Positions 1 through 64,000 of a DNA stretch of 64,000 nt are shown piece after piece. The first letter of the stretch is position 1. Each line of letters opens with the position of its first letter. Source of the stretch: Shinella pollutisoli (GTDB taxonomy: Bacteria > Pseudomonadota > Alphaproteobacteria > Rhizobiales > Rhizobiaceae); assembly GCF_024609765.1 (NCBI RefSeq), contig NZ_JANFDG010000012.1:78885-142884 (forward strand), given 5' to 3'. A model generated the notes under the pieces. It was not told the DNA's origin, ran no database searches, and saw only the letters and a list, made by a program, of their open reading frames with translations. The position numbers and the translations under genes are program-made.

Positions 1-18
1 AGGAAGGAGTAGAAGGAC

Positions 19-519
19 ATGACCGAGAAAACCCTCAACGACCTGTTCTACGATACGCTGAAGGACATCTACTATGCCGAGCGGCAGATCCTGAAAGCGC
101 TGCCGAAGATGGCCCGCGGCGCCCAGTCGCCGGAGCTGAAGAAGGCTTTCGAGAAGCACAGGGACGAAACGGAAGGACACGTCGAGCGCCTGCAGCAGGT
201 GTTCGAGCTGATCGGCAAGCGCGCGCAGGGCAAGACCTGCGAGGCGATCCAGGGCATTCTCGCCGAGGGCGAGGAGATCATGGAGGAATTCAAGGGCACC
301 AAGGCGCTCGACGCGGGCCTGATCTCCTCGGCGCAGGCCGTCGAGCACTACGAGATCACCCGCTACGGCACGCTCAAGGCCTGGGCGGAACAGCTCGGCC
401 ATCGCGAGGCGGTGAAGCTCCTCGACCAGACCCTCCAGGAGGAATCGAAGACCGACGAATCCCTCACCACGCTCGCCGAGAGCGCCGTCAACGCCGCCGC
501 CCAGAAGAAGGCGGCCTGA
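19..519 (+). CDS. DUF892 (YciE/YciF) ferritin-like stress protein
   Basis: A 166-residue, almost entirely helical, charged protein that begins with the hallmark 'LNDLFYDTLKDIYYAERQILKALPK' style helix of the DUF892/YciF family (only part quoted as key residues: LFYDTLKDIYYAE). Family members fold as a ferritin-like four-helix bundle and are linked to osmotic and general stress; their exact biochemical role is not settled. Conserved acidic and histidine residues (for example E-x-H in 'ETEGHVERL' and 'AVEHYE') could form the di-metal site. The length is normal for the family. An AGAAGGAC ribosome-binding site lies just before the ATG. A strong terminator follows, so the gene is the last or only gene of its unit. 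Confidence 0.93.
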   Translation: MTEKTLNDLFYDTLKDIYYAERQILKALPKMARGAQSPELKKAFEKHRDETEGHVERLQQVFELIGKRAQGKTCEAIQGILAEGEEIMEEFKGTKALDAGLISSAQAVEHYEITRYGTLKAWAEQLGHREAVKLLDQTLQEESKTDESLTTLAESAVNAAAQKKAA

Positions 520-540
520 CGCCGCCCATCGCGGCAAAAG

Positions 541-570
541 GGCGGCGTCCGCGGACGCCGCCCTTTTTCC
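541..570. terminator. intrinsic terminator, probably bidirectional
   Basis: Positions 541-562 form a self-complementary GC-rich stem (GGCGGCGTCC/GGACGCCGCC) followed by CTTTTTCC. It lies 22 bases past the stop of the DUF892 gene. It also sits just beyond the stop of the convergent small gene at 588, so it could end both transcripts, although a T-run is visible only on the plus strand. Confidence 0.8.
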
Positions 571-587
571 GTCTCGAAAGGCGCGCC

Positions 588-806
588 TCAGCGCAGCCAG
601 ATCGCAAGTTCGACGGGCTCGCGGGCATGGCCGCGCGCGCCGTTCAGGCCGAGCTTCTCCCAGGCGAATTTCTGCGCCGCCGCCTGCGCCGCCTCCTTGT
701 TCGGATACACGTCCGGCAGGACGTATTCGCGCCCGTCCTCGAGCGACAGCAGCGCCCGGCAGCTCAGGAAATCGAAATGCAGCTGGATATGCGATTGGCT
801 TCCCAT
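588..806 (-). CDS. small hypothetical protein
   Basis: A 72-residue protein preceded by a clear GGAGG ribosome-binding site (revcomp of 808-815). It has no signal peptide or membrane segment. It contains 'EDGREYVLPDVYPNKEAAQAAAQKFAWEKLG' type sequence in which an alanine-rich helix follows a beta hairpin. I do not recognise a family. It lies 59 bases downstream of the HWE kinase gene on the same strand and may be co-transcribed with it. The codon use and RBS argue that it is real. Confidence 0.6.
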   Translation of the reverse strand: MGSQSHIQLHFDFLSCRALLSLEDGREYVLPDVYPNKEAAQAAAQKFAWEKLGLNGARGHAREPVELAIWLR

Positions 807-865
807 GACGTCCTCCGTTCACACCTCCGTATAACGGTGGTGACGCCGGTTTGTTCCCGCGCCGC

Positions 866-1930
866 TCAGTGGACGAGGCGATCGAGAGGGATCGCGAGCG
901 CGATCGACACGCCGCCGTCCCGCCAGTCGCGGGAGATCGTGCCGCCGATGCCGCGCAACGCCGCCTGCTCCAGCGTCGTGCCGAAGCCCTGCCGGCGCGA
1001 AGCCGCGTCGGACGGCGGCGCGTTCGTCTCCTCCCAGAAGACCCTGAGCTCCCCGCCCTCGACCGCCAGGCGCACGGAAAGCCGGCCGTCGGGCACCGAG
1101 AGCGCGCCGTACTTGACGGCATTGGTTGTGAGCTCGTGCAGCAGCAGCGCGATCGAGGTGAGCGCGTCGCCGGCAAGCGCGGCATCCGCCCCCGTCACGA
1201 CGATGCGCGGATCGTCCTCCTGCCTGTGCGGGGCGAGGATCGACTGGACGAGCGCGGAGAAGGTGGTCGTGCGCGGCGCGGTCGTGACCTCGCGGTTGTG
1301 ATCGGGCAGGATCAGGTCGTGCGCCCGGGCGAGCGCGTGAAGCCGCGCGCCGAGGTCGCTTGCGAGCTGCTCGACGGTCTCGGACTTGCGCGCGCTCAGC
1401 GAAAGAAGCCCGGCGGCGAGGCTGAAGAGGTTCTTGACGCGATGGTTCATCTCGCGCAGCAGGATCGCCTGCTGCGCGCGGGCGCGCTTCTGCTCGGTGA
1501 TGTCGCGGGCGATCTTCGAGGCGCCGAGGATCTCGCCCGCCTCGTTGCGCACGGGCGAGACGGTGAGCGACACCTCCACCAGCTCGCCGTCCTTGCGCCG
1601 GCGCACCGTTTCGAAATGGTCGACGCGCTCGCCGGAGCGCAGGCGCCGCAGGATGTCCTCCTCCTCCGCCCGCCGGTCCTGCGGGATGACGATGGTGATG
1701 TGCTGCCCCACCGCCTCCTCCGCCGTGAAGCCGAAGAGCCGTTCCGCGCCGCGGTTCCAGGTGGTGATGATCCCGTCGAGCGTCTTGCTGAGGATGGCGT
1801 CGTCCGAATTCTCGACGACCGCCTGCAGCCAGGCGCTCGCCTCGCGCGCCCGCCGGACATGCTCGTCCGGCAAGGTGGGAACGCCGGCCTGGCCGGAAAT
1901 CGGAACATTCTGCCCCATCGATACATCCAT
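866..1930 (-). CDS. PAS domain HWE-family sensor histidine kinase
   Basis: A soluble signal-transduction kinase of about 354 residues from the chosen ATG at 1930. An N-terminal PAS domain (key residues 'NSDDAILSKTLDG' and 'NRGAERLFGFTAEEAVG') with a PAC-like segment is followed by an HWE kinase core. The core has the phosphoacceptor 'REMNHRVKN', the N-box 'LLLHELTTNAVKYGA' and the diagnostic 'FWEE' (W-x-E) motif. HWE kinases are typical of Alphaproteobacteria and often feed the general stress response or light/redox sensing. No membrane segment is seen. An in-frame ATG at 1918 is an alternative start. Longer in-frame extensions up to 2086 look non-coding. No response regulator is adjacent, so the partner is unknown. 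Confidence 0.9.
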   Translation of the reverse strand: MDVSMGQNVPISGQAGVPTLPDEHVRRAREASAWLQAVVENSDDAILSKTLDGIITTWNRGAERLFGFTAEEAVGQHITIVIPQDRRAEEEDILRRLRSGERVDHFETVRRRKDGELVEVSLTVSPVRNEAGEILGASKIARDITEQKRARAQQAILLREMNHRVKNLFSLAAGLLSLSARKSETVEQLASDLGARLHALARAHDLILPDHNREVTTAPRTTTFSALVQSILAPHRQEDDPRIVVTGADAALAGDALTSIALLLHELTTNAVKYGALSVPDGRLSVRLAVEGGELRVFWEETNAPPSDAASRRQGFGTTLEQAALRGIGGTISRDWRDGGVSIALAIPLDRLVH

Positions 1931-2107
1931 AGGTCGCCGCAACGTCCCGGATGTTTCCGGGCGCCGTTGGACCATGCGCGGCGCAGCCACAATATAGGCT
2001 GCCGCTTTCCTCTTTGCCAGCCGCCGCGCGCCTGCCCGCCGGCATGGAACAATCGCCGCGCCTGCGCGGTTCTGCCCGCAGGCCAAGCCTCACCAAGGAG
2101 CAGGTTC

Positions 2108-2464
2108 ATGACCCACCAGACAGACGAACGCGGCGATCCCCTCACCCGCACGCACGACCCCGCCCGCAAGACCTATGTCGCCACCGAGGCCCGCCAGGGC
2201 CGCCTCGGGCGGCCCATCCTCAAGGTGCTGCTGATCAGCCTCGGGATAGCCCTCCTGGTCTGGGCGGCGCTGGAGCTGTGGGGCATGCAGCTGCCGCCGG
2301 GCGAGCCGGCCAACGATGCGCAGAACACCACCTCGACGAGCGAGCGGCTGCCGGCGGCCGATCCGGACGTGGTCGAGCCGACGCAGACCGACCGCGATCC
2401 GACGCCGCAAACCAGCACCGGCGGCGAGAGCCAGAGCGTGACGCCGGACGGCACCGACCAGTAG
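2108..2464 (+). CDS. small single-pass membrane protein
   Basis: A 118-residue protein with an excellent AAGGAG ribosome-binding site 7 bases before the ATG. Residues about 38-57 (VLLISLGIALLVWAALELWG) form one transmembrane helix. The N-terminus is charged and probably cytoplasmic. The C-terminal half is a low-complexity tail rich in T, S, D, P and Q, likely extracytoplasmic and disordered. Similar small membrane proteins are common in rhizobia but have no known role. It is divergent from the HWE kinase, with about 177 bases between the starts. Confidence 0.75.
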   Translation: MTHQTDERGDPLTRTHDPARKTYVATEARQGRLGRPILKVLLISLGIALLVWAALELWGMQLPPGEPANDAQNTTSTSERLPAADPDVVEPTQTDRDPTPQTSTGGESQSVTPDGTDQ

Positions 2465-2487
2465 GCAACAATCCCGGCAGGAACAGC

Positions 2488-2514
2488 GACGGCCCCGGCA
2501 CCGCCGGGGCCGTC
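2488..2514. terminator. strong hairpin between convergent genes
   Basis: A perfect 12-bp stem (GACGGCCCCGGC/GCCGGGGCCGTC) with a 3-base loop lies between the convergent stops at 2464 and 2519. There is no clear T-run on either strand, so it is a probable but not canonical terminator. Confidence 0.45.
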
Positions 2515-2518
2515 GTCG

Positions 2519-3565
2519 TCAGAGCGTGGCGAGCCGGCTGTTGGAGAGACGGCCGCCATAGGCGTCGCGGATCGCGATCTTGTCCTCCAGCGCGGCGATC
2601 ACGCTGTCGGAGAAATTGGTGCCGTAGAGCTGCGACAGGTTGCCGAGCCCGCCGGGCGTGAAGACGTTGATCTCGAGGATCTTCTCGCCGACGATGTCGA
2701 GCCCGACCAGGAACATGCCGTCCTCGACCAGCTTCGGCCGCACCGCCTCGACGATGGAAAGCATCGCCGGCGTCACCTCCACGGCCGCCGGGCCGCCGCC
2801 CACGTGCACGTTGGAGCGGATCTCGCCCTCGGCCGGCACGCGGCGGAAGGCGGCGTAGCGGCCGTCGCGCACGAGCGGCCGGCCGTTCATCACGAAGAAG
2901 CGGACGTCGCCCTCGCTCGCCTCGGGAATGAAGCTCTGGGCGATCAGGTAGCCCTCGCCGCTGACGGCCTCGAAGATCTGGTTCAGGTTCTGGTCCTTCG
3001 GCGAGGCGATCTTGAAGACGTTCTTGCCGCCCGAGCCCTGCAGGGGCTTGATGATCGCCCCCTTCTTCTCGCCCTCGATGAAGGCGCGGATCTCCTCGAT
3101 GTTCTTGGAGACGAGCGTGGCGGGACGCACGGAGGCCGGGAAATCCTGGAGATAGAGCTTGTTCTGCGCCTGCGCGAGGCCGTCCGGATCGTTGACGACC
3201 AGCGTGCCGCGCCGGGCGGCGAGCCGCCCGAACAGCGTGCCGGCATGGGCCGCCCAGGGCCGCTCGGTGACGTCGAGCGACGGGTCGTTGCGCAGGAACA
3301 GCACGTCGATCTCCGCCATGTCGAACTTCTTCGTCTCGGTGCCGTCGCCCTGCAGGTCCTTGTGCAGCGTCTCCGGCTTCTTGTAGCCCGACGAGGGCAG
3401 CACCAGCCCGCGCACCGAAAGGCCGTCGTCCGGGCTCAGCACGAAGCCGGCCGGCGTAACGTAGCAGATCTCGTGGCCGCGGTTGAGCGCGGCGAGCGCC
3501 AGCGCGGTGGTCGTGTATTGCGGGGTCTCGTCGGCGATCGAATTGACGAAGAACGCGATGCGCAT
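2519..3565 (-). CDS. glutathione-synthetase-like ATP-grasp ligase
   Basis: A 348-residue protein with the architecture of prokaryotic glutathione synthetase. An N-terminal substrate domain starts 'MRIAFFVNSI'. The ATP-grasp core has 'AIIKPLQGSGGKNVF' (nucleotide-binding lysine and glycine loop) and the Mg-binding 'LVGLDIVGEKILEINV' (D, E, N) near the C-terminus. It would form an amide bond using ATP. It is the third gene of an operon: its AGGAGG RBS lies in the 9-base gap after the DUF1704 gene. The context, N-formylglutamate hydrolase plus metallopeptidase, differs from the usual gshA-gshB context. It is therefore better treated as a paralogous amidoligase of unknown substrate than as the housekeeping gshB. 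Confidence 0.88.
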   Translation of the reverse strand: MRIAFFVNSIADETPQYTTTALALAALNRGHEICYVTPAGFVLSPDDGLSVRGLVLPSSGYKKPETLHKDLQGDGTETKKFDMAEIDVLFLRNDPSLDVTERPWAAHAGTLFGRLAARRGTLVVNDPDGLAQAQNKLYLQDFPASVRPATLVSKNIEEIRAFIEGEKKGAIIKPLQGSGGKNVFKIASPKDQNLNQIFEAVSGEGYLIAQSFIPEASEGDVRFFVMNGRPLVRDGRYAAFRRVPAEGEIRSNVHVGGGPAAVEVTPAMLSIVEAVRPKLVEDGMFLVGLDIVGEKILEINVFTPGGLGNLSQLYGTNFSDSVIAALEDKIAIRDAYGGRLSNSRLATL

Positions 3566-3574
3566 GCTGGCCTC

Positions 3575-5425
3575 CTAGTTGATCAGATCGATGGGCGAAA
3601 GGCCGGTCCGCAACCGGGCGAGGCGCTCCCCGGCGCCCCTGGCCGAAAGGAATTGCGGCGTCAGCCGCGGCGCCTTCAGGAGGCCGCGCTGGCTCAGCTC
3701 CTGCATGACGGCGAAGTGGCGGGCGGCGATCTTGCCGAGCCAGAACGGCTCCAGCACGCCGCCGCCGCCGAGATGCGCGAGGATCTCCATGAGGCCGCGC
3801 AGGTAGATCGCGTCCTTGGCGAGGCCGCCGCCGCGATGGATGCGCAGCGCCAGGTTGAAGGCCGTCGCCGCCGGAAAGCCGTGGTCGCGCGAAACGAGCC
3901 GGAAGGTCTCGACGAAATCCGCGCCGTCGAGCATCGCCGCGCAGGCGACCACGCGGGCGGCGATCAGCCTCAGCCGCGCGACCGTCATGCCGCCGGAGAG
4001 ATATTCGGCGAGCACCGCCAGCCCCTCCTGCGCCCCCTCGTAGCCGGCAAGGCCCGAGCGGAAGAGCCTGAGGCCGTGGCCCGAGCCGTTGCAGTAGGTG
4101 AGGAGATGCACGCCGACCTCGTGGCTCAGCAGCGCCTCCACCCGGTCGCGCGCGACCGCGGTCGTGCGGGCGATCAGGAGCCGGTCGTTCGAGACCATGA
4201 GGCCGGAGGGCAGGTCGTCGCGCACCTCGACGGCGGGGGAGAAGGCCTGGGACTCGCCGGCGTAGCGGGCGATCATCGCCTTCGCCCGCCGCTCCACGAA
4301 GCGATAGTCGACGGTCTCGGGCGCGCGCCGGCGCGCGGCGGCGGCCGTCTCTTCCAGGATCCGCCGCGCCGCCGCCTCCAGCCGGTGGTCGACCGAGCCG
4401 TAGAGCGCCCGGCTCATCTCGACGAAGCGGCTATCCTCGCGGGCGGCGAGCATGGAGAGCTGCAGGTCCAGCTCCTGCTGCTTCTCGCGGTAGAGGCCGG
4501 CCAGCACCGGGTCCTCGAACCGGTCGAGCGCGATCGAGAACAGCGCCTTCTTGCGCGCGGCGACGTCGATCTCCAGCGGCCGGTAGAGGAAGGTCGGCGC
4601 GCGGGCGCAGCCGGCCGCCTCGAATTCCGTCCAGGCGGCATCGGCGTTGATCGGCGTGACGGCGAGCAGGAAGTCGAAGCTCGCGGCGATCTCGTCGATG
4701 GCGCGGTCGGCGCGCACCACCGCGTCGACGAAGACGCGGCGGCCGAGCGCGCGGTGCGTCGGCGGCGCAAGCGCCGTCTGCGTGCGGGAAAACTGCCCGG
4801 CGGCCTTAAGGCCGGCATCGACGATATGGGCGACCAGCCGCTCCTGCAATTCCGGATAGATCGCGCGGGACTTCGGCGCCCGGTAGATCGGCGCGAAGCG
4901 GATGGTGAGCGTCGGGAAGGCGGAAAGCCGGCGGGCGAGGCCGGCATGGGGATCGCCGGAAAGCGGATGGCGGACGATGCGCGGCGCGCGATAGCGGGCG
5001 TCGATCTTCTCCACCGCGCCGACGAAGGCCGACAGCGCCGCCTCCGCCGCCCGGTCGGCCGAGGCCGAGACGGCGATCTCGAACGGCGCGAGATAGGGCG
5101 CGTCGGCGGCGAGCTGGTCGCGGGAAAGCTCGCCGAGGTCGATCACCAGGAAAGCGCCGAACTGCTCGCGCATCGCCTCCCCCACCAGCCGGACGACGCC
5201 CGCCGCCTCGGCAAGCGTGCCGGCGAGCAGGTAGGCGGCATTCGCCATCGCCGCCGCGCGGGCGGCCGGTGCTGCCCGGCGGCCGACATGGACGGCGATG
5301 AAGGGCAAGGGCCGGTCGATATAGAGGCGGCCCCGGCGCGCGAGGTCGAGGCGGATCGGCATGCCCTGCGCGAGCGCCTCGGCCACCCGTTCGAGATCGC
5401 CCTTCGGCCTGCCGCCGCCCGTCAC
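3575..5425 (-). CDS. DUF1704/QEGLA-motif metallopeptidase-like protein
   Basis: A 616-residue protein of the 'flavohemoglobin expression-modulating QEGLA motif' family (DUF1704, related to eukaryotic MATCAP tyrosine carboxypeptidases). The zinc motif HEVGVH and the family signature 'YEGAQEGLAVLAEYL' are intact. The start is a GTG at 5425 whose GTGA overlaps the stop of the upstream amidohydrolase by 4 bases, preceded by a GGGGG tract. The in-frame extension up to 6196 is a shadow of the upstream gene. By family knowledge the domain removes C-terminal residues from peptides. Here it sits between an N-formylglutamate amidohydrolase and an ATP-grasp ligase, so a role in processing a small peptide is inferred. 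The 'flavohemoglobin' name is historical. Confidence 0.85.
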   Translation of the reverse strand: MTGGGRPKGDLERVAEALAQGMPIRLDLARRGRLYIDRPLPFIAVHVGRRAAPAARAAAMANAAYLLAGTLAEAAGVVRLVGEAMREQFGAFLVIDLGELSRDQLAADAPYLAPFEIAVSASADRAAEAALSAFVGAVEKIDARYRAPRIVRHPLSGDPHAGLARRLSAFPTLTIRFAPIYRAPKSRAIYPELQERLVAHIVDAGLKAAGQFSRTQTALAPPTHRALGRRVFVDAVVRADRAIDEIAASFDFLLAVTPINADAAWTEFEAAGCARAPTFLYRPLEIDVAARKKALFSIALDRFEDPVLAGLYREKQQELDLQLSMLAAREDSRFVEMSRALYGSVDHRLEAAARRILEETAAAARRRAPETVDYRFVERRAKAMIARYAGESQAFSPAVEVRDDLPSGLMVSNDRLLIARTTAVARDRVEALLSHEVGVHLLTYCNGSGHGLRLFRSGLAGYEGAQEGLAVLAEYLSGGMTVARLRLIAARVVACAAMLDGADFVETFRLVSRDHGFPAATAFNLALRIHRGGGLAKDAIYLRGLMEILAHLGGGGVLEPFWLGKIAARHFAVMQELSQRGLLKAPRLTPQFLSARGAGERLARLRTGLSPIDLIN

Positions 5426-6240
5426 GGCCGTGCCCCCAGCGCCGCTTCCAGCACCGGCAGGCTCGCGCGGATCGCCGCGCGCAGCGCCGCGATCGCCTCG
5501 GCGTCGGGCGCGCCGGTCCATTCGTCCATGAAGATCTTCTTGAACTCCACCGCGATGGCGCAGCCGGTGCGCGGGAAATGCGCGTGCACGAAGCGCGTCT
5601 GCTCGCCCTTGCCGGCGAAGGCGACGTTCTCGCGCACGTCGAGCCGCCGGCCTGGGAAAGGCTGCTCGCGCAGGCAGGCGAGGAAGGCGTCCATCACCGG
5701 CGCCCAGTAGGCCCGATCCATCGAGAACGTGCCGATATTGATGTCGGGGGCGGCCTCCTGCGGCGTGCAGGCCGCTTCCGCCCCGTCGCGGCGGTGGTTG
5801 TAGCTGTGCATGTCGAGGAGCACGAAGCGCCCGTGCGTCGCCTCGATGTCGGTGAGCATCTGCCGCAGCATGGCGTAATAGGCGTCGTGCTGGCGCAGGA
5901 CGTCCTCGACCGCTTCCGCATCCGGCGTCTCGCGCCATACCGTCAGGCCCCAGGCCTGCTCCGGCCTGAGATAGACCGCCCCCTCGCGCGGGCGGTTGAG
6001 GTCGACCTCGAAGCGGGAGCGGTGGACGACGACGCGGTTGGGGATATCGCCGATGAAGCATTCGGTGAACGGGTCCTCCTCGCGCAGGCGCTCCGCCGGG
6101 CCGATCGCCATTCCCGCAGCAAGACCGGATCGCAGCAGATGGCCGTTGTGGATCGCGGTGCCGATGAGCGGCGAGCGCCCGCGGTCCACGGACCACAGGG
6201 CATTCGCCATAACACGATCGAGAGGCGGTCTGTCTTCCAT
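5422..6240 (-). CDS. N-formylglutamate amidohydrolase family protein
   Basis: A 272-residue member of the N-formylglutamate deformylase (HutG-type) family, a zinc hydrolase related to carboxypeptidases. Visible family motifs are 'HNGH' near residue 31, 'VDLNR' near residue 79 and 'LLDMHSYNHR' near residue 141. The histidine-utilisation form frees glutamate from N-formylglutamate, but no other hut genes are present. Instead the gene is translationally coupled to the DUF1704 peptidase and then the ATP-grasp gene. No strong RBS precedes the ATG at 6240; another in-frame ATG at 6210 is possible. It is the first gene of the operon. Confidence 0.88.
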   Translation of the reverse strand: MEDRPPLDRVMANALWSVDRGRSPLIGTAIHNGHLLRSGLAAGMAIGPAERLREEDPFTECFIGDIPNRVVVHRSRFEVDLNRPREGAVYLRPEQAWGLTVWRETPDAEAVEDVLRQHDAYYAMLRQMLTDIEATHGRFVLLDMHSYNHRRDGAEAACTPQEAAPDINIGTFSMDRAYWAPVMDAFLACLREQPFPGRRLDVRENVAFAGKGEQTRFVHAHFPRTGCAIAVEFKKIFMDEWTGAPDAEAIAALRAAIRASLPVLEAALGARP

Positions 6241-6359
6241 GGCGCGTTAACGTGGAAAGCCGGGCCCGGTTCCGCGCCTCCCCCTTGAAGACCGCGCCGG
6301 GCGCGCCGATATCAAGTCCGCTTCTTTTTCATCCGGCTTGTATGTGAAAGGAGGATATC

Positions 6360-6686
6360 ATGAACATCCCGGATTTGCCCTGGTCCGTCCCGCTGACGAT
6401 CCGGCTCCAGTGCGGCCTCGAGCGGACATTCGCGTCGGTCTACGAGGCCCTCGACTTCCTCGAGAACGAATGGCCGATGCGGCGCGGGCAGCGCTACGAG
6501 CGCGCCGTCCGCACGTGCTGGGGCGCGCTGAACAGGTCGACCCCGGCGGCCGTCGCCCGGGAGACCTTCATCGCTGCCTGCCTGGAGGCCGGCATGCCGC
6601 TCGTCGCGGCTCCTGCCATGCCCGCCATGGCGGCCAACGCCTTCGGCCGGCCGATCCCCCACTCGGGGATGCGAGCCGCGGGCTAG
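6360..6686 (+). CDS. DUF982 family small protein
   Basis: A 108-residue protein matching the DUF982 pattern common in rhizobial genomes. The N-terminus is 'W-x-V-P-x-T-I', followed by 'VYEALDFLENEWP', 'YERAVRTCWGALN' and 'ARETFIAACLEAGM'. The function of the family is unknown, although several members are reported near stress or plasmid loci. A strong AAGGAGG ribosome-binding site lies before the ATG. The gene is divergent from the N-formylglutamate amidohydrolase operon. Confidence 0.85.
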   Translation: MNIPDLPWSVPLTIRLQCGLERTFASVYEALDFLENEWPMRRGQRYERAVRTCWGALNRSTPAAVARETFIAACLEAGMPLVAAPAMPAMAANAFGRPIPHSGMRAAG

Positions 6687-6991
6687 GCGCCGAGGCACGG
6701 CAAGGGCGAGCGGAGGCGGAGCCTCCGGCCCGCCCGGGCCGGCGCCATCAACGGCACCGGATTTCACCGCGACGTTCACGCGAACGGCCGTCCCCTCCCC
6801 GGCCTCTCCGCCGAGGAGGGCGGCAGCGAACGTGTTCGCCAAGGAGCGGCCGCGTTCTACGGCACGAACCCGCGCCGTGAACCGTTTTCCCAAACTTGCG
6901 GAAACGCAGAAGATATTATCTATAAAATCTATGGAATTTACTCATAATGCCTTCCTGTTCAGCCCGTTCGCGGCGAGGGAAAGGTATCCAA
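6687..6991. other. intergenic region with hairpin and promoter of the organosulfur operon
   Basis: The first half is GC-rich and contains an inverted repeat at 6725-6742 (CCGGCCCG/CGGGCCGG) that may help end the DUF982 transcript. The second half changes abruptly to AT-rich sequence (about 6905-6945) with the sulfur palindrome listed separately. I see no gene here. Confidence 0.6.
6917..6937 (+). promoter_or_regulatory. sulfur-regulon palindrome, copy 1
   Basis: TATCTA-N9-TGGAAT, 55 bases before the ComA-like gene. It aligns without gaps to similar 21-bp elements at 29795-29815 and 33318-33338, both before sulfur genes. The arms and 9-bp spacer fit a dimeric regulator such as a LysR-type protein. 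This is an inference from three matching sites. Confidence 0.6.
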
Positions 6992-7810
6992 ATGACTATA
7001 CAGCATGACCGGCTCGGTGTCTTCGACTTCCTGGAGGTCCATCGGCCGGCGCCGAAGCCGCGCCGGAGCGGCCTGACGATCGCCAGCGACCAGGGCTATT
7101 CGCTGGACGAGGCCCGCGGGTTCGCCGAGACCGCCGCGCCGTTCGTCGACTGGGTCAAGCTGCCCGATCACTACGGCCACATCGCCCGCTACACGGAAGG
7201 CTGGCTGCGCGAGAAGATCGCGATCTACGGGCAGGCCGGCATCCGCACGACGCTCGGCGGCGTGATCTACGAGGTCGCGGTGGTGCAGAACAAGGTGCCG
7301 CAGTTCTTTGCCCGCGCGGCGGAACTCGGGCTTTCCGGCGTGGAGGTGAGCGAGGACGTCATCGAGCCGCAATCGGCCGAGACGCGCTCCGCCCATATCC
7401 GCCTCGCCGTTTCCGCGGGCCTCTCCGTCTTCACGGAGGTCGGCCGCAAGTATCCGGACGCGCCGCTCGACGTGGACGCCGTCGCAGAGATCGCCGCGCG
7501 CGACCTCGAGGCCGGCGCCGGCAAGATCGTCGTCGAGAACAGCGACATCGTCCAGATCGTCGAGCGCAACGGCGACGAGCTGCACCGGCTCGCCGAACGC
7601 ATTCCCCTCGACCGTCTCGTCTTCGAGATCGGCCCGGCCGGCGGCGCGAGGATCGCCGCCTGGCTGTTCCGCGAGCTCGGCCCGGACGTGAACATCGAGA
7701 ACCTCGACCTGCGCGACGCGGGAACGCTTGCCGCGCAGCGGGCGGGCCTGCACCGCAGCGTCGGCCTGACCTTCTTCGACAGATACGCAGTCGCAACCGC
7801 CGCCGAATAG
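6992..7810 (+). CDS. comA: phosphosulfolactate synthase-like protein (ComA family)
   Basis: A 272-residue TIM-barrel protein of the (2R)-phospho-3-sulfolactate synthase family, which joins sulfite to phosphoenolpyruvate. Family features include 'DWVKLP', 'GGVIYEVAVVQNKV', 'GLSGVEVSEDVIE', 'KIVVENSDIV' and 'LVFEIGPAGG'. The start at 6992 is favoured over the upstream in-frame ATG at 6947 because GAGGGAAAGG lies in front of it and the conserved sequence begins there. It is the first gene of an operon for sulfonate uptake and oxidation, and no comB or comC is visible. A sulfite-handling or sulfolactate-related role is inferred, not coenzyme M synthesis. Confidence 0.82.
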   Translation: MTIQHDRLGVFDFLEVHRPAPKPRRSGLTIASDQGYSLDEARGFAETAAPFVDWVKLPDHYGHIARYTEGWLREKIAIYGQAGIRTTLGGVIYEVAVVQNKVPQFFARAAELGLSGVEVSEDVIEPQSAETRSAHIRLAVSAGLSVFTEVGRKYPDAPLDVDAVAEIAARDLEAGAGKIVVENSDIVQIVERNGDELHRLAERIPLDRLVFEIGPAGGARIAAWLFRELGPDVNIENLDLRDAGTLAAQRAGLHRSVGLTFFDRYAVATAAE

Positions 7811-7834
7811 TCCGGCAGCCCAATGGAGAGACAG

Positions 7835-8884
7835 ATGACCCATGCATGGACCCTCGCGCGGCGCAGCCTGCTTCGCGGCGCCGCCTTCGCCCTCGCGCTC
7901 GGCGTGACCGCCGGCCTCCTGCCGCCGGACGCGGCGGCGGAAGACCTGCCCTTCGCCGTGCCGGCCGGCACCAAGCTCGTCGTGACCGACGACGCCAACC
8001 GCTTCGAGACGCTGTTCAACCTCTCCGGCGAGCGGGAGAAGCTGGCGGCCGACGTGACCTTCGTCAACTTCAGCAGCGGCCCCATCGGCCTGGAGGCGAT
8101 CCGCGCCGGCGAGGTCCATGTCGGCGAGGTCGCGGACGTGCCGCCGATCCTCGCGCACTATTCCGGCGCCGACGTGCTGATCGTCGCCGTCGTCCGGCGC
8201 GACGGCACGGGCCTCAGCATCGGCACGGCACCGGGCTCCGACATCAGGACGCTGGCGGACCTCAAGGGCAAGCGCGTGGCGTTCGGCGAAGCGACGGCGG
8301 CGCAGGCGACCGTCATCCGCAACCTGCGCTCGGTCGGCCTCACGCTCAAGGACATCGAGCCCGTCATCCTGGCGCCGAGCTACTATTCCGACGCGCTCGT
8401 CAGCCGCGAGGTCGACGCCGCACCGCTGAAGCAGCCGGCCGGCGCCCGCTATCTCGCCCGCGCGGGCAAGGACGGCGCGATCTCCATCCCGAGCGCGGAG
8501 GGCGCCAACACGGGGCTTCACTATCTCTACGCAAGCCGCGCGGCGCTCGCCGACCCGGCGCTCACCGCCGCCATCCGCGACTACGTGATCCACTGGTACC
8601 GCGCCGAGCGCTGGCGCAACGCAAACCAGGACGTCTGGCTGAGCAAATATCTCGTCAAGGAACAGGGCGTGAGCCCCGAGGACGCAAAGGCGATCCTCGC
8701 CGGCGACGGCGAGGCCTCGACCCCGGGCTTCACCGACGAGCTCCTGAAGACCCAGCAGGCGACCATCGACCTCCTGCAGGACGCCGGCTCCTTCGCCGAC
8801 AAGGAGCTGAAGGCCGAGGACGAGTTCGACTTCCGCTTCTCCAAGCTGACGGCCGACGACCAGACGGCAAGCGACATCAACTGA
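7835..8884 (+). CDS. ABC transporter substrate-binding protein, sulfonate/taurine type
   Basis: A 349-residue periplasmic binding protein of the SsuA/TauA/NMT1 family. The N-terminus has an ARRSLLRG (twin-arginine-like) stretch and a hydrophobic signal ending 'DAAAED'. The mature part contains 'EAIRAGEVHVGEVADVPPI' and 'LADLKGKRVAFGEATAA', typical of sulfonate-binding proteins. The ATG at 7835 is chosen because GGAGAG precedes it; the ATG at 7823 overlaps that site. It lies 24 bases after the ComA-like gene and is followed by a hairpin. The partner permease and ATPase are at 11603-13221. Confidence 0.9.
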   Translation: MTHAWTLARRSLLRGAAFALALGVTAGLLPPDAAAEDLPFAVPAGTKLVVTDDANRFETLFNLSGEREKLAADVTFVNFSSGPIGLEAIRAGEVHVGEVADVPPILAHYSGADVLIVAVVRRDGTGLSIGTAPGSDIRTLADLKGKRVAFGEATAAQATVIRNLRSVGLTLKDIEPVILAPSYYSDALVSREVDAAPLKQPAGARYLARAGKDGAISIPSAEGANTGLHYLYASRAALADPALTAAIRDYVIHWYRAERWRNANQDVWLSKYLVKEQGVSPEDAKAILAGDGEASTPGFTDELLKTQQATIDLLQDAGSFADKELKAEDEFDFRFSKLTADDQTASDIN

Positions 8885-8889
8885 GAGAC

Positions 8890-8909
8890 GGCGCCCCCGG
8901 CGGGGCGCC
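8890..8909 (+). other. post-SBP mRNA hairpin
   Basis: GGCGCCCC-CGGC-GGGGCGCC forms an 8-bp perfect stem right after the binding-protein stop codon, with no T-run after it. Such hairpins usually protect the 3' end of the upstream mRNA so that the binding protein is made in excess over the downstream genes. Confidence 0.5.
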
Positions 8910-8929
8910 GCCCTCCTCCGGAAAACGAC

Positions 8930-10297
8930 ATGCGGGAGATCGCCGTGACCGACGACGCAAGGCAAATCCATCTCAACCTGTTCCTGCCGACCACCGGTCA
9001 CCACGAGGCCTCGTGGCGCCATCGCGGCGCGCGCCCCGGCGAGATCTTCTCGCTGTCCTACTACCGGGAGATCGCGGCAATCGCCGAGCGCGGAAAATTC
9101 GACTCGCTGTTCCTGAGCGATCATCTCGCGGTCGGCCGGAACTACGAGTTCGGCCCGGGCGTCCACCTGGAGCCGCTGACCCTGCTCTCGGCGCTTGCCG
9201 CCACCACGTCGCGCATCGGCCTGATCGCCACCGCCTCCACGAGCTATACGGAACCCTACAACCTCGCCCGCCTCTTTGCCTCGCTCGATCACATCAGCGA
9301 GGGCCGCGCCGGCTGGAACATCGTCACCTCGTGGTCCGACGCCGCCTCGGGGAATTTCGGCCGCACCGAACGGGCCTCCCATACGGAGCGCTACGCGCGG
9401 GCGACGGAATTCGTCGAGGTCGTCACCAAGCTCTGGGACAGCTGGGAGGACGACGCGATCGTCGCCGACCGGGCAAGCGGCCTCTTCGCCGACCGCAACC
9501 GCATCCACGAGGTCGACCATGTCGGCCGGTATTTCAAGGTCAAGGGCGCGCTCGACGTCGCGCGCAGCCCGCAGGGCTATCCCGTCCTGCTGCAGGCCGG
9601 CTCCTCTGTGACCGGCCGCGCCTTCGCCGCGCGCTACGCCGAGGCGATCTTCACCGCGCAGCAGGACCTCGCGGAGGCGCAGGCCTTCTATGCCGACGTG
9701 AAGACCCAGGCCCGCAGCTACGGCCGCACGCCGGCCGACATCGTCATCCTGCCGGGCCTCGGGCCCATCGTCGGCGACACCGAGGCCGAGGCCCGCGAGA
9801 TCGAGCGCGAGCTCAACGAGGCGACGATCCCGCAGGTCGGCCTTCGCCATATCGCCGCCCGTTTCGACGGCGCGGACCTGTCGTCCTACCCGCTCGACGG
9901 GCCGGTGCCGCTGCACGCGCTTCCGAGGCCCGACGACGTCCAGGGCGCCAAGAGCCGGTCGCAGCTCATCTACGACCTCATCGAGCGCGAGAAGAGCCTC
10001 ACCCTGCGCCAGCTGCTCTGGCGGCTTGCCGGTGCGCGCGGCCACGGCACGGTGGTCGGCACGCCCGAGCAGGTGGCCGACCGCATCCTCGGCTGGGTGG
10101 ACCGGAACGCCGCCGACGGCTTCAACATCATGCCGCCCTACCTGCCGGGATCGCTCGCCGACTTCGTCGACAAGGTCGTGCCGATCCTCCAGGACAGGGG
10201 GAGGTTCCGCCGCGACTACGACGGTCACACGCTGAGAGACCATTACGGGCTGCGCCGGCCGGCCAACCGCTTCACCGGCAGCCGGCTGGCATCGTGA
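8930..10297 (+). CDS. FMN-dependent LLM-class monooxygenase (NtaA/SnaA/DszA family)
   Basis: A 455-residue bacterial-luciferase-like flavin monooxygenase. Diagnostic segments are 'TSYTEPYNLARLFASLDHISEGRAGWNIVTSW' (the flavin and substrate barrel strand) and the C-terminal 'GTPEQVADRI'. The length fits the NtaA/SnaA/SoxA/DszA group, which oxidises chelators, sulfides or sulfonates with reduced FMN supplied by a separate reductase. Its place between the sulfonate-binding protein and ABC genes suggests C-S bond cleavage releasing sulfite. A GTG at 8945 with GGGAG in front is an alternative start. Its stop overlaps the next gene by 4 bases (GTGA). Confidence 0.9.
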   Translation: MREIAVTDDARQIHLNLFLPTTGHHEASWRHRGARPGEIFSLSYYREIAAIAERGKFDSLFLSDHLAVGRNYEFGPGVHLEPLTLLSALAATTSRIGLIATASTSYTEPYNLARLFASLDHISEGRAGWNIVTSWSDAASGNFGRTERASHTERYARATEFVEVVTKLWDSWEDDAIVADRASGLFADRNRIHEVDHVGRYFKVKGALDVARSPQGYPVLLQAGSSVTGRAFAARYAEAIFTAQQDLAEAQAFYADVKTQARSYGRTPADIVILPGLGPIVGDTEAEAREIERELNEATIPQVGLRHIAARFDGADLSSYPLDGPVPLHALPRPDDVQGAKSRSQLIYDLIEREKSLTLRQLLWRLAGARGHGTVVGTPEQVADRILGWVDRNAADGFNIMPPYLPGSLADFVDKVVPILQDRGRFRRDYDGHTLRDHYGLRRPANRFTGSRLAS

Positions 10298-11577
10298 CCG
10301 CTTCCGCATCGACGACGCTCCGCGAGCTCGGGCATCTGCCGGGATACCCGGTCTATCTCCTGAGCCGCTTCGCGTTCCATCTCGTCACCCGCATGCTGGT
10401 CGTCGTGATCGGCTGGCACGTCTACGACCTCACCGGCGATCCGCTGCATCTCGGCCTCGTCGGGCTGGTCATGTTCGTGCCCGCGGCGACCGTCGGCATC
10501 TTCGCCGGGGACTGGGCCGACCGCTTCAACCGGGCCGTCCTCGTCGCCGCCGGCTTCCTGGCCGGCGGTGCCGCGGCCGCGGGGCTTCTCGTCCTCGCGC
10601 TCCGGCCCGACCCGGCGCTGGAAGCCGTCTATGCGCTGGCCCTCCTGTTCGGCGCCGCCGTCGCGCTGACGAAGCCGGCGCTCTGGGCGCTGCTGCCGCA
10701 GGTCGTCCCCGCGGAGCGGCTCGCCGCGGCCGTCAACATCTCGACGATCGGCGGCCAGTTCGCGACGATCACGGGACCGGCCGCAGGCGGCCTGCTGCTC
10801 CTCGCCGGGCCGGCCGCCGGCTATGCCGGGGTCGGCCTCGCCTCCCTCGCCGGCGCTGTGCTCGCCCTTCGCCTCGCGGCGCAGGCCCGCGTCCCCGAAT
10901 TCGTGCCCGGCGCGGAGAGCGTGATGCAGCGGCTGACGGGGGGCCTCGCGCATATCCGCAACACGCCCGTCCTGTTCGGCATGATCCTGCTCGACCTCCT
11001 GGCCGTGCTGTTCGGCAGCGTCGTCGTGCTGCTGCCCGCCTTCGCGCGGGACGTGCTGGACGTCGGGCCGGCCGGTCTCGGCGTGCTGCGTGCGGCCCCC
11101 GCCGCCGGCGCGATCCTCACCGCCTTCGTCCTCGTGCGCGCCATGCCGCAGCGCAATGCCGGGGCGGCCATGCTCGGCTTCACGGCGCTCTTCGGGCTGT
11201 CCGTCCTCGTCTTCGCGCTGTCGCGGGATTTCGCGCTGTCCCTTGTCGCGCTCGGCATCAGCGGCGCGGCCGACACCGTCAGCGTCGTCATGCGCCACAC
11301 CGTGCTGCAACTGGGCACGCCGGACGCGATACGGGGACGCGTGAGCGCCGCCTCGCAGATCTTCATCAGCGCCTCGAACGAGGTCGGCGATTTCCGCGCC
11401 GGCGCGGTCGCGGGCTGGCTCGGCGTCGTCCCGGCGGCGGCGATCGGCGGCGTCTGCACGATCCTCGTTGCCGCCCTGTGCGCCTGGCGCTTCCCCGCCC
11501 TGCGCAGGCTGACCGACACGGGCACGCTCTCCGCCGACATCCTCTCGGCGCAGGCGAAGCCCGGTCCCGCCCACTAG
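10294..11577 (+). CDS. MFS transporter (MFS_3/EntS-like)
   Basis: A 427-residue integral membrane protein with about 12 transmembrane helices, starting at a GTG whose GTGA overlaps the monooxygenase stop. The 'GDWADRFNRAVLV' loop 2-3 motif and 'DAIRGRVSAASQIFI' in the second half match the MFS_3 (PF05977) exporters related to EntS. The operon context suggests efflux of a product or intermediate of sulfonate metabolism, but the substrate is unknown. A second MFS gene of the same type closes the operon at 13233-14501. Confidence 0.85.
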   Translation: MTASASTTLRELGHLPGYPVYLLSRFAFHLVTRMLVVVIGWHVYDLTGDPLHLGLVGLVMFVPAATVGIFAGDWADRFNRAVLVAAGFLAGGAAAAGLLVLALRPDPALEAVYALALLFGAAVALTKPALWALLPQVVPAERLAAAVNISTIGGQFATITGPAAGGLLLLAGPAAGYAGVGLASLAGAVLALRLAAQARVPEFVPGAESVMQRLTGGLAHIRNTPVLFGMILLDLLAVLFGSVVVLLPAFARDVLDVGPAGLGVLRAAPAAGAILTAFVLVRAMPQRNAGAAMLGFTALFGLSVLVFALSRDFALSLVALGISGAADTVSVVMRHTVLQLGTPDAIRGRVSAASQIFISASNEVGDFRAGAVAGWLGVVPAAAIGGVCTILVAALCAWRFPALRRLTDTGTLSADILSAQAKPGPAH

Positions 11578-11602
11578 TCCAACGACCGTCAAGGAGAGGC
11601 CC

Positions 11603-12493
11603 ATGACCGACCACGCGAATATCGAACCCGCCGGCTTCCTCGTCGACCGGACGTCCCAGCGCCGCCTCCGTCCGACGCCGGCCCTGCGCTTCGCGCCGGC
11701 CTCCGGCCGCCAGCGCGGGCGCCCGCTCGTTCCCCGCAAGATCTCGCCGGCCGCCCTGCTCTTCGGCCCGCTCGCCATGGTCGCGGTCTGGCAGCTGTCC
11801 TCGTCGCTCGGCTGGCTGCCGGAGAACATCCTCGCGGCCCCGGCGACGGTGCTCTCGGTCGGGACGGGGCTTGCGGCCGACGGCACGCTCGGAAAGCACT
11901 TCCTCGCCTCCGCCACGCGGGCCTATCTCGGCCTTGCCGTCGGCGTCGCGCTGGGCCTCGTCCTCGCCCTCCTCTCGGGCCTCACCCGGGTCGGCGAGGC
12001 CTCCATCGACGGCCTCGTGCAGATCAAGCGCGCCGTGCCGACGCTCGCCCTGATACCGCTCGCGATCCTCTGGCTCGGCATCGGCGAGGTGATGAAGATC
12101 ACCATCATCGTCACGAGCGTCCTCGTGCCGGTCTACATCAACACGCACGCGGCGCTGCGCGGCATCGACATGCGCTATGTCGAGCTCGCCCGGACGACCG
12201 GCCTGACCCACCGGGAGTTCATCCGCCAGGTCGCGATCCCCGGCGCGCTGCCCGGCTTCTTCACGGGCCTGAGGCTTGCCGTCACCACCTGCTGGACGGC
12301 GCTCGTCGTGCTGGAGCAGATCAACACCACCAAGGGCATCGGCTACCTCATGAGCCGCGCGCGCGATTACGGGCAGACGGAGATCATCGTCGTCGGCCTC
12401 GTCATCTACGCGGTGCTCGGCCTCCTGTCCGACGCGCTGGTGCGGCTTCTCGAAAACCGCGCGCTCTCCTATCGAAAGGTGATCGGAACATGA
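11603..12493 (+). CDS. ABC transporter permease, SsuC/TauC family
   Basis: A 296-residue inner-membrane permease with an unusually long Arg/Pro-rich cytoplasmic N-terminus of about 45 residues. The membrane core begins at '[17 protein letters not shown]'. The EAA coupling loop is visible as '[32 protein letters not shown]'. AAGGAGAGG precedes the ATG. The stop overlaps the ATPase start (ATGA). It forms the channel for the sulfonate-type binding protein encoded at 7835. Confidence 0.92.
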
Positions 12494-13221
12494 TCGCGGA
12501 GCCCATGCCGGCCACGGGCCACGACCAGCCGGTGCGCATCCGCAACCTCACCCGCGGCTTCGGCGGCCGCGTCGTGCTGAACGACGTCTCGCTCGACATC
12601 CCCGCCGGGGAGTTCGTGGCGCTGATCGGCAAGAGCGGCTCCGGCAAGAGCACCCTGCTGCGCGCGCTGGCGCAGCTCGACGACGACGCGGAAGGCGGCG
12701 GCACGATCGACGCACCGGAAAACCTCTCCGTGCTCTTCCAGGATTCCCGCCTCCTGCCCTGGCACACCGTGCTGGAGAACATCACGCTCGGGCTGCGCTC
12801 GCCGGACGCCCGCGCGCGGGCCCTGTCCGTGCTGGAGGACGTCGGCCTCGGCGGCCGCCAGGACGCCTGGCCGAACATGCTCTCCGGCGGCGAGCAGCAG
12901 CGCGTCGCGCTCGCCCGCTCGCTTGTGCGCCGGCCCGACCTCATCCTCGCCGACGAGCCCTTCGGCGCCCTTGACGCGCTGACGCGCATCCGCATGCACG
13001 GGCTTTTGACGCGGCTTGTCTCCATCTACCGGCCGACCGTGCTGCTCGTCACCCATGACGTCGACGAGGCGCTCTCGCTTGCCGACCGCGTCATGGTGAT
13101 GGGCGAAGGCGAGATCGTCCTCGACCGCCGGGTCGGCCTCGCCAGGCCGCGCGTCAAGACCGACGGCGCCTTCGCAGACCTGCGCGCCGCGCTGCTGGGC
13201 GCGCTCGGCGTCGACGAATAG
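12490..13221 (+). CDS. ABC transporter ATPase, SsuB/TauB family
   Basis: A 243-residue nucleotide-binding subunit with Walker A 'GKSGSGKST', Q-loop '[10 protein letters not shown]' (the LLPW form is typical of nitrate/sulfonate/taurine ATPases), signature '[15 protein letters not shown]', Walker B '[12 protein letters not shown]' and H-loop '[11 protein letters not shown]'. All catalytic residues are present. It starts inside the stop codon of the permease gene, so the two are translated together. Confidence 0.94.
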
Positions 13222-13232
13222 AGCCATCCCAC

Positions 13233-14501
13233 ATGACCGCCATCCCCGACGACAGCCTCGCCGCCCCGCGGCCGGCGCCGCGCAACCGAAACGTCATCGT
13301 TTTCAGCATCGCGCAATGCGCGAGCTTCACCGGCGCCTGGGGACAGAAGACGGCCGTCGGCTGGCTGACCTGGGAGCTGACGCAGTCGCCCGCCTGGGTC
13401 GGCGCAGTGGCGCTTTCCGATCTGATCGCGGCGTTCTGGGTGGCGCCGCTCGCCGGTGCGGTCGCCGACCGGAGCAACCCCTATCGCCTGATCTGGCTGA
13501 CCCAGACGCTCACGGTCGTCAATTGCTGCGTCCTCTGGTTCCTCGTCGCGGCGGGGCTCGTCTCACCGTGGCCGCTGCTCGCCTGGGCCGTCGCCGACGC
13601 CACGTTCCAGGGCTTCAACCAGCCGGTGCGGATGATGGTGACCGGGACGCTCGCGCCCGAGGGACGGGTGTCGCAGGCGATCGCCGCCAATTCCATCGCC
13701 GTCAACGTCGCCCGCACCGCCGGCCCGGCGATCGCCGGCCTCCTCATCGTCCGGAGCGGGATCGAGAGCGTCTTCCTCTTCAACGCGCTTTCGTTCGCCG
13801 TCGTCTTCGCCGCCCTGCTGCATGTGCGGCGATGGATCGACCATCCCCCGCCCGCCGTCCGCGCCGCACGCCTTTCCGGCGACGTTCTCGCCGGTTTCCG
13901 CTACATCCGCACGGAGCCGCCGATCGCGATGCTGTTCGTGCTGACGCTGTCGTTCTCCCTGCTCGCCCGCCCCTTCACCGAGCTGTTCCCCGCGCTCGCC
14001 GGCGGCTCGTTCGGCGGCGGGCCGCAGATGCTGGCCATGCTGATGAGCGCGCAGGGGCTCGGCGCCTTCGTCGGGGCGAGCTGGATGCTGCGGCGCCAGA
14101 GCACGCCGGCGCTCGCGCGCACGAGCTATGCCGCGGCCCTCGGCATCGCCGCCGCGCTCGTCGTCTTCGCCCTTGCGCAATCCGCCCTGTTCGCCCTGCC
14201 GGCGATCGCGGTCGCCGGCCTGTTCCACGTCGTGTGCAACATCGCCATGCAGTCCATGGCCCAGTCGCTCAGCCTTGCCGCCATGCGCGGCCGGGTGCTG
14301 GCGCTCTACACGCTCGTCTTCCGCGCGGCCCCGGCGCTCGGCGCCTTCGTGCTCGGATGGCTCGCGGAATGGTTCGATCTCCAGACGATGATCGGCATCG
14401 CGGCGGGTCTCTTCGCAATGATCGTCTGCGCCGCCCTGCCGGCCGCCAGGCGGATCTATCTCGGCAAGCCGGCGTCGAACCGGCAGGGCCCGCCGGGATG
14501 A
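13233..14501 (+). CDS. MFS transporter (MFS_3 type)
   Basis: A 422-residue protein with about 12 transmembrane helices, 11 bases after the ABC ATPase gene and so the last gene of the organosulfur operon. The sequence 'GALAPEGRVSQAIAANSIAVNVARTAGPAIAG' is typical of MFS_3 (PF05977) permeases. It is similar in type to the gene at 10294 and may export a different product. The substrate cannot be predicted. Confidence 0.85.
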   Translation: MTAIPDDSLAAPRPAPRNRNVIVFSIAQCASFTGAWGQKTAVGWLTWELTQSPAWVGAVALSDLIAAFWVAPLAGAVADRSNPYRLIWLTQTLTVVNCCVLWFLVAAGLVSPWPLLAWAVADATFQGFNQPVRMMVTGTLAPEGRVSQAIAANSIAVNVARTAGPAIAGLLIVRSGIESVFLFNALSFAVVFAALLHVRRWIDHPPPAVRAARLSGDVLAGFRYIRTEPPIAMLFVLTLSFSLLARPFTELFPALAGGSFGGGPQMLAMLMSAQGLGAFVGASWMLRRQSTPALARTSYAAALGIAAALVVFALAQSALFALPAIAVAGLFHVVCNIAMQSMAQSLSLAAMRGRVLALYTLVFRAAPALGAFVLGWLAEWFDLQTMIGIAAGLFAMIVCAALPAARRIYLGKPASNRQGPPG

Positions 14502-14529
14502 GCGATGCCGCACGGCCTTCCCCCGGGCC

Positions 14530-14895
14530 TCATGACCGCGGGTACCGGGCAAGGACGCGCTGAAGCTCGCGCTCGTGGAAAGCGCGCGCCTCCGGGCCTT
14601 CGGCGTCTCCCGTGAAGACGCCCAGGGCCGCGGCGGCCGCGAAGAACCCGCGGGCGGGCAGCCTCTGCTGCAACCGGCTGACGCAAAGCGCTGCAAGCAG
14701 CGGCCGCCCCTCCCCGACATCCTCCGCCATCAGCGCCTCGAGCGCCTGCGTGACGCGATGAATGGTTTGCGGCGGCGTCAGGCCGAGCCGGTCGGCGAGT
14801 TCCCTGTAGGTGACGAGGCTCCCGGTCCGGGCCTGATCGATGAGAACCGGACGCAGGCGGTCCTTCAGCATCCCGTGTCCGCCTCCGCTGTGCAT
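14530..14895 (-). CDS. conserved hypothetical protein, possible winged helix
   Basis: A 121-residue soluble protein. The N-terminal part 'LIDQARTGSLVTYRELADRLGLTPPQTIHRVTQALEALM' reads like a helix-turn-helix or the DNA-binding part of an alkyltransferase-like protein, but the PCHR active site of AGT proteins is absent. It starts 3 bases past the end of the FmdE-like gene and so belongs to that operon. I do not recognise a family with certainty. Confidence 0.6.
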   Translation of the reverse strand: MHSGGGHGMLKDRLRPVLIDQARTGSLVTYRELADRLGLTPPQTIHRVTQALEALMAEDVGEGRPLLAALCVSRLQQRLPARGFFAAAAALGVFTGDAEGPEARAFHERELQRVLARYPRS

Positions 14896-14898
14896 GGC

Positions 14899-15582
14899 CT
14901 AAGCGGCAGCCCGCCACGCCGACACCCGGACGAGCCGGGGATCGTCGGCATGGTCGAGCAGCATGCGTGCCACCCGGTCCTGCCAGAGCGCGGCGAAACG
15001 CGCCTGCTCGTCCCCATTCGCAGAGCCCGCCGCGATCTTCGGAAAGAGCGCCTTCATCCCCGCGTCCGGCGGCACCTGCGACGTGTCGAGGTCGAGGACG
15101 ACGCCGCGGCCGGTATCGCGCCGCCGCAGCGCCATGAGGCCGTCGACGGGCGCGTCGAAATGCAGGAGGTCGCGGCGCGCGAAGCGGCGGTCCATGCCGA
15201 TGCCGCCGAAGCCGGTTTCCGCAGCCGCCCCCGTCAGCAGCGTGGCGACCGCGGCGACGACGCCGGTCGTGCCCTCGTCGCGCGCGTCGCGCATGTGGAC
15301 CTCGATGCCGCCGCGCTCGGGCAGCTCGTCGCCGTAGAGGCGGGCGAGGCCGTTGCGGACCATCAGGTAGGCGCCGGCGACGGTCGGGCAGGAATGCCCG
15401 GCGAGCTTCACGGCGTCGGCATAGCAATAGGTGATGACGCCGCTCGCCGATGCGCCGAGGAACGACGCCAGCGGCTCGCGCAGCGTGACGGCCGGCACCT
15501 CGTCGAAGAAGCCGGGAAAGCCCGTGCGTGCCTCCGCGGCGCGTTCGTCGCGCGACGATCGGGTATCGGTTGCCTGCGGCAT
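14899..15582 (-). CDS. FmdE-like domain protein
   Basis: A 227-residue protein with the 'LAGHSCPTVAGAYLMV' motif of FmdE-type proteins, in which the conserved His and Cys probably bind metal. FmdE was named for the formylmethanofuran dehydrogenase operon of methanogens, but bacterial homologues have no fixed role. The later part ('FGGIGMDRRFARRDLLHFDAPVDG') departs from archaeal FmdE. The ATG at 15582 is chosen because GAGGTGAG precedes it; the in-frame extension to 15711 overlaps the upstream small gene. It is the middle gene of a three-gene unit. Confidence 0.7.
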   Translation of the reverse strand: MPQATDTRSSRDERAAEARTGFPGFFDEVPAVTLREPLASFLGASASGVITYCYADAVKLAGHSCPTVAGAYLMVRNGLARLYGDELPERGGIEVHMRDARDEGTTGVVAAVATLLTGAAAETGFGGIGMDRRFARRDLLHFDAPVDGLMALRRRDTGRGVVLDLDTSQVPPDAGMKALFPKIAAGSANGDEQARFAALWQDRVARMLLDHADDPRLVRVSAWRAAA

Positions 15583-15587
15583 GGCGC

Positions 15588-15773
15588 TCACCTCTTTTCG
15601 TCCGCGGCGGGCCTGCGGCGGGTCCGTTCGCAATCCTCGAGCTCCATGACGACCCAGTTCGGGCAATCCCCGAGCCCCTGGCTGCCGATGGCCACCATCA
15701 TCTCGAGGCACTCCGCGCGCTCGGCGGAGCGCGCCCTTTCGCGGCGGTCGGCGGTTTCGCGATCCGGCACCAT
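15588..15773 (-). CDS. small hypothetical protein
   Basis: A 61-residue protein with a very strong AAGGAGG ribosome-binding site before the ATG at 15773. It is rich in charged residues, with a conserved-looking core 'GDCPNWVVMELEDCER' holding two cysteines. It lies 5 bases upstream of the FmdE-like gene. The longer in-frame reading to 16280 has no support. It could be a small partner or cofactor carrier for the FmdE-like protein, but this is only inferred from position. Confidence 0.6.
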   Translation of the reverse strand: MVPDRETADRRERARSAERAECLEMMVAIGSQGLGDCPNWVVMELEDCERTRRRPAADEKR

Positions 15774-15994
15774 GGTCGGCCTCCTTAAAGATGCATCCAG
15801 AATGCTTCTTTTACGAACGGACGCAAGGGCAAATTTGTCGCGCCCCACGCCGCGAACGGAATCCTCCGAGGACGCAGGCGGACGGAACGCAACGGCGGCG
15901 CCGGAGCCGGAACGGACGGCCATCACGAAAGGCGCCCCGATCCCCTCTTGCGCCCGATATTCTTTGCTGGCTTCTCGCGGCAAGATTGTGCAGG

Positions 15995-16891
15995 ATGCGG
16001 CAAGAGGGCACCCGCAGGCGGCCGCCGGAAACGGCGCGCGGCGTGTTCGCCCGACAACCAAATGCCTCCGTTCAGGCCCACGCGGTTCCGGACGGAAAGA
16101 GGACGCCGGCCTTGAGGATCGAACCGCCAAAGCAAGAGGCAATCCATTGCCCCTATTGCCGCGCGGTGCTGGAAACGGGCGTGCTCTCCTGCCGCCATTG
16201 CGGCCGGGACCTGACGCCGGTCCTGCCGCTTCTGTCGCGCATATCGGCGCTGGAGACCCGTTTCGGCGAGCTCGAGGCATCGCTGAGAGCGGCCGGCCCG
16301 GCCCAGGCCCTGCTGCCCGCTCCCGCGGCCTGGCCGGCCGTCGAAAGGCCCGCCTCCGGCAGGCGGCGGCTCTGGTCGCTGCCGGCCGGTTTCGCCGCCC
16401 TCCTGCTTGCCTATGCCACGGTCGTCCTCTGGCTCGATCTCCCGCTTTCGGTTCTCCGGGCCTCGTCGATCGTCATCCCCTTCGCGGCGGGCTTCGCCTA
16501 TCTCGGCACGCGGTACAAACTGCACCGGGTCGATGCGCTGGCGGCGGTCCTGTTCTCGGGCCTCGCGGTGTTCTCGATGAGCGCCCTGCTGGGCTTCGTG
16601 GACTCCATTCCGATCCTCCCGCAGGATACGGCCGAATGGCGCGAGACCATGTACTACATGTTCAGCATCGCCGCCTCGATGCTGTCCGGCATGCTGCTGC
16701 GCATGTCGATCATGGCGCTGGGCAGCCGCGGGCTGACCAGCCTGCCGCACTTGCGGCAGGGGCTCTTGAGCGTCAACAAGAGCATACCTCTGGACACGCT
16801 GAAGGCGATCGAGTTGATCGTCCTGCTCGCCGGCACGGTGATGTCGGCGATCGCCGGGCTCTTTGCAGGAATCATGGGGTTATCGGGATGA
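15995..16891 (+). CDS. zinc-ribbon multi-pass membrane protein
   Basis: A protein of about 298 residues with an N-terminal CPYC-x11-CRHC zinc ribbon, a short coiled coil ('LSRISALETRFGELEASL') and then about five to six hydrophobic helices from 'LWSLPAGFAALLLAYATVVLWL' onward. The function is unknown. The start is uncertain: the ATG at 15995 lacks a good RBS, while a TTG at 16112 is preceded by AGAGGA at good spacing and would remove a region that reads like non-coding sequence. Its stop overlaps the next gene (ATGA). Confidence 0.65.
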   Translation: MRQEGTRRRPPETARGVFARQPNASVQAHAVPDGKRTPALRIEPPKQEAIHCPYCRAVLETGVLSCRHCGRDLTPVLPLLSRISALETRFGELEASLRAAGPAQALLPAPAAWPAVERPASGRRRLWSLPAGFAALLLAYATVVLWLDLPLSVLRASSIVIPFAAGFAYLGTRYKLHRVDALAAVLFSGLAVFSMSALLGFVDSIPILPQDTAEWRETMYYMFSIAASMLSGMLLRMSIMALGSRGLTSLPHLRQGLLSVNKSIPLDTLKAIELIVLLAGTVMSAIAGLFAGIMGLSG

Positions 16892-17346
16892 CTTTACGAT
16901 CGGGAATCCGGGCGGCGCTCGTGGCGGGCGCACTCCTTTCGGCAGGTGCCGCGCCCGCGGGCGCGACCGAGCCCGTCCAGCTCATCACGGCGGAGGAGGC
17001 CCGACTGCCGCCCTCCGAATCGGACGACACCGTCCGCAACATCACGCGCGGCCCGGGGATCGACGCCGTGTCGCCGTCCGCCGTCGGCGTGACGGGCACC
17101 TTCCGCTTCGCGGTGAAGTTCAAGCCGCGCAACGGCGTCGAGATCGATCCCGAGGCCGTGCGCGTCACCTATCTGCGCGAGCCGCACATCGACCTCACGG
17201 CGCGGCTCAGGGAATTCATATCCGCAGACGGCATCGAGGCGCCGGCCGTCGTCGTGCCGCCGGGAGAGCACGCCATCGCGATCGAGGCGGTCGACGTGGA
17301 AGGGCGCACCGGGCGCGGCCAGGTGATCCTGACGGTGAACCCCTAG
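16888..17346 (+). CDS. secreted hypothetical protein
   Basis: A 152-residue protein with a clear Sec signal peptide (cleavage near 'PAGATEP'). The mature part is beta-rich and ends 'RGQVILTVNP', suggesting an Ig-like sandwich. It is translationally coupled by ATGA to the zinc-ribbon membrane protein, so the two probably act together at the inner membrane and periplasm. No family is recognised. The convergent neighbour is an exported caspase-like protein. Confidence 0.7.
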   Translation: MTLRSGIRAALVAGALLSAGAAPAGATEPVQLITAEEARLPPSESDDTVRNITRGPGIDAVSPSAVGVTGTFRFAVKFKPRNGVEIDPEAVRVTYLREPHIDLTARLREFISADGIEAPAVVVPPGEHAIAIEAVDVEGRTGRGQVILTVNP

Positions 17347-17401
17347 GATAGGCGACGCCCGGCGCAGGCCGCCGCGCACCCTGCCGGAATGGCCGGGGCC
17401 G

Positions 17402-19300
17402 CTAGTCCTGCGCTTCGCCGGGCAGGATGCGGACGGCGGACGCGTCGCCGTAGGCGGCGGGCACCTGCTTGCCGTCGGTCAGGTCCGAAACGCGCGCGGC
17501 CGTCTCCCGCACCACCTCGTCGAGCGTCAGGCCCGGCGTCGACAGCGTCTGGAGCAGGGCGATCACGAAGGGGCTGTCCAGCCCGGTGCCGTCGGCCGCG
17601 GTCTTTCCGGGCTGGGTGGAATGGAGGACGACATTGTTCAGCGGCGGCACGGGCGACACGGCAAGGCCCATGTGCATCCTCTCCGGCACCGGATCCTGCG
17701 ACGGGCGGGCGAGGCCGCGCGAGGCGGCGACCGCCTTCGCCTCGACGAACGGATCGTCCCGGCAGGCGTCGACGATGACGAGCGCACCGCGGCGCGCCTC
17801 GCTCGCCGCCGCCGTCAGGTCCTGCAGCGCGAGCGCCGTTGTTTGCAGTTCCGTCTCGTTTTCCAGCGCGGCGTCGACGGGAACGAGATAGTTGACGCCA
17901 CCCGTCTCGACGCCGTGGCCGGCATAGAACACGATCACGATGTCGGCCTCGCGCGCCCGCCCGGCGATATAGGCGGGCAGGTCGATCAGGTTCCTGCGGT
18001 CGACGTCCTCGGCGATCTCCACTTCGTCGAAGCCCATGTCGGCCAGCCGGTTGGCGATCACGGTGGCGTCGCGCCGGGCGTTGGGCAGGCTCGGCAACTC
18101 GGTGTAGTTGCCCGAGCCGATGACGAAGGCGAGGCGCTTCAACCCGTCGGGCGACGGGTTTTCGGGCACGATACCGAATTCGAAGCCGGGCAGGAACTCC
18201 CCGGCGCGCCGCTGCAGGGCGGGCTGCGTCAAGCGCTTGAGCCGCCAGGCGGCGTCGTTGCGCTCCAGGAGGTTCGGGGTCGAGCGGGTGCCGTCGAGAA
18301 TCTGCTCGTAGATGCCGATCGCCTTTTCCGTCTCCCCGCGCGCCTCGGCCGACCGTCCGAGCCCGAGCCGCCAGCGCCAGTCGCCGGGCGAGAGCTTCGC
18401 CGCCTCGTTGAAGAGGGTCTCGGCGGTATCGGGGTCCTTGAGGCTGTCGAGCGCGAGGTCGCCGGCGCGGATCAGCAGGTCGATGTTCATCGCGCCCGCG
18501 TCCTCGGCCGACATGTCGCCGGTCTCGCGCGTCGCCGCCAGCATGTCGTCGAACGCGGCCCTGAGATCGCCCGTCCGCATCTCGACTTCCGATTTCTGGA
18601 TCAGCGCGAAGCGCCGGAAGGGCGAACCGAGGGCGATCGCCGCCGCCAGGTCCTCGCGCGCCTTCGCCAGGTGCCCCACCCGTCGCAGCAGGAGCGCGCG
18701 GGCGGTCAGCGCCGGGCCGGACTTCGGGTCGATCTCGAGGGCGCGATTGAGGTCCGCGAAGGCCGCGCCGGTATCGCCCCGGCGCTCGGCCTCCAGCGCC
18801 CGCTGCACGAAGGGCGTCGCGTCCGCGGGCGCGTCGCGCATCGCCGCCTCGATGTCGCCGGCGACGTCGTCCGGCTGCCCGACGGTCTGGTTTATCGTGA
18901 CGCGCAGCGCAAGCGCCTCGCCCTTCAGGGGCCCTTCCAGCCCGATCGCTGTCTCGACGTCGGCAAGGGCCGCAGCCACGTCCTCCCGCGTCGGAAGCGT
19001 ATATTCCGGCATCGAGCCGTCGGCGTTGAGATCCATGGCCATGCCCGCCTGCATCACCTGCAGAAAGCGCATGAGGCCGCGGAAGAACGCGGCCTTCTGC
19101 CGGTCCGGCTCGCTCGCGCTTCCCTCCAGCACGCGCGTGCAGGCGGCCTCCGCGCCGGCCAGCTGCTCCGCCGGCAGCATCGCCGTCTTGACGCGCTCGT
19201 CGGCGCAGACGGCCAGATCCGATGCCGTATCGGCACGCGCCACGGCAACGGCCTGGATCGCGCAAAGCAAAACGGCACCGCAGATTGTCCCGAGACGCAT
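17402..19300 (-). CDS. exported caspase-family (peptidase C14) protein with TPR region
   Basis: A 632-residue protein with a Sec signal peptide ('LGTICGAVLLCAIQAVAVARAD'). The helical middle is TPR-like (for example 'AFADLNRALEIDPKSGPALTARALLL'). The C-terminal caspase p20-like domain starts at 'RLAFVIGSGNYTELPSLPNARRDA'. The catalytic dyad is intact: His in 'VFYAGHGVE' and Cys in 'LVIVDACRDDPF'. The ATG at 19300 places the signal at the N-terminus; the longer reading to 19381 spoils it. Bacterial caspase homologues are often exported and their targets are mostly unknown. A single gene, convergent with the zinc-ribbon pair. Confidence 0.88.
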   Translation of the reverse strand: MRLGTICGAVLLCAIQAVAVARADTASDLAVCADERVKTAMLPAEQLAGAEAACTRVLEGSASEPDRQKAAFFRGLMRFLQVMQAGMAMDLNADGSMPEYTLPTREDVAAALADVETAIGLEGPLKGEALALRVTINQTVGQPDDVAGDIEAAMRDAPADATPFVQRALEAERRGDTGAAFADLNRALEIDPKSGPALTARALLLRRVGHLAKAREDLAAAIALGSPFRRFALIQKSEVEMRTGDLRAAFDDMLAATRETGDMSAEDAGAMNIDLLIRAGDLALDSLKDPDTAETLFNEAAKLSPGDWRWRLGLGRSAEARGETEKAIGIYEQILDGTRSTPNLLERNDAAWRLKRLTQPALQRRAGEFLPGFEFGIVPENPSPDGLKRLAFVIGSGNYTELPSLPNARRDATVIANRLADMGFDEVEIAEDVDRRNLIDLPAYIAGRAREADIVIVFYAGHGVETGGVNYLVPVDAALENETELQTTALALQDLTAAASEARRGALVIVDACRDDPFVEAKAVAASRGLARPSQDPVPERMHMGLAVSPVPPLNNVVLHSTQPGKTAADGTGLDSPFVIALLQTLSTPGLTLDEVVRETAARVSDLTDGKQVPAAYGDASAVRILPGEAQD

Positions 19301-19404
19301 TGGCCACCCCCAAGGTTGAAGGAAGGATAGGCGGCTGCGTGACGCTGTCAATGACGGCGCCGTGGGCGAACACCGGGGCACATGCGAGAATAAACGGTTG
19401 CAGC

Positions 19405-19434
19405 GCCGCCGGACGATGCATAAGCTCCGGCGGC
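19405..19434 (+). promoter_or_regulatory. hairpin in the cold-shock gene leader
   Basis: GCCGCCGGA and TCCGGCGGC form a perfect 9-bp stem with a 12-base loop, ending 32 bases before the csp start codon. Cold-shock mRNAs often carry structured 5' leaders that control translation with temperature. A role here is inferred. Confidence 0.35.
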
Positions 19435-19466
19435 GGCCAGGACGCCGCTCAGATCACGAGGATGAC

Positions 19467-19670
19467 ATGGCAACCGGAACCGTTAAGTTTTTCAATCAGG
19501 ACAAGGGCTTTGGCTTCATAACCCCCGACAATGGCGGACCGGACGTGTTCGTCCATGTGTCGGCAGTGCAGGCCGGGGAACCGCTGCGCGACGGGACGAA
19601 GGTCAGCTATGACATCGGCCAGGACCGCAAGACCGGGAAGTCGAAGGCGGAAAACGTCCGCTCGCTCTGA
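19467..19670 (+). CDS. cold-shock protein (CspA family)
   Basis: A 67-residue single OB-fold protein with both RNA-binding motifs: RNP1 'GFGFITP' (KGFGFI) and RNP2 'VFVHVSAV'. It acts as a nucleic-acid chaperone at low temperature or in stationary phase. The ATG at 19467 is preceded by CGAGGATGAC. The longer frame from 19362 is leader sequence. The length is normal for alphaproteobacterial CspA. Confidence 0.95.
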   Translation: MATGTVKFFNQDKGFGFITPDNGGPDVFVHVSAVQAGEPLRDGTKVSYDIGQDRKTGKSKAENVRSL

Positions 19671-19751
19671 CCGCGCTTCGGGGGCGGCAAGCCCGCAGAC
19701 CCTTGTCGCCCTCCTTCCCATCACAGCATTCCCACGACCGCGAAAACAGAC

Positions 19752-20960
19752 ATGACGCTCGCCGTACCCGCCGCCGCGCGCTCCAGGACCCATCTTGCCG
19801 TGCTGGTGGTCCTCGGTCTCACGCATCTCCTCAACGATCTGATGCAGTCGCTGATCCCGGCGGCCTATCCGATCCTGAAGGACGCCTACGCTCTCGATTT
19901 CGTGCAGATCGGCATGATCACGATGACCTTCCAGATCGCCGGGTCGCTGCTGCAGCCGGCGATCGGCATGGTGACGGACAAGCATCCCGCGCCCTATTCG
20001 CCGGTGGTGGGGATGATGTTCACGCTCTCGGGCCTGGTCAGCCTCGCCTTCGCGCACAGCTATGCGGTGATCCTCGTCTCGGTCGGCCTGATCGGCATCG
20101 GGTCGTCGATCTTCCATCCCGAAGCGACGCGCATGGCGCGTTATGCGGCCGGCGGGCGGCAGGGACTGGCGCAGGGGCTCTTCCAGGTCGGCGGCCAGGC
20201 CGGAGGCGCGCTCGGCCCGGTCTTCGCGGCGCTGATCATCGTGCCCTGGGGCCAGCCGAGCCTTGCCTGGTTCGCGGTCCTCGCCCTGATGGCCATGGCG
20301 CTCCTGGTGTGGATCGGCAGCAAGCAGCGCCAGATCAGCGCCGAGTTCGCGGCGATGCGGGCGAACGGCAGGAAGACGGGCGGCGCGGCGAGCCACGCGC
20401 CGGCGACGATCGCCGTCGGGCTGGTGGTCCTGACGCTGCTAATGTTCACCAAGAACGCCTACGGCGAAAGCTTCCGGTCGTTCTACACCTTCTATCTCAT
20501 GGAGAAGTTCGGCCTCTCCATCCCTTCCGCGCAGATGATGCTGTTCATCTTCCTGCTGGCCTCCGCCGCGGGAGCGCTTCTCGGCGGCATCGTCGGCGAT
20601 CGGATCGGGCGTTACCGGATCATCTGGATCTCCGTCCTGGGGCCGCTTCCCCTGACGCTGATCCTGCCGCATGTCGATCTCTTCTGGACCGGCGTGCTGA
20701 CGGTGCTGATCAACCTGATCATGGCGAGCGCCTTCGCCTCGATCCTGATCTACGCGATGGAGCTCTTGCCCCACCGCGTCGGGCTGATCGGCGGGCTGTT
20801 CTACGGCCTGAACTTCGGGCTCGGCGGCATCGCGGCGGCCCTTCTCGGGGTGCTTGCCGACAGCTACGGCGTCGAGACGGTCTACTCCATCTGCTCGTTC
20901 CTGCCGCTCGCGGGCCTTCTCGCCTGGTTCCTGCCGAAGATCGAGGAAACCGGCACGTAG
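19752..20960 (+). CDS. fsr: MFS transporter, fosmidomycin-resistance (Fsr) type
   Basis: A 402-residue protein with about 12 membrane helices. The sequences 'LTHLLNDLMQSLIPAAYPILK', 'GIGSSIFHPEATRMARYAAGGRQG' and 'LFQVGGQAGGALGP' match the Fsr family of drug exporters. It has no visible operon partner. A long non-coding region follows it. Confidence 0.9.
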   Translation: MTLAVPAAARSRTHLAVLVVLGLTHLLNDLMQSLIPAAYPILKDAYALDFVQIGMITMTFQIAGSLLQPAIGMVTDKHPAPYSPVVGMMFTLSGLVSLAFAHSYAVILVSVGLIGIGSSIFHPEATRMARYAAGGRQGLAQGLFQVGGQAGGALGPVFAALIIVPWGQPSLAWFAVLALMAMALLVWIGSKQRQISAEFAAMRANGRKTGGAASHAPATIAVGLVVLTLLMFTKNAYGESFRSFYTFYLMEKFGLSIPSAQMMLFIFLLASAAGALLGGIVGDRIGRYRIIWISVLGPLPLTLILPHVDLFWTGVLTVLINLIMASAFASILIYAMELLPHRVGLIGGLFYGLNFGLGGIAAALLGVLADSYGVETVYSICSFLPLAGLLAWFLPKIEETGT

Positions 20961-21477
20961 GCCATATCCGCCCGCCTGCGGGCCGCACCCCTCCTGCGAA
21001 ACCGCGCCAGGACCCTCCGCAAAGCACTGCCGGGGGTGGCTTCGTCCGCGCGCGGCGACGGGAAAGCCCTGCTCATTGACCCGCGTCAAACCCCGGTCCG
21101 CCGATGAGTGCATAATCGCACTGTCGACGCCGGTACGCAGACATTGAAGGCAATCGTCGAGACCGCCGCCGCCCGGGTTCGGGGCGGCAGCGGCCAGGTC
21201 CGACAAACGATTACGGAGGATTTTCGGCTTTGGCGGCGGTCACGCGGTGACCGGCGCAGGGGCGAGGCATGCCCGCGCGCGGGGCGGAATCCCGCCCAGC
21301 GTCACCCCCGCGTCGGCATATCTGCAACCGCATGCAACTTGCCATTCAAAGAAAATGCCGTATGGGTGGACACCAGCGTCAAGTGAGGTGATTTTCCAAT
21401 CATTTCAAACACTTTGCTGCGAAAACAACACATCTTAGGACAGCAGAATCCACAGGTAGGGACAGGGAGGACGTCGC
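20961..21477. other. 517-base region without an annotated gene
   Basis: It holds an FNR/FixK-type box with a matching -10 element (listed separately) that points right, then about 350 bases with no convincing open frame, then an AT-rich stretch (21340-21450) that probably contains the promoter of the AraC gene. A small RNA or a decayed gene behind the FNR-type promoter is possible. Confidence 0.5.
21076..21116 (+). promoter_or_regulatory. candidate FNR/FixK class II promoter
   Basis: TTGA-CCCGCG-TCAA at 21076-21089 matches the TTGA-N6-TCAA anaerobox. CATAAT at 21111-21116 is centred 31 bases from the middle of the box, which is the spacing of class II FNR-dependent promoters. The predicted transcript would start near 21124. 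Confidence 0.45.
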
Positions 21478-22635
21478 TTGCTAAAGGAGGTTGGAGGTGG
21501 TGAGCGTTATATCAGAAGCGCGGCTCTGCACGGTTTCGCGGAAACGGTGAGCCTTGCCGGATGGGATGCCGAAGCGTTCCTGGACGAGGCGGGGATTCCG
21601 GCGAATGTCCTGCACGGCGAGGAGACGCTGGTCTCCTGGCAGAAGCTCGGGCACCTGCTGGAGATCGCCGCGAGAGACTGCGAGAATCCGGCCTTCGGGC
21701 TGGAATGGGCGGTCCGCATGCCGCCGCCCTACGCGGGCGCCGGGCCGATCTCCCTGCTCGCGGGCCAGTCGAAAACGGTCGGCGGGTGGCTGGAAAGGAC
21801 GATGCGCTACTGGCGGTTCCACACCAACGCCTTCAGCCTGCAGCTCGTCGAGGTCCCGCCGCCGCAGACGAAGCCGGCCGGCCGCGCTTCCCGCCGGGCG
21901 GTCGCCCTCCGGTTCGACAACCGCTACATCATGCGCCCCGGGCGGCAGCTGATGGAGTATATGCTGGGCGGCGCCCGCGCGATCATGGCGGGAATGGCCG
22001 ACATAGACGACGGGATGTTCCTCGCCGTCCGCTTCCCGCACCTCGCGCCCATCGACCTCGATCCCTACCGCAAGGCGTTCCGCTGCCGGCTGGAGTTCAG
22101 CGCCGACCATTACGAGCTGGTCTTCGACCGCGCGGTGCTGGACCTGCCGCTCGCCGTCACCTCCACCGTGCTCTCCTCCTATTTCGGCGCGTTCCTGGAA
22201 TACCAGATGCAGCGCCGGGAGCAGTACGACCAGACCATAACCGCGACCGTCAAGCTCGCCGTCGCCAGCCTGATGGGGACGGGGCTGTGCACCCTGGAAT
22301 TCATCGCGGAAGCCATGGATATCAGCGCGAAGAAGCTGCAGCGGCTGCTCGCCCAGGAGGACACGTCCTTCTCCGAGGTGTGCAACATCGTGCGCCGCGA
22401 CACGGCCTATCGCATGATCGCCGAGACCGACGCGCCGCTCGGAAGCGTGGCCGGCCTGCTCGACTATGCCTCGATCGTCCCGTTCTCCTACGCGTTCCGC
22501 CGCTGGAGCGGCTTCGCGCCGACCGCGTTCCGCAAGCAGGCCCGCCTGATCGAGGCGTCGCAGGCCTCGCTGCCGCGGGACTGGTGGCGCAGGATCTCGC
22601 CGCCCGTGGAACGCAAGCGCCAGCGTCGTCGCTAA
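21478..22635 (+). CDS. AraC-family transcriptional regulator
   Basis: A 385-residue regulator with an N-terminal arabinose-binding-like domain of the PF12625 type and a C-terminal AraC helix-turn-helix pair ('IAEAMDISAKKLQRLLAQEDTSF' and 'GSVAGLLDYASIVPFSYAFRRWSGFAPTAFR'). The start is a TTG at 21478 behind a GGGAGGA ribosome-binding site; no better ATG exists upstream of the conserved part. It lies directly upstream of a chemoreceptor gene, with paired direct repeats in between that could be its operator. The ligand is unknown. Confidence 0.87.
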   Translation: MLKEVGGGERYIRSAALHGFAETVSLAGWDAEAFLDEAGIPANVLHGEETLVSWQKLGHLLEIAARDCENPAFGLEWAVRMPPPYAGAGPISLLAGQSKTVGGWLERTMRYWRFHTNAFSLQLVEVPPPQTKPAGRASRRAVALRFDNRYIMRPGRQLMEYMLGGARAIMAGMADIDDGMFLAVRFPHLAPIDLDPYRKAFRCRLEFSADHYELVFDRAVLDLPLAVTSTVLSSYFGAFLEYQMQRREQYDQTITATVKLAVASLMGTGLCTLEFIAEAMDISAKKLQRLLAQEDTSFSEVCNIVRRDTAYRMIAETDAPLGSVAGLLDYASIVPFSYAFRRWSGFAPTAFRKQARLIEASQASLPRDWWRRISPPVERKRQRRR

Positions 22636-22662
22636 GGACAGCCAAGTATATCGCTAAGGACA
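22630..22662 (+). repeat. tandem 11-bp direct repeats, possible AraC operator
   Basis: CGCTAAGGACA occurs at 22630-22640 and again at 22652-22662. The 22-bp period equals two helical turns, the geometry used by AraC-type proteins on tandem half-sites. The first copy overlaps the last codons of the AraC gene, and the pair lies before the chemoreceptor gene. Confidence 0.4.
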
Positions 22663-22778
22663 CAACTCTAAAACTTGAAGGAATTCATTAACATCTCGGT
22701 CGCGTAATCGTCTTCATAAGAGGAACAGCTACGCCTTGCGACAGATTCGGGATCGGCAAGGGCTTTGGGGGACATTCC

Positions 22779-25172
22779 ATGAAGACTTCAAGCGTGGACA
22801 ACGCGTTCATCACGCACGCCCATAATAAACATGCAAGGGCATCCGGAAGACAGATAAGCCTCAAGGCGTCACTGCTTATCATACTTTCCCTGTTTGTTGC
22901 CGGTCTGCTTCTGGTGGCCTCGATAAACCTGCGCTCGGCCTGGACGTCGACGGCGGCCGCAGGGGCGATGCGCTCCAACAACGACATCGGCGACCTGTTC
23001 CTCGAAAGCGCCGGGGCGCTCGCGGCCGAGCGGGGCTTCACCAACGGGCCGCTCAACGCCGCGGCCCCTGCCGACGCCCAGGTCGCCGCGCAGATCGCGA
23101 CGCTTCGCCAGCGGGCCGACGCGGCGATCCTGCGCGCGATGGAGGCGATCGCCGCCGGTGCCGATTTCACCGGCCGCGACAAGCTCCTCGCGCGGGTTCA
23201 GGCGGACCATTCCCGGCTGCTCGCGCTCCGCCAGGACGTCGACCGCCAGATGGCCCTGCGGGGGCCGGAACGGGACCGCGAGATCGTCAGGAGCTGGGTG
23301 CCGACAGCGACGATGCTCATCATGTCGTCGCAGGAGCTGCGGATCGCCGCGCAGATCGTGCCGGCGAACGCGCTCGCCCGCTCGCAGCTGATGCTCGACC
23401 TGAAGCAGGCCATGTGGGTGATGAGCGAATATGCCGGGCGCGAACGGGCCGCGATCGCCGCGATCATCGCCCGCAGCGGCGCGATCGAGGCCGCGGACCT
23501 GACCGCGCTTGCCGAATACCGCGGGCGGCTGGAGCAGTCCTGGGGACTGGTCGAATCCTATGCCGGCCGCGACTTCGCCAACAAGGGCATCCTGACCGCC
23601 ATCGCCGCCGCACGCGCCGAATTCTTCGGCAGCTACGAGCAGGTGCGCAAGGACGTCTACGCCGCCGGCACGGCCGGCGCGGGCTATTCCATGAGCAGCG
23701 AGGAATGGATCGCGGCCGCCACGCGCGGCATCGACAGCCTGCTTGCGCTGTCCGACAGCGTCAGCACGGCGGCGCACGCCTATATCGGCACGGTCGAGGA
23801 CGACGGCCGCTTCGGCGTCGCCGTCAGCATCGGGGTGCTGGTCGCGGCGATCGCGCTCGGCGCCTTCTCCTTCTTCATCGTCATCACCCGGATCACCCGG
23901 CCGATCGAGCGGCTGACCGGCACGATGGCGCGGCTGGCGGCCGGCGATCTCGATGCGCCGCTGCCGCCTGCCCGCCGCCGCGACGAGATCGGCCGGATGA
24001 TCGCGGCGGTCGCCGTGTTCCGCGACGCCGGGCTGGAGAACCGCCGCCTGGAGGCCGAGGCCGAGGACGGCCGCAACCGCTCCGAGGACGAGCGCCGCGA
24101 GCGCGAGCAGCAGAAGGCGCTGGAAGCGCAGCAGCTGCAGCATGCCATCGAATCGATCGGCACCGGCCTCGTGCGGCTCGCCGAGGGCGACGTCGCCCAG
24201 CGCATCACCACGCCCTTCGCCGGCGAGCTCGACAAGCTGCGGACGGATTTCAACGGTTCCGTCGCCAAGCTCGAGCAGGCACTGATCTCGGTCGGCGAGA
24301 GCGCACGCGCCATCCATTCCGGCTCGCAGGAGATCAGCGCGGCGACCAACGACCTGGCGCAGCGCACGGAGCGGCAGGCAGCCTCCGTCGAGGAGACGGC
24401 CGCCGCCGTCGAAGAGATGACCGCCAACCTGCGCGAATCGAGCAAGCGGGCAAGCGAGGCGGGCACCCTGTCGAGCAAGGCGCGCGAGCACGCCGAGATG
24501 TCCGGCGCAGTGGTCGACCGGGCGGTCGCCGCCATGGACAGGATCTCCGCCTCCTCGCGCGAGATCGGCAGCATCATCGCGCTCATCGACGAGATCGCCT
24601 TCCAGACCAACCTGCTCGCGCTCAATGCGGGCGTGGAGGCGGCCCGCGCCGGCGAGGCCGGCAAGGGCTTCGCCGTCGTCGCCCAGGAGGTGCGCGAGCT
24701 CGCCCAGCGCTCGGCGACCGCCGCCAAGGAGATCAAGACCCTGGTCACCAGCTCGGCCGGGCAGATCGAGGCCGGCGTCGCCCTCGTCGGCGAGACCGGC
24801 GAGGCGCTGAAGGCGATCGTCGCCGAGGTCTTGGAGGTCAACCGCCACGTCGCGGCGATCGTCGAGGCGGCGCGCGAGCAGTCCGTCGGGCTGGAGGAGA
24901 TCAACAGCGCCGTCTCCGAGATGGAGCAGAACGCGCAGCACAATGCCGCCATGGTCGAGGAATCCTCCGCCGCCGCCCACAACCTCACCAGCGAGGCCGC
25001 CGGGCTCAACAGGATGCTGGCCCAGTTCCGGCTGGGCGAAGGCGGCGCGCCCACGGCCTCCGCGCCGGCGAAGGAGGTGCAGTCCCCCGCCCGCGCCCTG
25101 ATGCGCAGGATCGGCAGCAGCTTTGCCGGCGGCGGCGCGGCGGCAGTGAAGGACGAGTGGGAGGAATTCTGA
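22779..25172 (+). CDS. methyl-accepting chemotaxis protein
   Basis: A 797-residue transmembrane chemoreceptor. TM1 is at residues about 30-50 ('[18 protein letters not shown]'). A long, all-helical periplasmic sensor follows, then TM2 near residues 348-368. A HAMP domain ('[23 protein letters not shown]') precedes the signalling domain with the conserved tip '[22 protein letters not shown]'. The protein ends in EWEEF, which fits the x-W-x-x-F pentapeptide that tethers CheR and CheB. A GGGGGA RBS lies upstream. It may form a unit with the GGDEF-EAL gene 48 bases downstream. The sensor resembles nitrate-sensing-type helical bundles, but the ligand is not known. Confidence 0.93.
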
Positions 25173-25220
25173 CGCACGGCCCCGGCCATTCCTCACCGCT
25201 GCTTCAGACAGGAGACAGAA

Positions 25221-27488
25221 ATGTCGCCCCACCATTCTTCCCACGCTCAGGGTCTTTCGCTGACGGACGAGGGAGGCGCTCCGCCCCGCCCCCTCATGAG
25301 CGCCGCGCTTGCCGCACAGGCCGGTCCGCTTCATATCGTCGATAATGCCGGCCTCCCCGGCCGGGCGCTCACAAGCCTTCACGGCCTCCATGACGAGGCC
25401 GTCCGTCGGCAGCTCGCCGGCATGCAGGCCGAGCTCGACGCCTACAAGGCAGCGCTCGACCAGCACGCGATCGTCGCCATCACCGACCCCTCGGGCCGGA
25501 TCACCCACGTGAACCAGCCCTTCTGCGCCATCTCGGGCTATACGAGCGAAGAGCTGGTCGGCCAGCGCCACAACATCGTCAATTCCGGCCACCACCCGCG
25601 CAGCTTCTTCGTCGAGATGTGGCAGAAGATCGCCCGGGGCGGGGTCTGGCGGGCGGAAATCTGCAACCGGGCGAAGACCGGCGACCTCTACTGGGTCGAC
25701 ACGACGATCGTCCCCTTCCGCCACGAGACGGAGAAGATCGGCGGCTTCGTGTCGATCCGCTACGACATCACCAAGCGCAAGCAGGCCGAGGCGCTGCTGC
25801 TCGACATCCTCGAGACGATCCCGGGCGGCGTCGCCGCGTTCGACGAGGAGGAGAAGCTGATCCTCTTCAACGAGGCCTATCGCGACTACCATGCCGGCAT
25901 CGCCGACAGGCTCACGCTCGGCATGCGGTTCGAGGAGATCGTCGACCTCGTCGTCGAGCGCGAGCAGGTGCGGCTCGCGAGCACGAGCCCGGAGCGCAAG
26001 GCGGCCTGGAAGGAGACCCGGATCCGCGCCTTCCGCAGGCCGACGCGGCCGCACACCCAGCAGCTTGCCGACGGCACCTGGCTGCAGGTGCAGGAGCGCC
26101 GGTCGGCCTCAGGCAACACCGTGAGCGTGCGCACGGACATCACGGAGCTGAAGAACGCCGAGTTCACGATCAAGAAGCAGGCCGAGCACGATTCGCTCAC
26201 CGGCCTCTACAATCGCTCCGTGCTTGCGGAGGCGCTCGAACGCGCCTGCGAGCGATCGAAGCGGACGGGGCAGTCCGCCGCCCTCGTCATCGCCGACCTC
26301 GACGGCTTCAAATGGGTGAACGACACGCTGGGCCACGCCGCCGGCGACCGGCTCCTCGTCGAGATCGCCGGTCGGCTGCAGGCGACGCTGCGCGCGAGCG
26401 ACATCGCCGTGCGGCTCGGCGGCGACGAGTTCGCCTTCATCCTGTCGCGGGTCTCCGGGCATGCGGCGGTCGAAAGGCTGATGAAGCGCGTGGTGCGGGC
26501 GGTGAAGGCGCCGCTCACCATCGCCGCGCGCACGATCGAGCCGCGCTGCAGCTTCGGCATCTGCCTCTTCCCGGACCAGGCGCGCTCGAAGGACGAGCTG
26601 ATGCGGAGCGCCGACATCGCCCTCTACGAGGCGAAGGCGACGAACCGCGGCGGCTACCGGGTCTTCCACACCGGCATGCGGCGCAAGGTCGAGGAGCGCG
26701 AGCGGCTGGCCGCCAGGCTGAAGGCCGACATCGGCGCGGGACGCGTCGACATCGCCCTTCAGCCGCAGGTCAGCCTCGTGGACGGCAGCCATATCGGCTT
26801 CGAGGTGCTCGCCCGCTGGAGCCGCGCCGGCCGGCACGTGCCGCCGCAGACCTTCATCCCGGTCGCCGAGGAGACGGGACTGATCGTCGACCTCGGCCGG
26901 GCGGTCACCGAGCGGGCCCTGGCGGCGGCGCGGCGGATGCGGGACGACGGCTTCGACTACGGCGTGATCGCGGTCAACGTCGCGGCGGCGCAGCTGCGGA
27001 CCGACGACTTCGTCGAGCAGATCGCGGCCTGCCTCGCGCGCCACGACATCGCGCCGTCCTCCTTCGAGATCGAGATCACCGAGAACGTCCTCCTCGACCG
27101 GGCGCCGGAGAAGATCCTGAGCGCGCTGGTCGGGCTCAAGCAACTCGGCGTGCTGATCGCGCTCGACGATTTCGGGACCGGCTACGCCTCCCTCACCCAT
27201 CTCAAGCAGTTCCCCGTCGACCGCCTGAAGATCGACCGCTCCTTCGTGCGCGACAGCACGAGCGATCCCGGCGATGCGGCGATCTGCAGGGCGACCATCG
27301 GCCTTGCCCACAGCCTCGGCCTGAAGGTGGTCGCGGAAGGCATCGAGACCGAGGAGCAACGCGGATTCCTGGCGAGCCAGGGCTGCGACTTCGGCCAGGG
27401 ATACCTGTTCGGCAAGCCGCTCCAGGGCACGGCCCTCGCGCAATATATCGACGCGCGCCCGGCGTCCGGATGCCGCCGCATGACATGA
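25221..27488 (+). CDS. PAS-PAS-GGDEF-EAL cyclic-di-GMP protein
   Basis: A 755-residue cytoplasmic protein. A first PAS domain of the Aer/NifL type ('AITDPSGRITHVNQPFCAISGY') is followed by a second PAS-like region ('LETIPGGVAAFDEEEKLILFNEAY'). The GGDEF domain has an intact GGDEF motif. The EAL domain has 'EVLARW', 'EITENVLLD' and 'DDFGTGYASL', so its catalytic residues look complete. Both cyclase and phosphodiesterase activities are possible. AGGAGA precedes the ATG. The neighbouring chemoreceptor suggests a link between sensing and motility or biofilm control. Confidence 0.93.
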   Translation: MSPHHSSHAQGLSLTDEGGAPPRPLMSAALAAQAGPLHIVDNAGLPGRALTSLHGLHDEAVRRQLAGMQAELDAYKAALDQHAIVAITDPSGRITHVNQPFCAISGYTSEELVGQRHNIVNSGHHPRSFFVEMWQKIARGGVWRAEICNRAKTGDLYWVDTTIVPFRHETEKIGGFVSIRYDITKRKQAEALLLDILETIPGGVAAFDEEEKLILFNEAYRDYHAGIADRLTLGMRFEEIVDLVVEREQVRLASTSPERKAAWKETRIRAFRRPTRPHTQQLADGTWLQVQERRSASGNTVSVRTDITELKNAEFTIKKQAEHDSLTGLYNRSVLAEALERACERSKRTGQSAALVIADLDGFKWVNDTLGHAAGDRLLVEIAGRLQATLRASDIAVRLGGDEFAFILSRVSGHAAVERLMKRVVRAVKAPLTIAARTIEPRCSFGICLFPDQARSKDELMRSADIALYEAKATNRGGYRVFHTGMRRKVEERERLAARLKADIGAGRVDIALQPQVSLVDGSHIGFEVLARWSRAGRHVPPQTFIPVAEETGLIVDLGRAVTERALAAARRMRDDGFDYGVIAVNVAAAQLRTDDFVEQIAACLARHDIAPSSFEIEITENVLLDRAPEKILSALVGLKQLGVLIALDDFGTGYASLTHLKQFPVDRLKIDRSFVRDSTSDPGDAAICRATIGLAHSLGLKVVAEGIETEEQRGFLASQGCDFGQGYLFGKPLQGTALAQYIDARPASGCRRMT

Positions 27489-27519
27489 CCGGACGGAGCG
27501 GAGGCGCGAAGGCCGCGCC

Positions 27520-28689
27520 TCAGCCGGCCCGCAAGATCCGGCGGCGGGCCGCCAGGCCGAGCACGGCACCCAGCGTGCAGAAGACGAGGAAGACCCAGCC
27601 CGAGACGGCGCCGGCCTGGATGCCGGACAGCAGGACGCCGACGGTGCAGCCGAGGCCCGTCATCGCTCCCCATCCCATCAGCACGCCGCCGGCAAAGCGC
27701 GCGGCCAGGCCGGATAGGCCCGGCCACGACGGCCTGAAGCGCCCCGCCGCCAGGGCGGCGGCGAAGCTCGCCAGCACCATCCCGGCAACGAAGAGACCGT
27801 TGGGCGATAGCAGCGCCGCCTTCACCGCGCTGACGCAGCCGCGAACCGTGTCCAGCCCGACGAGGGTCTCCGGAACGAGGCCCAGCGACAATCCTCCCGT
27901 GCGCACGAGGCTGCCCAGCTCCGCCGTCACGCCGAGAGGCGCCACGCGCAGATAGGCGAAGGCACCGATCGCGGCGACCAGCAGCCCCGTCACGACCGGG
28001 GGCCAGCGCCGGACGAAGATCGCCTCGTACGGCGAAGCGGCGTGCGGCTCGCTCTTCGGCGCCGGCCGGGCGCTGCGGAGAACCAGCCATGCTATCGATC
28101 CGAGGACAAGCAGGCCGGCGAGCGTGGCGCCGGCATAGCCGGCGATGCCGGGAAGCCAGATCGGCGGGTCGTCGAACACCGTCAGGGTGTAGAGCCTGTT
28201 CCAGGTCGAAAAGCCGATCAGGAAGCCCGCGGCGGCGCCGAGGAGGGCGGCGATCGAGCCGAAGGCGCCCTCCCCCAGCCGGTAGAGATGCGCCGAGAGG
28301 CAGGAGCCGGAGACGGCCATGCCGAGGCCGAAGGTGAAGGCGGCGGCCGCGAGCACCGGCCCGACGGGACCGACATGGGCGTTGGGCGGCAGGCGGTCCG
28401 GCTGCGGCACCGGCACCCAGGCCCCGAGCACGGCCTGGTAGAGGACGATCCCGGCGGCGAGCGCCACCAGGACGGCGATCACGCCCGACGCATCCCGCTC
28501 CTCGACGAAGTCGCGCAGGTTGCACAGGAAGCAGAACCGGCCCCGTTGCAGGACGATGCCGAACGCAGCGCCGGCGACGAGCGAGAAGGAGAGAGCCCGC
28601 CCGCCGGCATCCTGCGCCAGCCAGATGCTCCAGGCGAGGACGAGGACGAGCACCGACAGGCAAAGAAGGCGGGCAGCGATGGGAGACAT
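27520..28689 (-). CDS. YeeE/YedE (TsuA-like) sulfur-compound transporter
   Basis: A 389-residue integral membrane protein of the YeeE/YedE family, whose best-known member imports thiosulfate. Conserved cysteines sit in 'GRFCFLCNLRD', 'GSCLSAHLYRLGEG', 'VRGCVSAVKAAL' and 'GLGCTVGVLLSGIQAG', the half-helix loops that pass the substrate sulfur. It lies 102 bases after a periplasmic rhodanese gene, probably in the same unit, so thiosulfate or a persulfide may be handed from rhodanese to transporter. A sulfur-type palindrome precedes the pair. Confidence 0.9.
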   Translation of the reverse strand: MSPIAARLLCLSVLVLVLAWSIWLAQDAGGRALSFSLVAGAAFGIVLQRGRFCFLCNLRDFVEERDASGVIAVLVALAAGIVLYQAVLGAWVPVPQPDRLPPNAHVGPVGPVLAAAAFTFGLGMAVSGSCLSAHLYRLGEGAFGSIAALLGAAAGFLIGFSTWNRLYTLTVFDDPPIWLPGIAGYAGATLAGLLVLGSIAWLVLRSARPAPKSEPHAASPYEAIFVRRWPPVVTGLLVAAIGAFAYLRVAPLGVTAELGSLVRTGGLSLGLVPETLVGLDTVRGCVSAVKAALLSPNGLFVAGMVLASFAAALAAGRFRPSWPGLSGLAARFAGGVLMGWGAMTGLGCTVGVLLSGIQAGAVSGWVFLVFCTLGAVLGLAARRRILRAG

Positions 28690-28791
28690 GGCGATCCGGC
28701 GGCTCGAAATGAAAATGCGGGCGGACCTGGGAGGTCGTCCGCCCGCGTCGGCATCCCGCGCGGCGCGAGCGCCGCGCCTCGGGAATCGCCG

Positions 28792-29721
28792 TTATTTCCC
28801 GGTCCAGATCGTGCCGGCGATGTTGTTCACCGGCACGCCGACGGCGTTGCCGTATTCGGTCCAGGAACCGTCGTAGTTGCGCACGTCGTAGCCGAGGATC
28901 TTCTTCAGCGCGAACCAGGTATGGCTCGATCGCTCGCCGATGCGGCAATAGGTGATGACGGGCGTCGAGCCGTCGACGCCCTTCTCCGCATAGATCGCCC
29001 TGATCTCGTCGGCGGATTTGAAGGTGCCGTCCTCGTTGACGATCCTGCCCCACGGAACGTTGACGGCCCCCGGGATGTGGCCTGCGCGCACCGACAGTTC
29101 CTTCACGCCCTCAGGCGCGAAGATCTTGCCCTCGTATTCGTCGGCCGAGCGGATATCGACGAGCTTGATGTCGTGCTTGCCCTCCGCGACCGCGACGACG
29201 TCGACGAAGCGCGCGCGCACGGAATTGTCGCGCTCGGCGAGCGTCAGGGTGGAATCGGCATGGTCCGGAACCGCGGTGTCGAGCGGCAGGCCCTGCGCTT
29301 CCCAGAGCTTGCGCCCGCCGTCGAGCAGCCTGACCTGGCTGCCGAGGCCGTAGACCTCGAACACCCATGCGCCCCAGGCGGCGAACCAGTTGTTGTTGTC
29401 GCCGTAGAGGACGATCGTCGTGTCCTTGTCGACGCCGGCGTCGCGCAGGACCTTCTCGAAGGCCTCGCGGCTGGCGATGTCCCGCTTCTGCGGATCGACG
29501 AGATCGGTGTGCCAGTCGAGATGGGCGGCGCCTGGAATATGGCCGCGCTCGTAGACGCCGGTATCGACGCTGACCTCGAAGACGCGGACCTTCGGGTTCG
29601 ACAGATTGTCCTGCAGCCATTTCGCATCGACCAGCGCATCCGACGCCGATGCCTGTCCGGCGAGAAGCGTCATCGCCGAAGCGACGGCCGAAAAAATCTT
29701 AATGCCCCGGATTCCCGTCAT
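28792..29721 (-). CDS. periplasmic rhodanese-type sulfurtransferase
   Basis: A 309-residue protein with a signal peptide (cleavage near 'GQASASDA') and two rhodanese domains. The C-terminal domain carries the active-site loop 'TYCRIGERSSH', with Cys as persulfide carrier. The first domain, with 'VLYGDNNNWFAAW', lacks the cysteine, as expected for thiosulfate sulfurtransferases (SseA-like). It is followed by the YeeE/YedE transporter gene and preceded by the sulfur palindrome. It probably mobilises sulfur from thiosulfate in the periplasm. Confidence 0.9.
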   Translation of the reverse strand: MTGIRGIKIFSAVASAMTLLAGQASASDALVDAKWLQDNLSNPKVRVFEVSVDTGVYERGHIPGAAHLDWHTDLVDPQKRDIASREAFEKVLRDAGVDKDTTIVLYGDNNNWFAAWGAWVFEVYGLGSQVRLLDGGRKLWEAQGLPLDTAVPDHADSTLTLAERDNSVRARFVDVVAVAEGKHDIKLVDIRSADEYEGKIFAPEGVKELSVRAGHIPGAVNVPWGRIVNEDGTFKSADEIRAIYAEKGVDGSTPVITYCRIGERSSHTWFALKKILGYDVRNYDGSWTEYGNAVGVPVNNIAGTIWTGK

Positions 29722-29794
29722 GTCATTGCTCCCCTAAGCGCGATATCAGACGGCAGGAGCATCGCTCGCTTCGGAGCCGCCCGGAAGGCAGAGT

Positions 29795-29815
29795 ATTCTA
29801 TAATTTTTGTAGAAT
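29795..29815 (-). promoter_or_regulatory. sulfur-regulon palindrome, copy 2
   Basis: ATTCTA-N9-TAGAAT, a perfect inverted repeat in an AT-rich patch 74 bases before the rhodanese gene. It is the most symmetrical of the three copies. Confidence 0.62.
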
Positions 29816-29863
29816 TTAGACGCGCTTACTCTCCGTCCGGCGACGGCCCGGAGACCGGCCGGC

Positions 29864-30712
29864 TCAGATCATGTATTCCGGCTCGCTGAGCGTCTGGTCC
29901 ATGGTCACGCCCGGCAGGGCCGTATGCGGCTTGCCCACGGGCCTCGCCGGAACGCCGACAACGGAGGTATAGGGCGCGACGGGGGTGACGACGACGCTGC
30001 CCGCGCCGACCTTGGCGCCGATGCCGACCTCGATGTTGCCGAGGATCTTCGCGCCCGCGCCGATCAGCACGCCGCGGCGCACCTTCGGGTGGCGGTCGCC
30101 GGTCTCCTTGCCCGTTCCGCCCAGCGTCACGTTCTGGAGGATGGAGACCTCGTCCTCCACGACCGCCGTCTCGCCGATGACGAGGCCGCTGCCGTGATCG
30201 AGCATGATGCCGCGACCCATCACCGCGGCGGGGTGGATATCGATCGCGAAGGCCTCCGAGATCCGGCTCTGGACGTGGCGGGCGAGGTGGCGGCGCCCCG
30301 TCGTCCACAGCCAGTGGCCGACGCGATAGGCCTGCAGCGCGGAGAACCCCTTGAAGTAGAGGAACGGCGTCAGGACCTCGGTATTACAGGGATCGCGGTC
30401 CTTTACGGCCTCGAGATCGGCTGCCGCCGCCCCGAGCAGGCCCGGCCTGTCGGTATAGGCGCCGTGGATCAGCGCGAGCAGCTCGTCGCGGTCGACGTCG
30501 TGGTCGGAAAGCTTGATCGCCAGGCGGTGCGAGAGCGCGTGGCCGAAACTCGCGTGCATCAGCACCGCCGAGTTCATCGCGCGCGCCAGCGCCTGGTCGC
30601 GCTGGGCCGCGGCACCCGCCTCCTGCCGCAGGGTCTCCCAGAGCGCGGCGACGGCACCGCGGGCGGCGTCCTCGACGGGAAGGAAAACGACGTTGTTCTC
30701 GTGTCCGGGCAT
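29864..30712 (-). CDS. cysE: serine O-acetyltransferase
   Basis: A 282-residue enzyme that acetylates serine with acetyl-CoA, the first step of cysteine synthesis. The helical N-terminal domain is followed by left-handed beta-helix hexapeptide repeats: 'IDIHPAAVMGRGIMLDHGSGLVIGETAVV' (with the catalytic His/Asp), 'VTLGGTGK' and 'GNIEVGIGAKVGAGSVV'. The ATG at 30712 is favoured; the extension to 30814 overlaps the ATPase gene. It lies 49 bases downstream of ssuB, so cysteine precursor supply is tied to sulfonate uptake. Confidence 0.94.
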   Translation of the reverse strand: MPGHENNVVFLPVEDAARGAVAALWETLRQEAGAAAQRDQALARAMNSAVLMHASFGHALSHRLAIKLSDHDVDRDELLALIHGAYTDRPGLLGAAAADLEAVKDRDPCNTEVLTPFLYFKGFSALQAYRVGHWLWTTGRRHLARHVQSRISEAFAIDIHPAAVMGRGIMLDHGSGLVIGETAVVEDEVSILQNVTLGGTGKETGDRHPKVRRGVLIGAGAKILGNIEVGIGAKVGAGSVVVTPVAPYTSVVGVPARPVGKPHTALPGVTMDQTLSEPEYMI

Positions 30713-30761
30713 GGTTCGACCTCGTCGCGAAGCGGATGGCCGCCCCGCGGCCCCGGCGGCT

Positions 30762-31505
30762 CTACACCGCGTCCAGGATCTGCCTCTGGAGATCGACGGC
30801 CCGCGGGTCGGCAAGCTCCTGCCGGGGACGGTCGAGATCGATCTCGATATCGAGGGCGATGGCGCCCTCCCGCAGCACGACGACCCGGTCGGCGAGCGCG
30901 ACGGCCTCCGCGACGTCGTGGGTGATCAGCACCGTGGTGAAGCCGCGGCCCGTCCAGATTCGCTCCAGCAGGCGGTGCATCTCGATGCGTGTCAGCGCGT
31001 CCAGCGCGCCGAAGGGCTCGTCGAGCAGCAGGATCTGCGGCTCGCTGACCAGCGCCCGGGCGAGCGCCACGCGCTGGCGCTGGCCGCCGGAGAGCACGCT
31101 CGGCCAGTCGCCCTCCCGGCCTTCCAGTCCGACATCTGCGAGCGTGCCCCTCGCCTTCTCCTGCCAGTTCGGCCCGCGGGCGATGCCGACGTTCTCGACG
31201 ACGGTCTGCCAGGGCACGAGGCGCGCCTCCTGGAACAGCAGGCGCACGGACGGATGCAGGCGCTCGACCTTGCGCCCGCCGATGCCGACGCGGCCGCTGC
31301 TCGGCGCGTCGAGCCCGGCGATGAGGCGCATCAGCGTTGACTTGCCGCCGCCCGACCGGCCGACGACGGCGAGGAACTGGCCCGCCGGGACCTCCAGGTT
31401 GAAATTTGCGAGCACGCTGAGCGCGCCGAAGGCCTTTTCGACCCGGACGAGCGAGATCGGCAGGCCGCCGGCGCTTTCCGGCACGTAGAAATCGGCAAGG
31501 CTCAC
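30762..31505 (-). CDS. ssuB: aliphatic sulfonate ABC transporter ATPase
   Basis: A 247-residue ATPase with Walker A 'GRSGGGKST', the LVPW form of the Q-loop ('LFQEARLVPW'), signature 'LSGGQRQRVALARAL', Walker B '[12 protein letters not shown]' and 'LITHDVAEAV'. It starts at a GTG at 31505 whose GTGA overlaps the permease stop. All motifs are intact. It energises sulfonate import with the products of the two genes upstream. Confidence 0.94.
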   Translation of the reverse strand: MSLADFYVPESAGGLPISLVRVEKAFGALSVLANFNLEVPAGQFLAVVGRSGGGKSTLMRLIAGLDAPSSGRVGIGGRKVERLHPSVRLLFQEARLVPWQTVVENVGIARGPNWQEKARGTLADVGLEGREGDWPSVLSGGQRQRVALARALVSEPQILLLDEPFGALDALTRIEMHRLLERIWTGRGFTTVLITHDVAEAVALADRVVVLREGAIALDIEIDLDRPRQELADPRAVDLQRQILDAV

Positions 31506-32338
31506 GGCTCGCCTCCCGGCTTCGCCTGATAGGCGGGGTGCCAGACCAGCACGCGCTTCTCGATCAGGCGGGTCGCGACGTCGGCGAGCTTGCCGAGCAG
31601 GGCGTAGACGATGATGCCGAGCAGGACGACGTCGGTCTGCAGGAACTCCCGCGCGTTCATCGTCATGTAGCCGATGCCGCTGGTGGCGGAGATCGTCTCG
31701 GCGACGATGAGCGTCAGCCACATGAAGCCGAGCGCGTAGCGCAGGCCGACGAGGATGGAGGGCAGCGCACCGGGCAGGATGATCCGCCGGATGAGCGCCT
31801 TGCGGTCGAGCCCGTAGACGGAGGCCATCTCGACGAGCTGCGGGTCGATGGTGCGCACGCCGTAGAAGGTGTTGATGTAGATCGGGAAGAAGACGCCGAT
31901 CGACACGAGGAAGATCTTCGCCGTCTCGTCGATGCCGAACCACAGGATGACGAGCGGGATGAGCGCCAGATGCGGGATGTTGCGCACCATCTGCAGCGTG
32001 CTGTCGAAAAGCGTCTCGGCCGGACGCCAGAGCCCGTTGACGACGCCCGCGACGAAGCCGAGCCCGCCGCCGATGACAAGGCCGATCAGCGCGCGCTGCG
32101 TCGAGGCCAGCGTGTGGAAGAACAGCGAACCGTCCAGCAGCGACCGCCAGAAGGCGGCGGCGACGGTCGTCGGCGCCGGCATGAGGCGGGCGGTCACGAG
32201 GCCGGTGCGGGCGGCGATCTCCCAGACGATCAGCAGCGCGACGGGAAGAACCCAGGGCGCGAGCGCGCCGCCCAGGCTCTTCAGGTTGGGTCTGCGGGTC
32301 TCGCCGGCAGCATAACCGGCCACCGACGTCTCCGCCAT
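31502..32338 (-). CDS. ssuC: aliphatic sulfonate ABC transporter permease
   Basis: A 278-residue permease with about six membrane helices. The EAA loop is 'EMASVYGLDRKALIRRIILPGALPSILVGLRYALG'. The ATG at 32338 shares one base with the stop of ssuA (TGATG). The longer in-frame reading up to 33214 is a shadow of ssuA. Confidence 0.93.
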   Translation of the reverse strand: MAETSVAGYAAGETRRPNLKSLGGALAPWVLPVALLIVWEIAARTGLVTARLMPAPTTVAAAFWRSLLDGSLFFHTLASTQRALIGLVIGGGLGFVAGVVNGLWRPAETLFDSTLQMVRNIPHLALIPLVILWFGIDETAKIFLVSIGVFFPIYINTFYGVRTIDPQLVEMASVYGLDRKALIRRIILPGALPSILVGLRYALGFMWLTLIVAETISATSGIGYMTMNAREFLQTDVVLLGIIVYALLGKLADVATRLIEKRVLVWHPAYQAKPGGEP

Positions 32339-33291
32339 CAGGCACCGCCCTTGCGCACGACATCGGCGATCGAGATCCTCTCGGGGATCAGGCCGAGGTC
32401 GAAGAACGTGTCGGCGATCGCCTGCTGCTGCCTGACGACGCTCTCGTCGATCGCCTTGACGCCGTAGGACTGGCGTTCCAGCGCGATGGCGAGCACATCC
32501 TCGGGAATGCCGACGGAGGGCGAAAGCTCGGCCGCCGCCGCGGCGGTATTGGCCTTCGCCCATTCGTCGATCTCGGCGACGGCCTCGATCACCACGTCGA
32601 CCGCCTCGGGATTGTTTTCCACGAAGGTCTTCGCGCCGAGATAGAACTGGTGGTTCGGCACGATGCCCTCGCCGTTGCGCAGCTCGCGCGCCTCGATCGC
32701 GACTTCCGCGGCCGCCTGGAAGGGATCCCAGATGACCCAGGCGTCGACCGCGCCCTGCTCGAAGGCGGCGCGCGCATCGGCCGGCGGCAGGAAGGAGGTC
32801 TTGATGTCGCTGTATGCGAGACCGGCCTCCTCCAGGGCCTTCACCAGCAGGAAGTGCACGTTCGAGCCCTTGTTGAGGGCGACCGTCTTGCCCTTGAGGT
32901 CCGCCACGGTCCTGACGGGGCTGTCCTTCGGCACGAGGATCGCCTCGCCGCGCGCCGCAGGCGGCTCGTGCGCGACGTAGATGAGCGGCGCACCGGCGGC
33001 CTGCGCGAAGATCGGCGGCGTCTCGCCGGTCGTACCGAAATCGACGGCGCCGACATTGAGGGCTTCGAGCAGCTGCGGGCCGGCGGGGAACTCCGTCCAC
33101 GTCACCGTATAGCCGATCTTCTCCAGCTTCTCCTCGAGAAGGCCCTTGCCCTTGAGCAGCACGAGCGTGCCGTACTTCTGGTAGCCGATGCGGACCTCCT
33201 TGTCGGCGGCCCATGCCGGTCCGCCGCCCAGGAACGGCAGGACGAACCCGGCGGCGAGAGCGGTCGAGAAAATGCGGCGCGAAATCGTCAT
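32338..33291 (-). CDS. ssuA: aliphatic sulfonate-binding protein
   Basis: A 317-residue periplasmic binding protein with a signal peptide ('FSTALAAGFVLPFLGGGPAWAAD'). The segments 'VRIGYQKYGTLVLLKGKGLLEEKL', 'VDFGTTGETPPIFAQAAGAPLIYVA' and 'ADLKGKTVALNKGSNVHFLLVKALE' are those of SsuA. It is the first gene of an ssuACB-cysE operon, preceded by a sulfur palindrome. Confidence 0.95.
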   Translation of the reverse strand: MTISRRIFSTALAAGFVLPFLGGGPAWAADKEVRIGYQKYGTLVLLKGKGLLEEKLEKIGYTVTWTEFPAGPQLLEALNVGAVDFGTTGETPPIFAQAAGAPLIYVAHEPPAARGEAILVPKDSPVRTVADLKGKTVALNKGSNVHFLLVKALEEAGLAYSDIKTSFLPPADARAAFEQGAVDAWVIWDPFQAAAEVAIEARELRNGEGIVPNHQFYLGAKTFVENNPEAVDVVIEAVAEIDEWAKANTAAAAAELSPSVGIPEDVLAIALERQSYGVKAIDESVVRQQQAIADTFFDLGLIPERISIADVVRKGGA

Positions 33292-33317
33292 GGCGTTCCC
33301 CTGCGTTGAAATCCGTT

Positions 33318-33338
33318 AGACTATATAATCTATAGATT
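33318..33338 (-). promoter_or_regulatory. sulfur-regulon palindrome, copy 3
   Basis: On the minus strand it reads AATCTA-N9-TAGTCT, 27 bases before ssuA. It shares arm sequence and the 9-bp spacer with copies 1 and 2. Its nearness to the start suggests it overlaps the promoter. Confidence 0.6.
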
Positions 33339-33521
33339 TCACACTATTTCGAGGACACCCATTCCAACCTGTACGGCGCGCGTAGTTTTTTCTCCTATGC
33401 AGGAACGCTCATGGCCGCCGCCGCCCTCGGCCGACGACAGGCAGCGGCGCACCGGACGGCGAAGGATGCCGCCGAGCGGCTGCCGGCCTCTTCTTCGCGC
33501 TGACGAGGATACGCGGCCTCG

Positions 33522-34304
33522 TCACACGGTTGGTATCGTGCCGCCATCCATGACGAATTCCGTGCCCGTCGCCGCGCCGGCGCGAGGGGAGACGACGAAA
33601 GCGATCAGATCGGCGATTTCGGCGGGCCTGGCGGGCCGGCCGAGCGGGATGCCGCCGAGCGAATCCATGATGATCTTCCTGCCGCCCTCGTAGTCGGTGC
33701 CCGCCTGTTCGGCGAGGCGCCCGGCCATCGCGACCGCCGCCTCGGTCTCCACCCAGCCGGGAGAGACCCGCACCACGCGAACGCCCTTCGGCGCGACCTC
33801 CTTCGACAGGCTCTTGCTGTAGGTCGAAAGGGCGGCCTTCGCCGCGGCGTAGGCGGTCGTGGATTCGGGAAGCGGCAGGCGGCTCTGGATCGAGGTGACA
33901 TGCACGATCACGCCCGACCCTCGCGCGATCATTCCGGGCAAAAGCGCACGGTCGAGGCGGACGGCCGGCATGAGGTTCCAGTTCAGTTCCCTGAACCATT
34001 CCGCATCGTCGAGCGCCGCAAACCCGCCGCCGGGCGCGGACGAACCGCCGACCACATGCACGACGACGTCCACGCCGCCGAGGCGATCGACGACGCCGGC
34101 GGCCACGTCGGCGCAGCCTTCGGCGGTCGCGAGGTCGGCGGCGATGAAGTGGACACCCTCGATCGCACCGGCCGGCACGGTGCGTGCCGTCGTCACCACG
34201 CGCGCGCCGGCCTCGCGCAACGCCCCGACCACGGCCGCGCCGATGCCCTTCGTTCCACCCGTCACCAGGGCACGCGCGCCCTCCAGGCCGAGATCGACGC
34301 TCAC
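33522..34304 (-). CDS. short-chain dehydrogenase/reductase
   Basis: A 260-residue Rossmann-fold oxidoreductase with the 'TGGTKGIG' cofactor loop, a catalytic serine in 'VTSIQS' and 'YAAAK' (Y-x-x-x-K). The GTG start at 34304 overlaps the stop of the SnoaL-like gene (GTGA). The unit is divergent from an HxlR regulator, which suggests induction by a reactive electrophile or xenobiotic. The substrate is unknown. Confidence 0.9.
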
Positions 34305-34627
34305 GGGGCGATCTCCAGCTGCGCGATCTTCCCGCCCTCCAGAACGAACGCATAGCGCAGATCGACGGGGCTGCCGGGGAAGTCTCCCGAGACACGGGCC
34401 GTCACCACGATCCGGTCGCCGTCCCCGCCGATCGCGAAGGGGGCCGTGGTATACCGAAATTTCGCGGACGCTTCTGCCTTCCATCGGCGGATGGCGTCGC
34501 GGCCCTCATGGGTCCGGCGCTCATCGACGACGGCGGCGTTCTCGGTGAAGCAGAGGGCGACGGCGTCGCCGTCGTTCTGATCGGCGGCGAAATAGGCCGC
34601 GACCGGCTCCGGCAGGGTGATCGGCAT
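34301..34627 (-). CDS. SnoaL/NTF2-like fold protein
   Basis: A 108-residue protein with the small cone-shaped NTF2-like fold: '[28 protein letters not shown]' and '[34 protein letters not shown]'. Such proteins act as isomerases, dehydratases or ligand binders. It is translationally coupled to the SDR downstream and divergent from the HxlR gene. Confidence 0.88.
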
Positions 34628-34681
34628 GACGGTTCTCCGATTTCTGTTGTCTCGGAGTATAAATCGCCTTACCCTGCAAAA

Positions 34682-35077
34682 ATGACAAGAACGGACGAAA
34701 AAGTAAGGTACTCACCGGAAGGTAAGTCATCCCGGAACCATACGCGCGAGACGGCGGCCGAAGGCGTCGAGAACGTGCTGAAGCTGCTCGAAGGCCGGTG
34801 GAAGCTGATCATCCTGTTCCACCTGTTCGGCGGCAACGTCATGCGGTTCTCCGACCTCGAGCGGGCCATCCCGGCCGTGTCGCAGAAGATGCTGATCCAG
34901 CAGCTTCGCCAGATGGAAGGCGACGGCATCGTGCGCCGCATCGTTCACCATCAGGTGCCGCCCAAGGTCGAATACTGCCTGACGGAATGGGGGCAGGCGC
35001 TGTGCCCGGCGCTCGATGCGCTGCTGTCCTGGGCCGCGCGGCGGGAGGACATGGTTCGCCCCGCCGGTGCGGGCTGA
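34682..35077 (+). CDS. HxlR-family transcriptional regulator
   Basis: A 131-residue winged-helix protein with the HxlR pattern 'LKLLEGRWKLIILFHLFGG' and 'MRFSDLERAIPAVSQKMLIQQLRQMEGDGIVRR'. HxlR proteins sense aldehydes, quinones or oxidants and usually control the divergent gene, here the SnoaL-SDR pair 54 bases away. The ATG at 34682 is the first plausible start in the frame. Confidence 0.9.
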   Translation: MTRTDEKVRYSPEGKSSRNHTRETAAEGVENVLKLLEGRWKLIILFHLFGGNVMRFSDLERAIPAVSQKMLIQQLRQMEGDGIVRRIVHHQVPPKVEYCLTEWGQALCPALDALLSWAARREDMVRPAGAG

Positions 35078-35129
35078 CGGCGAAGGAGGCCGGTACGGCC
35101 GTGACCGCCCGCCGGTGCCGTCGACGGCA

Positions 35130-35360
35130 TCACAGGATATTGCGGCGCTGCCATGCCTTATAGGGCGCGAGCGCCTGGCCGGGAAACCGCCGCTCGATCT
35201 CGCTTTCCACCAGCCGCATCAGGGCCATCGACTGCGCAGGATCGTCGTCCCGCTCGCTCTTCCTCTCCATCCGCCGCATCGTCTCGAAAACCTCGTCTTC
35301 CGTCATCGAGGCGAGAGCGGTTTCCAACGTCGCGGGATCGACGATCTCGTTTACGGCCAT
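35130..35360 (-). CDS. small hypothetical protein
   Basis: A 76-residue, highly charged, helical protein with a strong GGGAGGAGG ribosome-binding site. It contains 'LASMTEDEVFETMRRMERKSERDDD'. No family is recognised. It may be co-transcribed with the small gene at 35394 on the same strand. Confidence 0.6.
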   Translation of the reverse strand: MAVNEIVDPATLETALASMTEDEVFETMRRMERKSERDDDPAQSMALMRLVESEIERRFPGQALAPYKAWQRRNIL

Positions 35361-35393
35361 GGTGCTGCCTCCTCCCGGCCATGCCGGAGCGGC

Positions 35394-35576
35394 CTAGCGA
35401 AACCGCGCCGGCCTCTTCGTCAGGTTCATCTGGATCTCCAGCCGCGTGGCAAAGCGGCCGACGACGCGAACGAGCTTCCTCACGTCCCGCTCGTCGATTT
35501 TCTGCGAACGGCAGACCGCGACGACGTCGAACACCTCGAGCGTGGATGAAGATAGTTTCGGATTGGAATGTTGCAT
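35394..35576 (-). CDS. small hypothetical protein
   Basis: A 60-residue basic protein from the ATG at 35576, with a GGGGG tract in front. The core 'KIDERDVRKLVRVVGRFATRLEI' could be a helix-turn-helix-like or oligomerising segment. No family is recognised. It lies 33 bases upstream of the 76-residue gene. Confidence 0.45.
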   Translation of the reverse strand: MQHSNPKLSSSTLEVFDVVAVCRSQKIDERDVRKLVRVVGRFATRLEIQMNLTKRPARFR

Positions 35577-35849
35577 GTCTGCCCCCGTGGATCTCGTCAA
35601 CAACTCGCAATCCGCGGCAAGGTTCCAGCGGACGCGAGCAGGCGCCGCCGTTCGTCCGAAACCGTACAGTGACGTTCGGGACCATAGGCTCCGGCCTGAT
35701 GGGCGGCGATTTGGGACGATTATGCGGTGCAGCGGAACGGGAACCGCTCGTCCGACCGCCATGGCAAGGGAAGCCCAGCCGGAAAAGAAACAAGGCTAAG
35801 ACGCCGGCTAACCGTTATGCAACATGCTGATTTAACGATTTTTGGTGGG

Positions 35850-36533
35850 TCAAGTGGAGGTCTGCGAACGCTGCTCCTCAAGGAGTTGCAGCGCTACGAC
35901 GCAGGCGTTGCGGACATGGAGCGAGGCGATCTGCTGCGCCTCGGCCGCATCCCGCCGCTTTAGCGCCGCGGCCAGCGCATCGATCTCCGACAGGCTTTGC
36001 GAAATGCGGTTGGGATGCATGAGCGAGGTTGCCCGCAGGATATTGATCCGTGAGAACAGGCTCTGAAGCACTTCCTGGACGAGGTTGTTGCCGCAATGAC
36101 CGAGCATGATGCTGTAGAGGTGGCTCTTGGCTTCGAGAACCTTTGCGGTGTCGCCGGCAAGAGCGGTTTGACGCAAGAGCTCTGCGCCACGCGCGAATTC
36201 CTCGATCGCGGCGTCGCTCCCCTTCGTTGCGAATTCATGCGCGGCAAATCCTTCCAGCAGTCCGCGCAGGGCATAGAGATCGCGTGCTTCTTCCAGCGAG
36301 ATGGTGGCGACGACCGGACCCTTGTGCGGCACGATCTCGACAAGCTTTTCCGCCTCGAGCTTCCGAAGCGCTTCTCGGAGCGACGTGCGGCTCACGCCCA
36401 GTTCCTCGCAGAGTTCGCGCTCGACCAACCGGGCGCCGGGTGCGTAGCGGCCCGAGGTGATGGCCTGCCTCACGGCGTTTTCGATCTGGCGCCGCAACGT
36501 GTCGGGCTGCAGGACGGCTACTCGTCCGATCAT
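35850..36533 (-). CDS. GntR-family regulator with FCD domain
   Basis: A 227-residue regulator. The N-terminal winged helix ('VRQAITSGRYAPGARLVERELCEELGVSRTSLREALRKLEAEKLVEI') matches the FadR subfamily. The C-terminal FCD domain has the metal-type His in 'SHLYSIMLGHCGNN' and 'LRATSLMHPNRIS'. FCD regulators usually sense sugar acids or dicarboxylates and repress nearby catabolic genes. It is divergent from ABC cassette A and has a TGTATTA motif just upstream of its own start, so it probably controls itself and the catabolic island. Confidence 0.92.
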   Translation of the reverse strand: MIGRVAVLQPDTLRRQIENAVRQAITSGRYAPGARLVERELCEELGVSRTSLREALRKLEAEKLVEIVPHKGPVVATISLEEARDLYALRGLLEGFAAHEFATKGSDAAIEEFARGAELLRQTALAGDTAKVLEAKSHLYSIMLGHCGNNLVQEVLQSLFSRINILRATSLMHPNRISQSLSEIDALAAALKRRDAAEAQQIASLHVRNACVVALQLLEEQRSQTST

Positions 36534-36544
36534 GCCTTGCTTCC

Positions 36545-36553
36545 TGTATTACA
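36545..36553 (-). promoter_or_regulatory. candidate GntR operator at its own gene
   Basis: TGTATTACA, a palindromic core (TGTA-T-TACA) 11 bases before the GntR start codon. The first seven bases recur before both ABC cassettes. Confidence 0.45.
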
Positions 36554-36817
36554 TTATGACCATCTGCCCATAGCATGACTTGCTGTTATTCAACAAGGCG
36601 AAGGCGCCGCGCACTGCGATTGCCCACATTCCTCCGGTTTTGCAATTCAGTCCGGCCCGGCATCGTGGTGCGGCAGAGTGGCTTCCTTGCCGGAACCCGT
36701 CCCCGAATCTCCCGCGCCATTGCTGACAGTGGTACGGCCAATTGGTCGAGGCCGCGACATGTCTGCCCTTGTGCGTGGCAAAATTCAAAACACCGGGCAT
36801 TGTTGACTTCGATTTTA

Positions 36818-36840
36818 TGATTGTATTATTGTCGTTATGA
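36818..36840 (+). promoter_or_regulatory. candidate GntR operator of cassette A
   Basis: ATGATTGTATTATTGTCGTT region with TTGTATTA at 36822-36829 and a related TTGTCGTTA right after it. A TTGACT sequence at 36804 could be the -35 box. The ATGATTGT(A/G)TTA string recurs at 51316 before cassette B. Confidence 0.45.
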
Positions 36841-36984
36841 ATTATAGATCGTTTCAGAATTTCCCTGACGGGCGCTTGCCCGCGATGAACGGACATTTCG
36901 ATGGGGCACGGTGCCGGATCGGCGGCCGACGGCTCGGCCGTGGGGTGGAACTGGGGAAGCCATAAGCAGGTGGGGAGACAGCAA

Positions 36985-37083
36985 GTGAAGATCCATTCCG
37001 CGGCAACGACATGCTGTGTCCGGCTCCGTCCTGTTGGCGGGGCGATCATTTCCGCCTCGGCTGGTGAAGGGCGGCGGCTGTGA
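36985..37083 (+). CDS. possible leader ORF of cassette A
   Basis: A 32-codon frame starting at a GTG with GGGGAGA at good spacing, ending in a TGA that overlaps the GTG start of the permease by 4 bases (GTGA). The predicted peptide is short, with two adjacent cysteines. A similar layout, with an unrelated peptide, exists before cassette B. It could couple translation of the permease to an upstream signal, or be chance. Confidence 0.35.
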   Translation: MKIHSAATTCCVRLRPVGGAIISASAGEGRRL

Positions 37084-38057
37084 GCGGGTTCCTGAAAAAC
37101 GTCAATCAGGAGAAGGTCGTCTTCCTTCTCTTCATCGTGATTTTCATTCTGTTTTCCGTTCTGCTTCCCGGCTTTCTCAATGCCAACAACCTGGTTCTGC
37201 TGATGCAAGGCGTTTCCGTGCTGGGCATTCTCGGCGCCGGTATGTGCGTCGTCGTCATCGGGCGGGGCATAGATCTCTCCATGGTCGCGACCATGGCGAT
37301 CTCGGTCGCCTGGGCCCTGCAGCTCAACGGCGAGGGGATGAGCCTGCCGCTGGCGCTGGCCATCGGCGTCGGGGTGGCGCTGTTCGTCGGGCTCGCCAAT
37401 GGTCTGCTCATCGCCTATGCCGAGATCCCGCCGCTTTTCGCGACGCTCGCGACCTCGGCCTGCGTCTACGGCTTCGGGCGGTTCTTCCTGATCCACACCG
37501 ATCTCGTCTATGTGACGCCCGGCGTCGGCATGCTTGTCGAACTGGGGCAGGGGCGGGTGCTGAGCATTCCCATGCCGGTGATCGTATTCGCCGCAATCGC
37601 GGCCATCGTTGGCGCCATTCTGCATTTCACCAAGTTCGGCCGCTTCACCTATGCTGTCGGCGACAATTACGGCACGGCGCGGGTCACCGGCATTTCGGTG
37701 CGCCATGTGCTGGTCGGCCAATATGTCCTGACCAGCCTGGTCGCCTTCGTGGCGGGACTGACGCAGGCGATGGCCATCAGCAGCATGAACACGCGCATCT
37801 CCGACACGCTGCTGATCTATGACGTCATTCTCGTCGTCGTGCTGGGTGGCGTGGGCCTGAGCGGCGGCCGCGGCGGCATCCGCAACGTGGTGGTGGGGAC
37901 GCTTCTCATCGGCACGTTCCTGAACGGCATGACCATCATGGACGTGCAGTATACGATGCAGAACGCCATCAAGGCCGCGATCCTGCTCGCGGCGATCATG
38001 ATCGACACCATCATCAATCCACGTGACGAACAGACCTCGCAGCACGGGGACATCTGA
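37080..38057 (+). CDS. ABC transporter permease, RbsC-like (cassette A, unfused)
   Basis: A 325-residue permease of the carbohydrate uptake (CUT2) type, with about 8-10 helices. The RbsC signature appears as 'VVIGRGIDLSMVATMAISVAW' and the coupling region as 'YAVGDNYGTARVTGISVRHV' and 'VLGGVGLSGGRGGIRNVVVGTLLIG'. It starts at a GTG. It pairs with a second, fused permease encoded two genes downstream, so the channel is probably a heterodimer. The counterpart in cassette B is at 51468. Confidence 0.92.
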   Translation: MSGFLKNVNQEKVVFLLFIVIFILFSVLLPGFLNANNLVLLMQGVSVLGILGAGMCVVVIGRGIDLSMVATMAISVAWALQLNGEGMSLPLALAIGVGVALFVGLANGLLIAYAEIPPLFATLATSACVYGFGRFFLIHTDLVYVTPGVGMLVELGQGRVLSIPMPVIVFAAIAAIVGAILHFTKFGRFTYAVGDNYGTARVTGISVRHVLVGQYVLTSLVAFVAGLTQAMAISSMNTRISDTLLIYDVILVVVLGGVGLSGGRGGIRNVVVGTLLIGTFLNGMTIMDVQYTMQNAIKAAILLAAIMIDTIINPRDEQTSQHGDI

Positions 38058-38108
38058 TCCTGCCTGTCGCGGGAGCCGGGCAATTCATTTCAACAGGAGG
38101 AGGAAGAC

Positions 38109-39161
38109 ATGAAATCATCAGGCAAATCATTGGCCGGCTCGTTGTATCGCCGGATCCTGGCCTTCGGCGCCACGGTCGCGGTCACGGCTCTCACGGTGCT
38201 GAGCCCGGCAACGCCGGTTCGCGCGGAAGGGCTCGACGATCCGACGCTCGCGCCCTATCTCGAAGCCTTCAAGGGCAAGAGGATCGCCTATGTGCCCTTC
38301 TCGATGAGCTTCGACCTCGCCAAGGGCTGGCTCGCCGGCATGCAGAAGCAGGCCGACGAGCTCGGCTACGAGATCATCGTGCGTGACCCGAACTGGAACA
38401 CCGATGCCGGCTCGCAGGCAATGGCCCAGCTCATCAACGAGAAGCCCGACCTCATCGTCTACATGAATCCGGATCTGCAGTCCTATGCCAAGATCCTCAA
38501 GAGAGCCCAGGCGGCCGGCATCCATCTCGTCGCCGTGAACCTGAAGTCCGTCTTCCCGACCCATTATATCGGCGAGGACTGGCAGCTGAACGGCAAGGCG
38601 GAGGCCGAATACATCGTTTCCAAATGCGGCAAGGGCACCGACCGCTCGGGCAAGGTCGCGATCCTGCAGGGCATCCTGACCTCGGCCGCCAGCGCCTACC
38701 AGCTCAAGGGCGTGATGGACGTGCTGTCGCAGAATCCCGAAATCACGGTCGTGTCGAACCAGTCGGCCAACTGGGACGCGGGCAAGGCCAACGAGATCAC
38801 CAAGACCGTGCTGCAGCAGAATCCCGACCTCTGCGGCATCATCGGTTTCTGGGACGGTATGGACATCGGTGCGGGTGCCGCGGTGAAGGAAGCCAATCTC
38901 AAGGAACCGGTCTATGTCGTGACGTCGGGGGGCGGTGCCAAGGAAGCGGCCTGCGACAAGCTGCTCGACGGCACCTATGCCGCCTACATGAGCTACGACG
39001 TCCGCACCATGGCGCATGACATCAACACCGTCATCAAGATACTGCTGCAGTCCGAACTGCCGCCGGACATGAAGACCTTCAGCCTGCCGACGCCGATGAA
39101 GCTGCTGACCAAGGACAACCTCACGCCGTCCTCCTGCTGGGTCATGGACGACTTCAAATAA
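38109..39161 (+). CDS. sugar-type periplasmic binding protein (cassette A)
   Basis: A 350-residue protein with a long signal peptide ending near 'PVRAEG'. The mature part is of the Peripla_BP_4 type: 'KRIAYVPFSMSFDLAKGWLAGMQKQADELGYEIIVRDPNWNTDAGSQ', 'EKPDLIVYMNPDLQSY' and 'GKVAILQGILTSAASAYQLKGV'. It has cysteines in 'IVSKCGKG', 'DLCGIIG', 'EAACDKL' and 'SSCWVMDD' that are mirrored in cassette B, so disulfides are likely. AGGAGGAGG precedes the ATG. The ligand is unknown. Confidence 0.92.
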   Translation: MKSSGKSLAGSLYRRILAFGATVAVTALTVLSPATPVRAEGLDDPTLAPYLEAFKGKRIAYVPFSMSFDLAKGWLAGMQKQADELGYEIIVRDPNWNTDAGSQAMAQLINEKPDLIVYMNPDLQSYAKILKRAQAAGIHLVAVNLKSVFPTHYIGEDWQLNGKAEAEYIVSKCGKGTDRSGKVAILQGILTSAASAYQLKGVMDVLSQNPEITVVSNQSANWDAGKANEITKTVLQQNPDLCGIIGFWDGMDIGAGAAVKEANLKEPVYVVTSGGGAKEAACDKLLDGTYAAYMSYDVRTMAHDINTVIKILLQSELPPDMKTFSLPTPMKLLTKDNLTPSSCWVMDDFK

Positions 39162-39181
39162 GCCTCCCGGCTGACCCCGCC

Positions 39182-39210
39182 GGACCGGGTCGGATTGGCC
39201 GACCCGGTCC
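39182..39210 (+). other. post-SBP mRNA hairpin in cassette A
   Basis: GGACCGGGTCGG-ATTGG-CCGACCCGGTCC, a perfect 12-bp stem between the binding-protein gene and the fused permease gene, with no T-run. It likely stabilises the upstream mRNA and lowers downstream expression. Cassette B has no such hairpin in its 24-base gap. Confidence 0.5.
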
Positions 39211-39231
39211 CAAACGCAGCATTTTCACGAC

Positions 39232-41421
39232 ATGGCGGTCATGGTGGACACCAATATTACATCAAACAGTTCGTTGTCCCGCGCCCGGGAGGCGCCGTCC
39301 GGCAACGTCTCGGATGCGCTGGTGCGGTTCCGGCACCGCTGGATTCCGACCCATATTGTCGGCGAATTGCTGTCCAAGTCCTGGATCGACAATATCGTCC
39401 CGGCGGTGATCCTCGCTCTGATCGTCATCATCTTCGGCAGCATCGTCCCGAATTTCTTCCTGCCCGCCAATGTGTCCGACGGCACGCGGCAGATCGGCGA
39501 GTTCGGCTTCGTCGTCATCGGCATGATGATCGTCGTGGTCGGCGGCGGCATCGATCTCAGCGTCGGCTCGAACTTCGCGCTCGGCAACCTGCTCGCACTG
39601 GCGCTGACCAACATGTACGACATGCCGGTCGCCGTTGTCTTCATCGCCGTCGTCGCCACCTGCTCCTTCATCGGCCTGATCAACGGCGTGCTGGTCGGCG
39701 TCTTCAAGCTGCGCGCGTTTCTCACCACGCTCGTCATGCTGATCGGGCTGCGCGCGCTGGTCGACTCGCTGCTGCTGGTCTATGCGCTCGACATCTCGGC
39801 CGGTTTCTACGACAACGCGATCTGGGACTTCGCCGGCGCCGGTGACGTGTTCGGCATTCCCATCAGTTTCGTCCTCTTCGTCGTCGCCGCCATTCTCATG
39901 CATATCGTCATCAGCCGGACGCGGCTCGGCTGGCACATCATGGCGGTCGGCGGTTCGCGCCGTTCCGCCCACAATGCCGGCATCGCCGTGCGCTGGACGG
40001 TGTGCCTGACCTATGTGCTGAGCGGCGCCTTCTGCGGCATCTCCGCCTTCTTCTATGCCGCCCGCCTCGGCAATGGCGGCTCCTATCCGGGTGTCGGCCT
40101 CGAAGTCTTTGCGCTGACTGCCGTCATCGTCGGCGGCATCAGTCTCGGCGGCGGCCGAGGCTCGGTCGCCAAGGCGGTGATCGGCGCGATGATCGTGCAG
40201 ATCATCAATCTCGGCGTCGTCCAGCTCGGCCTGCAGAGCGGCGCGGGCCAGCTCGTCCTCGGCCTGATCCTGCTCGCGGCGATCGGCTTCGACGTCCGCT
40301 GGGTCAAGAACCGCGACAAGATCCTCTCGCGCGTCTACATGTCGCCGACCTATTTCGCGCTGCCGGCCTCGCCGGTCACCGAGGCCGGATCGGGTTCGCC
40401 CTTTGCCGCCAACGACCGGCTCGGCAAGGTCGAGGTCCACGGCCTCGGCCAGCTCGACGGCCCGGAAGACGTGATATTCGACAGCGCAGGCAATCTTTAC
40501 TGCGGCGACCGCCTCGGCAATATCATGCGGCTCGAAGGTCCGGACTACAAGGATGCCAGTGTTTTCACGCATATCGGCGGCCATCCGCTCGGCATGGCGA
40601 TCGATCGCGAGGACAATATCGTCGTCTGCGTCGGCGGCATGGGCCTTTATCGCGTGCGGCAGGATGCGAGTGTCGAGAAGCTGACCGACGAGACCAATCG
40701 CTCGCTGTTTTCGATCATCGACGATTCCCGGCTGCGGCTGACCGACGACTGCGACATCGCGCCGGACGGACGCGTCTTCTTCAGCGAGGCCACCACGCGT
40801 TTCGACATGGCAAGCTGGCCGTCGGATGCGCTCGAGAGCCGGCCGAGCGGACGCATCGTCTGCTACGATCCAAACAAGAAGACGACGCGCACCGTGGCGC
40901 GGAACCTGACCTTCCCGAACGGCATCACGCTGAGCCACAACGCGCAATCGATCCTGTTCGCCGAAAGCTGGGCTTGCCGGATCAGCCGCTACTGGTTCGA
41001 GGGTCCGAAGGCCGGGACCATCGAGCATGTGATCGAGAACCTGCCCGGCTATCCCGACAACATCAACCGGGCGAGCGACGGCAGCTACTGGCTGGCGCTG
41101 ATGGGCATGCGCTCGCCCGCCCTGGACCTCGCACTCAGGATGCCGGGCTTCCGCAGGCGCATGTCGCAGGAAGTCTCGATCGACGAATGGCTCTACCCCA
41201 ACATCAACACCGGCTGCATCCTGCGATTCAACGAGAAGGGCGACGTGCTGGAAAGCCTGTGGGACAAGACCGGCGCCAACCATCCGATGATCACCTCGAT
41301 GCGCGAGCACAAGGGCCGGCTCTATATCGGCGGCATCTTCAACAACCGCATCGGCAGCGTGGCGCTCGACGGCGCCGACAAGAACTGGACGGGCCCGTCG
41401 AGTTATTGGGGGCGCACATGA
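39232..41421 (+). CDS. ABC permease fused to an APMAP/strictosidine-synthase-like propeller (cassette A)
   Basis: A 729-residue fusion with no break in frame. Residues about 50-350 are an RbsC-like permease ('VVVGGGIDLSVGSNFALGNLL', 'AVGGSRRSAHNAGIAVRW', 'VGGISLGGGRGSVAKAVIGAM'). Residues about 400-729 are a complete six-bladed propeller of the strictosidine-synthase-like/APMAP/SMP-30 type. Its putative metal ligands are present: Glu in 'LDGPEDV', Asn in 'LTFPNGI' and Asp in 'LPGYPDNI'. The closing blade is 'MREHKGRLYIGGIFNNRIG'. In RbsC the C-terminus faces the cytoplasm, so the propeller should sit at the channel exit. The RBS is weak; an ATG at 39241 is an alternative. The same fusion occurs in cassette B. 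Confidence 0.9.
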   Translation: MAVMVDTNITSNSSLSRAREAPSGNVSDALVRFRHRWIPTHIVGELLSKSWIDNIVPAVILALIVIIFGSIVPNFFLPANVSDGTRQIGEFGFVVIGMMIVVVGGGIDLSVGSNFALGNLLALALTNMYDMPVAVVFIAVVATCSFIGLINGVLVGVFKLRAFLTTLVMLIGLRALVDSLLLVYALDISAGFYDNAIWDFAGAGDVFGIPISFVLFVVAAILMHIVISRTRLGWHIMAVGGSRRSAHNAGIAVRWTVCLTYVLSGAFCGISAFFYAARLGNGGSYPGVGLEVFALTAVIVGGISLGGGRGSVAKAVIGAMIVQIINLGVVQLGLQSGAGQLVLGLILLAAIGFDVRWVKNRDKILSRVYMSPTYFALPASPVTEAGSGSPFAANDRLGKVEVHGLGQLDGPEDVIFDSAGNLYCGDRLGNIMRLEGPDYKDASVFTHIGGHPLGMAIDREDNIVVCVGGMGLYRVRQDASVEKLTDETNRSLFSIIDDSRLRLTDDCDIAPDGRVFFSEATTRFDMASWPSDALESRPSGRIVCYDPNKKTTRTVARNLTFPNGITLSHNAQSILFAESWACRISRYWFEGPKAGTIEHVIENLPGYPDNINRASDGSYWLALMGMRSPALDLALRMPGFRRRMSQEVSIDEWLYPNINTGCILRFNEKGDVLESLWDKTGANHPMITSMREHKGRLYIGGIFNNRIGSVALDGADKNWTGPSSYWGRT

Positions 41422-42523
41422 GCGGCCTCCTCGCCCGCCTGTTCTCGCGCCGCGAGGCGGCCACCGTGCCGTCGATGGATGGCGTGCTCCGACCCAACAC
41501 CCTGCTCGACCAGGCAAGCCCGCTTGTCGCCCTGCCGGAGCCCGACAATCTGGTTCAGTTCGGCTCGAACCTTGCCTTCTCCAGCGGCAATGACGTGTTG
41601 GTTCTCGTGCCGGACAGCCCGGCGGGCTCGCCGCCGGAGCTGTTCCGCCGCTTCGAATCCCGCGTAACGGCGCTGGCCGTGTCGTCGCAATCCGTGCTCG
41701 CCGTCGGCCTCGATGGCAAAGGCATCGGATTGATCGGCGGCGCCTATGACGGCCTCGCGCTCGACCAGATCGGCGGCGTGCCCGCCAAGGGTCCGACGGC
41801 GCTCGCCTTTGCGGATGCCGACACGCTGATTGTCTGCATCGGTTCGGCGCAGAACGGGCCGGACGAGTGGCAGCGCGATCTCATGGAGATGCGCGCGACG
41901 GGATCGGTCTGGAAAGTCGATCTCCGCAGCAAGGCCGCGACCATGCTTGCGTCCGGCCTCGCTTTCCCGAATGGCGTTCTCATACGCGGCAACCGGGTCG
42001 TGGTGTCGGAAAGCTGGCGTCACCGGCTGCTCGGCCTCGATCTCGCCGCGGTCAAGGCCGTGCCGGACATCATCCTCGAAGATCTTCCCGGCTATCCCGG
42101 CCGGCTTTCCGAAGGGCGAGACGGCGGCGCGTGGCTCGCTGTCTTCGCGCCCCGAAGCCAGCTCATCGAATTCGCTCTGCGCGAGCGGGCCTATTGCCTG
42201 CGCATGCTGCGCGAGATCCCCAAGGAATACTGGATCGCACCGACGCTCCGCTCCGGCCGTTCGTTCCGCGAGCCGATGCAGGGCGGCGCGGTCCGCGTGC
42301 ACGGGATCTACAAGCCCTGGGCACCGACACGCTCCTATGGGCTTGCCGTCCAGCTCGACACCGATCTTCTGCCGGTCCGCTCTTTCCACAGCCGCGCCGA
42401 TGGCAGCCGGCACGGTATCGTCAGCATCTGCGAGTGGCAGGACCGGGTCGTCTTTGCCAGCCGTGGCGACGACCTTCTCTGCACATTGCCGCTCGATCCC
42501 CATTCGCCTCGGGATGCCGCACG

Positions 42524-42527
<4 letters not shown>
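41418..42527 (+). CDS. SMP-30/strictosidine-synthase-like protein, ligand-depleted (cassette A)
   Basis: A 369-residue soluble beta-propeller related to the propeller of the preceding fusion: 'LAFPNGVLIRGNRVVVSESWRHRLLGLDL', 'LEDLPGYPGRLSEGRDGGAWLAVF'. The Asn of 'FPNG' is kept, but the Asp of 'PGYPDN' is Gly and the 'GPED' Glu is missing. It may therefore be a binding or structural partner rather than an enzyme. A region with 'KEYWIAPTL' and 'GGAVRVHGIYKPWAPTRSYGL' is specific to this pair of proteins. It starts within the stop of the fusion gene (ATGA). Confidence 0.82.
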
Positions 42528-44020
<1,493 letters not shown>

Positions 44021-44090
44021 CGATTGGATCCGCGTGGAGAGTTTGAAGGCGAACGGCGTGCGGCAACCGGATAGGGCAAGGACAGGATCG

Positions 44091-45506
44091 ATGCAGAACG
44101 CGGAGCGGTCGGGGAGACCGGACATTGAGGATGACGGGATGGGCGGCACCGCCCTGCTGACGCAGCTGGTGCGTCAGGCCCGTGGCCGGAGCGATTTTCC
44201 CGCGGCAGTGCGGGAGAAGGCCGCGATCTGCCTCGTCGACTTTCTCTCTTGCGGGCTCGAGGCCGCCGAGCTTCCCTGGAGCCGGCAATCCTTCGCTCTC
44301 GCTGCCGGCCGGACCGGCGACTGCGCCATTGTCGGCGAGGCCGGATTCTATTGCGCCGAGGATGCCGCCTTCGCCAATGGCGTGCGCGGCCATGGCCTCG
44401 TGCGCGAGGACATGCATACCGGCAGCATATCCCATATGGGCGTCGTGGTCTGGCCGGTGCTGCTGGCGCTCGCCGGTGAGAGGAAGGCTCTTGCCGGCCG
44501 GCCGCTCGATGCGGCGATTGCCGGCTACGAGATCGGCGGCCGGATCGGCAGAGCCCTGATCACGCCGGAAATGGCGCGGCTTTTCCGCCCGACGGGGCTC
44601 ATCGGGCCGATCGCCGCGACGCTTGCCGGCGCGATCTTCCTTGGGCTCGACGAAGAGCGGACCGTGAGCGCGCTGGCTTTCGCGATCAACAGCGCCGGCG
44701 GGCTCAACGAATGGCCGCACAGCGGCGCCGACGACATGTATTTCCATCCGGGATTTGCCGCCCGCAACGCGCTGACGGCACTGCGGCTCGCCGAGCTCGG
44801 GGCGCGGGGCTCGGCCTCGGCGATCGATGGCAAGGCCGGGCTGTTCGCGGCCTTCGGGCGCCAGCCGCTGCCCCCTCGGCCGGTGCTCTTCCCCGATGGC
44901 GACTTCGAGATCATGAGCGTGTTCAACAAGGAGGTGCCGGCCTGCAATTTCGCCCAGTCGCCCTGCCAGGTGGCGCTCGCGGCCGTGCGGCGCATAGAGT
45001 TCGGCGACGAGATCGAGAGCGTACATCTTGCGACCTACGACGCGGCGTTGAACTATCCCGGCTGCGCCCATCGCGGGCCGTTCGAAACGCCGCTCCAGGC
45101 CAAGATGAGCATCTATTTCGGCATGGCGGCGACCATGGTTCGCGGCGAGATCGCGGAGGCCAATTACGGCCTGCTCGACGATCCCAGGATCGCCGATCTT
45201 ATCGCCAGGACGACGATCACCGTGTCCGACGCGCTAAGCGGTGCATTCCCCGCCCGGCAGGGTGCGCGGCTTCGTATAAAGACGAGAGCCGGCCGGATCA
45301 TCGAAGAAGCGCTCGATGACGTCAGACCAGCATCGCCGGCGCTGGTGCGCCAGCGCTTCTCGGCGGCGGCCGCCGCCCGTCTCGGACAGGCGAAAGTTCC
45401 GGCTCTGAACGATGTCATCGACGGCATGCTGGCCGGACGCGGCGATGCCGGAAGCCTTGCCGAACTCGGCCGGCTGGCTGCCCGCTCGGAGGGGACCCGC
45501 GCATGA
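44091..45506 (+). CDS. MmgE/PrpD family protein
   Basis: A 471-residue protein of the 2-methylcitrate dehydratase/aconitate decarboxylase superfamily. Typical parts are 'CLVDFLSCGLEAA', 'FANGVRGHGLVREDMHTGSISHMGVVVWPVLLALA', 'GYEIGGRIGRAL' and 'PACNFAQSPCQVALA'. Family enzymes dehydrate or decarboxylate hydroxy-acids. The ATG at 44091 is preferred (AGGACAGGA in front) over a GTG at 44034. It follows the cassette A ATPase by about 70 bases and is coupled to the lactonase-like gene downstream. It may dehydrate an imported sugar-acid-like compound. Confidence 0.85.
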   Translation: MQNAERSGRPDIEDDGMGGTALLTQLVRQARGRSDFPAAVREKAAICLVDFLSCGLEAAELPWSRQSFALAAGRTGDCAIVGEAGFYCAEDAAFANGVRGHGLVREDMHTGSISHMGVVVWPVLLALAGERKALAGRPLDAAIAGYEIGGRIGRALITPEMARLFRPTGLIGPIAATLAGAIFLGLDEERTVSALAFAINSAGGLNEWPHSGADDMYFHPGFAARNALTALRLAELGARGSASAIDGKAGLFAAFGRQPLPPRPVLFPDGDFEIMSVFNKEVPACNFAQSPCQVALAAVRRIEFGDEIESVHLATYDAALNYPGCAHRGPFETPLQAKMSIYFGMAATMVRGEIAEANYGLLDDPRIADLIARTTITVSDALSGAFPARQGARLRIKTRAGRIIEEALDDVRPASPALVRQRFSAAAAARLGQAKVPALNDVIDGMLAGRGDAGSLAELGRLAARSEGTRA

Positions 45507-46300
45507 GCGAGATCTACGAAGTCCTTGCCCTGAAATATGCCACCAACGACCGGCCGGCCTCGCACAATTTCATTGGCGGCGACGAGCACGACCGTTCGAT
45601 GCCCATCGACTATTTCATCTGGGTGATCCGCAACGAGAAGCGGACCGTTGTCGTCGACACCGGCTTCAACCCGGTCTCGGGCGCGCACCGGGCACGCAAG
45701 CTGACGACCCCGGTCAATGTCGCGCTTTCGGCAGTCGGCATCCACGGTGCAGATATCGAGCATGTGATCACCACGCACATGCATTACGACCATGCCGGAA
45801 ACAACGACATGTTCCCGAACGCCTGCTTCTACATGCAGGAGAGCGAGATGCATTACGCCACCGGCTCCTGCATGTGCCATCGCCTGCTGAACCACCCCTA
45901 CGAGGCGGATGACGTGGCGGGCATGGTCAAGCGCGTCTATGCCGGCAAGGTGTCCTTCTGCCTCGGCGACCGCGAACTGTTTCCCGGCCTATCCGTGCAC
46001 CACGTCGGCGGCCATTCCCGCGGCCTGCAATGCGTGCGCGTCGAGACCCAGCGGGGGCCGGTGGTGCTCGCCTCGGATGCCAGCCACCTCTACGCCCACA
46101 TGAATTCCGGCCGGGTGTTCCCGACTTGCGACAGCGTTGCCGACACCGTGCTGGGCTACGGCCGCCTCTTCGAACTCGGCGGCGATGCGAGCCGGATCGT
46201 GCCCGGCCACGATCCCGAGGTGATGCGACGCTATCCGGCTCTCAGCCCGCAGACGTCGGGCATGGTGGTCAAGCTCGACGTCGACGAGGCGACTGGATGA
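45503..46300 (+). CDS. metallo-beta-lactamase-fold hydrolase, AHL-lactonase-like
   Basis: A 265-residue protein with a complete dinuclear zinc site: 'THMHYDHAG' (H-x-H-x-D-H), His in 'VGGHSRG', Asp in 'ASDASH' and His in 'VPGHDP'. The spacing and the 'VDTGFNP' strand place it near N-acyl homoserine lactonases and related lactone hydrolases. The start overlaps the MmgE/PrpD stop by 4 bases. In this context it more likely opens a metabolic lactone than quenches quorum signals. Confidence 0.88.
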   Translation: MSEIYEVLALKYATNDRPASHNFIGGDEHDRSMPIDYFIWVIRNEKRTVVVDTGFNPVSGAHRARKLTTPVNVALSAVGIHGADIEHVITTHMHYDHAGNNDMFPNACFYMQESEMHYATGSCMCHRLLNHPYEADDVAGMVKRVYAGKVSFCLGDRELFPGLSVHHVGGHSRGLQCVRVETQRGPVVLASDASHLYAHMNSGRVFPTCDSVADTVLGYGRLFELGGDASRIVPGHDPEVMRRYPALSPQTSGMVVKLDVDEATG

Positions 46301-46335
46301 AGAGGAAAAATCAAGGGAGCAATGTATTTGGTCAC

Positions 46336-46361
46336 ATTGTATGATTGAAAGATTGTAGTAT
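46336..46361 (+). promoter_or_regulatory. candidate operator/promoter of the NIPSNAP operon
   Basis: An AT-rich patch with TTGTATGAT at 46337 and TTGTAGTAT at 46353, 16 bases apart. The second half resembles TTGTATTA before the two cassettes, and the following GATTTATGG at 46364 resembles GATTTATAG near 51328. Confidence 0.4.
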
Positions 46362-46409
46362 GAGATTTATGGTTTCAACCATCGGAACGGCTGATCGGGG
46401 AGAGTTGGA

Positions 46410-46736
46410 ATGATCGTGGAACTTCGCGTCTATCACTGCGCGCCGACCCGGCTGCCGGCCCTTCTCGAGCGGTTCCGGTCGACGACGCTGACCTTTTTCG
46501 AGCGCTACGGCATCCGGCAGATCGGCTTCTGGACCACGGTCGTCGGCACCGACAACCACGCCCTGACCTATCTGCTCCAGTGGGACAGCATGGCTGAGCG
46601 CGAAGAGCGCTGGAGCGCATTCCAGTCCGATCCCGACTGGATCGCGGCCCGGACCGAAAGCGAACGGGAGAAGCCGATCGTGGTGCGTGTCGAGAACAGT
46701 TTTCTCGCGCCGACCGACTTCTCGGCGCTTCGCTAG
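46410..46736 (+). CDS. NIPSNAP-family protein
   Basis: A 108-residue dimeric alpha-beta barrel protein: 'VELRVYHCAPTRLPALLERF', 'YGIRQIGFWTTVVGTDNHALTYLLQWDSMAEREERW' and 'FQSDPDWIAAR'. NIPSNAP proteins bind or convert small molecules; some bacterial ones sit in catabolic operons. It is the first gene after the AT-rich promoter at 46330 and is followed by two dehydrogenases. Confidence 0.88.
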   Translation: MIVELRVYHCAPTRLPALLERFRSTTLTFFERYGIRQIGFWTTVVGTDNHALTYLLQWDSMAEREERWSAFQSDPDWIAARTESEREKPIVVRVENSFLAPTDFSALR

Positions 46737-46769
46737 TGAGACGGTGAAATTGACAAGGCAGGCAGAGCG

Positions 46770-47642
46770 ATGACGGGCAGGACAATAGGCTTTATCGGAC
46801 TGGGAATGATGGGGACGCCGATGTGCGCGTGCCTCGCCGCCGCCGGCCACCGGCTCCATGTCGCCGATGCCGATCCCGCGCGGGTGGCCGAGGTCTGCGA
46901 GAGGTTTTCCGCCGAGCCGCTGACGTGGGATGTGGCGCCAGGGCTCGACATGCTGATCACCATGCTGCCGAATTCGGCGATTGTCGAAGCCGTGCTGCTC
47001 GAAGACGGCTGGGCCGGACGGTTGGCCAGGGGCGCGCTCGTCATGGACATGAGTTCCTCCGAGCCTACCCGGTCGCGCGATCTCGCCACGACGCTCGCGG
47101 CGCAGCGCATCGACTACCTCGACGCGCCCGTCTCCGGCGGCGTGAAGCGTGCGGAAAGCGGATCGCTTGCCATCCTCGTCGGCGGCGAGGAGCCGGTGAT
47201 GCAGAAGGCGCTTCCGGTCCTGCAGGCCATGGGGAAATCGATCCTGCATATCGGTCCGGCAGGATCCGGCCACGCCGCCAAGGCGCTCAACAATTTCGTC
47301 TCCGCCTGCGGCCTGATGATCACCGTCGAGGCCCTGCATGTCGCACGGCGCTTCGGTATCGCGCCCGAGGTGATGACCGACGTGCTCAATGCTTCGACCG
47401 GCCGCAGCAACACGACGGAGAACAAGGTCAAGCAGTTCATGTTGTCGGGCAGCTTCGCCTCCGGCTTCGCGCTCCGGCTGATGGACAAGGATCTTTCGAT
47501 CGCCGGCGCGCTCGCCGATTCCGTCGGCTACCCGCTGACCTTCGGCAAGAAGGGCATCGAGACCTGGCACGAGGTCGCGACGACCGCACCGGCATCGGCC
47601 GACCACACCGAAATGTATCGCTTCCTCGCGATGGATGAGTGA
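46770..47642 (+). CDS. beta-hydroxyacid dehydrogenase (HIBADH family), copy 1
   Basis: A 290-residue NAD(P)-dependent enzyme with the cofactor loop 'GFIGLGMMG', the substrate motif 'DAPVSGGV' and the catalytic lysine in 'GSGHAAKALNN'. The family includes 3-hydroxyisobutyrate, tartronate semialdehyde and L-threonate dehydrogenases. It lies between the NIPSNAP and aldehyde dehydrogenase genes. It probably interconverts a hydroxy-acid and its aldehyde or keto form for the next enzyme. Confidence 0.9.
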   Translation: MTGRTIGFIGLGMMGTPMCACLAAAGHRLHVADADPARVAEVCERFSAEPLTWDVAPGLDMLITMLPNSAIVEAVLLEDGWAGRLARGALVMDMSSSEPTRSRDLATTLAAQRIDYLDAPVSGGVKRAESGSLAILVGGEEPVMQKALPVLQAMGKSILHIGPAGSGHAAKALNNFVSACGLMITVEALHVARRFGIAPEVMTDVLNASTGRSNTTENKVKQFMLSGSFASGFALRLMDKDLSIAGALADSVGYPLTFGKKGIETWHEVATTAPASADHTEMYRFLAMDE

Positions 47643-47649
47643 GGGCGAT

Positions 47650-49080
47650 ATGAAGCTGGATCAGTTCTATGTCGACGGCGCCTGGGTCGATCCCGTGGAT
47701 GTCAGATGGATGGATCTCGTCGATCCCGCGACGGAGGAGGTCCATGCGCGGCTGGCCCTCGGCGGTGCCGCCGATGTCGATCGCGCGGTCACCGCGGCGC
47801 GGCGGGCATTCCCGGCCTTCAGCGAGACCTCGGCCGGCGAACGCGGCCGGCTGCTGCGCCGCATTCTCGAAATCTACACGCGGCGCTATGACGAATTCGC
47901 CGAGGCGATGCGCAAGGAAATGGGCGTGCCCATAGCCTTCGCGACATCCGGGCAGGCAGCACGCGGCCCCGCCCATATCAATGCCCTGCTCGACGTGCTC
48001 GACCGGTTCCGCTTCGAGGAGGACATGGGCACGACGCGCCTGCGCTACGAGGCGGTCGGCGTCTGCGGCCTGATCACGCCTTGGAACTGGCCGGTCAATC
48101 AGGTCATCGTGAAGGTCGCCCCGGCGCTCGCCGCCGGCTGCACGATGGTGCTCAAGCCCAGCGAGTTTTCGGCGATGAGCGCGGTCCTGCTCGCTGAGGT
48201 CCTGCACGAGGCGGGCGTGCCGCCCGGCGTCTTCAATCTGCTCAATGGCGATGGCGCCGGCGTCGGCGCCGCGATCGCCGCCCATCCCGACATCGACATG
48301 GTGTCCTTCACCGGCTCGACCCGGGCGGGTATCGAGGTGGCACGGTCGGCGGCGGCGACCGTCAAGCGCGTCGCCCAGGAGTTGGGCGGCAAGTCGGCCA
48401 ATATCCTGCTCGACGATGTCGATCTTGAAGACGCCGTGCGCCGCGGCGTGGCGGGCTGCTTCACCAATTCCGGCCAGTCCTGCTCGATCCCTACCCGCAT
48501 GCTGGTGCCGCGTCATCTCCTGGCGAAGGCAGCCGGGATCGCCTCGGCGGCGGCCGTTGCCTACCGCGTCGGCCCGACCGACCGCAGCGACACCCAGCTC
48601 GGTCCATTGGTCAACAAGAGCCAGTTCGAGCGCGTGCAGCGCCTCATCCAAAGCGGCATCGACGAGGGCGCCATCCTCGTTGCCGGCGGCACCGGCCGGC
48701 CGCATGGGCTGGAGACGGGCTATTTCGTCCGCCCTACGGTCTTCAGCGATGTCCGTCCCGACATGACCATCGCGCGGGAGGAGATCTTCGGGCCTGTCCT
48801 GTCGATCATTCCCTATGACAGCGAGGACGAGGCGGTGGCAATCGCCAACGGCGCGCTCTACGGCCTTGCCGGCTATGTGCAGTCGGCCGACCTCGACCGC
48901 GCGCGCGCCGTTGCCCGCCGGCTGCGTGGCGGACAGGTCCATATCAACTATCCGCCCGCGGATTTCCAGGCGCCCTTCGGCGGCTACGGCCGCTCCGGCA
49001 ACGGCCGCGAATGGGGCGAGGCGGGCCTCAGGGAATATCTCGAGACGAAAGCCATGGTTGGATACGAGGCGGCCCGATGA
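47650..49080 (+). CDS. NAD(P)-dependent aldehyde dehydrogenase
   Basis: A 476-residue member of the ALDH superfamily. It shows 'TPWNWPVNQVIVKVAPALAAGCTMVLKPSE', 'FTGSTRAG', the general base Glu in 'QELGGKS', the nucleophile Cys in 'NSGQSCSIPTRMLV' and 'EEIFGPVLSI'. The ATG at 47650 is preferred (GAGGGCG in front); an ATG at 47635 would overlap the dehydrogenase gene. It likely oxidises the aldehyde made by a neighbouring beta-hydroxyacid dehydrogenase. Confidence 0.94.
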   Translation: MKLDQFYVDGAWVDPVDVRWMDLVDPATEEVHARLALGGAADVDRAVTAARRAFPAFSETSAGERGRLLRRILEIYTRRYDEFAEAMRKEMGVPIAFATSGQAARGPAHINALLDVLDRFRFEEDMGTTRLRYEAVGVCGLITPWNWPVNQVIVKVAPALAAGCTMVLKPSEFSAMSAVLLAEVLHEAGVPPGVFNLLNGDGAGVGAAIAAHPDIDMVSFTGSTRAGIEVARSAAATVKRVAQELGGKSANILLDDVDLEDAVRRGVAGCFTNSGQSCSIPTRMLVPRHLLAKAAGIASAAAVAYRVGPTDRSDTQLGPLVNKSQFERVQRLIQSGIDEGAILVAGGTGRPHGLETGYFVRPTVFSDVRPDMTIAREEIFGPVLSIIPYDSEDEAVAIANGALYGLAGYVQSADLDRARAVARRLRGGQVHINYPPADFQAPFGGYGRSGNGREWGEAGLREYLETKAMVGYEAAR

Positions 49081-49151
49081 GTGCCGCCTCGATCGTCCGC
49101 GATGCCGAATTCACTGCTGCAATGGCGGAGGCCGTTCAAGATGTCGTCTGA
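49077..49151 (+). CDS. tiny frame between ALDH and CMD genes
   Basis: A 24-codon frame that starts inside the ALDH stop (ATGA) and ends 11 bases inside the next gene. The peptide (MSAASIVRDAEF..., acidic and helical) looks like the N-terminus of a soluble protein. It may be the remnant of a deleted gene or a coupling element. Its upstream half contains no RBS of its own. Confidence 0.25.
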   Translation: MSAASIVRDAEFTAAMAEAVQDVV

Positions 49152-49554
49152 TAGCGAAATGTTCGTCAAGGGTTTCCAGAACCGGAAGAATGTACTGGGC
49201 GCTTCCCATGTCGAGAAATCCTGGGAGAATGCCGACGATTTCAACCGTCCGGCCCAGCGGCTGGTGACTGAATACTGTTGGGGGGAGGTCTGGGGCGACA
49301 GCACGCTGACTTTCCCCGTGCGCAGCATGCTCAATCTCGCAATGCTGACCGCGATGAACCAGCATCACGAACTCGGGGTCCATGTGAAGGGCGCGCTCAA
49401 CAACGGGGTGACGCCGGAGGAAATCCGGGCCGTGCTGCTGCAGGCCATGGTCTATTGCGGTGCCCCGGCAGCGCTTGCCGCCTTCCGCACGGCGAGCGCC
49501 GTGATCAAGGATTGGCAGTCCGATCAGGCGCCGGTCCAGGCGAAAGCGGAATAG
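49141..49554 (+). CDS. carboxymuconolactone decarboxylase (CMD) family protein
   Basis: A 137-residue helical protein of the CMD/AhpD superfamily: 'RSMLNLAMLTAMNQHHELGVHVKGALNNGVTPEEIRAVLLQAMVYCGAPAALAAFRTA'. It has one cysteine at the site where AhpD has CxxC, as in gamma-carboxymuconolactone decarboxylase. GGAGG 9 bases upstream fixes the start at 49141. In this operon it could decarboxylate or isomerise a lactone intermediate. Confidence 0.88.
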   Translation: MSSDSEMFVKGFQNRKNVLGASHVEKSWENADDFNRPAQRLVTEYCWGEVWGDSTLTFPVRSMLNLAMLTAMNQHHELGVHVKGALNNGVTPEEIRAVLLQAMVYCGAPAALAAFRTASAVIKDWQSDQAPVQAKAE

Positions 49555-49605
49555 ACACCTGCAAATGATGGATGCCGGCAACCCGGCGCTGAGGGATGGA
49601 ATGAG

Positions 49606-50505
49606 ATGACTGGCGCAAGTATAGGCTTCATAGGGCTTGGCAACATGGGTGGGCGCATGACCCGCTGCATCGTGGCGGGCGGCATGCCGGTCCTGGGCTA
49701 TGACAGGGACGAAGCTGCAGCGGCACGGGCGGGCGCCACTGCCGCCGCCTCCGCCCGCGCGATCGTCGAGGGAGCCGACATCATCCTGCTCTCGCTGCCG
49801 GACTCGACCGTTATCGAACGCGTCGTGGAAGGTGACGGCGGCATCATTGGCCATGTCCGCCCCGGCCAGATCATCGCCGACATGAGCACGGCCTCGGCGG
49901 CCTCCACGCGCAGGCTGGCGGCCCGTTTCGCCGAGAAGGGCGTGGCCTTCGTCGATGCCGGCATATCCGGCGGCGCGGCGGCGGCCGAGAAGGGCGCGCT
50001 GACCCTGATGGTCGGCGGCGATGCCGGTGCCGTCGCAAGGCTCGAACCCGTCTTCGCGCTGATCGCCAGGAAGGTGATCGTTATGGGCGGCAGCGGCGCC
50101 GGCCATACGGCCAAGCTGCTCAACAATTTCCTCAATGCCGTCAGCCTCGCCGCGACCGCCGAGGTCATGGTGGCGGGCAAGAAGGCCGGCCTCGACCTCC
50201 ACAAGCTGCTCGAGGTCCTCAACGCCAGCAGCGGCGTAAACTTCGCGACGCTGAACCGTTTTCCGAAGATCGTCGACGGCGACTATCTCGAAGGCGGCCT
50301 GACGTCCAAGCTGATGACCAAGGACGTGCTGCTCTATTGCGATCTCCTGCACGAGCTCGGCGTCTCCTCGCTCAATGCCGCGGGGCCGATGGCGAGTTTC
50401 GGCCTGGCGACCGCGCTCGGCTACGGCGATGTCATCAGCAACCGCGTCGTCGATGCGATCGGCGATATCTCGGGAGGCGTCCGCCTCCATGGCAGCAAGG
50501 AATGA
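49606..50505 (+). CDS. beta-hydroxyacid dehydrogenase (HIBADH family), copy 2
   Basis: A 299-residue enzyme with 'GFIGLGNMGGRM', 'DAGISGGAAAAEKGALTLMVGG' and the catalytic lysine in 'GAGHTAKLLNN'. It is clearly a distant paralogue of the gene at 46770, so the two probably act on different intermediates of the same pathway. It is followed by a cupin gene 4 bases later. Confidence 0.9.
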   Translation: MTGASIGFIGLGNMGGRMTRCIVAGGMPVLGYDRDEAAAARAGATAAASARAIVEGADIILLSLPDSTVIERVVEGDGGIIGHVRPGQIIADMSTASAASTRRLAARFAEKGVAFVDAGISGGAAAAEKGALTLMVGGDAGAVARLEPVFALIARKVIVMGGSGAGHTAKLLNNFLNAVSLAATAEVMVAGKKAGLDLHKLLEVLNASSGVNFATLNRFPKIVDGDYLEGGLTSKLMTKDVLLYCDLLHELGVSSLNAAGPMASFGLATALGYGDVISNRVVDAIGDISGGVRLHGSKE

Positions 50506-50509
50506 GACG

Positions 50510-50899
50510 ATGAAGATTTTCCCCGGCCGACAGATCGGTGCCACATCGGAAGCCCGGACCTCGACCTTCACCGGACAGGTCTTCGCCGATCCCGTCATGC
50601 CGACGACGGATGGCGTAACCATCAACAATGTGTTCTTCGCGCCCGGTGCCCGCACCTACTGGCATACGCACGAACAGGGCCAGATTCTGACCGTCGTTGC
50701 GGGTCAGGGCTGGATCTGCGTCGAAGGCGAACCCGCTCAGCCGATCCGGACTGGAGACGCGGTATGGATCCCGAAGGGCGAAAAGCACTGGCACGGCGCG
50801 GCGGCCGACAGCTATCTGCTGCACACCGCCGTTTCGATCGGCAAGACGGAATGGCTGGAGGAGGTCGAGGACGCCGACTACGACAAGGCGGGGTCCTGA
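50510..50899 (+). CDS. cupin-domain protein
   Basis: A 129-residue single-domain cupin. Motif 1 is 'TYWHTHEQGQILTVVAGQGWI' (metal ligands H, H, E-like Q/E region) and motif 2 is 'GDAVWIPKGEKHWHGA'. It could be an isomerase, a small decarboxylase or a lyase acting on a sugar acid. It is the last gene of the catabolic operon. The longer frame from 50375 overlaps the dehydrogenase and is rejected. Confidence 0.9.
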   Translation: MKIFPGRQIGATSEARTSTFTGQVFADPVMPTTDGVTINNVFFAPGARTYWHTHEQGQILTVVAGQGWICVEGEPAQPIRTGDAVWIPKGEKHWHGAAADSYLLHTAVSIGKTEWLEEVEDADYDKAGS

Positions 50900-50923
50900 C
50901 GCGGGCTGGGCCGGCTGTGGGCG

Positions 50924-51032
50924 GCAATTCCCGTAGACGGCCGGCCAGACCGCGTACATCGTTGATGAAATGACGAAAGAGCACGGGGTCGGGCGCGGAC
51001 GCCATATGATCAATATAGCCGTCGAGCGACAC
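50924..51032 (-). pseudogene. fragment of a dihydrofolate-reductase-like (RibD C-domain) protein
   Basis: About 36 codons on the minus strand read 'MSLDGYIDHM' and 'PDPVLFRHFINDVRGLAG', a pattern typical of the N-terminus of dihydrofolate-reductase-family proteins. Both the first few residues expected before it and the rest of the protein (about 140 residues) are missing. It lies tail to tail with the cupin gene and is probably a deletion scar. Confidence 0.6.
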
Positions 51033-51297
51033 ATTCGCACCGGACTGCGTCCACCGGCAGGCTGCGAAGCGGCCGCCGGCTCAATATTCTCCGAACGCCT
51101 TCGCCATGCCTAAGATTCGCCGCCGTCACGGCTCGCGAACACGCGACCCCACGACGGGCCGGCGTCGCTCGGAGTCATGACCGCAAGAGCGCGGCGCCGA
51201 TTGCTTCCGGCATCCCGATAATCACCCAAAGGCGACGTCGCCCCAGCATCCTACCTGGGGCAGGTCTCGACGCACTGGCCGTGCATTGAGAAATACA

Positions 51298-51327
51298 TTA
51301 ATACAAACAGACAAAATGATTGTGTTA
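51298..51327 (+). promoter_or_regulatory. candidate GntR operator of cassette B
   Basis: TAATACAA at 51299-51306 and TTGTGTTA at 51320-51327 form an inverted repeat with one mismatch and a 13-base spacer. On the minus strand the first arm reads TTGTATTA, the same as at 36822 before cassette A. Confidence 0.45.
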
Positions 51328-51402
51328 GATTTATAGCCGTGATATCTGAACCTTGATCCACTGGCCTGCCCCGTTGCGGTACTCGGATCTGGGGGGAGAT
51401 AA

Positions 51403-51471
51403 ATGCGGGATTCCGGGGATAGACGTGCTCGGTGCGGTCGGCCGCGAATGGCCGGAGGAGAACCCGCATGA
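51403..51471 (+). CDS. possible leader ORF of cassette B
   Basis: A 22-codon frame with a strong GGGGGGAG site before its ATG. Its TGA overlaps the ATG of the permease by 4 bases (ATGA). The peptide is Arg- and Gly-rich. The same arrangement, with another sequence, precedes cassette A. It may couple translation; chance is not excluded. Confidence 0.35.
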   Translation: MRDSGDRRARCGRPRMAGGEPA

Positions 51472-52436
51472 GACTTACCCAAGAAGGCGTGGTTTTCCTG
51501 CTGGCGGCGGCGTTGTTCGCGCTGTTCGCCGCAACCCTTCAGAATTTCCTGACACCGGGCAACATGGTCGCCCTCGTGCGAAGCGTCGCCATTCTCGGCA
51601 TCCTTGGCCTGGGCATGGGACTTGTCGTCATCGGCCGGGGGATCGACCTTGCGATGGTGGCGACGATGGTCGTGTCCGTGTCCTGGGTGCTTTCTCTCGC
51701 CCAGGCGTCATTTCCGCTGCCTGTCGCGCTGTTGTTCGGGTTTCTGTTCGCGCTTGCGGTCGGGCTGGCGAGCGGGCTGCTCGTCGCCTACGCGACCATT
51801 CCCGCGATCTTCGCCACATTGGCGACGGGCCTGATGGTCTACGGCATGGGACGCGCCTGGCTGTTCGAAGTCGACGTGCAGAATACGCCGGCGCAGTCCA
51901 CCTTCTTCACGTCGCTCAGCGAAATCACCGTGCTGGGCATTCCGATGATGATCGTCGCCTTCGGCCTGCTGTCGGCGATCATCTGGGCACTGCTGAGATG
52001 GACGCAGTTCGGCCGCCTGATCTACGCGATCGGCGACAATCCCGTTGCCGCGCGGACCTCCGGCATCGCGATACGCCCCCTGATCGTCGCTCAATATGTC
52101 ATCGCCTCGGCGGTCAGCTTCCTGGCGGGGCTGGTGATGGCCGCCGCCAATTCCGGCATGAGCACCCGGGTCTACAATTCGACCATGATCTACGACGTGC
52201 TGCTGGTCGTCGTCCTCGGCGGCATCGGGCTCAGCGGCGGTCGCGGCAGCATGCGAAACGTCCTGGTGGGGACCTTGCTGGTCGGAGTACTCCTCAACGG
52301 CATGACGATCTACGACATTCCGTACACCGAGCAGAACCTGATCAAGAGCATCATTCTGCTGGCGGCAATCACGATCGACAGTCTTGTAAACCCCCGCGAT
52401 GAGCAGACCGCACAGCAGGATCTGGGGGACATCTGA
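51468..52436 (+). CDS. ABC transporter permease, RbsC-like (cassette B, unfused)
   Basis: A 322-residue permease paralogous to the one at 37080. Shared motifs are 'VVIGRGIDLAMVATMVVSVSW', 'YAIGDNPVAARTSGIAIRPL' and 'VLGGIGLSGGRGSMRNVLVGTLLVG', and both end near 'NPRDEQTAQQ'. GGAGGAG precedes the ATG at 51468. It should pair with the fused permease at 53508. Confidence 0.92.
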   Translation: MRLTQEGVVFLLAAALFALFAATLQNFLTPGNMVALVRSVAILGILGLGMGLVVIGRGIDLAMVATMVVSVSWVLSLAQASFPLPVALLFGFLFALAVGLASGLLVAYATIPAIFATLATGLMVYGMGRAWLFEVDVQNTPAQSTFFTSLSEITVLGIPMMIVAFGLLSAIIWALLRWTQFGRLIYAIGDNPVAARTSGIAIRPLIVAQYVIASAVSFLAGLVMAAANSGMSTRVYNSTMIYDVLLVVVLGGIGLSGGRGSMRNVLVGTLLVGVLLNGMTIYDIPYTEQNLIKSIILLAAITIDSLVNPRDEQTAQQDLGDI

Positions 52437-52469
52437 TACTTGAACAACAAAGGGTGGAGGAACCAAGCG

Positions 52470-53483
52470 ATGAATCTATTGAAGACCATGGCATTCCTAT
52501 GTGCCGCACTGGTGCTACCCGCATCGTTGGCGATCGCCGAGGAGAAGGGGCTCGACAACGCGGTAAAGCGCACGCCTTACTACGACAATCTCAAGGGCAA
52601 GAAGGTGGTCTTCGTGCCGCTGGCCATGGGCTTCGACCTGACCGAAGGCTGGGCTGCGATAATGCAGAAGCAGGCCAAGGATCTCGGCTACAGTTTCGAA
52701 ATCCGCGACCCCAACTGGAGCACGGATGCCGGCACCCGGGCGATCACCGCGATCATCGCCGAAAAGCCCGACGTCGCGATCATCCACAATCCGGACCTGC
52801 AATCCTATGCACGGCTGCAGCAGCGCATGGTCGCCGCGGGCATCAAGGTGCTGCAGGTCAACCTCGAGACCACCAGCCCTACCGACTATTATATCGGCGC
52901 CGACTGGGTGAAAGTCGGGCTGATCCAGGCCGAGGTCCTGGTCAAGCAATGCGGCGCCGGCAGCAACACGTCGGGCAAGGTGGCGATCCTCGAAGGACAG
53001 CCGACGGCCGCATCCAACCTCTACGAACTCTACGCCTACTACAAGATCTTCGCGGAACATCCCGAGATCAAGATCGTGTCGGACCAGGCGGCGACCTATG
53101 ACCCGGCCAAGGCCCGTGCCATCACCGAAACGGTTCTGCAGCAGCATCCGGACCTTTGCGGCATCGTCGGCAACTGGGACAACCAGGACGTTGGCGCGGG
53201 TGCTGCAGTCCAGGCCGCCGGCAAATCGGACCAAGTCTATATCGTTACCTCCGGCGGTGGCAGCAAGACGGGCTGCGACAATATCGAGAAGGGTCTGCTC
53301 GACCTCATCGTCAGCTATGACGTCCCTCTGCAGGGCGACGCGCTCAATCAGGCGATTGTCGATCTGCTTCTGTCACCCGCGAAGGCCGGCGAGACCCAGA
53401 CGACCTATTTCACGCCGCTGACGCTGCAGACCAAGGACACCATCACGCCGCGCAATTGCTGGACTTTGGACCAGCTGAAGTAA
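52470..53483 (+). CDS. sugar-type periplasmic binding protein (cassette B)
   Basis: A 337-residue protein with a signal peptide ending near 'SLAIAEEK'. It is paralogous to the protein at 38109: 'KKVVFVPLAMGFDLTEGWAAIMQKQAKDLGYSFEIRDPNWSTDAGTR', 'HNPDLQSYARLQQRM' and 'ARAITETVLQQHPDLCGIVG'. The ATG at 52470 (GTGGAGG in front) is preferred over a TTG at 52440. Sequence differences in the ligand loops suggest that the two cassettes bind related but not identical compounds. Confidence 0.92.
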   Translation: MNLLKTMAFLCAALVLPASLAIAEEKGLDNAVKRTPYYDNLKGKKVVFVPLAMGFDLTEGWAAIMQKQAKDLGYSFEIRDPNWSTDAGTRAITAIIAEKPDVAIIHNPDLQSYARLQQRMVAAGIKVLQVNLETTSPTDYYIGADWVKVGLIQAEVLVKQCGAGSNTSGKVAILEGQPTAASNLYELYAYYKIFAEHPEIKIVSDQAATYDPAKARAITETVLQQHPDLCGIVGNWDNQDVGAGAAVQAAGKSDQVYIVTSGGGSKTGCDNIEKGLLDLIVSYDVPLQGDALNQAIVDLLLSPAKAGETQTTYFTPLTLQTKDTITPRNCWTLDQLK

Positions 53484-53507
53484 GCCATCCGGCAAACACC
53501 AACAGGG

Positions 53508-55643
53508 ATGAACTGGTCCGTGGCATTCAGCAACGAGAGCGTCATAAAATTCACAGCAAGATATCTTCCCCGGCACGTTGTCGGGGAAATCATGACCAAG
53601 CGCTGGATCGACAATGCCGTGCCGTTCCTGGCCCTGCTGCTCGTCGTGGCGATCTGCGGTTCTCTCGTTCCGGATTTCTATGCGGCGTCGAGCATCACGG
53701 ACCTCGGCCGGCAGGTCGCGGAATTCGGTCTCGTCGTGCTGGCGCTGAGCATCGTGATGATATCGGGAGGCATCGACCTGTCGGTCGCGTCGGTGTTTTC
53801 GCTGTCGGTTCTTCTGTCTCTGATCGGCGTGAACGTTTATGACTGGCCTGTCCCTCTGGCGCTGGCGTCGGTGCTCGCCATGGGCGCGGCCTGTGGCGCC
53901 GTCAATGGCTACCTGATCGGTTTCCTGCGCCTGCGCGCATTCCTGACCACACTCGTGACGCTGATCATATTCCGCTCCCTCTACGACATCCTGTTCCTGC
54001 GGATGTCGACCGCGATCATGGCCGGATTCTCGGACTCGGAACTGTTCTTCTTCATCGGCGAAGGGCTCGTGTTCGGCTTGCCCGTGTCGCTGCTGATCGC
54101 CGGCACGATCGCCATCGCCTGGCATATCGTTCTGTCGCGCATGCGGCCAGGCTGGCGCCTGACGGCCGTGGGCGGGGCGCGACGGTCTGCGCACAATGCC
54201 GGCATCAAGGTACGCTGGACGGTCTTTCTCGCCTATGTCTGGTCAGGTATCCTGTGCTCGCTGGCGGGTTTCCTGTTCGCTGCACGGCTGGGAAGCACGG
54301 GTGCCGATACGGGTGTCGGCCTCGAAGTCTCGGCCCTGACCGCTGCAGTCCTGGGCGGGACGTCGATCGGCGGTGGCCGGGGCTCGGTCGCCAAGGCCAT
54401 CATGGGCGCGCTGCTCATCCTGATTCTAACCAACAGTCTCGTCAATCTCGGCGTCAACGGCCCGATTACCTCGACCATCCTCGGCGCGGTGCTGCTGATC
54501 GCCGTTTTCATCGACATGCGCTGGCTGCGGCATCGCACGAGAATTCTTGCCAAGCTCTATGTCTCGCCCGCCTATCTCGTGCTGCCGCCGCTGCCCGACA
54601 CCGCGGCGCCGGATTCCCCCTACGCGCTCAACGACCGGCTCCGCTCCGTCGAGATCATCGGGCTGGGCGAAATCGAAGGGCCTGAGGACGTGATCCTCGA
54701 CCGCAACGACAATCTCTATTGCGGAACCCGCCACGGCGATATCGTGCGGTTCTTCGGACCGGACCACAAGAAAAGCGAGATATTCGCCCATATCGGCGGG
54801 CATCCGCTGGGCATGGCCTTCGACCGCGAGGGCAACCTGCTGGTCTGCATCGGCGGCATGGGGCTCTATCAGGTCTCGCCGGACAAGGTTGTCACCAAGC
54901 TGACCGACGAGACCAATCGCAGCCTGTTCTCGATCGTCGACGACTCCCGGCTGCGGCTGGCCGACGATCTCGACATCGCGCCCGACGGGCGGATCTATTT
55001 CAGCGAGGCGACCATCCGCTACGAGCAGGAGGAATGGGCGACGGACGCGCTGGAAAGCCGGCCGAGCGGACGCATCATCGTCTATGATCCCAGGACCGGA
55101 TCGACCCGGACCGAGGTGCCCAGCCTGGTTTTCGCCAACGGCATCTGCATGTCCAATGACGGCCGGTCGCTGTTCTTCGCCGAGAGCTGGACCTGCACGA
55201 TCAGCCGCTACTGGTTCGATGGTCCCGAGAAGGGCAAGATCGAACCGCTCCTGACCAACCTGCCGGGCTATCCCGACAACATCAACCGGGCATCGGACGG
55301 CAATTACTGGGCGGCACTCCTGGGGATGCGCACACCGGCGCTCGACCTCGCGCTGAGGATGCCGGGCTTCAGGCGGCGGATGGCGCGCCGCGTCGCACCC
55401 GATCAATGGATTTATCCCAACGTGAATACGGGTTGCGTCGTGAAATTCAACGAGAAAGGCGAAATCCTCGAAAGCCTGTGGGACTTCGGCGGAGAAAACC
55501 ATCCGATGATCACGTCGATGCGTGAGCACAAGGGCTATCTCTATCTCGGTGGCGTCTCGAACAATCGCATCGGCCGCTACAAGATTCCCGGCGCCGATCC
55601 GACATGGGTTGCCGAGGAAAGCTATTGGGGACCTCGCAAATGA
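53508..55643 (+). CDS. ABC permease fused to an APMAP/strictosidine-synthase-like propeller (cassette B)
   Basis: A 711-residue fusion with the same layout as the one at 39232. The permease part is at residues about 25-350 ('MISGGIDLSVASVFSLSVLL', 'VGGARRSAHNAGIKVRW', 'LGGTSIGGGRGSVAKAIMGAL'). The propeller covers residues about 380-711, with ligand candidates in 'IEGPEDVILD', 'LVFANGICM' and 'LPGYPDNINRASDG'. The junction is the conserved 'KLYVSPAYLVLPPLPDT' linker. The RBS is weak (AACAGGG). Preservation of the fusion in both copies argues that the link between domains matters. Confidence 0.9.
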   Translation: MNWSVAFSNESVIKFTARYLPRHVVGEIMTKRWIDNAVPFLALLLVVAICGSLVPDFYAASSITDLGRQVAEFGLVVLALSIVMISGGIDLSVASVFSLSVLLSLIGVNVYDWPVPLALASVLAMGAACGAVNGYLIGFLRLRAFLTTLVTLIIFRSLYDILFLRMSTAIMAGFSDSELFFFIGEGLVFGLPVSLLIAGTIAIAWHIVLSRMRPGWRLTAVGGARRSAHNAGIKVRWTVFLAYVWSGILCSLAGFLFAARLGSTGADTGVGLEVSALTAAVLGGTSIGGGRGSVAKAIMGALLILILTNSLVNLGVNGPITSTILGAVLLIAVFIDMRWLRHRTRILAKLYVSPAYLVLPPLPDTAAPDSPYALNDRLRSVEIIGLGEIEGPEDVILDRNDNLYCGTRHGDIVRFFGPDHKKSEIFAHIGGHPLGMAFDREGNLLVCIGGMGLYQVSPDKVVTKLTDETNRSLFSIVDDSRLRLADDLDIAPDGRIYFSEATIRYEQEEWATDALESRPSGRIIVYDPRTGSTRTEVPSLVFANGICMSNDGRSLFFAESWTCTISRYWFDGPEKGKIEPLLTNLPGYPDNINRASDGNYWAALLGMRTPALDLALRMPGFRRRMARRVAPDQWIYPNVNTGCVVKFNEKGEILESLWDFGGENHPMITSMREHKGYLYLGGVSNNRIGRYKIPGADPTWVAEESYWGPRK

Positions 55644-56761
55644 TCGCGGCATTGAAGAAGGCCTATGCCAATTTCCGCGGGTTCGACCTGACGCACAGCG
55701 CGGTGCCGCCCATGGAGGGTCCGCTGCGGCCCAACACCAGACTGGACGCGATGCCGGTCGCGCTGGCGCTGGATGGGATCGACAACCTCGTGCGGTTCGG
55801 CGAGGTGATGATGTGTTCCAGCGGCATGCGGCTCATCACGCTCTCGCGTGCCGGACAGACGCTGAACGCGGTCGAGGCGGCGGAGCAGCCGGCGCCGATA
55901 TCCTGCCTGGCCTCCGATGGAAGCGATGCACTTGCCGTCGGGCTCGACGGCAGTGGGATCGTGATCCGCGGCGGCAAGCATGACGGCCGGACGATCGACA
56001 GGCTGGGAGACGCGGCTTTCTCCTGCCCGACCTCGGCGCTCTTTGTCGATCCGGACACGCTCGTGGTCGCCAACGGCTCCTCCCGGCATAACGCCGCGGA
56101 CTGGAAACGCGATCTGATGAGCCAGGGCAGCACCGGCAGCGTCTGGATCGTCGATCTTGCTGCAACCGGCGGCGCGGCGGTCACGCGCCTTGCCGAGAAC
56201 CTGGCCTGGCCGTCGGGCATTTCGCTGAAGCGTGACGGCAGCTTCTTCGTCTCGGAAGCCTGGCGCCATCGCGTTCTCTCGATCGAGCGGAAGGGAGGGG
56301 CGCCCTCGGTGGCGCTGGCGGATCTACCTGCCTATCCGGGGCGGATAGAGACGGCGATGGCCGGCGGCTTCTGGCTTGCGCTCTTTGCCCCCCGCAACCC
56401 GATGGTCGAGTTTGTGCTCCTCGAAAAGGAGTACAGGCGTCGCATGATGGAGACGATCGATCCCGAATATTGGATCGCCCCGAACCTCGCGCCGAGCAAA
56501 AGCTATCTGCAACCGATTCAGGGCGGCGCCCGCAAGATGCTGAACAGGCTGAAACCCTGGTCCCCGACCTGGTCCTATGGGCTGGTCTGCTATTGCGACG
56601 CCGGCATGCGCCCGCGATGGAGCATGCATAGCCGGGCAGACGGGCACGTTCATGGAATCACGACGCTGTGCGAATGGGACGGAACGCTCTTCGCCGGCGC
56701 CAAAGGATCGGGCGTGGTCGTCGTCGCGCCGATCCTCGAAACAGACGGGTTGGTCGCATGA
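55640..56761 (+). CDS. SMP-30/strictosidine-synthase-like protein, ligand-depleted (cassette B)
   Basis: A 373-residue propeller paralogous to the protein at 41418. The FPNG motif is 'WPSG' here (Asn lost), PGYPDN is 'PAYPGR' (Asp lost), and no GPED-type Glu is seen. Yet the fold landmarks ('FVSEAWRHRVLSIE', 'FWLALFAPRNPMVEF', 'EYWIAPNLAPS') are kept. This is consistent with a non-catalytic partner. The ATG overlaps the fusion stop (ATGA), and its own stop overlaps the ATPase start. Confidence 0.82.
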   Translation: MIAALKKAYANFRGFDLTHSAVPPMEGPLRPNTRLDAMPVALALDGIDNLVRFGEVMMCSSGMRLITLSRAGQTLNAVEAAEQPAPISCLASDGSDALAVGLDGSGIVIRGGKHDGRTIDRLGDAAFSCPTSALFVDPDTLVVANGSSRHNAADWKRDLMSQGSTGSVWIVDLAATGGAAVTRLAENLAWPSGISLKRDGSFFVSEAWRHRVLSIERKGGAPSVALADLPAYPGRIETAMAGGFWLALFAPRNPMVEFVLLEKEYRRRMMETIDPEYWIAPNLAPSKSYLQPIQGGARKMLNRLKPWSPTWSYGLVCYCDAGMRPRWSMHSRADGHVHGITTLCEWDGTLFAGAKGSGVVVVAPILETDGLVA

Positions 56762-58254
56762 CACCATTGCTTGAATTCAAGGGCGCGACCAAGAAGTTCC
56801 GCGGCGTTCCCGCGATAAGGGACATCAACTTCTCCCTCGAGAAGGGCGAGATTCATGCCATTCTCGGCGAGAACGGCGCAGGCAAGTCGACACTGACGAA
56901 GGTGCTCGCCGGCGTCTATCAGCTGACCGAAGGCGAGATGCGGATCGAGGGTAAACCCGTTCTCCTGAAGTCGCCGAGCGAGGCGCTGGACGCAGGCATC
57001 GCCATGGTCTTCCAGGAGACCAATCTCGTTCCCTCGATGACCGTCGCGCAGAACATCTATCTCGGCGACGAGAAGTTGTTCAACCGACTCCGGGGCCTGT
57101 ACATCCAGGCGCAGCGTTTCCTTCTGTCGCTGAATTTCTATGTCGATCCGACAGCGCTGGTATCGTCTCTCGGAGCGGGCAAGAAGCAACTGGTGGAGAT
57201 TGCGCGCGCCGTCCACCATCATGCCCGGGTGATCATCTTCGACGAACCGACCGCCACGCTGACGCCGGAGGAGAAATACCATTTCTTCAACCTCGCCAAG
57301 CGGCTGAGGGATCAGGGCCTCTCGATCATCTTCATCAGCCACGCGCTGGAGGAGGCGCTTGAGATTTCCGACCGGATCACGGTGCTTCGCGACGGTGAGC
57401 TCGTCGTCACCGACAACACGAGGAATTTCAATCGCGACCGGATCGTGCAGGCCATGGTTGGCCGCAACCTGTCGGGCGAACTCTACGGCAAGGACAGGCA
57501 GCGGGAAGCCCGGGCCTATGGCGAGAAGGTGCTCAGCATCGAGAACCTTTCCATGGGCAACGCGGTGCGCAACACCTCCTTCTCGATCTATTCGGGCCAG
57601 ATAACCGGACTGTTCGGGCTCGTCGGTGCCGGCAGGACGGAGACCATGAAGATCGTTTCGGGCGTGCTCAAACGCGATTTCCTGCATGGCGGCAACATCC
57701 GTCTGCATGGCAATTCGGTGCGCTACCGAACGCCGTCCGCCGCCGTGAAGGACGGTATCGTCTACGTCACCGAAGACCGGAAGCTCGAAGGATTCTTCGA
57801 AACCATGTCGATCGCCCAGAACATCCAGATGGGCAAGCTCGCAACCCGTTCCAATCGTCTCGCAATCGTCTCCATGGCGGAAGCGCGGGAACTCGCACGG
57901 GTCTGGAGCAAGCGCCTCGGCATACGTGCCATCGATGCGAATGCACGGGTCATCGAGCTTTCGGGCGGCAATCAGCAGAAGGTCGTGATCGCCAAGTCCA
58001 TGGTGCAGGAGCCGCTTATCGCGATCTTCGACGAACCCACGCGCGGCGTCGATGTGAGTGCCATCGTGGAGATTCACAACTTTATCAACGAACTTGCGGA
58101 GAGCGGCATCGCCGTCGTGGTGATTTCGTCCTACCTGCCGGAAATCCTGGCGCTGTCCGATCGTATCCTGATCGCGCGCCAGGGGCGGATCGTCGAGGAA
58201 ATGAGCGTCGAAGAGGCCACCGAGGCCAAGGTGATGTACGCTGCGGTCCATTGA
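56758..58254 (+). CDS. sugar-type ABC ATPase with two nucleotide-binding domains (cassette B)
   Basis: A 498-residue RbsA-type ATPase with exactly the length of the cassette A copy. Domain 1 has 'GENGAGKST', a changed signature 'LGAGKKQLVEIARAV' and 'VIIFDEPTATL'. Domain 2 has 'GLVGAGRTE', 'LSGGNQQKV' and 'IFDEPTRGVDV'. It starts within the stop of the preceding gene (ATGA). Confidence 0.93.
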   Translation: MTPLLEFKGATKKFRGVPAIRDINFSLEKGEIHAILGENGAGKSTLTKVLAGVYQLTEGEMRIEGKPVLLKSPSEALDAGIAMVFQETNLVPSMTVAQNIYLGDEKLFNRLRGLYIQAQRFLLSLNFYVDPTALVSSLGAGKKQLVEIARAVHHHARVIIFDEPTATLTPEEKYHFFNLAKRLRDQGLSIIFISHALEEALEISDRITVLRDGELVVTDNTRNFNRDRIVQAMVGRNLSGELYGKDRQREARAYGEKVLSIENLSMGNAVRNTSFSIYSGQITGLFGLVGAGRTETMKIVSGVLKRDFLHGGNIRLHGNSVRYRTPSAAVKDGIVYVTEDRKLEGFFETMSIAQNIQMGKLATRSNRLAIVSMAEARELARVWSKRLGIRAIDANARVIELSGGNQQKVVIAKSMVQEPLIAIFDEPTRGVDVSAIVEIHNFINELAESGIAVVVISSYLPEILALSDRILIARQGRIVEEMSVEEATEAKVMYAAVH

Positions 58255-58310
58255 CGACGGCGGGATCGCACGGAACCGACAACGTTCATTCGGAAGACAC
58301 GGGAGAGAGC

Positions 58311-59057
58311 ATGGCTCGTCTGTCAGGCAAGAATGCCTTCGTCACCGGTGCCGGCGGCGGCATCGGCCGTGAAATCGCCTTCGGCCTGGCGCGCGAGGGT
58401 GCGCGCGTGGCCTGCGCCGACATAAACGACGACCTGCTTGCCGAAGTGGCATCATTCTCCGGCGGGCTGGATCTCGTGCCCGTCCATTGCGACATCTCGG
58501 ACCGCTCCGACGTTTTCGACAAGCTCGATACGTTCGCCGGCCAATCCGGCGGGCTCGACATATTGGTCAACAACGCAGTGGTCTTTCATTTTGCGCCGCT
58601 GGCGGATTTCGACCCGGAGATCATCGATCGCATGCTGAACGTGGGGCTCAAGGGCACCTACTGGGCGATGCAGGCCGCGACGCCGCATCTGAAGAAGCGT
58701 GGCGGCAGCGTCATCAATCTCTCGTCCATCGCCGTATCGATGGCGATCCCCAATGCCGCCGTCTACACGTCGATAAAGGGCGCGATCGATGCGCTGACGC
58801 GCCAGCAGGCGGCAGAACTTGCTCCGTTCGGCATCCGGGTCAACGCTGTCGCGCCGGGATCGATACCGACACCCGGCGCCAGTTCCGTGATCGACCAGGC
58901 CGGCTGGGAAAGCCGGAAGCGAAAGACGCTTCTGGATCGGCTGCCGACCGCGGCCGAGATCGCGGCCGCCGCGATCTATCTCGCTGCCGACGAGGCGGCG
59001 AGCATCACCGGCATCACACTCAAGATCGACTCGGGCATGACGATCGCCAGCCCATGA
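58311..59057 (+). CDS. short-chain dehydrogenase/reductase
   Basis: A 248-residue SDR with 'TGAGGGIGREIAF', 'ADIND', 'NNAVVF' (NNAG variant), the catalytic Ser in 'LSSIAV' and 'YTSIK', and 'VNAVAPGSI'. GGGAGAG before the ATG at 58311 fixes the start; the frame from 58251 is not used. It follows cassette B and probably oxidises or reduces the imported compound. Cassette A has no SDR at the same place but has MmgE/PrpD and a lactonase-like gene. Confidence 0.92.
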   Translation: MARLSGKNAFVTGAGGGIGREIAFGLAREGARVACADINDDLLAEVASFSGGLDLVPVHCDISDRSDVFDKLDTFAGQSGGLDILVNNAVVFHFAPLADFDPEIIDRMLNVGLKGTYWAMQAATPHLKKRGGSVINLSSIAVSMAIPNAAVYTSIKGAIDALTRQQAAELAPFGIRVNAVAPGSIPTPGASSVIDQAGWESRKRKTLLDRLPTAAEIAAAAIYLAADEAASITGITLKIDSGMTIASP

Positions 59058-59386
59058 GCGGAAAACCGGGTGACCGAGACAAAAACAGGAATTGCGACAT
59101 TCCCGCGCGGAAATGACCGTCTCCCAGCCAAGTCGCAGAGACCTCACCGCTGTAAACCTCGGAAATGACCACGCAATTGCGCAGACGCCGAACCGGTGCG
59201 GATTTGGGAGGACTGAATGGTGGGCCCGGAGGGCCTGCCGAATTCCAAGAAAATCAGCAACTTAACCCTGTGTGGGACGAAGACCCCATTTTATAAAAAT
59301 CAATGGTTTAGTAAAGCCGCCGTCCCACTTTTTCCGGCCGTTTCCGGCACTTCTTTCCCGGTCGTATTGCGACCAGGGAGGCGCGC
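59058..59386. other. junction between the catabolic island and the mobile element
   Basis: No gene is seen. A tRNA-3'-end-like sequence lies at 59218-59233, followed by an AT-rich stretch (59240-59315) that may hold the promoter of the HTH gene. The base composition and gene content change here. Confidence 0.5.
59218..59233 (-). other. tRNA-3'-end-like sequence, candidate attachment site
   Basis: On the minus strand it reads CCCTCCGGGCCCACCA: half of a T-stem, an acceptor strand and the encoded CCA of a bacterial tRNA. Upstream bases do not continue into a tRNA. Such fragments are left at one end of elements that integrate in tRNA genes. Confidence 0.4.
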
Positions 59387-60148
59387 ATGAGTGGGACGCG
59401 GCCATTTCGGGACGTGAAGCTGCAATGGCTTCAGCAGTTGAGCTGCGACAGGGATTTGAGCGACAGCGCGCGGTCCGTGGCGCTCTACATCATCACCACG
59501 CATATGAACGGCCACACCGAAAAGGCGTGGCCGTCCTATCAAACGATTGCCGACGCGACCGGCAAGAGCGTCAAGACCATTCAGCGCGCCGTCCGTGAAC
59601 TTGATGTCAAAGGATGGTTCGAGGTCGAGCGCGGAAATGGCGTCGGGCACAACACAGAATATCGTCCCTCAGCGGCATCGATTTTACGCGCATCGGAGGC
59701 CCGCGAAAAGACGGACAAAATTGTCACCCTTTACCCTGAAAAAGGCGGTCAAAATCGTCCGGAAAGGCGGTCAGATGTGTCCGGCGAAGGGGGACAAATA
59801 TGTCCACCAAACTTAGAGAAAGAAAAAATATATAAACCTAACCCGCGCGAGGACGCCCCGCCGCGCGTCGAGACGCGGCGAGCCGTCCCGCTCGTTTTCG
59901 TGGCAGAGACCAAGGCGGATCAGGTCGAGCAATGGCGCTCCTGGTTGCGCCATCACGGCTTTCCCTCGATCAACGCCTTGGGCCTTCGAACGGTAAAAAC
60001 CGGCAAGCCGGGGTATGCCTTGCCCGGCTACTGGCCACCGGACGAGGCAAGCCCAAGCGCGCTCGATTGGATCGCTTTCTTCAACCGCCGCCGTGACCAC
60101 ATTGCCGATGAAACCGCCCGACAAACCGACCTTCAGAGGGCGTCATGA
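59387..60148 (+). CDS. helix-turn-helix (HTH_36-type) plasmid/element protein
   Basis: A 253-residue protein. The N-terminal half is a winged helix of the type found in plasmid replication and phage proteins ('LSDSARSVALYIITTHMNGHTEKAWPSYQTIADATGKSVKTIQRAVRELDVKGWF'). The second half is charged and probably disordered, then ends with 'AEQVEQWRSWLRHHGFPS' style sequence. It may act in replication or copy control of the element. GGGAGG precedes the ATG. Its stop overlaps mobC (ATGA). Confidence 0.75.
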   Translation: MSGTRPFRDVKLQWLQQLSCDRDLSDSARSVALYIITTHMNGHTEKAWPSYQTIADATGKSVKTIQRAVRELDVKGWFEVERGNGVGHNTEYRPSAASILRASEAREKTDKIVTLYPEKGGQNRPERRSDVSGEGGQICPPNLEKEKIYKPNPREDAPPRVETRRAVPLVFVAETKADQVEQWRSWLRHHGFPSINALGLRTVKTGKPGYALPGYWPPDEASPSALDWIAFFNRRRDHIADETARQTDLQRAS

Positions 60149-60627
60149 CGGCCGGCGATTTGAAGGGAGCAAGGCGACCCCTGTCATACGGCGAGCCGTC
60201 TGACAGGGAGCCTTGTGAGGGGAGGCAAGCCTCCCCTTCAAACCCCACCAAGGTCACGCGGCGATCGCCCAAAGGCGAGCTCAATGCCGTCGTGGTTTTC
60301 CGTTGCACAGCATCGGAAAAGCAGGCGCTGACCACACGCGCGGCGCGGGCCGGTATGCCCTTCGCCACGCTGATGCGGGAAGCGCTTGGCCTCACCGAGG
60401 CGCGTCGCCGCCGTCCGGTTCCCAAGGTGGATCCGGAGCTCGTGCGTGCCGTCGCCCGGATCGGCGGCAACCTCAACCAGATTGCGCGATGGCTGAACAC
60501 GGCCCAGGCTCAGGGCCAGCTGTCCGCCATCGACGCAATCACGGTCGCCGCCCGCCTGGTCGCGATCGAGCGGGCGCTTTCGGAAACGCTTGAGCAGTTC
60601 ACGGCCAAGGATGGCGCGCTGTGCTGA
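60145..60627 (+). CDS. mobC: MobC-like relaxosome accessory protein
   Basis: A 160-residue basic protein. A ribbon-helix-helix-like part ('VVVFRCTASEKQALTTRAARAGMPFATLMREALGL') is followed by the MobC signature 'ELVRAVARIGGNLNQIARWLN'. It would bind the origin of transfer and help the relaxase. It overlaps the gene before it and the relaxase after it. A conserved Asn-Gln-Ile-Ala region supports the call. Confidence 0.85.
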   Translation: MTAGDLKGARRPLSYGEPSDREPCEGRQASPSNPTKVTRRSPKGELNAVVVFRCTASEKQALTTRAARAGMPFATLMREALGLTEARRRRPVPKVDPELVRAVARIGGNLNQIARWLNTAQAQGQLSAIDAITVAARLVAIERALSETLEQFTAKDGALC

Positions 60628-62246
60628 TCAAGTTCTTCCGAAACGGCCAGGGCGGCGGAACGGGACCGGTTGACTACCTGGTCGAGCGCGATGTCGTCGC
60701 TTACGACCAGAACCGCAACGCGATCCGCGACGAGCGCGGAGACGTCATGCTGTTTGCCCGCGAGCCCCTGCCGGAGGTGCTTCGCGGCGATGCCGACAGA
60801 ATGCGCGCACTGATCGACGCCTGCCCGCACCAATGGACCTATCGCGCCGGCGTCATCGCCTTCACCACAGAGGACGCGCCGAACCCTGCCCAGCAACGGC
60901 AGGTGATGGACGCCTTCGAGAGCCTTGCCTTTGCCGGTCTCGAAGCCGATCAGCGCGATATGCTTTGGGTCCGCCACACCCATGAGGGCCGCGTGGAGCT
61001 GCATTTCGTGACGCCGCGCATGGAGCTTGTGAGCGGGCGCAGCCTCAACATCGCGCCACCCGGATACCAGAAGCATTACGACGCCTTACGCGATGTTCTG
61101 AACAAGGAACACGGCTGGAACGATCCGATGGCGCCGGAACGCGCCCGCGAGACCGTCAGCCTCATCGAAAGCGTCAGGCGCGGCGATGCCCGCGAGCTGA
61201 TCCATGACTGGATCGTCCAGCGCATCGAGACCGGCCAAATCCATGACCGCCCGAGCATGACCGAGGCTTTGACGGCGGCGGGTTTCGACCTGCCGCGCGC
61301 CGGCAAAAACTACATCACCGTGCGCGACCCGCAGACGGACGAGCGCTGGCGCCTGAAAGGAGACCTGTTCCGTGAAGACTGGACCCGAGAGAATACCCTT
61401 GAGCGAGCGCTTGAAAGAGCGGCTGGCGAGCCCAGCCGCTCCGGAAGCCGGCTCGACGCCATCGCCCTCCACGAGCTTCGAGACCGATTGGAGCGAAGCC
61501 TTGAGGCGCGCGCAAGCTACAATCGAGACCGATATCCGCAGCTTCACGGACGCGAACCGCCAGCACTTGAGCGAGGCGCTGGTGACGACCGAGGCGGACG
61601 TGAACCGGTTCCGGTCGATGGTGCAGCCGTTCTTCCTAACCACGGGCGCGGTGGCGTTGCTGATCGTTCTGTTGAGCTTCACCGCGAGCTGGTTTTGGGC
61701 GGGGCTGATGATCGACCGCGCCCAGAGAGCCAGCCTCTGGCAGATGGGCTTGCAGATCAACCAGACCAGCAGCGGCAAAGTCCTGACCTGGGACGCCAAC
61801 CGCCTTCAGCTGATCACCTGTCAGGCCGGGACCGCCAAAACACCGTGCCTGAAGATCGTCCAGGGAGATTGACCGATGACCACACCCGCCAGACCACCAA
61901 TGCCCGAGAGCCTATCGCCGCTGGAGCGCGAATTGCTGGGTTACGTCGAGACGTTGATGAACACCTTGCAGAGCGGAACCGCGCAGTTCGAGGCGCTGGA
62001 GAAACGCTCGACCGACATGATCGAAAACCGGCAAGCCGCTTTGGAAGGATCGCTGAAATCGCTCATCGCGTCACAGGCTACCTTCATGAACGCCTGGCTC
62101 GCCTCCGGCAATCCTTCCAGCGGCATGGCCTCGACCGAGCTGGCGGAAGCGTTCGCCCTGCTGGAGCAAGCCGAAGCGATGCTGGAGGCGGTCGCGCCGC
62201 AGACGTGACAGGCCGGTCATCCGCGCCCGGTCGCGGCCGCGTCTGA
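60621..62246 (+). CDS. MOB-type relaxase (HEN-like)
   Basis: A 541-residue protein starting at a GTG that overlaps mobC. The N-terminal 300 residues are a relaxase: Tyr19 in 'GGTGPVDYLVERD' is the likely DNA-cleaving tyrosine, and His119-x6-Glu126-x-His128 in 'VRHTHEGRVELHFV' corresponds to the H-E-N metal triad of ColE1 MbeA, with His in place of Asn. The remaining 240 residues are Arg/Gly/Pro-rich, and the same DNA encodes two other proteins in the +1 frame, so this tail is probably overprinted and under weak constraint. It nicks the transfer origin for mobilisation. Confidence 0.85.
   Translation: MLIKFFRNGQGGGTGPVDYLVERDVVAYDQNRNAIRDERGDVMLFAREPLPEVLRGDADRMRALIDACPHQWTYRAGVIAFTTEDAPNPAQQRQVMDAFESLAFAGLEADQRDMLWVRHTHEGRVELHFVTPRMELVSGRSLNIAPPGYQKHYDALRDVLNKEHGWNDPMAPERARETVSLIESVRRGDARELIHDWIVQRIETGQIHDRPSMTEALTAAGFDLPRAGKNYITVRDPQTDERWRLKGDLFREDWTRENTLERALERAAGEPSRSGSRLDAIALHELRDRLERSLEARASYNRDRYPQLHGREPPALERGAGDDRGGREPVPVDGAAVLPNHGRGGVADRSVELHRELVLGGADDRPRPESQPLADGLADQPDQQRQSPDLGRQPPSADHLSGRDRQNTVPEDRPGRLTDDHTRQTTNAREPIAAGARIAGLRRDVDEHLAERNRAVRGAGETLDRHDRKPASRFGRIAEIAHRVTGYLHERLARLRQSFQRHGLDRAGGSVRPAGASRSDAGGGRAADVTGRSSAPGRGRV
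61372..61872 (+). CDS. nested mobilisation protein with membrane helix (MbeB-like position)
   Basis: A 166-residue protein read in the +1 frame entirely inside the relaxase gene. A helical N-terminus ('IPLSERLKERLASP') and a coiled-coil-like middle are followed by a hydrophobic segment 'FFLTTGAVALLIVLLSFTASWFWAGLMI' that should cross the membrane, then a soluble tail with two cysteines. Its place within the relaxase gene matches mbeB in ColE1 and mobB in RSF1010. AAAGGAGAC precedes the ATG. It may anchor the relaxosome to the membrane. Confidence 0.75.
   Translation: MKTGPERIPLSERLKERLASPAAPEAGSTPSPSTSFETDWSEALRRAQATIETDIRSFTDANRQHLSEALVTTEADVNRFRSMVQPFFLTTGAVALLIVLLSFTASWFWAGLMIDRAQRASLWQMGLQINQTSSGKVLTWDANRLQLITCQAGTAKTPCLKIVQGD
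61876..62208 (+). CDS. nested MbeD/MobD-like mobilisation protein
   Basis: A 110-residue protein also nested in the relaxase gene, in the same frame as and 3 bases after the previous one. The helical sequence 'LSPLERELLGYVETLMNTLQSGTAQFEALEKRS' resembles MbeD/MobD proteins of ColE1-type plasmids, which aid transfer or entry exclusion. CAGGGAG precedes the ATG. The layout relaxase/MbeB/MbeD in one overlapping stretch copies the ColE1 order. Confidence 0.72.
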   Translation: MTTPARPPMPESLSPLERELLGYVETLMNTLQSGTAQFEALEKRSTDMIENRQAALEGSLKSLIASQATFMNAWLASGNPSSGMASTELAEAFALLEQAEAMLEAVAPQT

Positions 62247-62275
62247 TTTTTCATTTCTGTCTGGAGTTTCGATCC

Positions 62276-63985
62276 ATGAATTTGATTATTCAGCCCTATC
62301 GCTATGCCCTTTCCATCGCCGTCGTGGCCGCCGGTTTCCTGCTGATGGAAACCGCACCGTTGTTCTGGCCACCGATCTACCAAAATGCGCGCGCCGCGAT
62401 CCTGGTTATGTTTCTTGGGTTTGCGCTGCTGACATTGGCGGGAGACACCCAGGGCCGCATCCGCAGCGCGTCGGGCTTAGCTGTAGGGGCTGCCCTCCTT
62501 GCCGCGTCTGCTCTCGCCCTTACCGACCCCACCATTGCGGCAGGCGTCCTGCTCGACAGCTTCAAGGCTTGGCGCAACGCCGGCTATTCCGGAATCGAGA
62601 GCATCCGAGGCATGGCATCGACATGGGATCGTTTCACAGAGGCGCAAAAGCTTGGCGTGCAAACCAGCCTCGCCATCGGCCTGCCTGTGCCATTGTTCCT
62701 CATTCTGCGAGCGATCTCGATAGCCGCCCCCGCTTCGTCAAGCCGCATTTCAAAACAAGGCCCATGGCGCGCCCGATGGATGAACCGCCAGGAGTTGCGC
62801 CAGCTCCGGCACAACGACAGCGGCTTGCCGCTCGGTCTCTCCGGCGGCGCAATGCTGCGCTACCGCCCCAACCCGAAGACCGGATGGCGCGCCGGCCACC
62901 ATGTCGCCATCGCCGGCACCCGCGCCGGGAAAGGCGTGTCCGTCGTCATTCCCGCCATCATCGACCATGACGGACCGGTCGCCGTCCTCGACATCAAGGG
63001 TGAAAACTTCGCCGTGACGCGCCGCTATCGGCAGTCGCTCGGCCGCCAGGTCGTGGTTCTCAATCCCTTCGGCGTCATCGAGCCGTCCAAGGACCGTTTC
63101 AATCCGCTCGACTATATCCGGCAAGCGCACCTCGTCCGTGACATCGAAGTCATTGCCGAGGGGCTTGTTCGACCGGAAGGCGGAAACGGCGCGCACTTTG
63201 CCGAAATGGCGAAATCCATGATTGCCGCCGTGATCGAGGTCGTCATGACCAGGCGCGCTGAGGCCGATCGCAACCTGATCACCGTCATGGACCTGCTGTT
63301 TTCCGCTGGCTTCGAAAAGACGCTGACAGAATGGGCCGGTGCCCCAGAGACATTCGGCACCCGCCCGGCCGCGGCCGCTGCGACTTTTCTCGCAGCCGGC
63401 GAGAACGAGCGCGGCGCAATCAAGACGACGATCAAGAAGGCTTTCGATTGGGCACGCTCAGACGAACTGCGCGCCTTTCTCAGTGCTTCCACATGCTCGC
63501 TCGAAAACCTGTTCGAGGGCCACGCCGACCTCTTCATGGTCGTGCCGCTCGACCAGGTGGACGCCCAGGCCGTCTTTCTCCGGTTGCTCACGAACATCAT
63601 TCTCGGCATGGCCGTACGCCTCGAAGGCGCAAAGAAGCCGAAAAAGAATGTGCTGCTGGTCTTGGACGAGTTTGTACGTCTCGGCCGGATGGAAAAGCTG
63701 ATCAACATTGCCAACGTCGCCGCCGGTTGCGGCATCGAGGCGCTGTTTATCACCCAGGACAAGGGCCAGATCGAAAGCGTCTACGGCAAGGGCGACACCG
63801 CCAGCCTTCTCGGCTCCTGCGTCACCACTCGCATTTTCGGCCTCGGCCGCGCCGAGTTCGAAACCGCCAATTGGGCCGCGAATGCGCTTGGCGATCAGAC
63901 GGTGCTGACCCGCACCAAACAATCGTCCGCGAAATTCGTAACCGGTGTTCTGCCCCCACATTGGCAGCCGCCGTCTGATCTGTGA
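62276..63985 (+). CDS. VirD4/TraG type IV coupling protein, C-terminus apparently truncated
   Basis: A 569-residue ATPase that links the relaxosome to a type IV secretion channel. N-terminal membrane helices ('LFWPPIYQNARAAILVMFLGFALLTL' and later helices) are followed by Walker A 'GTRAGKGVSVVIPAI', 'VVLNPFGV' and Walker B 'LLVLDEFVRLG', then 'LFITQDKGQIESVYG'. The conserved part ends at 'GDQTVLTRTKQ', after which the frame gives an unrelated tail and stops at 63985, where VirD4 proteins normally continue for some tens of residues. A deletion, frameshift or insertion near the right edge is likely. Confidence 0.88.
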   Translation: MNLIIQPYRYALSIAVVAAGFLLMETAPLFWPPIYQNARAAILVMFLGFALLTLAGDTQGRIRSASGLAVGAALLAASALALTDPTIAAGVLLDSFKAWRNAGYSGIESIRGMASTWDRFTEAQKLGVQTSLAIGLPVPLFLILRAISIAAPASSSRISKQGPWRARWMNRQELRQLRHNDSGLPLGLSGGAMLRYRPNPKTGWRAGHHVAIAGTRAGKGVSVVIPAIIDHDGPVAVLDIKGENFAVTRRYRQSLGRQVVVLNPFGVIEPSKDRFNPLDYIRQAHLVRDIEVIAEGLVRPEGGNGAHFAEMAKSMIAAVIEVVMTRRAEADRNLITVMDLLFSAGFEKTLTEWAGAPETFGTRPAAAAATFLAAGENERGAIKTTIKKAFDWARSDELRAFLSASTCSLENLFEGHADLFMVVPLDQVDAQAVFLRLLTNIILGMAVRLEGAKKPKKNVLLVLDEFVRLGRMEKLINIANVAAGCGIEALFITQDKGQIESVYGKGDTASLLGSCVTTRIFGLGRAEFETANWAANALGDQTVLTRTKQSSAKFVTGVLPPHWQPPSDL

Positions 63986-64000
63986 TCGCCTTTCCATGGA

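Follow-up and report, generated by a model that had tools for sequence, protein, structure and literature searches.

The window, i.e. the whole 64,000-nucleotide stretch of DNA that was analysed, harbours two copies (A and B) of a five-gene cassette in which one gene encodes a transporter permease and a propeller on a single chain. In copy A this fusion gene (39232..41421, +) encodes a protein of 729 aa, recognised from Pfam and a structural model as an RbsC-type permease followed by a strictosidine-synthase-like propeller. Its frame is free of stops through all 729 codons, and four Pfam domains exceed their cut-offs: BPD_transp_2 (PF02653) at aa 82-350, with 105 bits against 26.8; SSL_N (PF20067) at aa 390-434, above the curated cut-off; Str_synth (PF03088) at aa 505-591, with 74 bits against 25; and SGL (PF08450) at aa 419-625, with 48.5 bits against 26.3. 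The permease occupies about aa 50-354, a charged linker helix aa 355-388, and the propeller aa 389-729. With PF20067 and PF03088 over cut-off and a predicted six-bladed fold, the propeller half is a member of the SSL family. No NCBIfam equivalog for RbsC or the other sugar permeases was reached by the copy A fusion (best 132 of 398 bits). The original prediction of one frame joining a permease to a complete, six-bladed propeller is therefore upheld by the stop-free translation and the four domains, and for the propeller also by the predicted fold and fold comparison. A stop or frameshift between the two domains, which that prediction had named as its refutation, is excluded by the joined architecture of the homologues and of copy B. 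Sequencing error and chance read-through were considered and ruled out, because the same architecture recurs in all 120 of the homologues listed, in other genomic loci and in the second copy of the window. An antisense ORF of 751 aa (39262-41517, -) spans the fusion gene and was taken to be a reading shadow such as arises in GC-rich coding DNA.

The cassette is formed by permease 1, a binding protein, the fusion, a free-standing second propeller (here P2) and a double ATPase. The original prediction had overlooked this fixed gene set, P2 and the existence of copy B. In copy A, permease 1 (37080..38057, +) matches PF02653, carries no propeller and reaches no NCBIfam equivalog cut-off (best 150 of 378 bits); the periplasmic substrate-binding protein (38109..39161, +; PF13407) has a hydrophobic N-terminal segment; and P2 (41418..42527, +) and an RbsA-type double ABC ATPase (42524..44020, +) follow the fusion. 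A GntR/FCD regulator (35850..36533, -) is divergent from this copy. Copy B has a full cassette of its own (51432-58254), with permease 1 (51432..52436, +), the binding protein (52440..53483, +), a fusion of 711 aa (53508..55643, +), P2 (55640..56761, +) and the double ATPase (56758..58254, +), adjoined by a short-chain dehydrogenase (58251..59057, +). In both copies the start of P2 overlaps the stop of the fusion (ATGA in copy A) and the start of the ATPase overlaps the stop of P2. Both permeases of both copies exceed the PF02653 cut-off, the two binding proteins score 148.9 and 142.4 bits for PF13407 (cut-off 35.1), and each ATPase shows two stretches of PF00005 on one chain. The two fusions are 57% identical across 701 columns, and a tree of 85 fusions places them in separate clades. 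The segment 60621-63985, adjacent to copy B, encodes a clear conjugative coupling protein (PF02534) and a weak, below-cut-off relaxase-like protein; the region resembles a portion of a plasmid or of an integrative element.

A catabolic module lies behind copy A. It comprises an MmgE/PrpD family protein (44034..45506, +), a metallo-beta-lactamase-fold hydrolase resembling AHL lactonases (45503..46300, +; HMHYDH motif, no NCBIfam cut-off reached), a NIPSNAP protein (46410..46736, +), a 3-hydroxyisobutyrate dehydrogenase-like protein (46770..47642, +), an aldehyde dehydrogenase (47635..49080, +), a carboxymuconolactone decarboxylase family protein (49081..49554, +) and a second 3-hydroxyisobutyrate dehydrogenase-like protein (49606..50505, +). 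The hydrolase, in line with copy A, could serve the same pathway as a second lactonase.

The idea that the fusion could be a peculiarity of a single genome was not borne out, and the genome survey revealed a widespread and fixed architecture. In a protein search that scored the 7996 best word-sharing candidates, 4309 matches (unfused relatives included) were obtained, and the best 120 of these all have the same four domains within 693-747 aa. Where database entries are named, the names refer to just one of the halves (ribose permease, ABC permease or SMP-30/gluconolactonase protein), so the combined architecture is easily missed. The best 80 of 458 genomic loci, chosen by score against the fusion and thereby favouring full-length fusions, contain 85 fusion copies, two of them cut by the end of the stretch. 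With genes called by codon usage, the cassette order is kept in 73 of the 85; of the other 12, eight lie at a stretch edge and four have a neighbour not called as the expected family. Among these best 80 loci, 79 belong to Pseudomonadota (mostly alphaproteobacteria, few betaproteobacteria and one gammaproteobacterium) and one to a 'Deltaproteobacteria' bin. In a phylum sample of 299 genomes, 15 full-length matches are spread over 9 genomes, that of the window among them. In an order sample, in which at most two candidates were scored per genome, they occur in 50 of 397 genomes, with partial matches in 2 more; 56 of its 59 matches are full length without internal stop and three are partial, two of these on different contigs of one assembly. 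Three of the 15 phylum-sample matches showed one internal stop. For two of them the stop must sit at the upstream edge, because the match in the order scan, ending 15 bases short of that end, shows none; the third was outside the two candidates scored there. The fusion is also present in plasmids: at E <= 1e-100 it is matched by 16 of 72,556 records, and in 15 of these the match covers 80% or more of the query.

The location of the propeller depends on the topology of the permease. The C-termini of RbsC proteins face the cytoplasm, and the original prediction placed the propeller there. When helix and loop borders are read from the predicted structure and strict alternation is assumed, the stretches falling inside have net charges (mean of 92 fusions) of +1.4 at the N-terminus, +2.0, +3.5 in the coupling loop, +1.0, and +3.2 behind the last helix, against -0.4, -0.3, -2.7, -0.8 and +0.1 for those falling outside. 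Loop 104-110, with a net charge of -1.0 although inside by alternation, is an exception to the pattern. Helix 290-300 makes half a crossing in the model and has to be counted as a crossing for a cytoplasmic C-terminus, while the last permease helix, spanning 336 to 369 and less confidently predicted near its end, continues to the propeller. P2 shows no N-terminal hydrophobic stretch (0 of 77 above 1.8), and both binding proteins of the window have one. From the charge pattern and the P2 N-termini, both propellers are predicted to be cytoplasmic; the original placement is thus suggested by the overall charges, and disturbed by the one loop and the short helix.

The polar site of the fused propeller is almost unchanged across the family. 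In the 92-fusion alignment used for site and charge counts, Glu412, Asp505, Asp506, Asn563 and Asn610 show no variation, and Asp609 is present in 91. The Glu, Asn and Asp ligand candidates pointed out originally are indeed kept, as Glu412, Asn563 and Asp609, and they are accompanied by Asp505 and Asn610. With respect to the standard Glu-Asn-Asn-Asp set of propellers, E412, N563 and D609 are retained, whereas the second position is Asp505 in all 92; the Ca2+ propeller hydrolases DFPase, PON1, Drp35 and RPA3624 lactonase have the usual Asn. The catalytic residue of strictosidine synthase, which we take to be Glu309, seems to correspond to Thr688, as judged by a weak alignment piece of about 8 bits with an offset inferred from the fold comparison. 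The closest solved fold to the fused propeller is TGW6 (8kg3), the IAA-glucose hydrolase of rice and a glucose-ester hydrolase, followed by strictosidine synthase, DFPase and the RPA3624 lactonase. The fold comparison lists are occupied by propellers and cover that half of the protein, and among the sequence or profile matches listed for the fusion there is no solved RbsC-type permease chain. Alignment with TGW6, at a single numbering offset of 28, pairs Glu412, Asp505, Asn563 and Asn610 with its Glu59, Asn167, Asn226 and Asn272. In the portions of the TGW6 report used here, its authors list these four residues as a partly conserved Ca2+ site, and state that no Ca2+ is held, with one acidic residue there compared with at least two in Ca2+ proteins (PMC10958001). 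The fusion differs in having Asp505 where TGW6 has Asn167, and also in its transporter context, none being described in those portions for TGW6 (PMC10958001). With Asp505 in that place, a metal is plausible at the fused site.

P2 is related to the fused propeller but differs from it at this site. The P2 of copy A is modelled as a propeller (AlphaFold pLDDT 90.7) with strictosidine synthase as its best fold match, and it is homologous to the fused propeller with a profile probability of 99.9%. In the 299-genome phylum sample, 15 strong P2 matches were found, each directly downstream of one of the 15 full-length fusions, and none was seen in genomes lacking the fusion, with few candidates scored per genome; P2 is thus a constant partner of the fusion. 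An alignment of 77 P2 sequences (75 drawn from 82 locus genes, plus the two of the window) has Asp or Glu at the place of E412 in 71, Thr at that of D505 in 67, Asn at that of N563 in 21, Gly, Ala or Ser at that of D609 in all 77, and Arg at that of N610 in 73. By its residues, then, P2 has lost the polar site of the fused propeller. Other residues of P2 are conserved, with 98% identity or more in 29 of 369 columns, and it looks like a catalytically dead partner with its own pocket; the Arg at the place of Asn610 is conserved.

The catabolic genes near the fusion differ between clades. On a tree of 85 fusions (83 locus copies, the two cut-off copies being dropped, plus the two of the window), of which 54 were labelled with one of four module kinds and 31 had no label, the kinds require 6 changes, whereas shuffled labels need 27.1 on average and 0 of 200 shuffles are as low. 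Near-copies help this clustering, and several long branches of the tree, built by a quick method, are unsure. The window-type module (lactonase-like metallo-hydrolase, carboxymuconolactone decarboxylase family protein, MmgE/PrpD, hydroxyisobutyrate dehydrogenases and aldehyde dehydrogenase) recurs elsewhere, and within the stretches covered locus L006 has A and B in tandem, L059 only B, and L007 and L008 only A. In a second group, an alcohol and an aldehyde dehydrogenase lie directly behind the ATPase, in several loci along with a CoA-transferase, an acyl-CoA dehydrogenase or a RipC-like lyase. The HpcH-type lyase of this clade has RipC as best NCBIfam match, but at 132-185 of 375 bits, and its dehydratase-like protein has no NCBIfam match; an itaconate-like substrate (4-hydroxy-2-methylenebutanoate, tulipalin or tuliposide) is offered here as an idea only. 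In the third group, an AraC regulator occurs together with an acyl-CoA synthetase, and many of the loci also encode an enoyl-CoA hydratase. The modules vary by clade and look as if built for short organic acids.

A further set of loci encodes a degradative HMG-CoA reductase near the fusion: five of the best 80 (L014, L057, L061, L066 and L073), together with L107 and L108. The reductase call is over cut-off in L014, L061 and the genome G055, where the gene was scanned whole, is based on clustering in L057, L066 and L073, and on a fragment in L108. Six of the seven loci have a CoA-transferase and an enoyl-CoA hydratase between the reductase and the cassette; HMG-CoA lyase is nearby in five, and in L061 it is next to the reductase. 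HMG-CoA reductase and HMG-CoA lyase constitute the mevalonate degradation route, and the CoA-transferase with the enoyl-CoA hydratase would suit anhydromevalonate. Taken together, the seven loci point to mevalonate-type compounds. In L107 (7480-18723), the reductase, CoA-transferase, enoyl-CoA hydratase and fusion cassette are in line, with the lyase on the opposite strand, and by gene content this is likely an operon for uptake and degradation of mevalonate or anhydromevalonate. At the level of whole genomes, reductase and fusion are not associated, since 3 of 397 genomes have both against 4.8 expected (37 and 52 genomes, respectively). In two of the three, G055 and G496, both lie on neighbouring DNA, the reductase of G496 being split over contigs in pieces below cut-off; in G374 they do not. 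For the window itself a mevalonate substrate was rejected, because its genome lacks a degradative HMG-CoA reductase at E <= 1e-50.

The fused propeller is the best conserved of the two halves. At least 98% identity is found in 84 of its 341 columns, compared with 43 of 305 in the permease half, and between copies A and B the propellers are 66% and the ATPases 67% identical, against 49% for the permease half, 54% for permease 1 and 46% for the binding protein. Such conservation alongside differing modules would be unexpected for a substrate-specific hydrolase unless the cleaved bond or moiety is common to all substrates. It could mean a common bond or moiety of this kind, e.g. a sugar ester recognised by the sugar-type transporter, or else a regulatory role.

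The reading preferred here, to which we give slightly less than an even chance, is that of an RbsABC-type importer whose second permease is joined to a predicted cytoplasmic propeller that would likely hydrolyse an imported lactone or ester on its way out of the channel. This lactone or ester would be neutral when imported and would be opened at the channel exit by the fused propeller, the site of which would bind a metal, probably calcium, and cleave a C-O bond. The freed hydroxy acid would pass to the enzymes encoded next door, and hydrolysis would trap the compound inside as a carboxylate. P2, as a dead partner, would most simply be docked at permease 1, so that the two propellers flank the exit. 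The substrates might be short, often branched hydroxy acids, presented as lactones or sugar esters, and in the clades with HMG-CoA reductase they may be of the mevalonate type. Hydrolysis at the exit, which the original prediction had also proposed, fits the nearest solved folds and the catabolic neighbours. The chief point against it is the conservation of the propeller, which exceeds that of the permease despite the differing modules; in addition, the window already has a lactonase-like metallo-hydrolase, and reductase and fusion show no association across the 397 genomes. The closest solved relative, TGW6, is also described, in the parts of its report drawn on, as being without Ca2+ (PMC10958001).

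A bolder form of exit hydrolysis, possible but somewhat doubtful, is a new class of ABC importer resembling group translocation, in which the built-in hydrolase cleaves the lactone or ester so that only free acid appears inside, and the dead propeller completes a two-propeller chamber; one branch could then provide the first importer-hydrolase known to act on mevalonolactone-type compounds. Less probable is a non-catalytic propeller that forms with P2 a sensor or gate, binding the imported compound or a metabolite and regulating the importer in the manner of the accessory domains of certain other ABC importers. The ATPase-like conservation of the propeller across clades with different modules argues for such a role, as does the partner, in which the site is lost while residues of its own stay conserved; on the other hand, the full set of polar residues is invariant in 92 sequences and the nearest folds are mostly enzymes. 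It is improbable that the propeller catalyses a non-hydrolytic reaction, such as an isomerisation or, as in strictosidine synthase, a condensation.

More improbable still is that the fusion merely co-localises an ordinary soluble hydrolase with the importer, with no mechanical or kinetic coupling. Fusions between proteins of one pathway are common, and unfused relatives do exist: 16 were matched in the phylum sample, and 10 loci were inspected (L097-L106), with 31-40% identity to the fused propeller. Compared with window-like genes, their neighbours include no RbsC-type permease, one 3-hydroxyisobutyrate dehydrogenase-like protein and one weak ATPase match (22%), and in two loci the flanking genes are of mixed Pfam families. 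Against simple co-localisation, no adjacent pair of separate genes replaces the fusion among the 59 order-sample matches, 56 of them full length, and the constant presence of P2 (15 of 15) would not be needed. A periplasmic propeller acting before transport is very improbable. In its favour, several eukaryotic relatives of the propeller are secreted or lumenal, loop 104-110 runs counter to the charge rule, and the shortness of helix 290-300 makes its crossing uncertain; the positive charge in the coupling loop and behind the last helix and the lack of a hydrophobic N-terminal segment in P2 stand against it.

The usual view of ABC importers is that they leave the molecule they move unchanged. 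In the present case, an enzyme at the importer exit, with a dead twin as its constant partner, seems to be a feature of a large and fixed family, and exit hydrolysis, if true, would couple energy-driven import to chemical trapping. The branch with HMG-CoA reductase offers a directly testable substrate class, and its cassettes are candidate uptake genes for mevalonate-type compounds. The importer family and the propeller family are each known; in the literature searched for the combination, judged by title and the opening of the abstract, no description of a permease-propeller fusion was found. The cassette shares with importers of the RbsABC/CUT2 type (RbsC, AraH, MglC, LsrCD) the PF02653 permeases, the PF13407 binding protein and the double ATPase on one chain, and differs from them in having two different permeases, one of which bears a propeller, and P2 as an extra protein. 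A propeller lactonase joined to an unrelated domain is also found in DrSOD of Deinococcus radiodurans, a Cu/Zn-SOD fused to a propeller lactonase for which the portions of the report used give the site as Glu200, Asn290, Asn339 and Asp381 (PMC12362111). The partner domain there is a soluble enzyme, whereas in the present fusion it is the permease of a transporter (PMC12362111).
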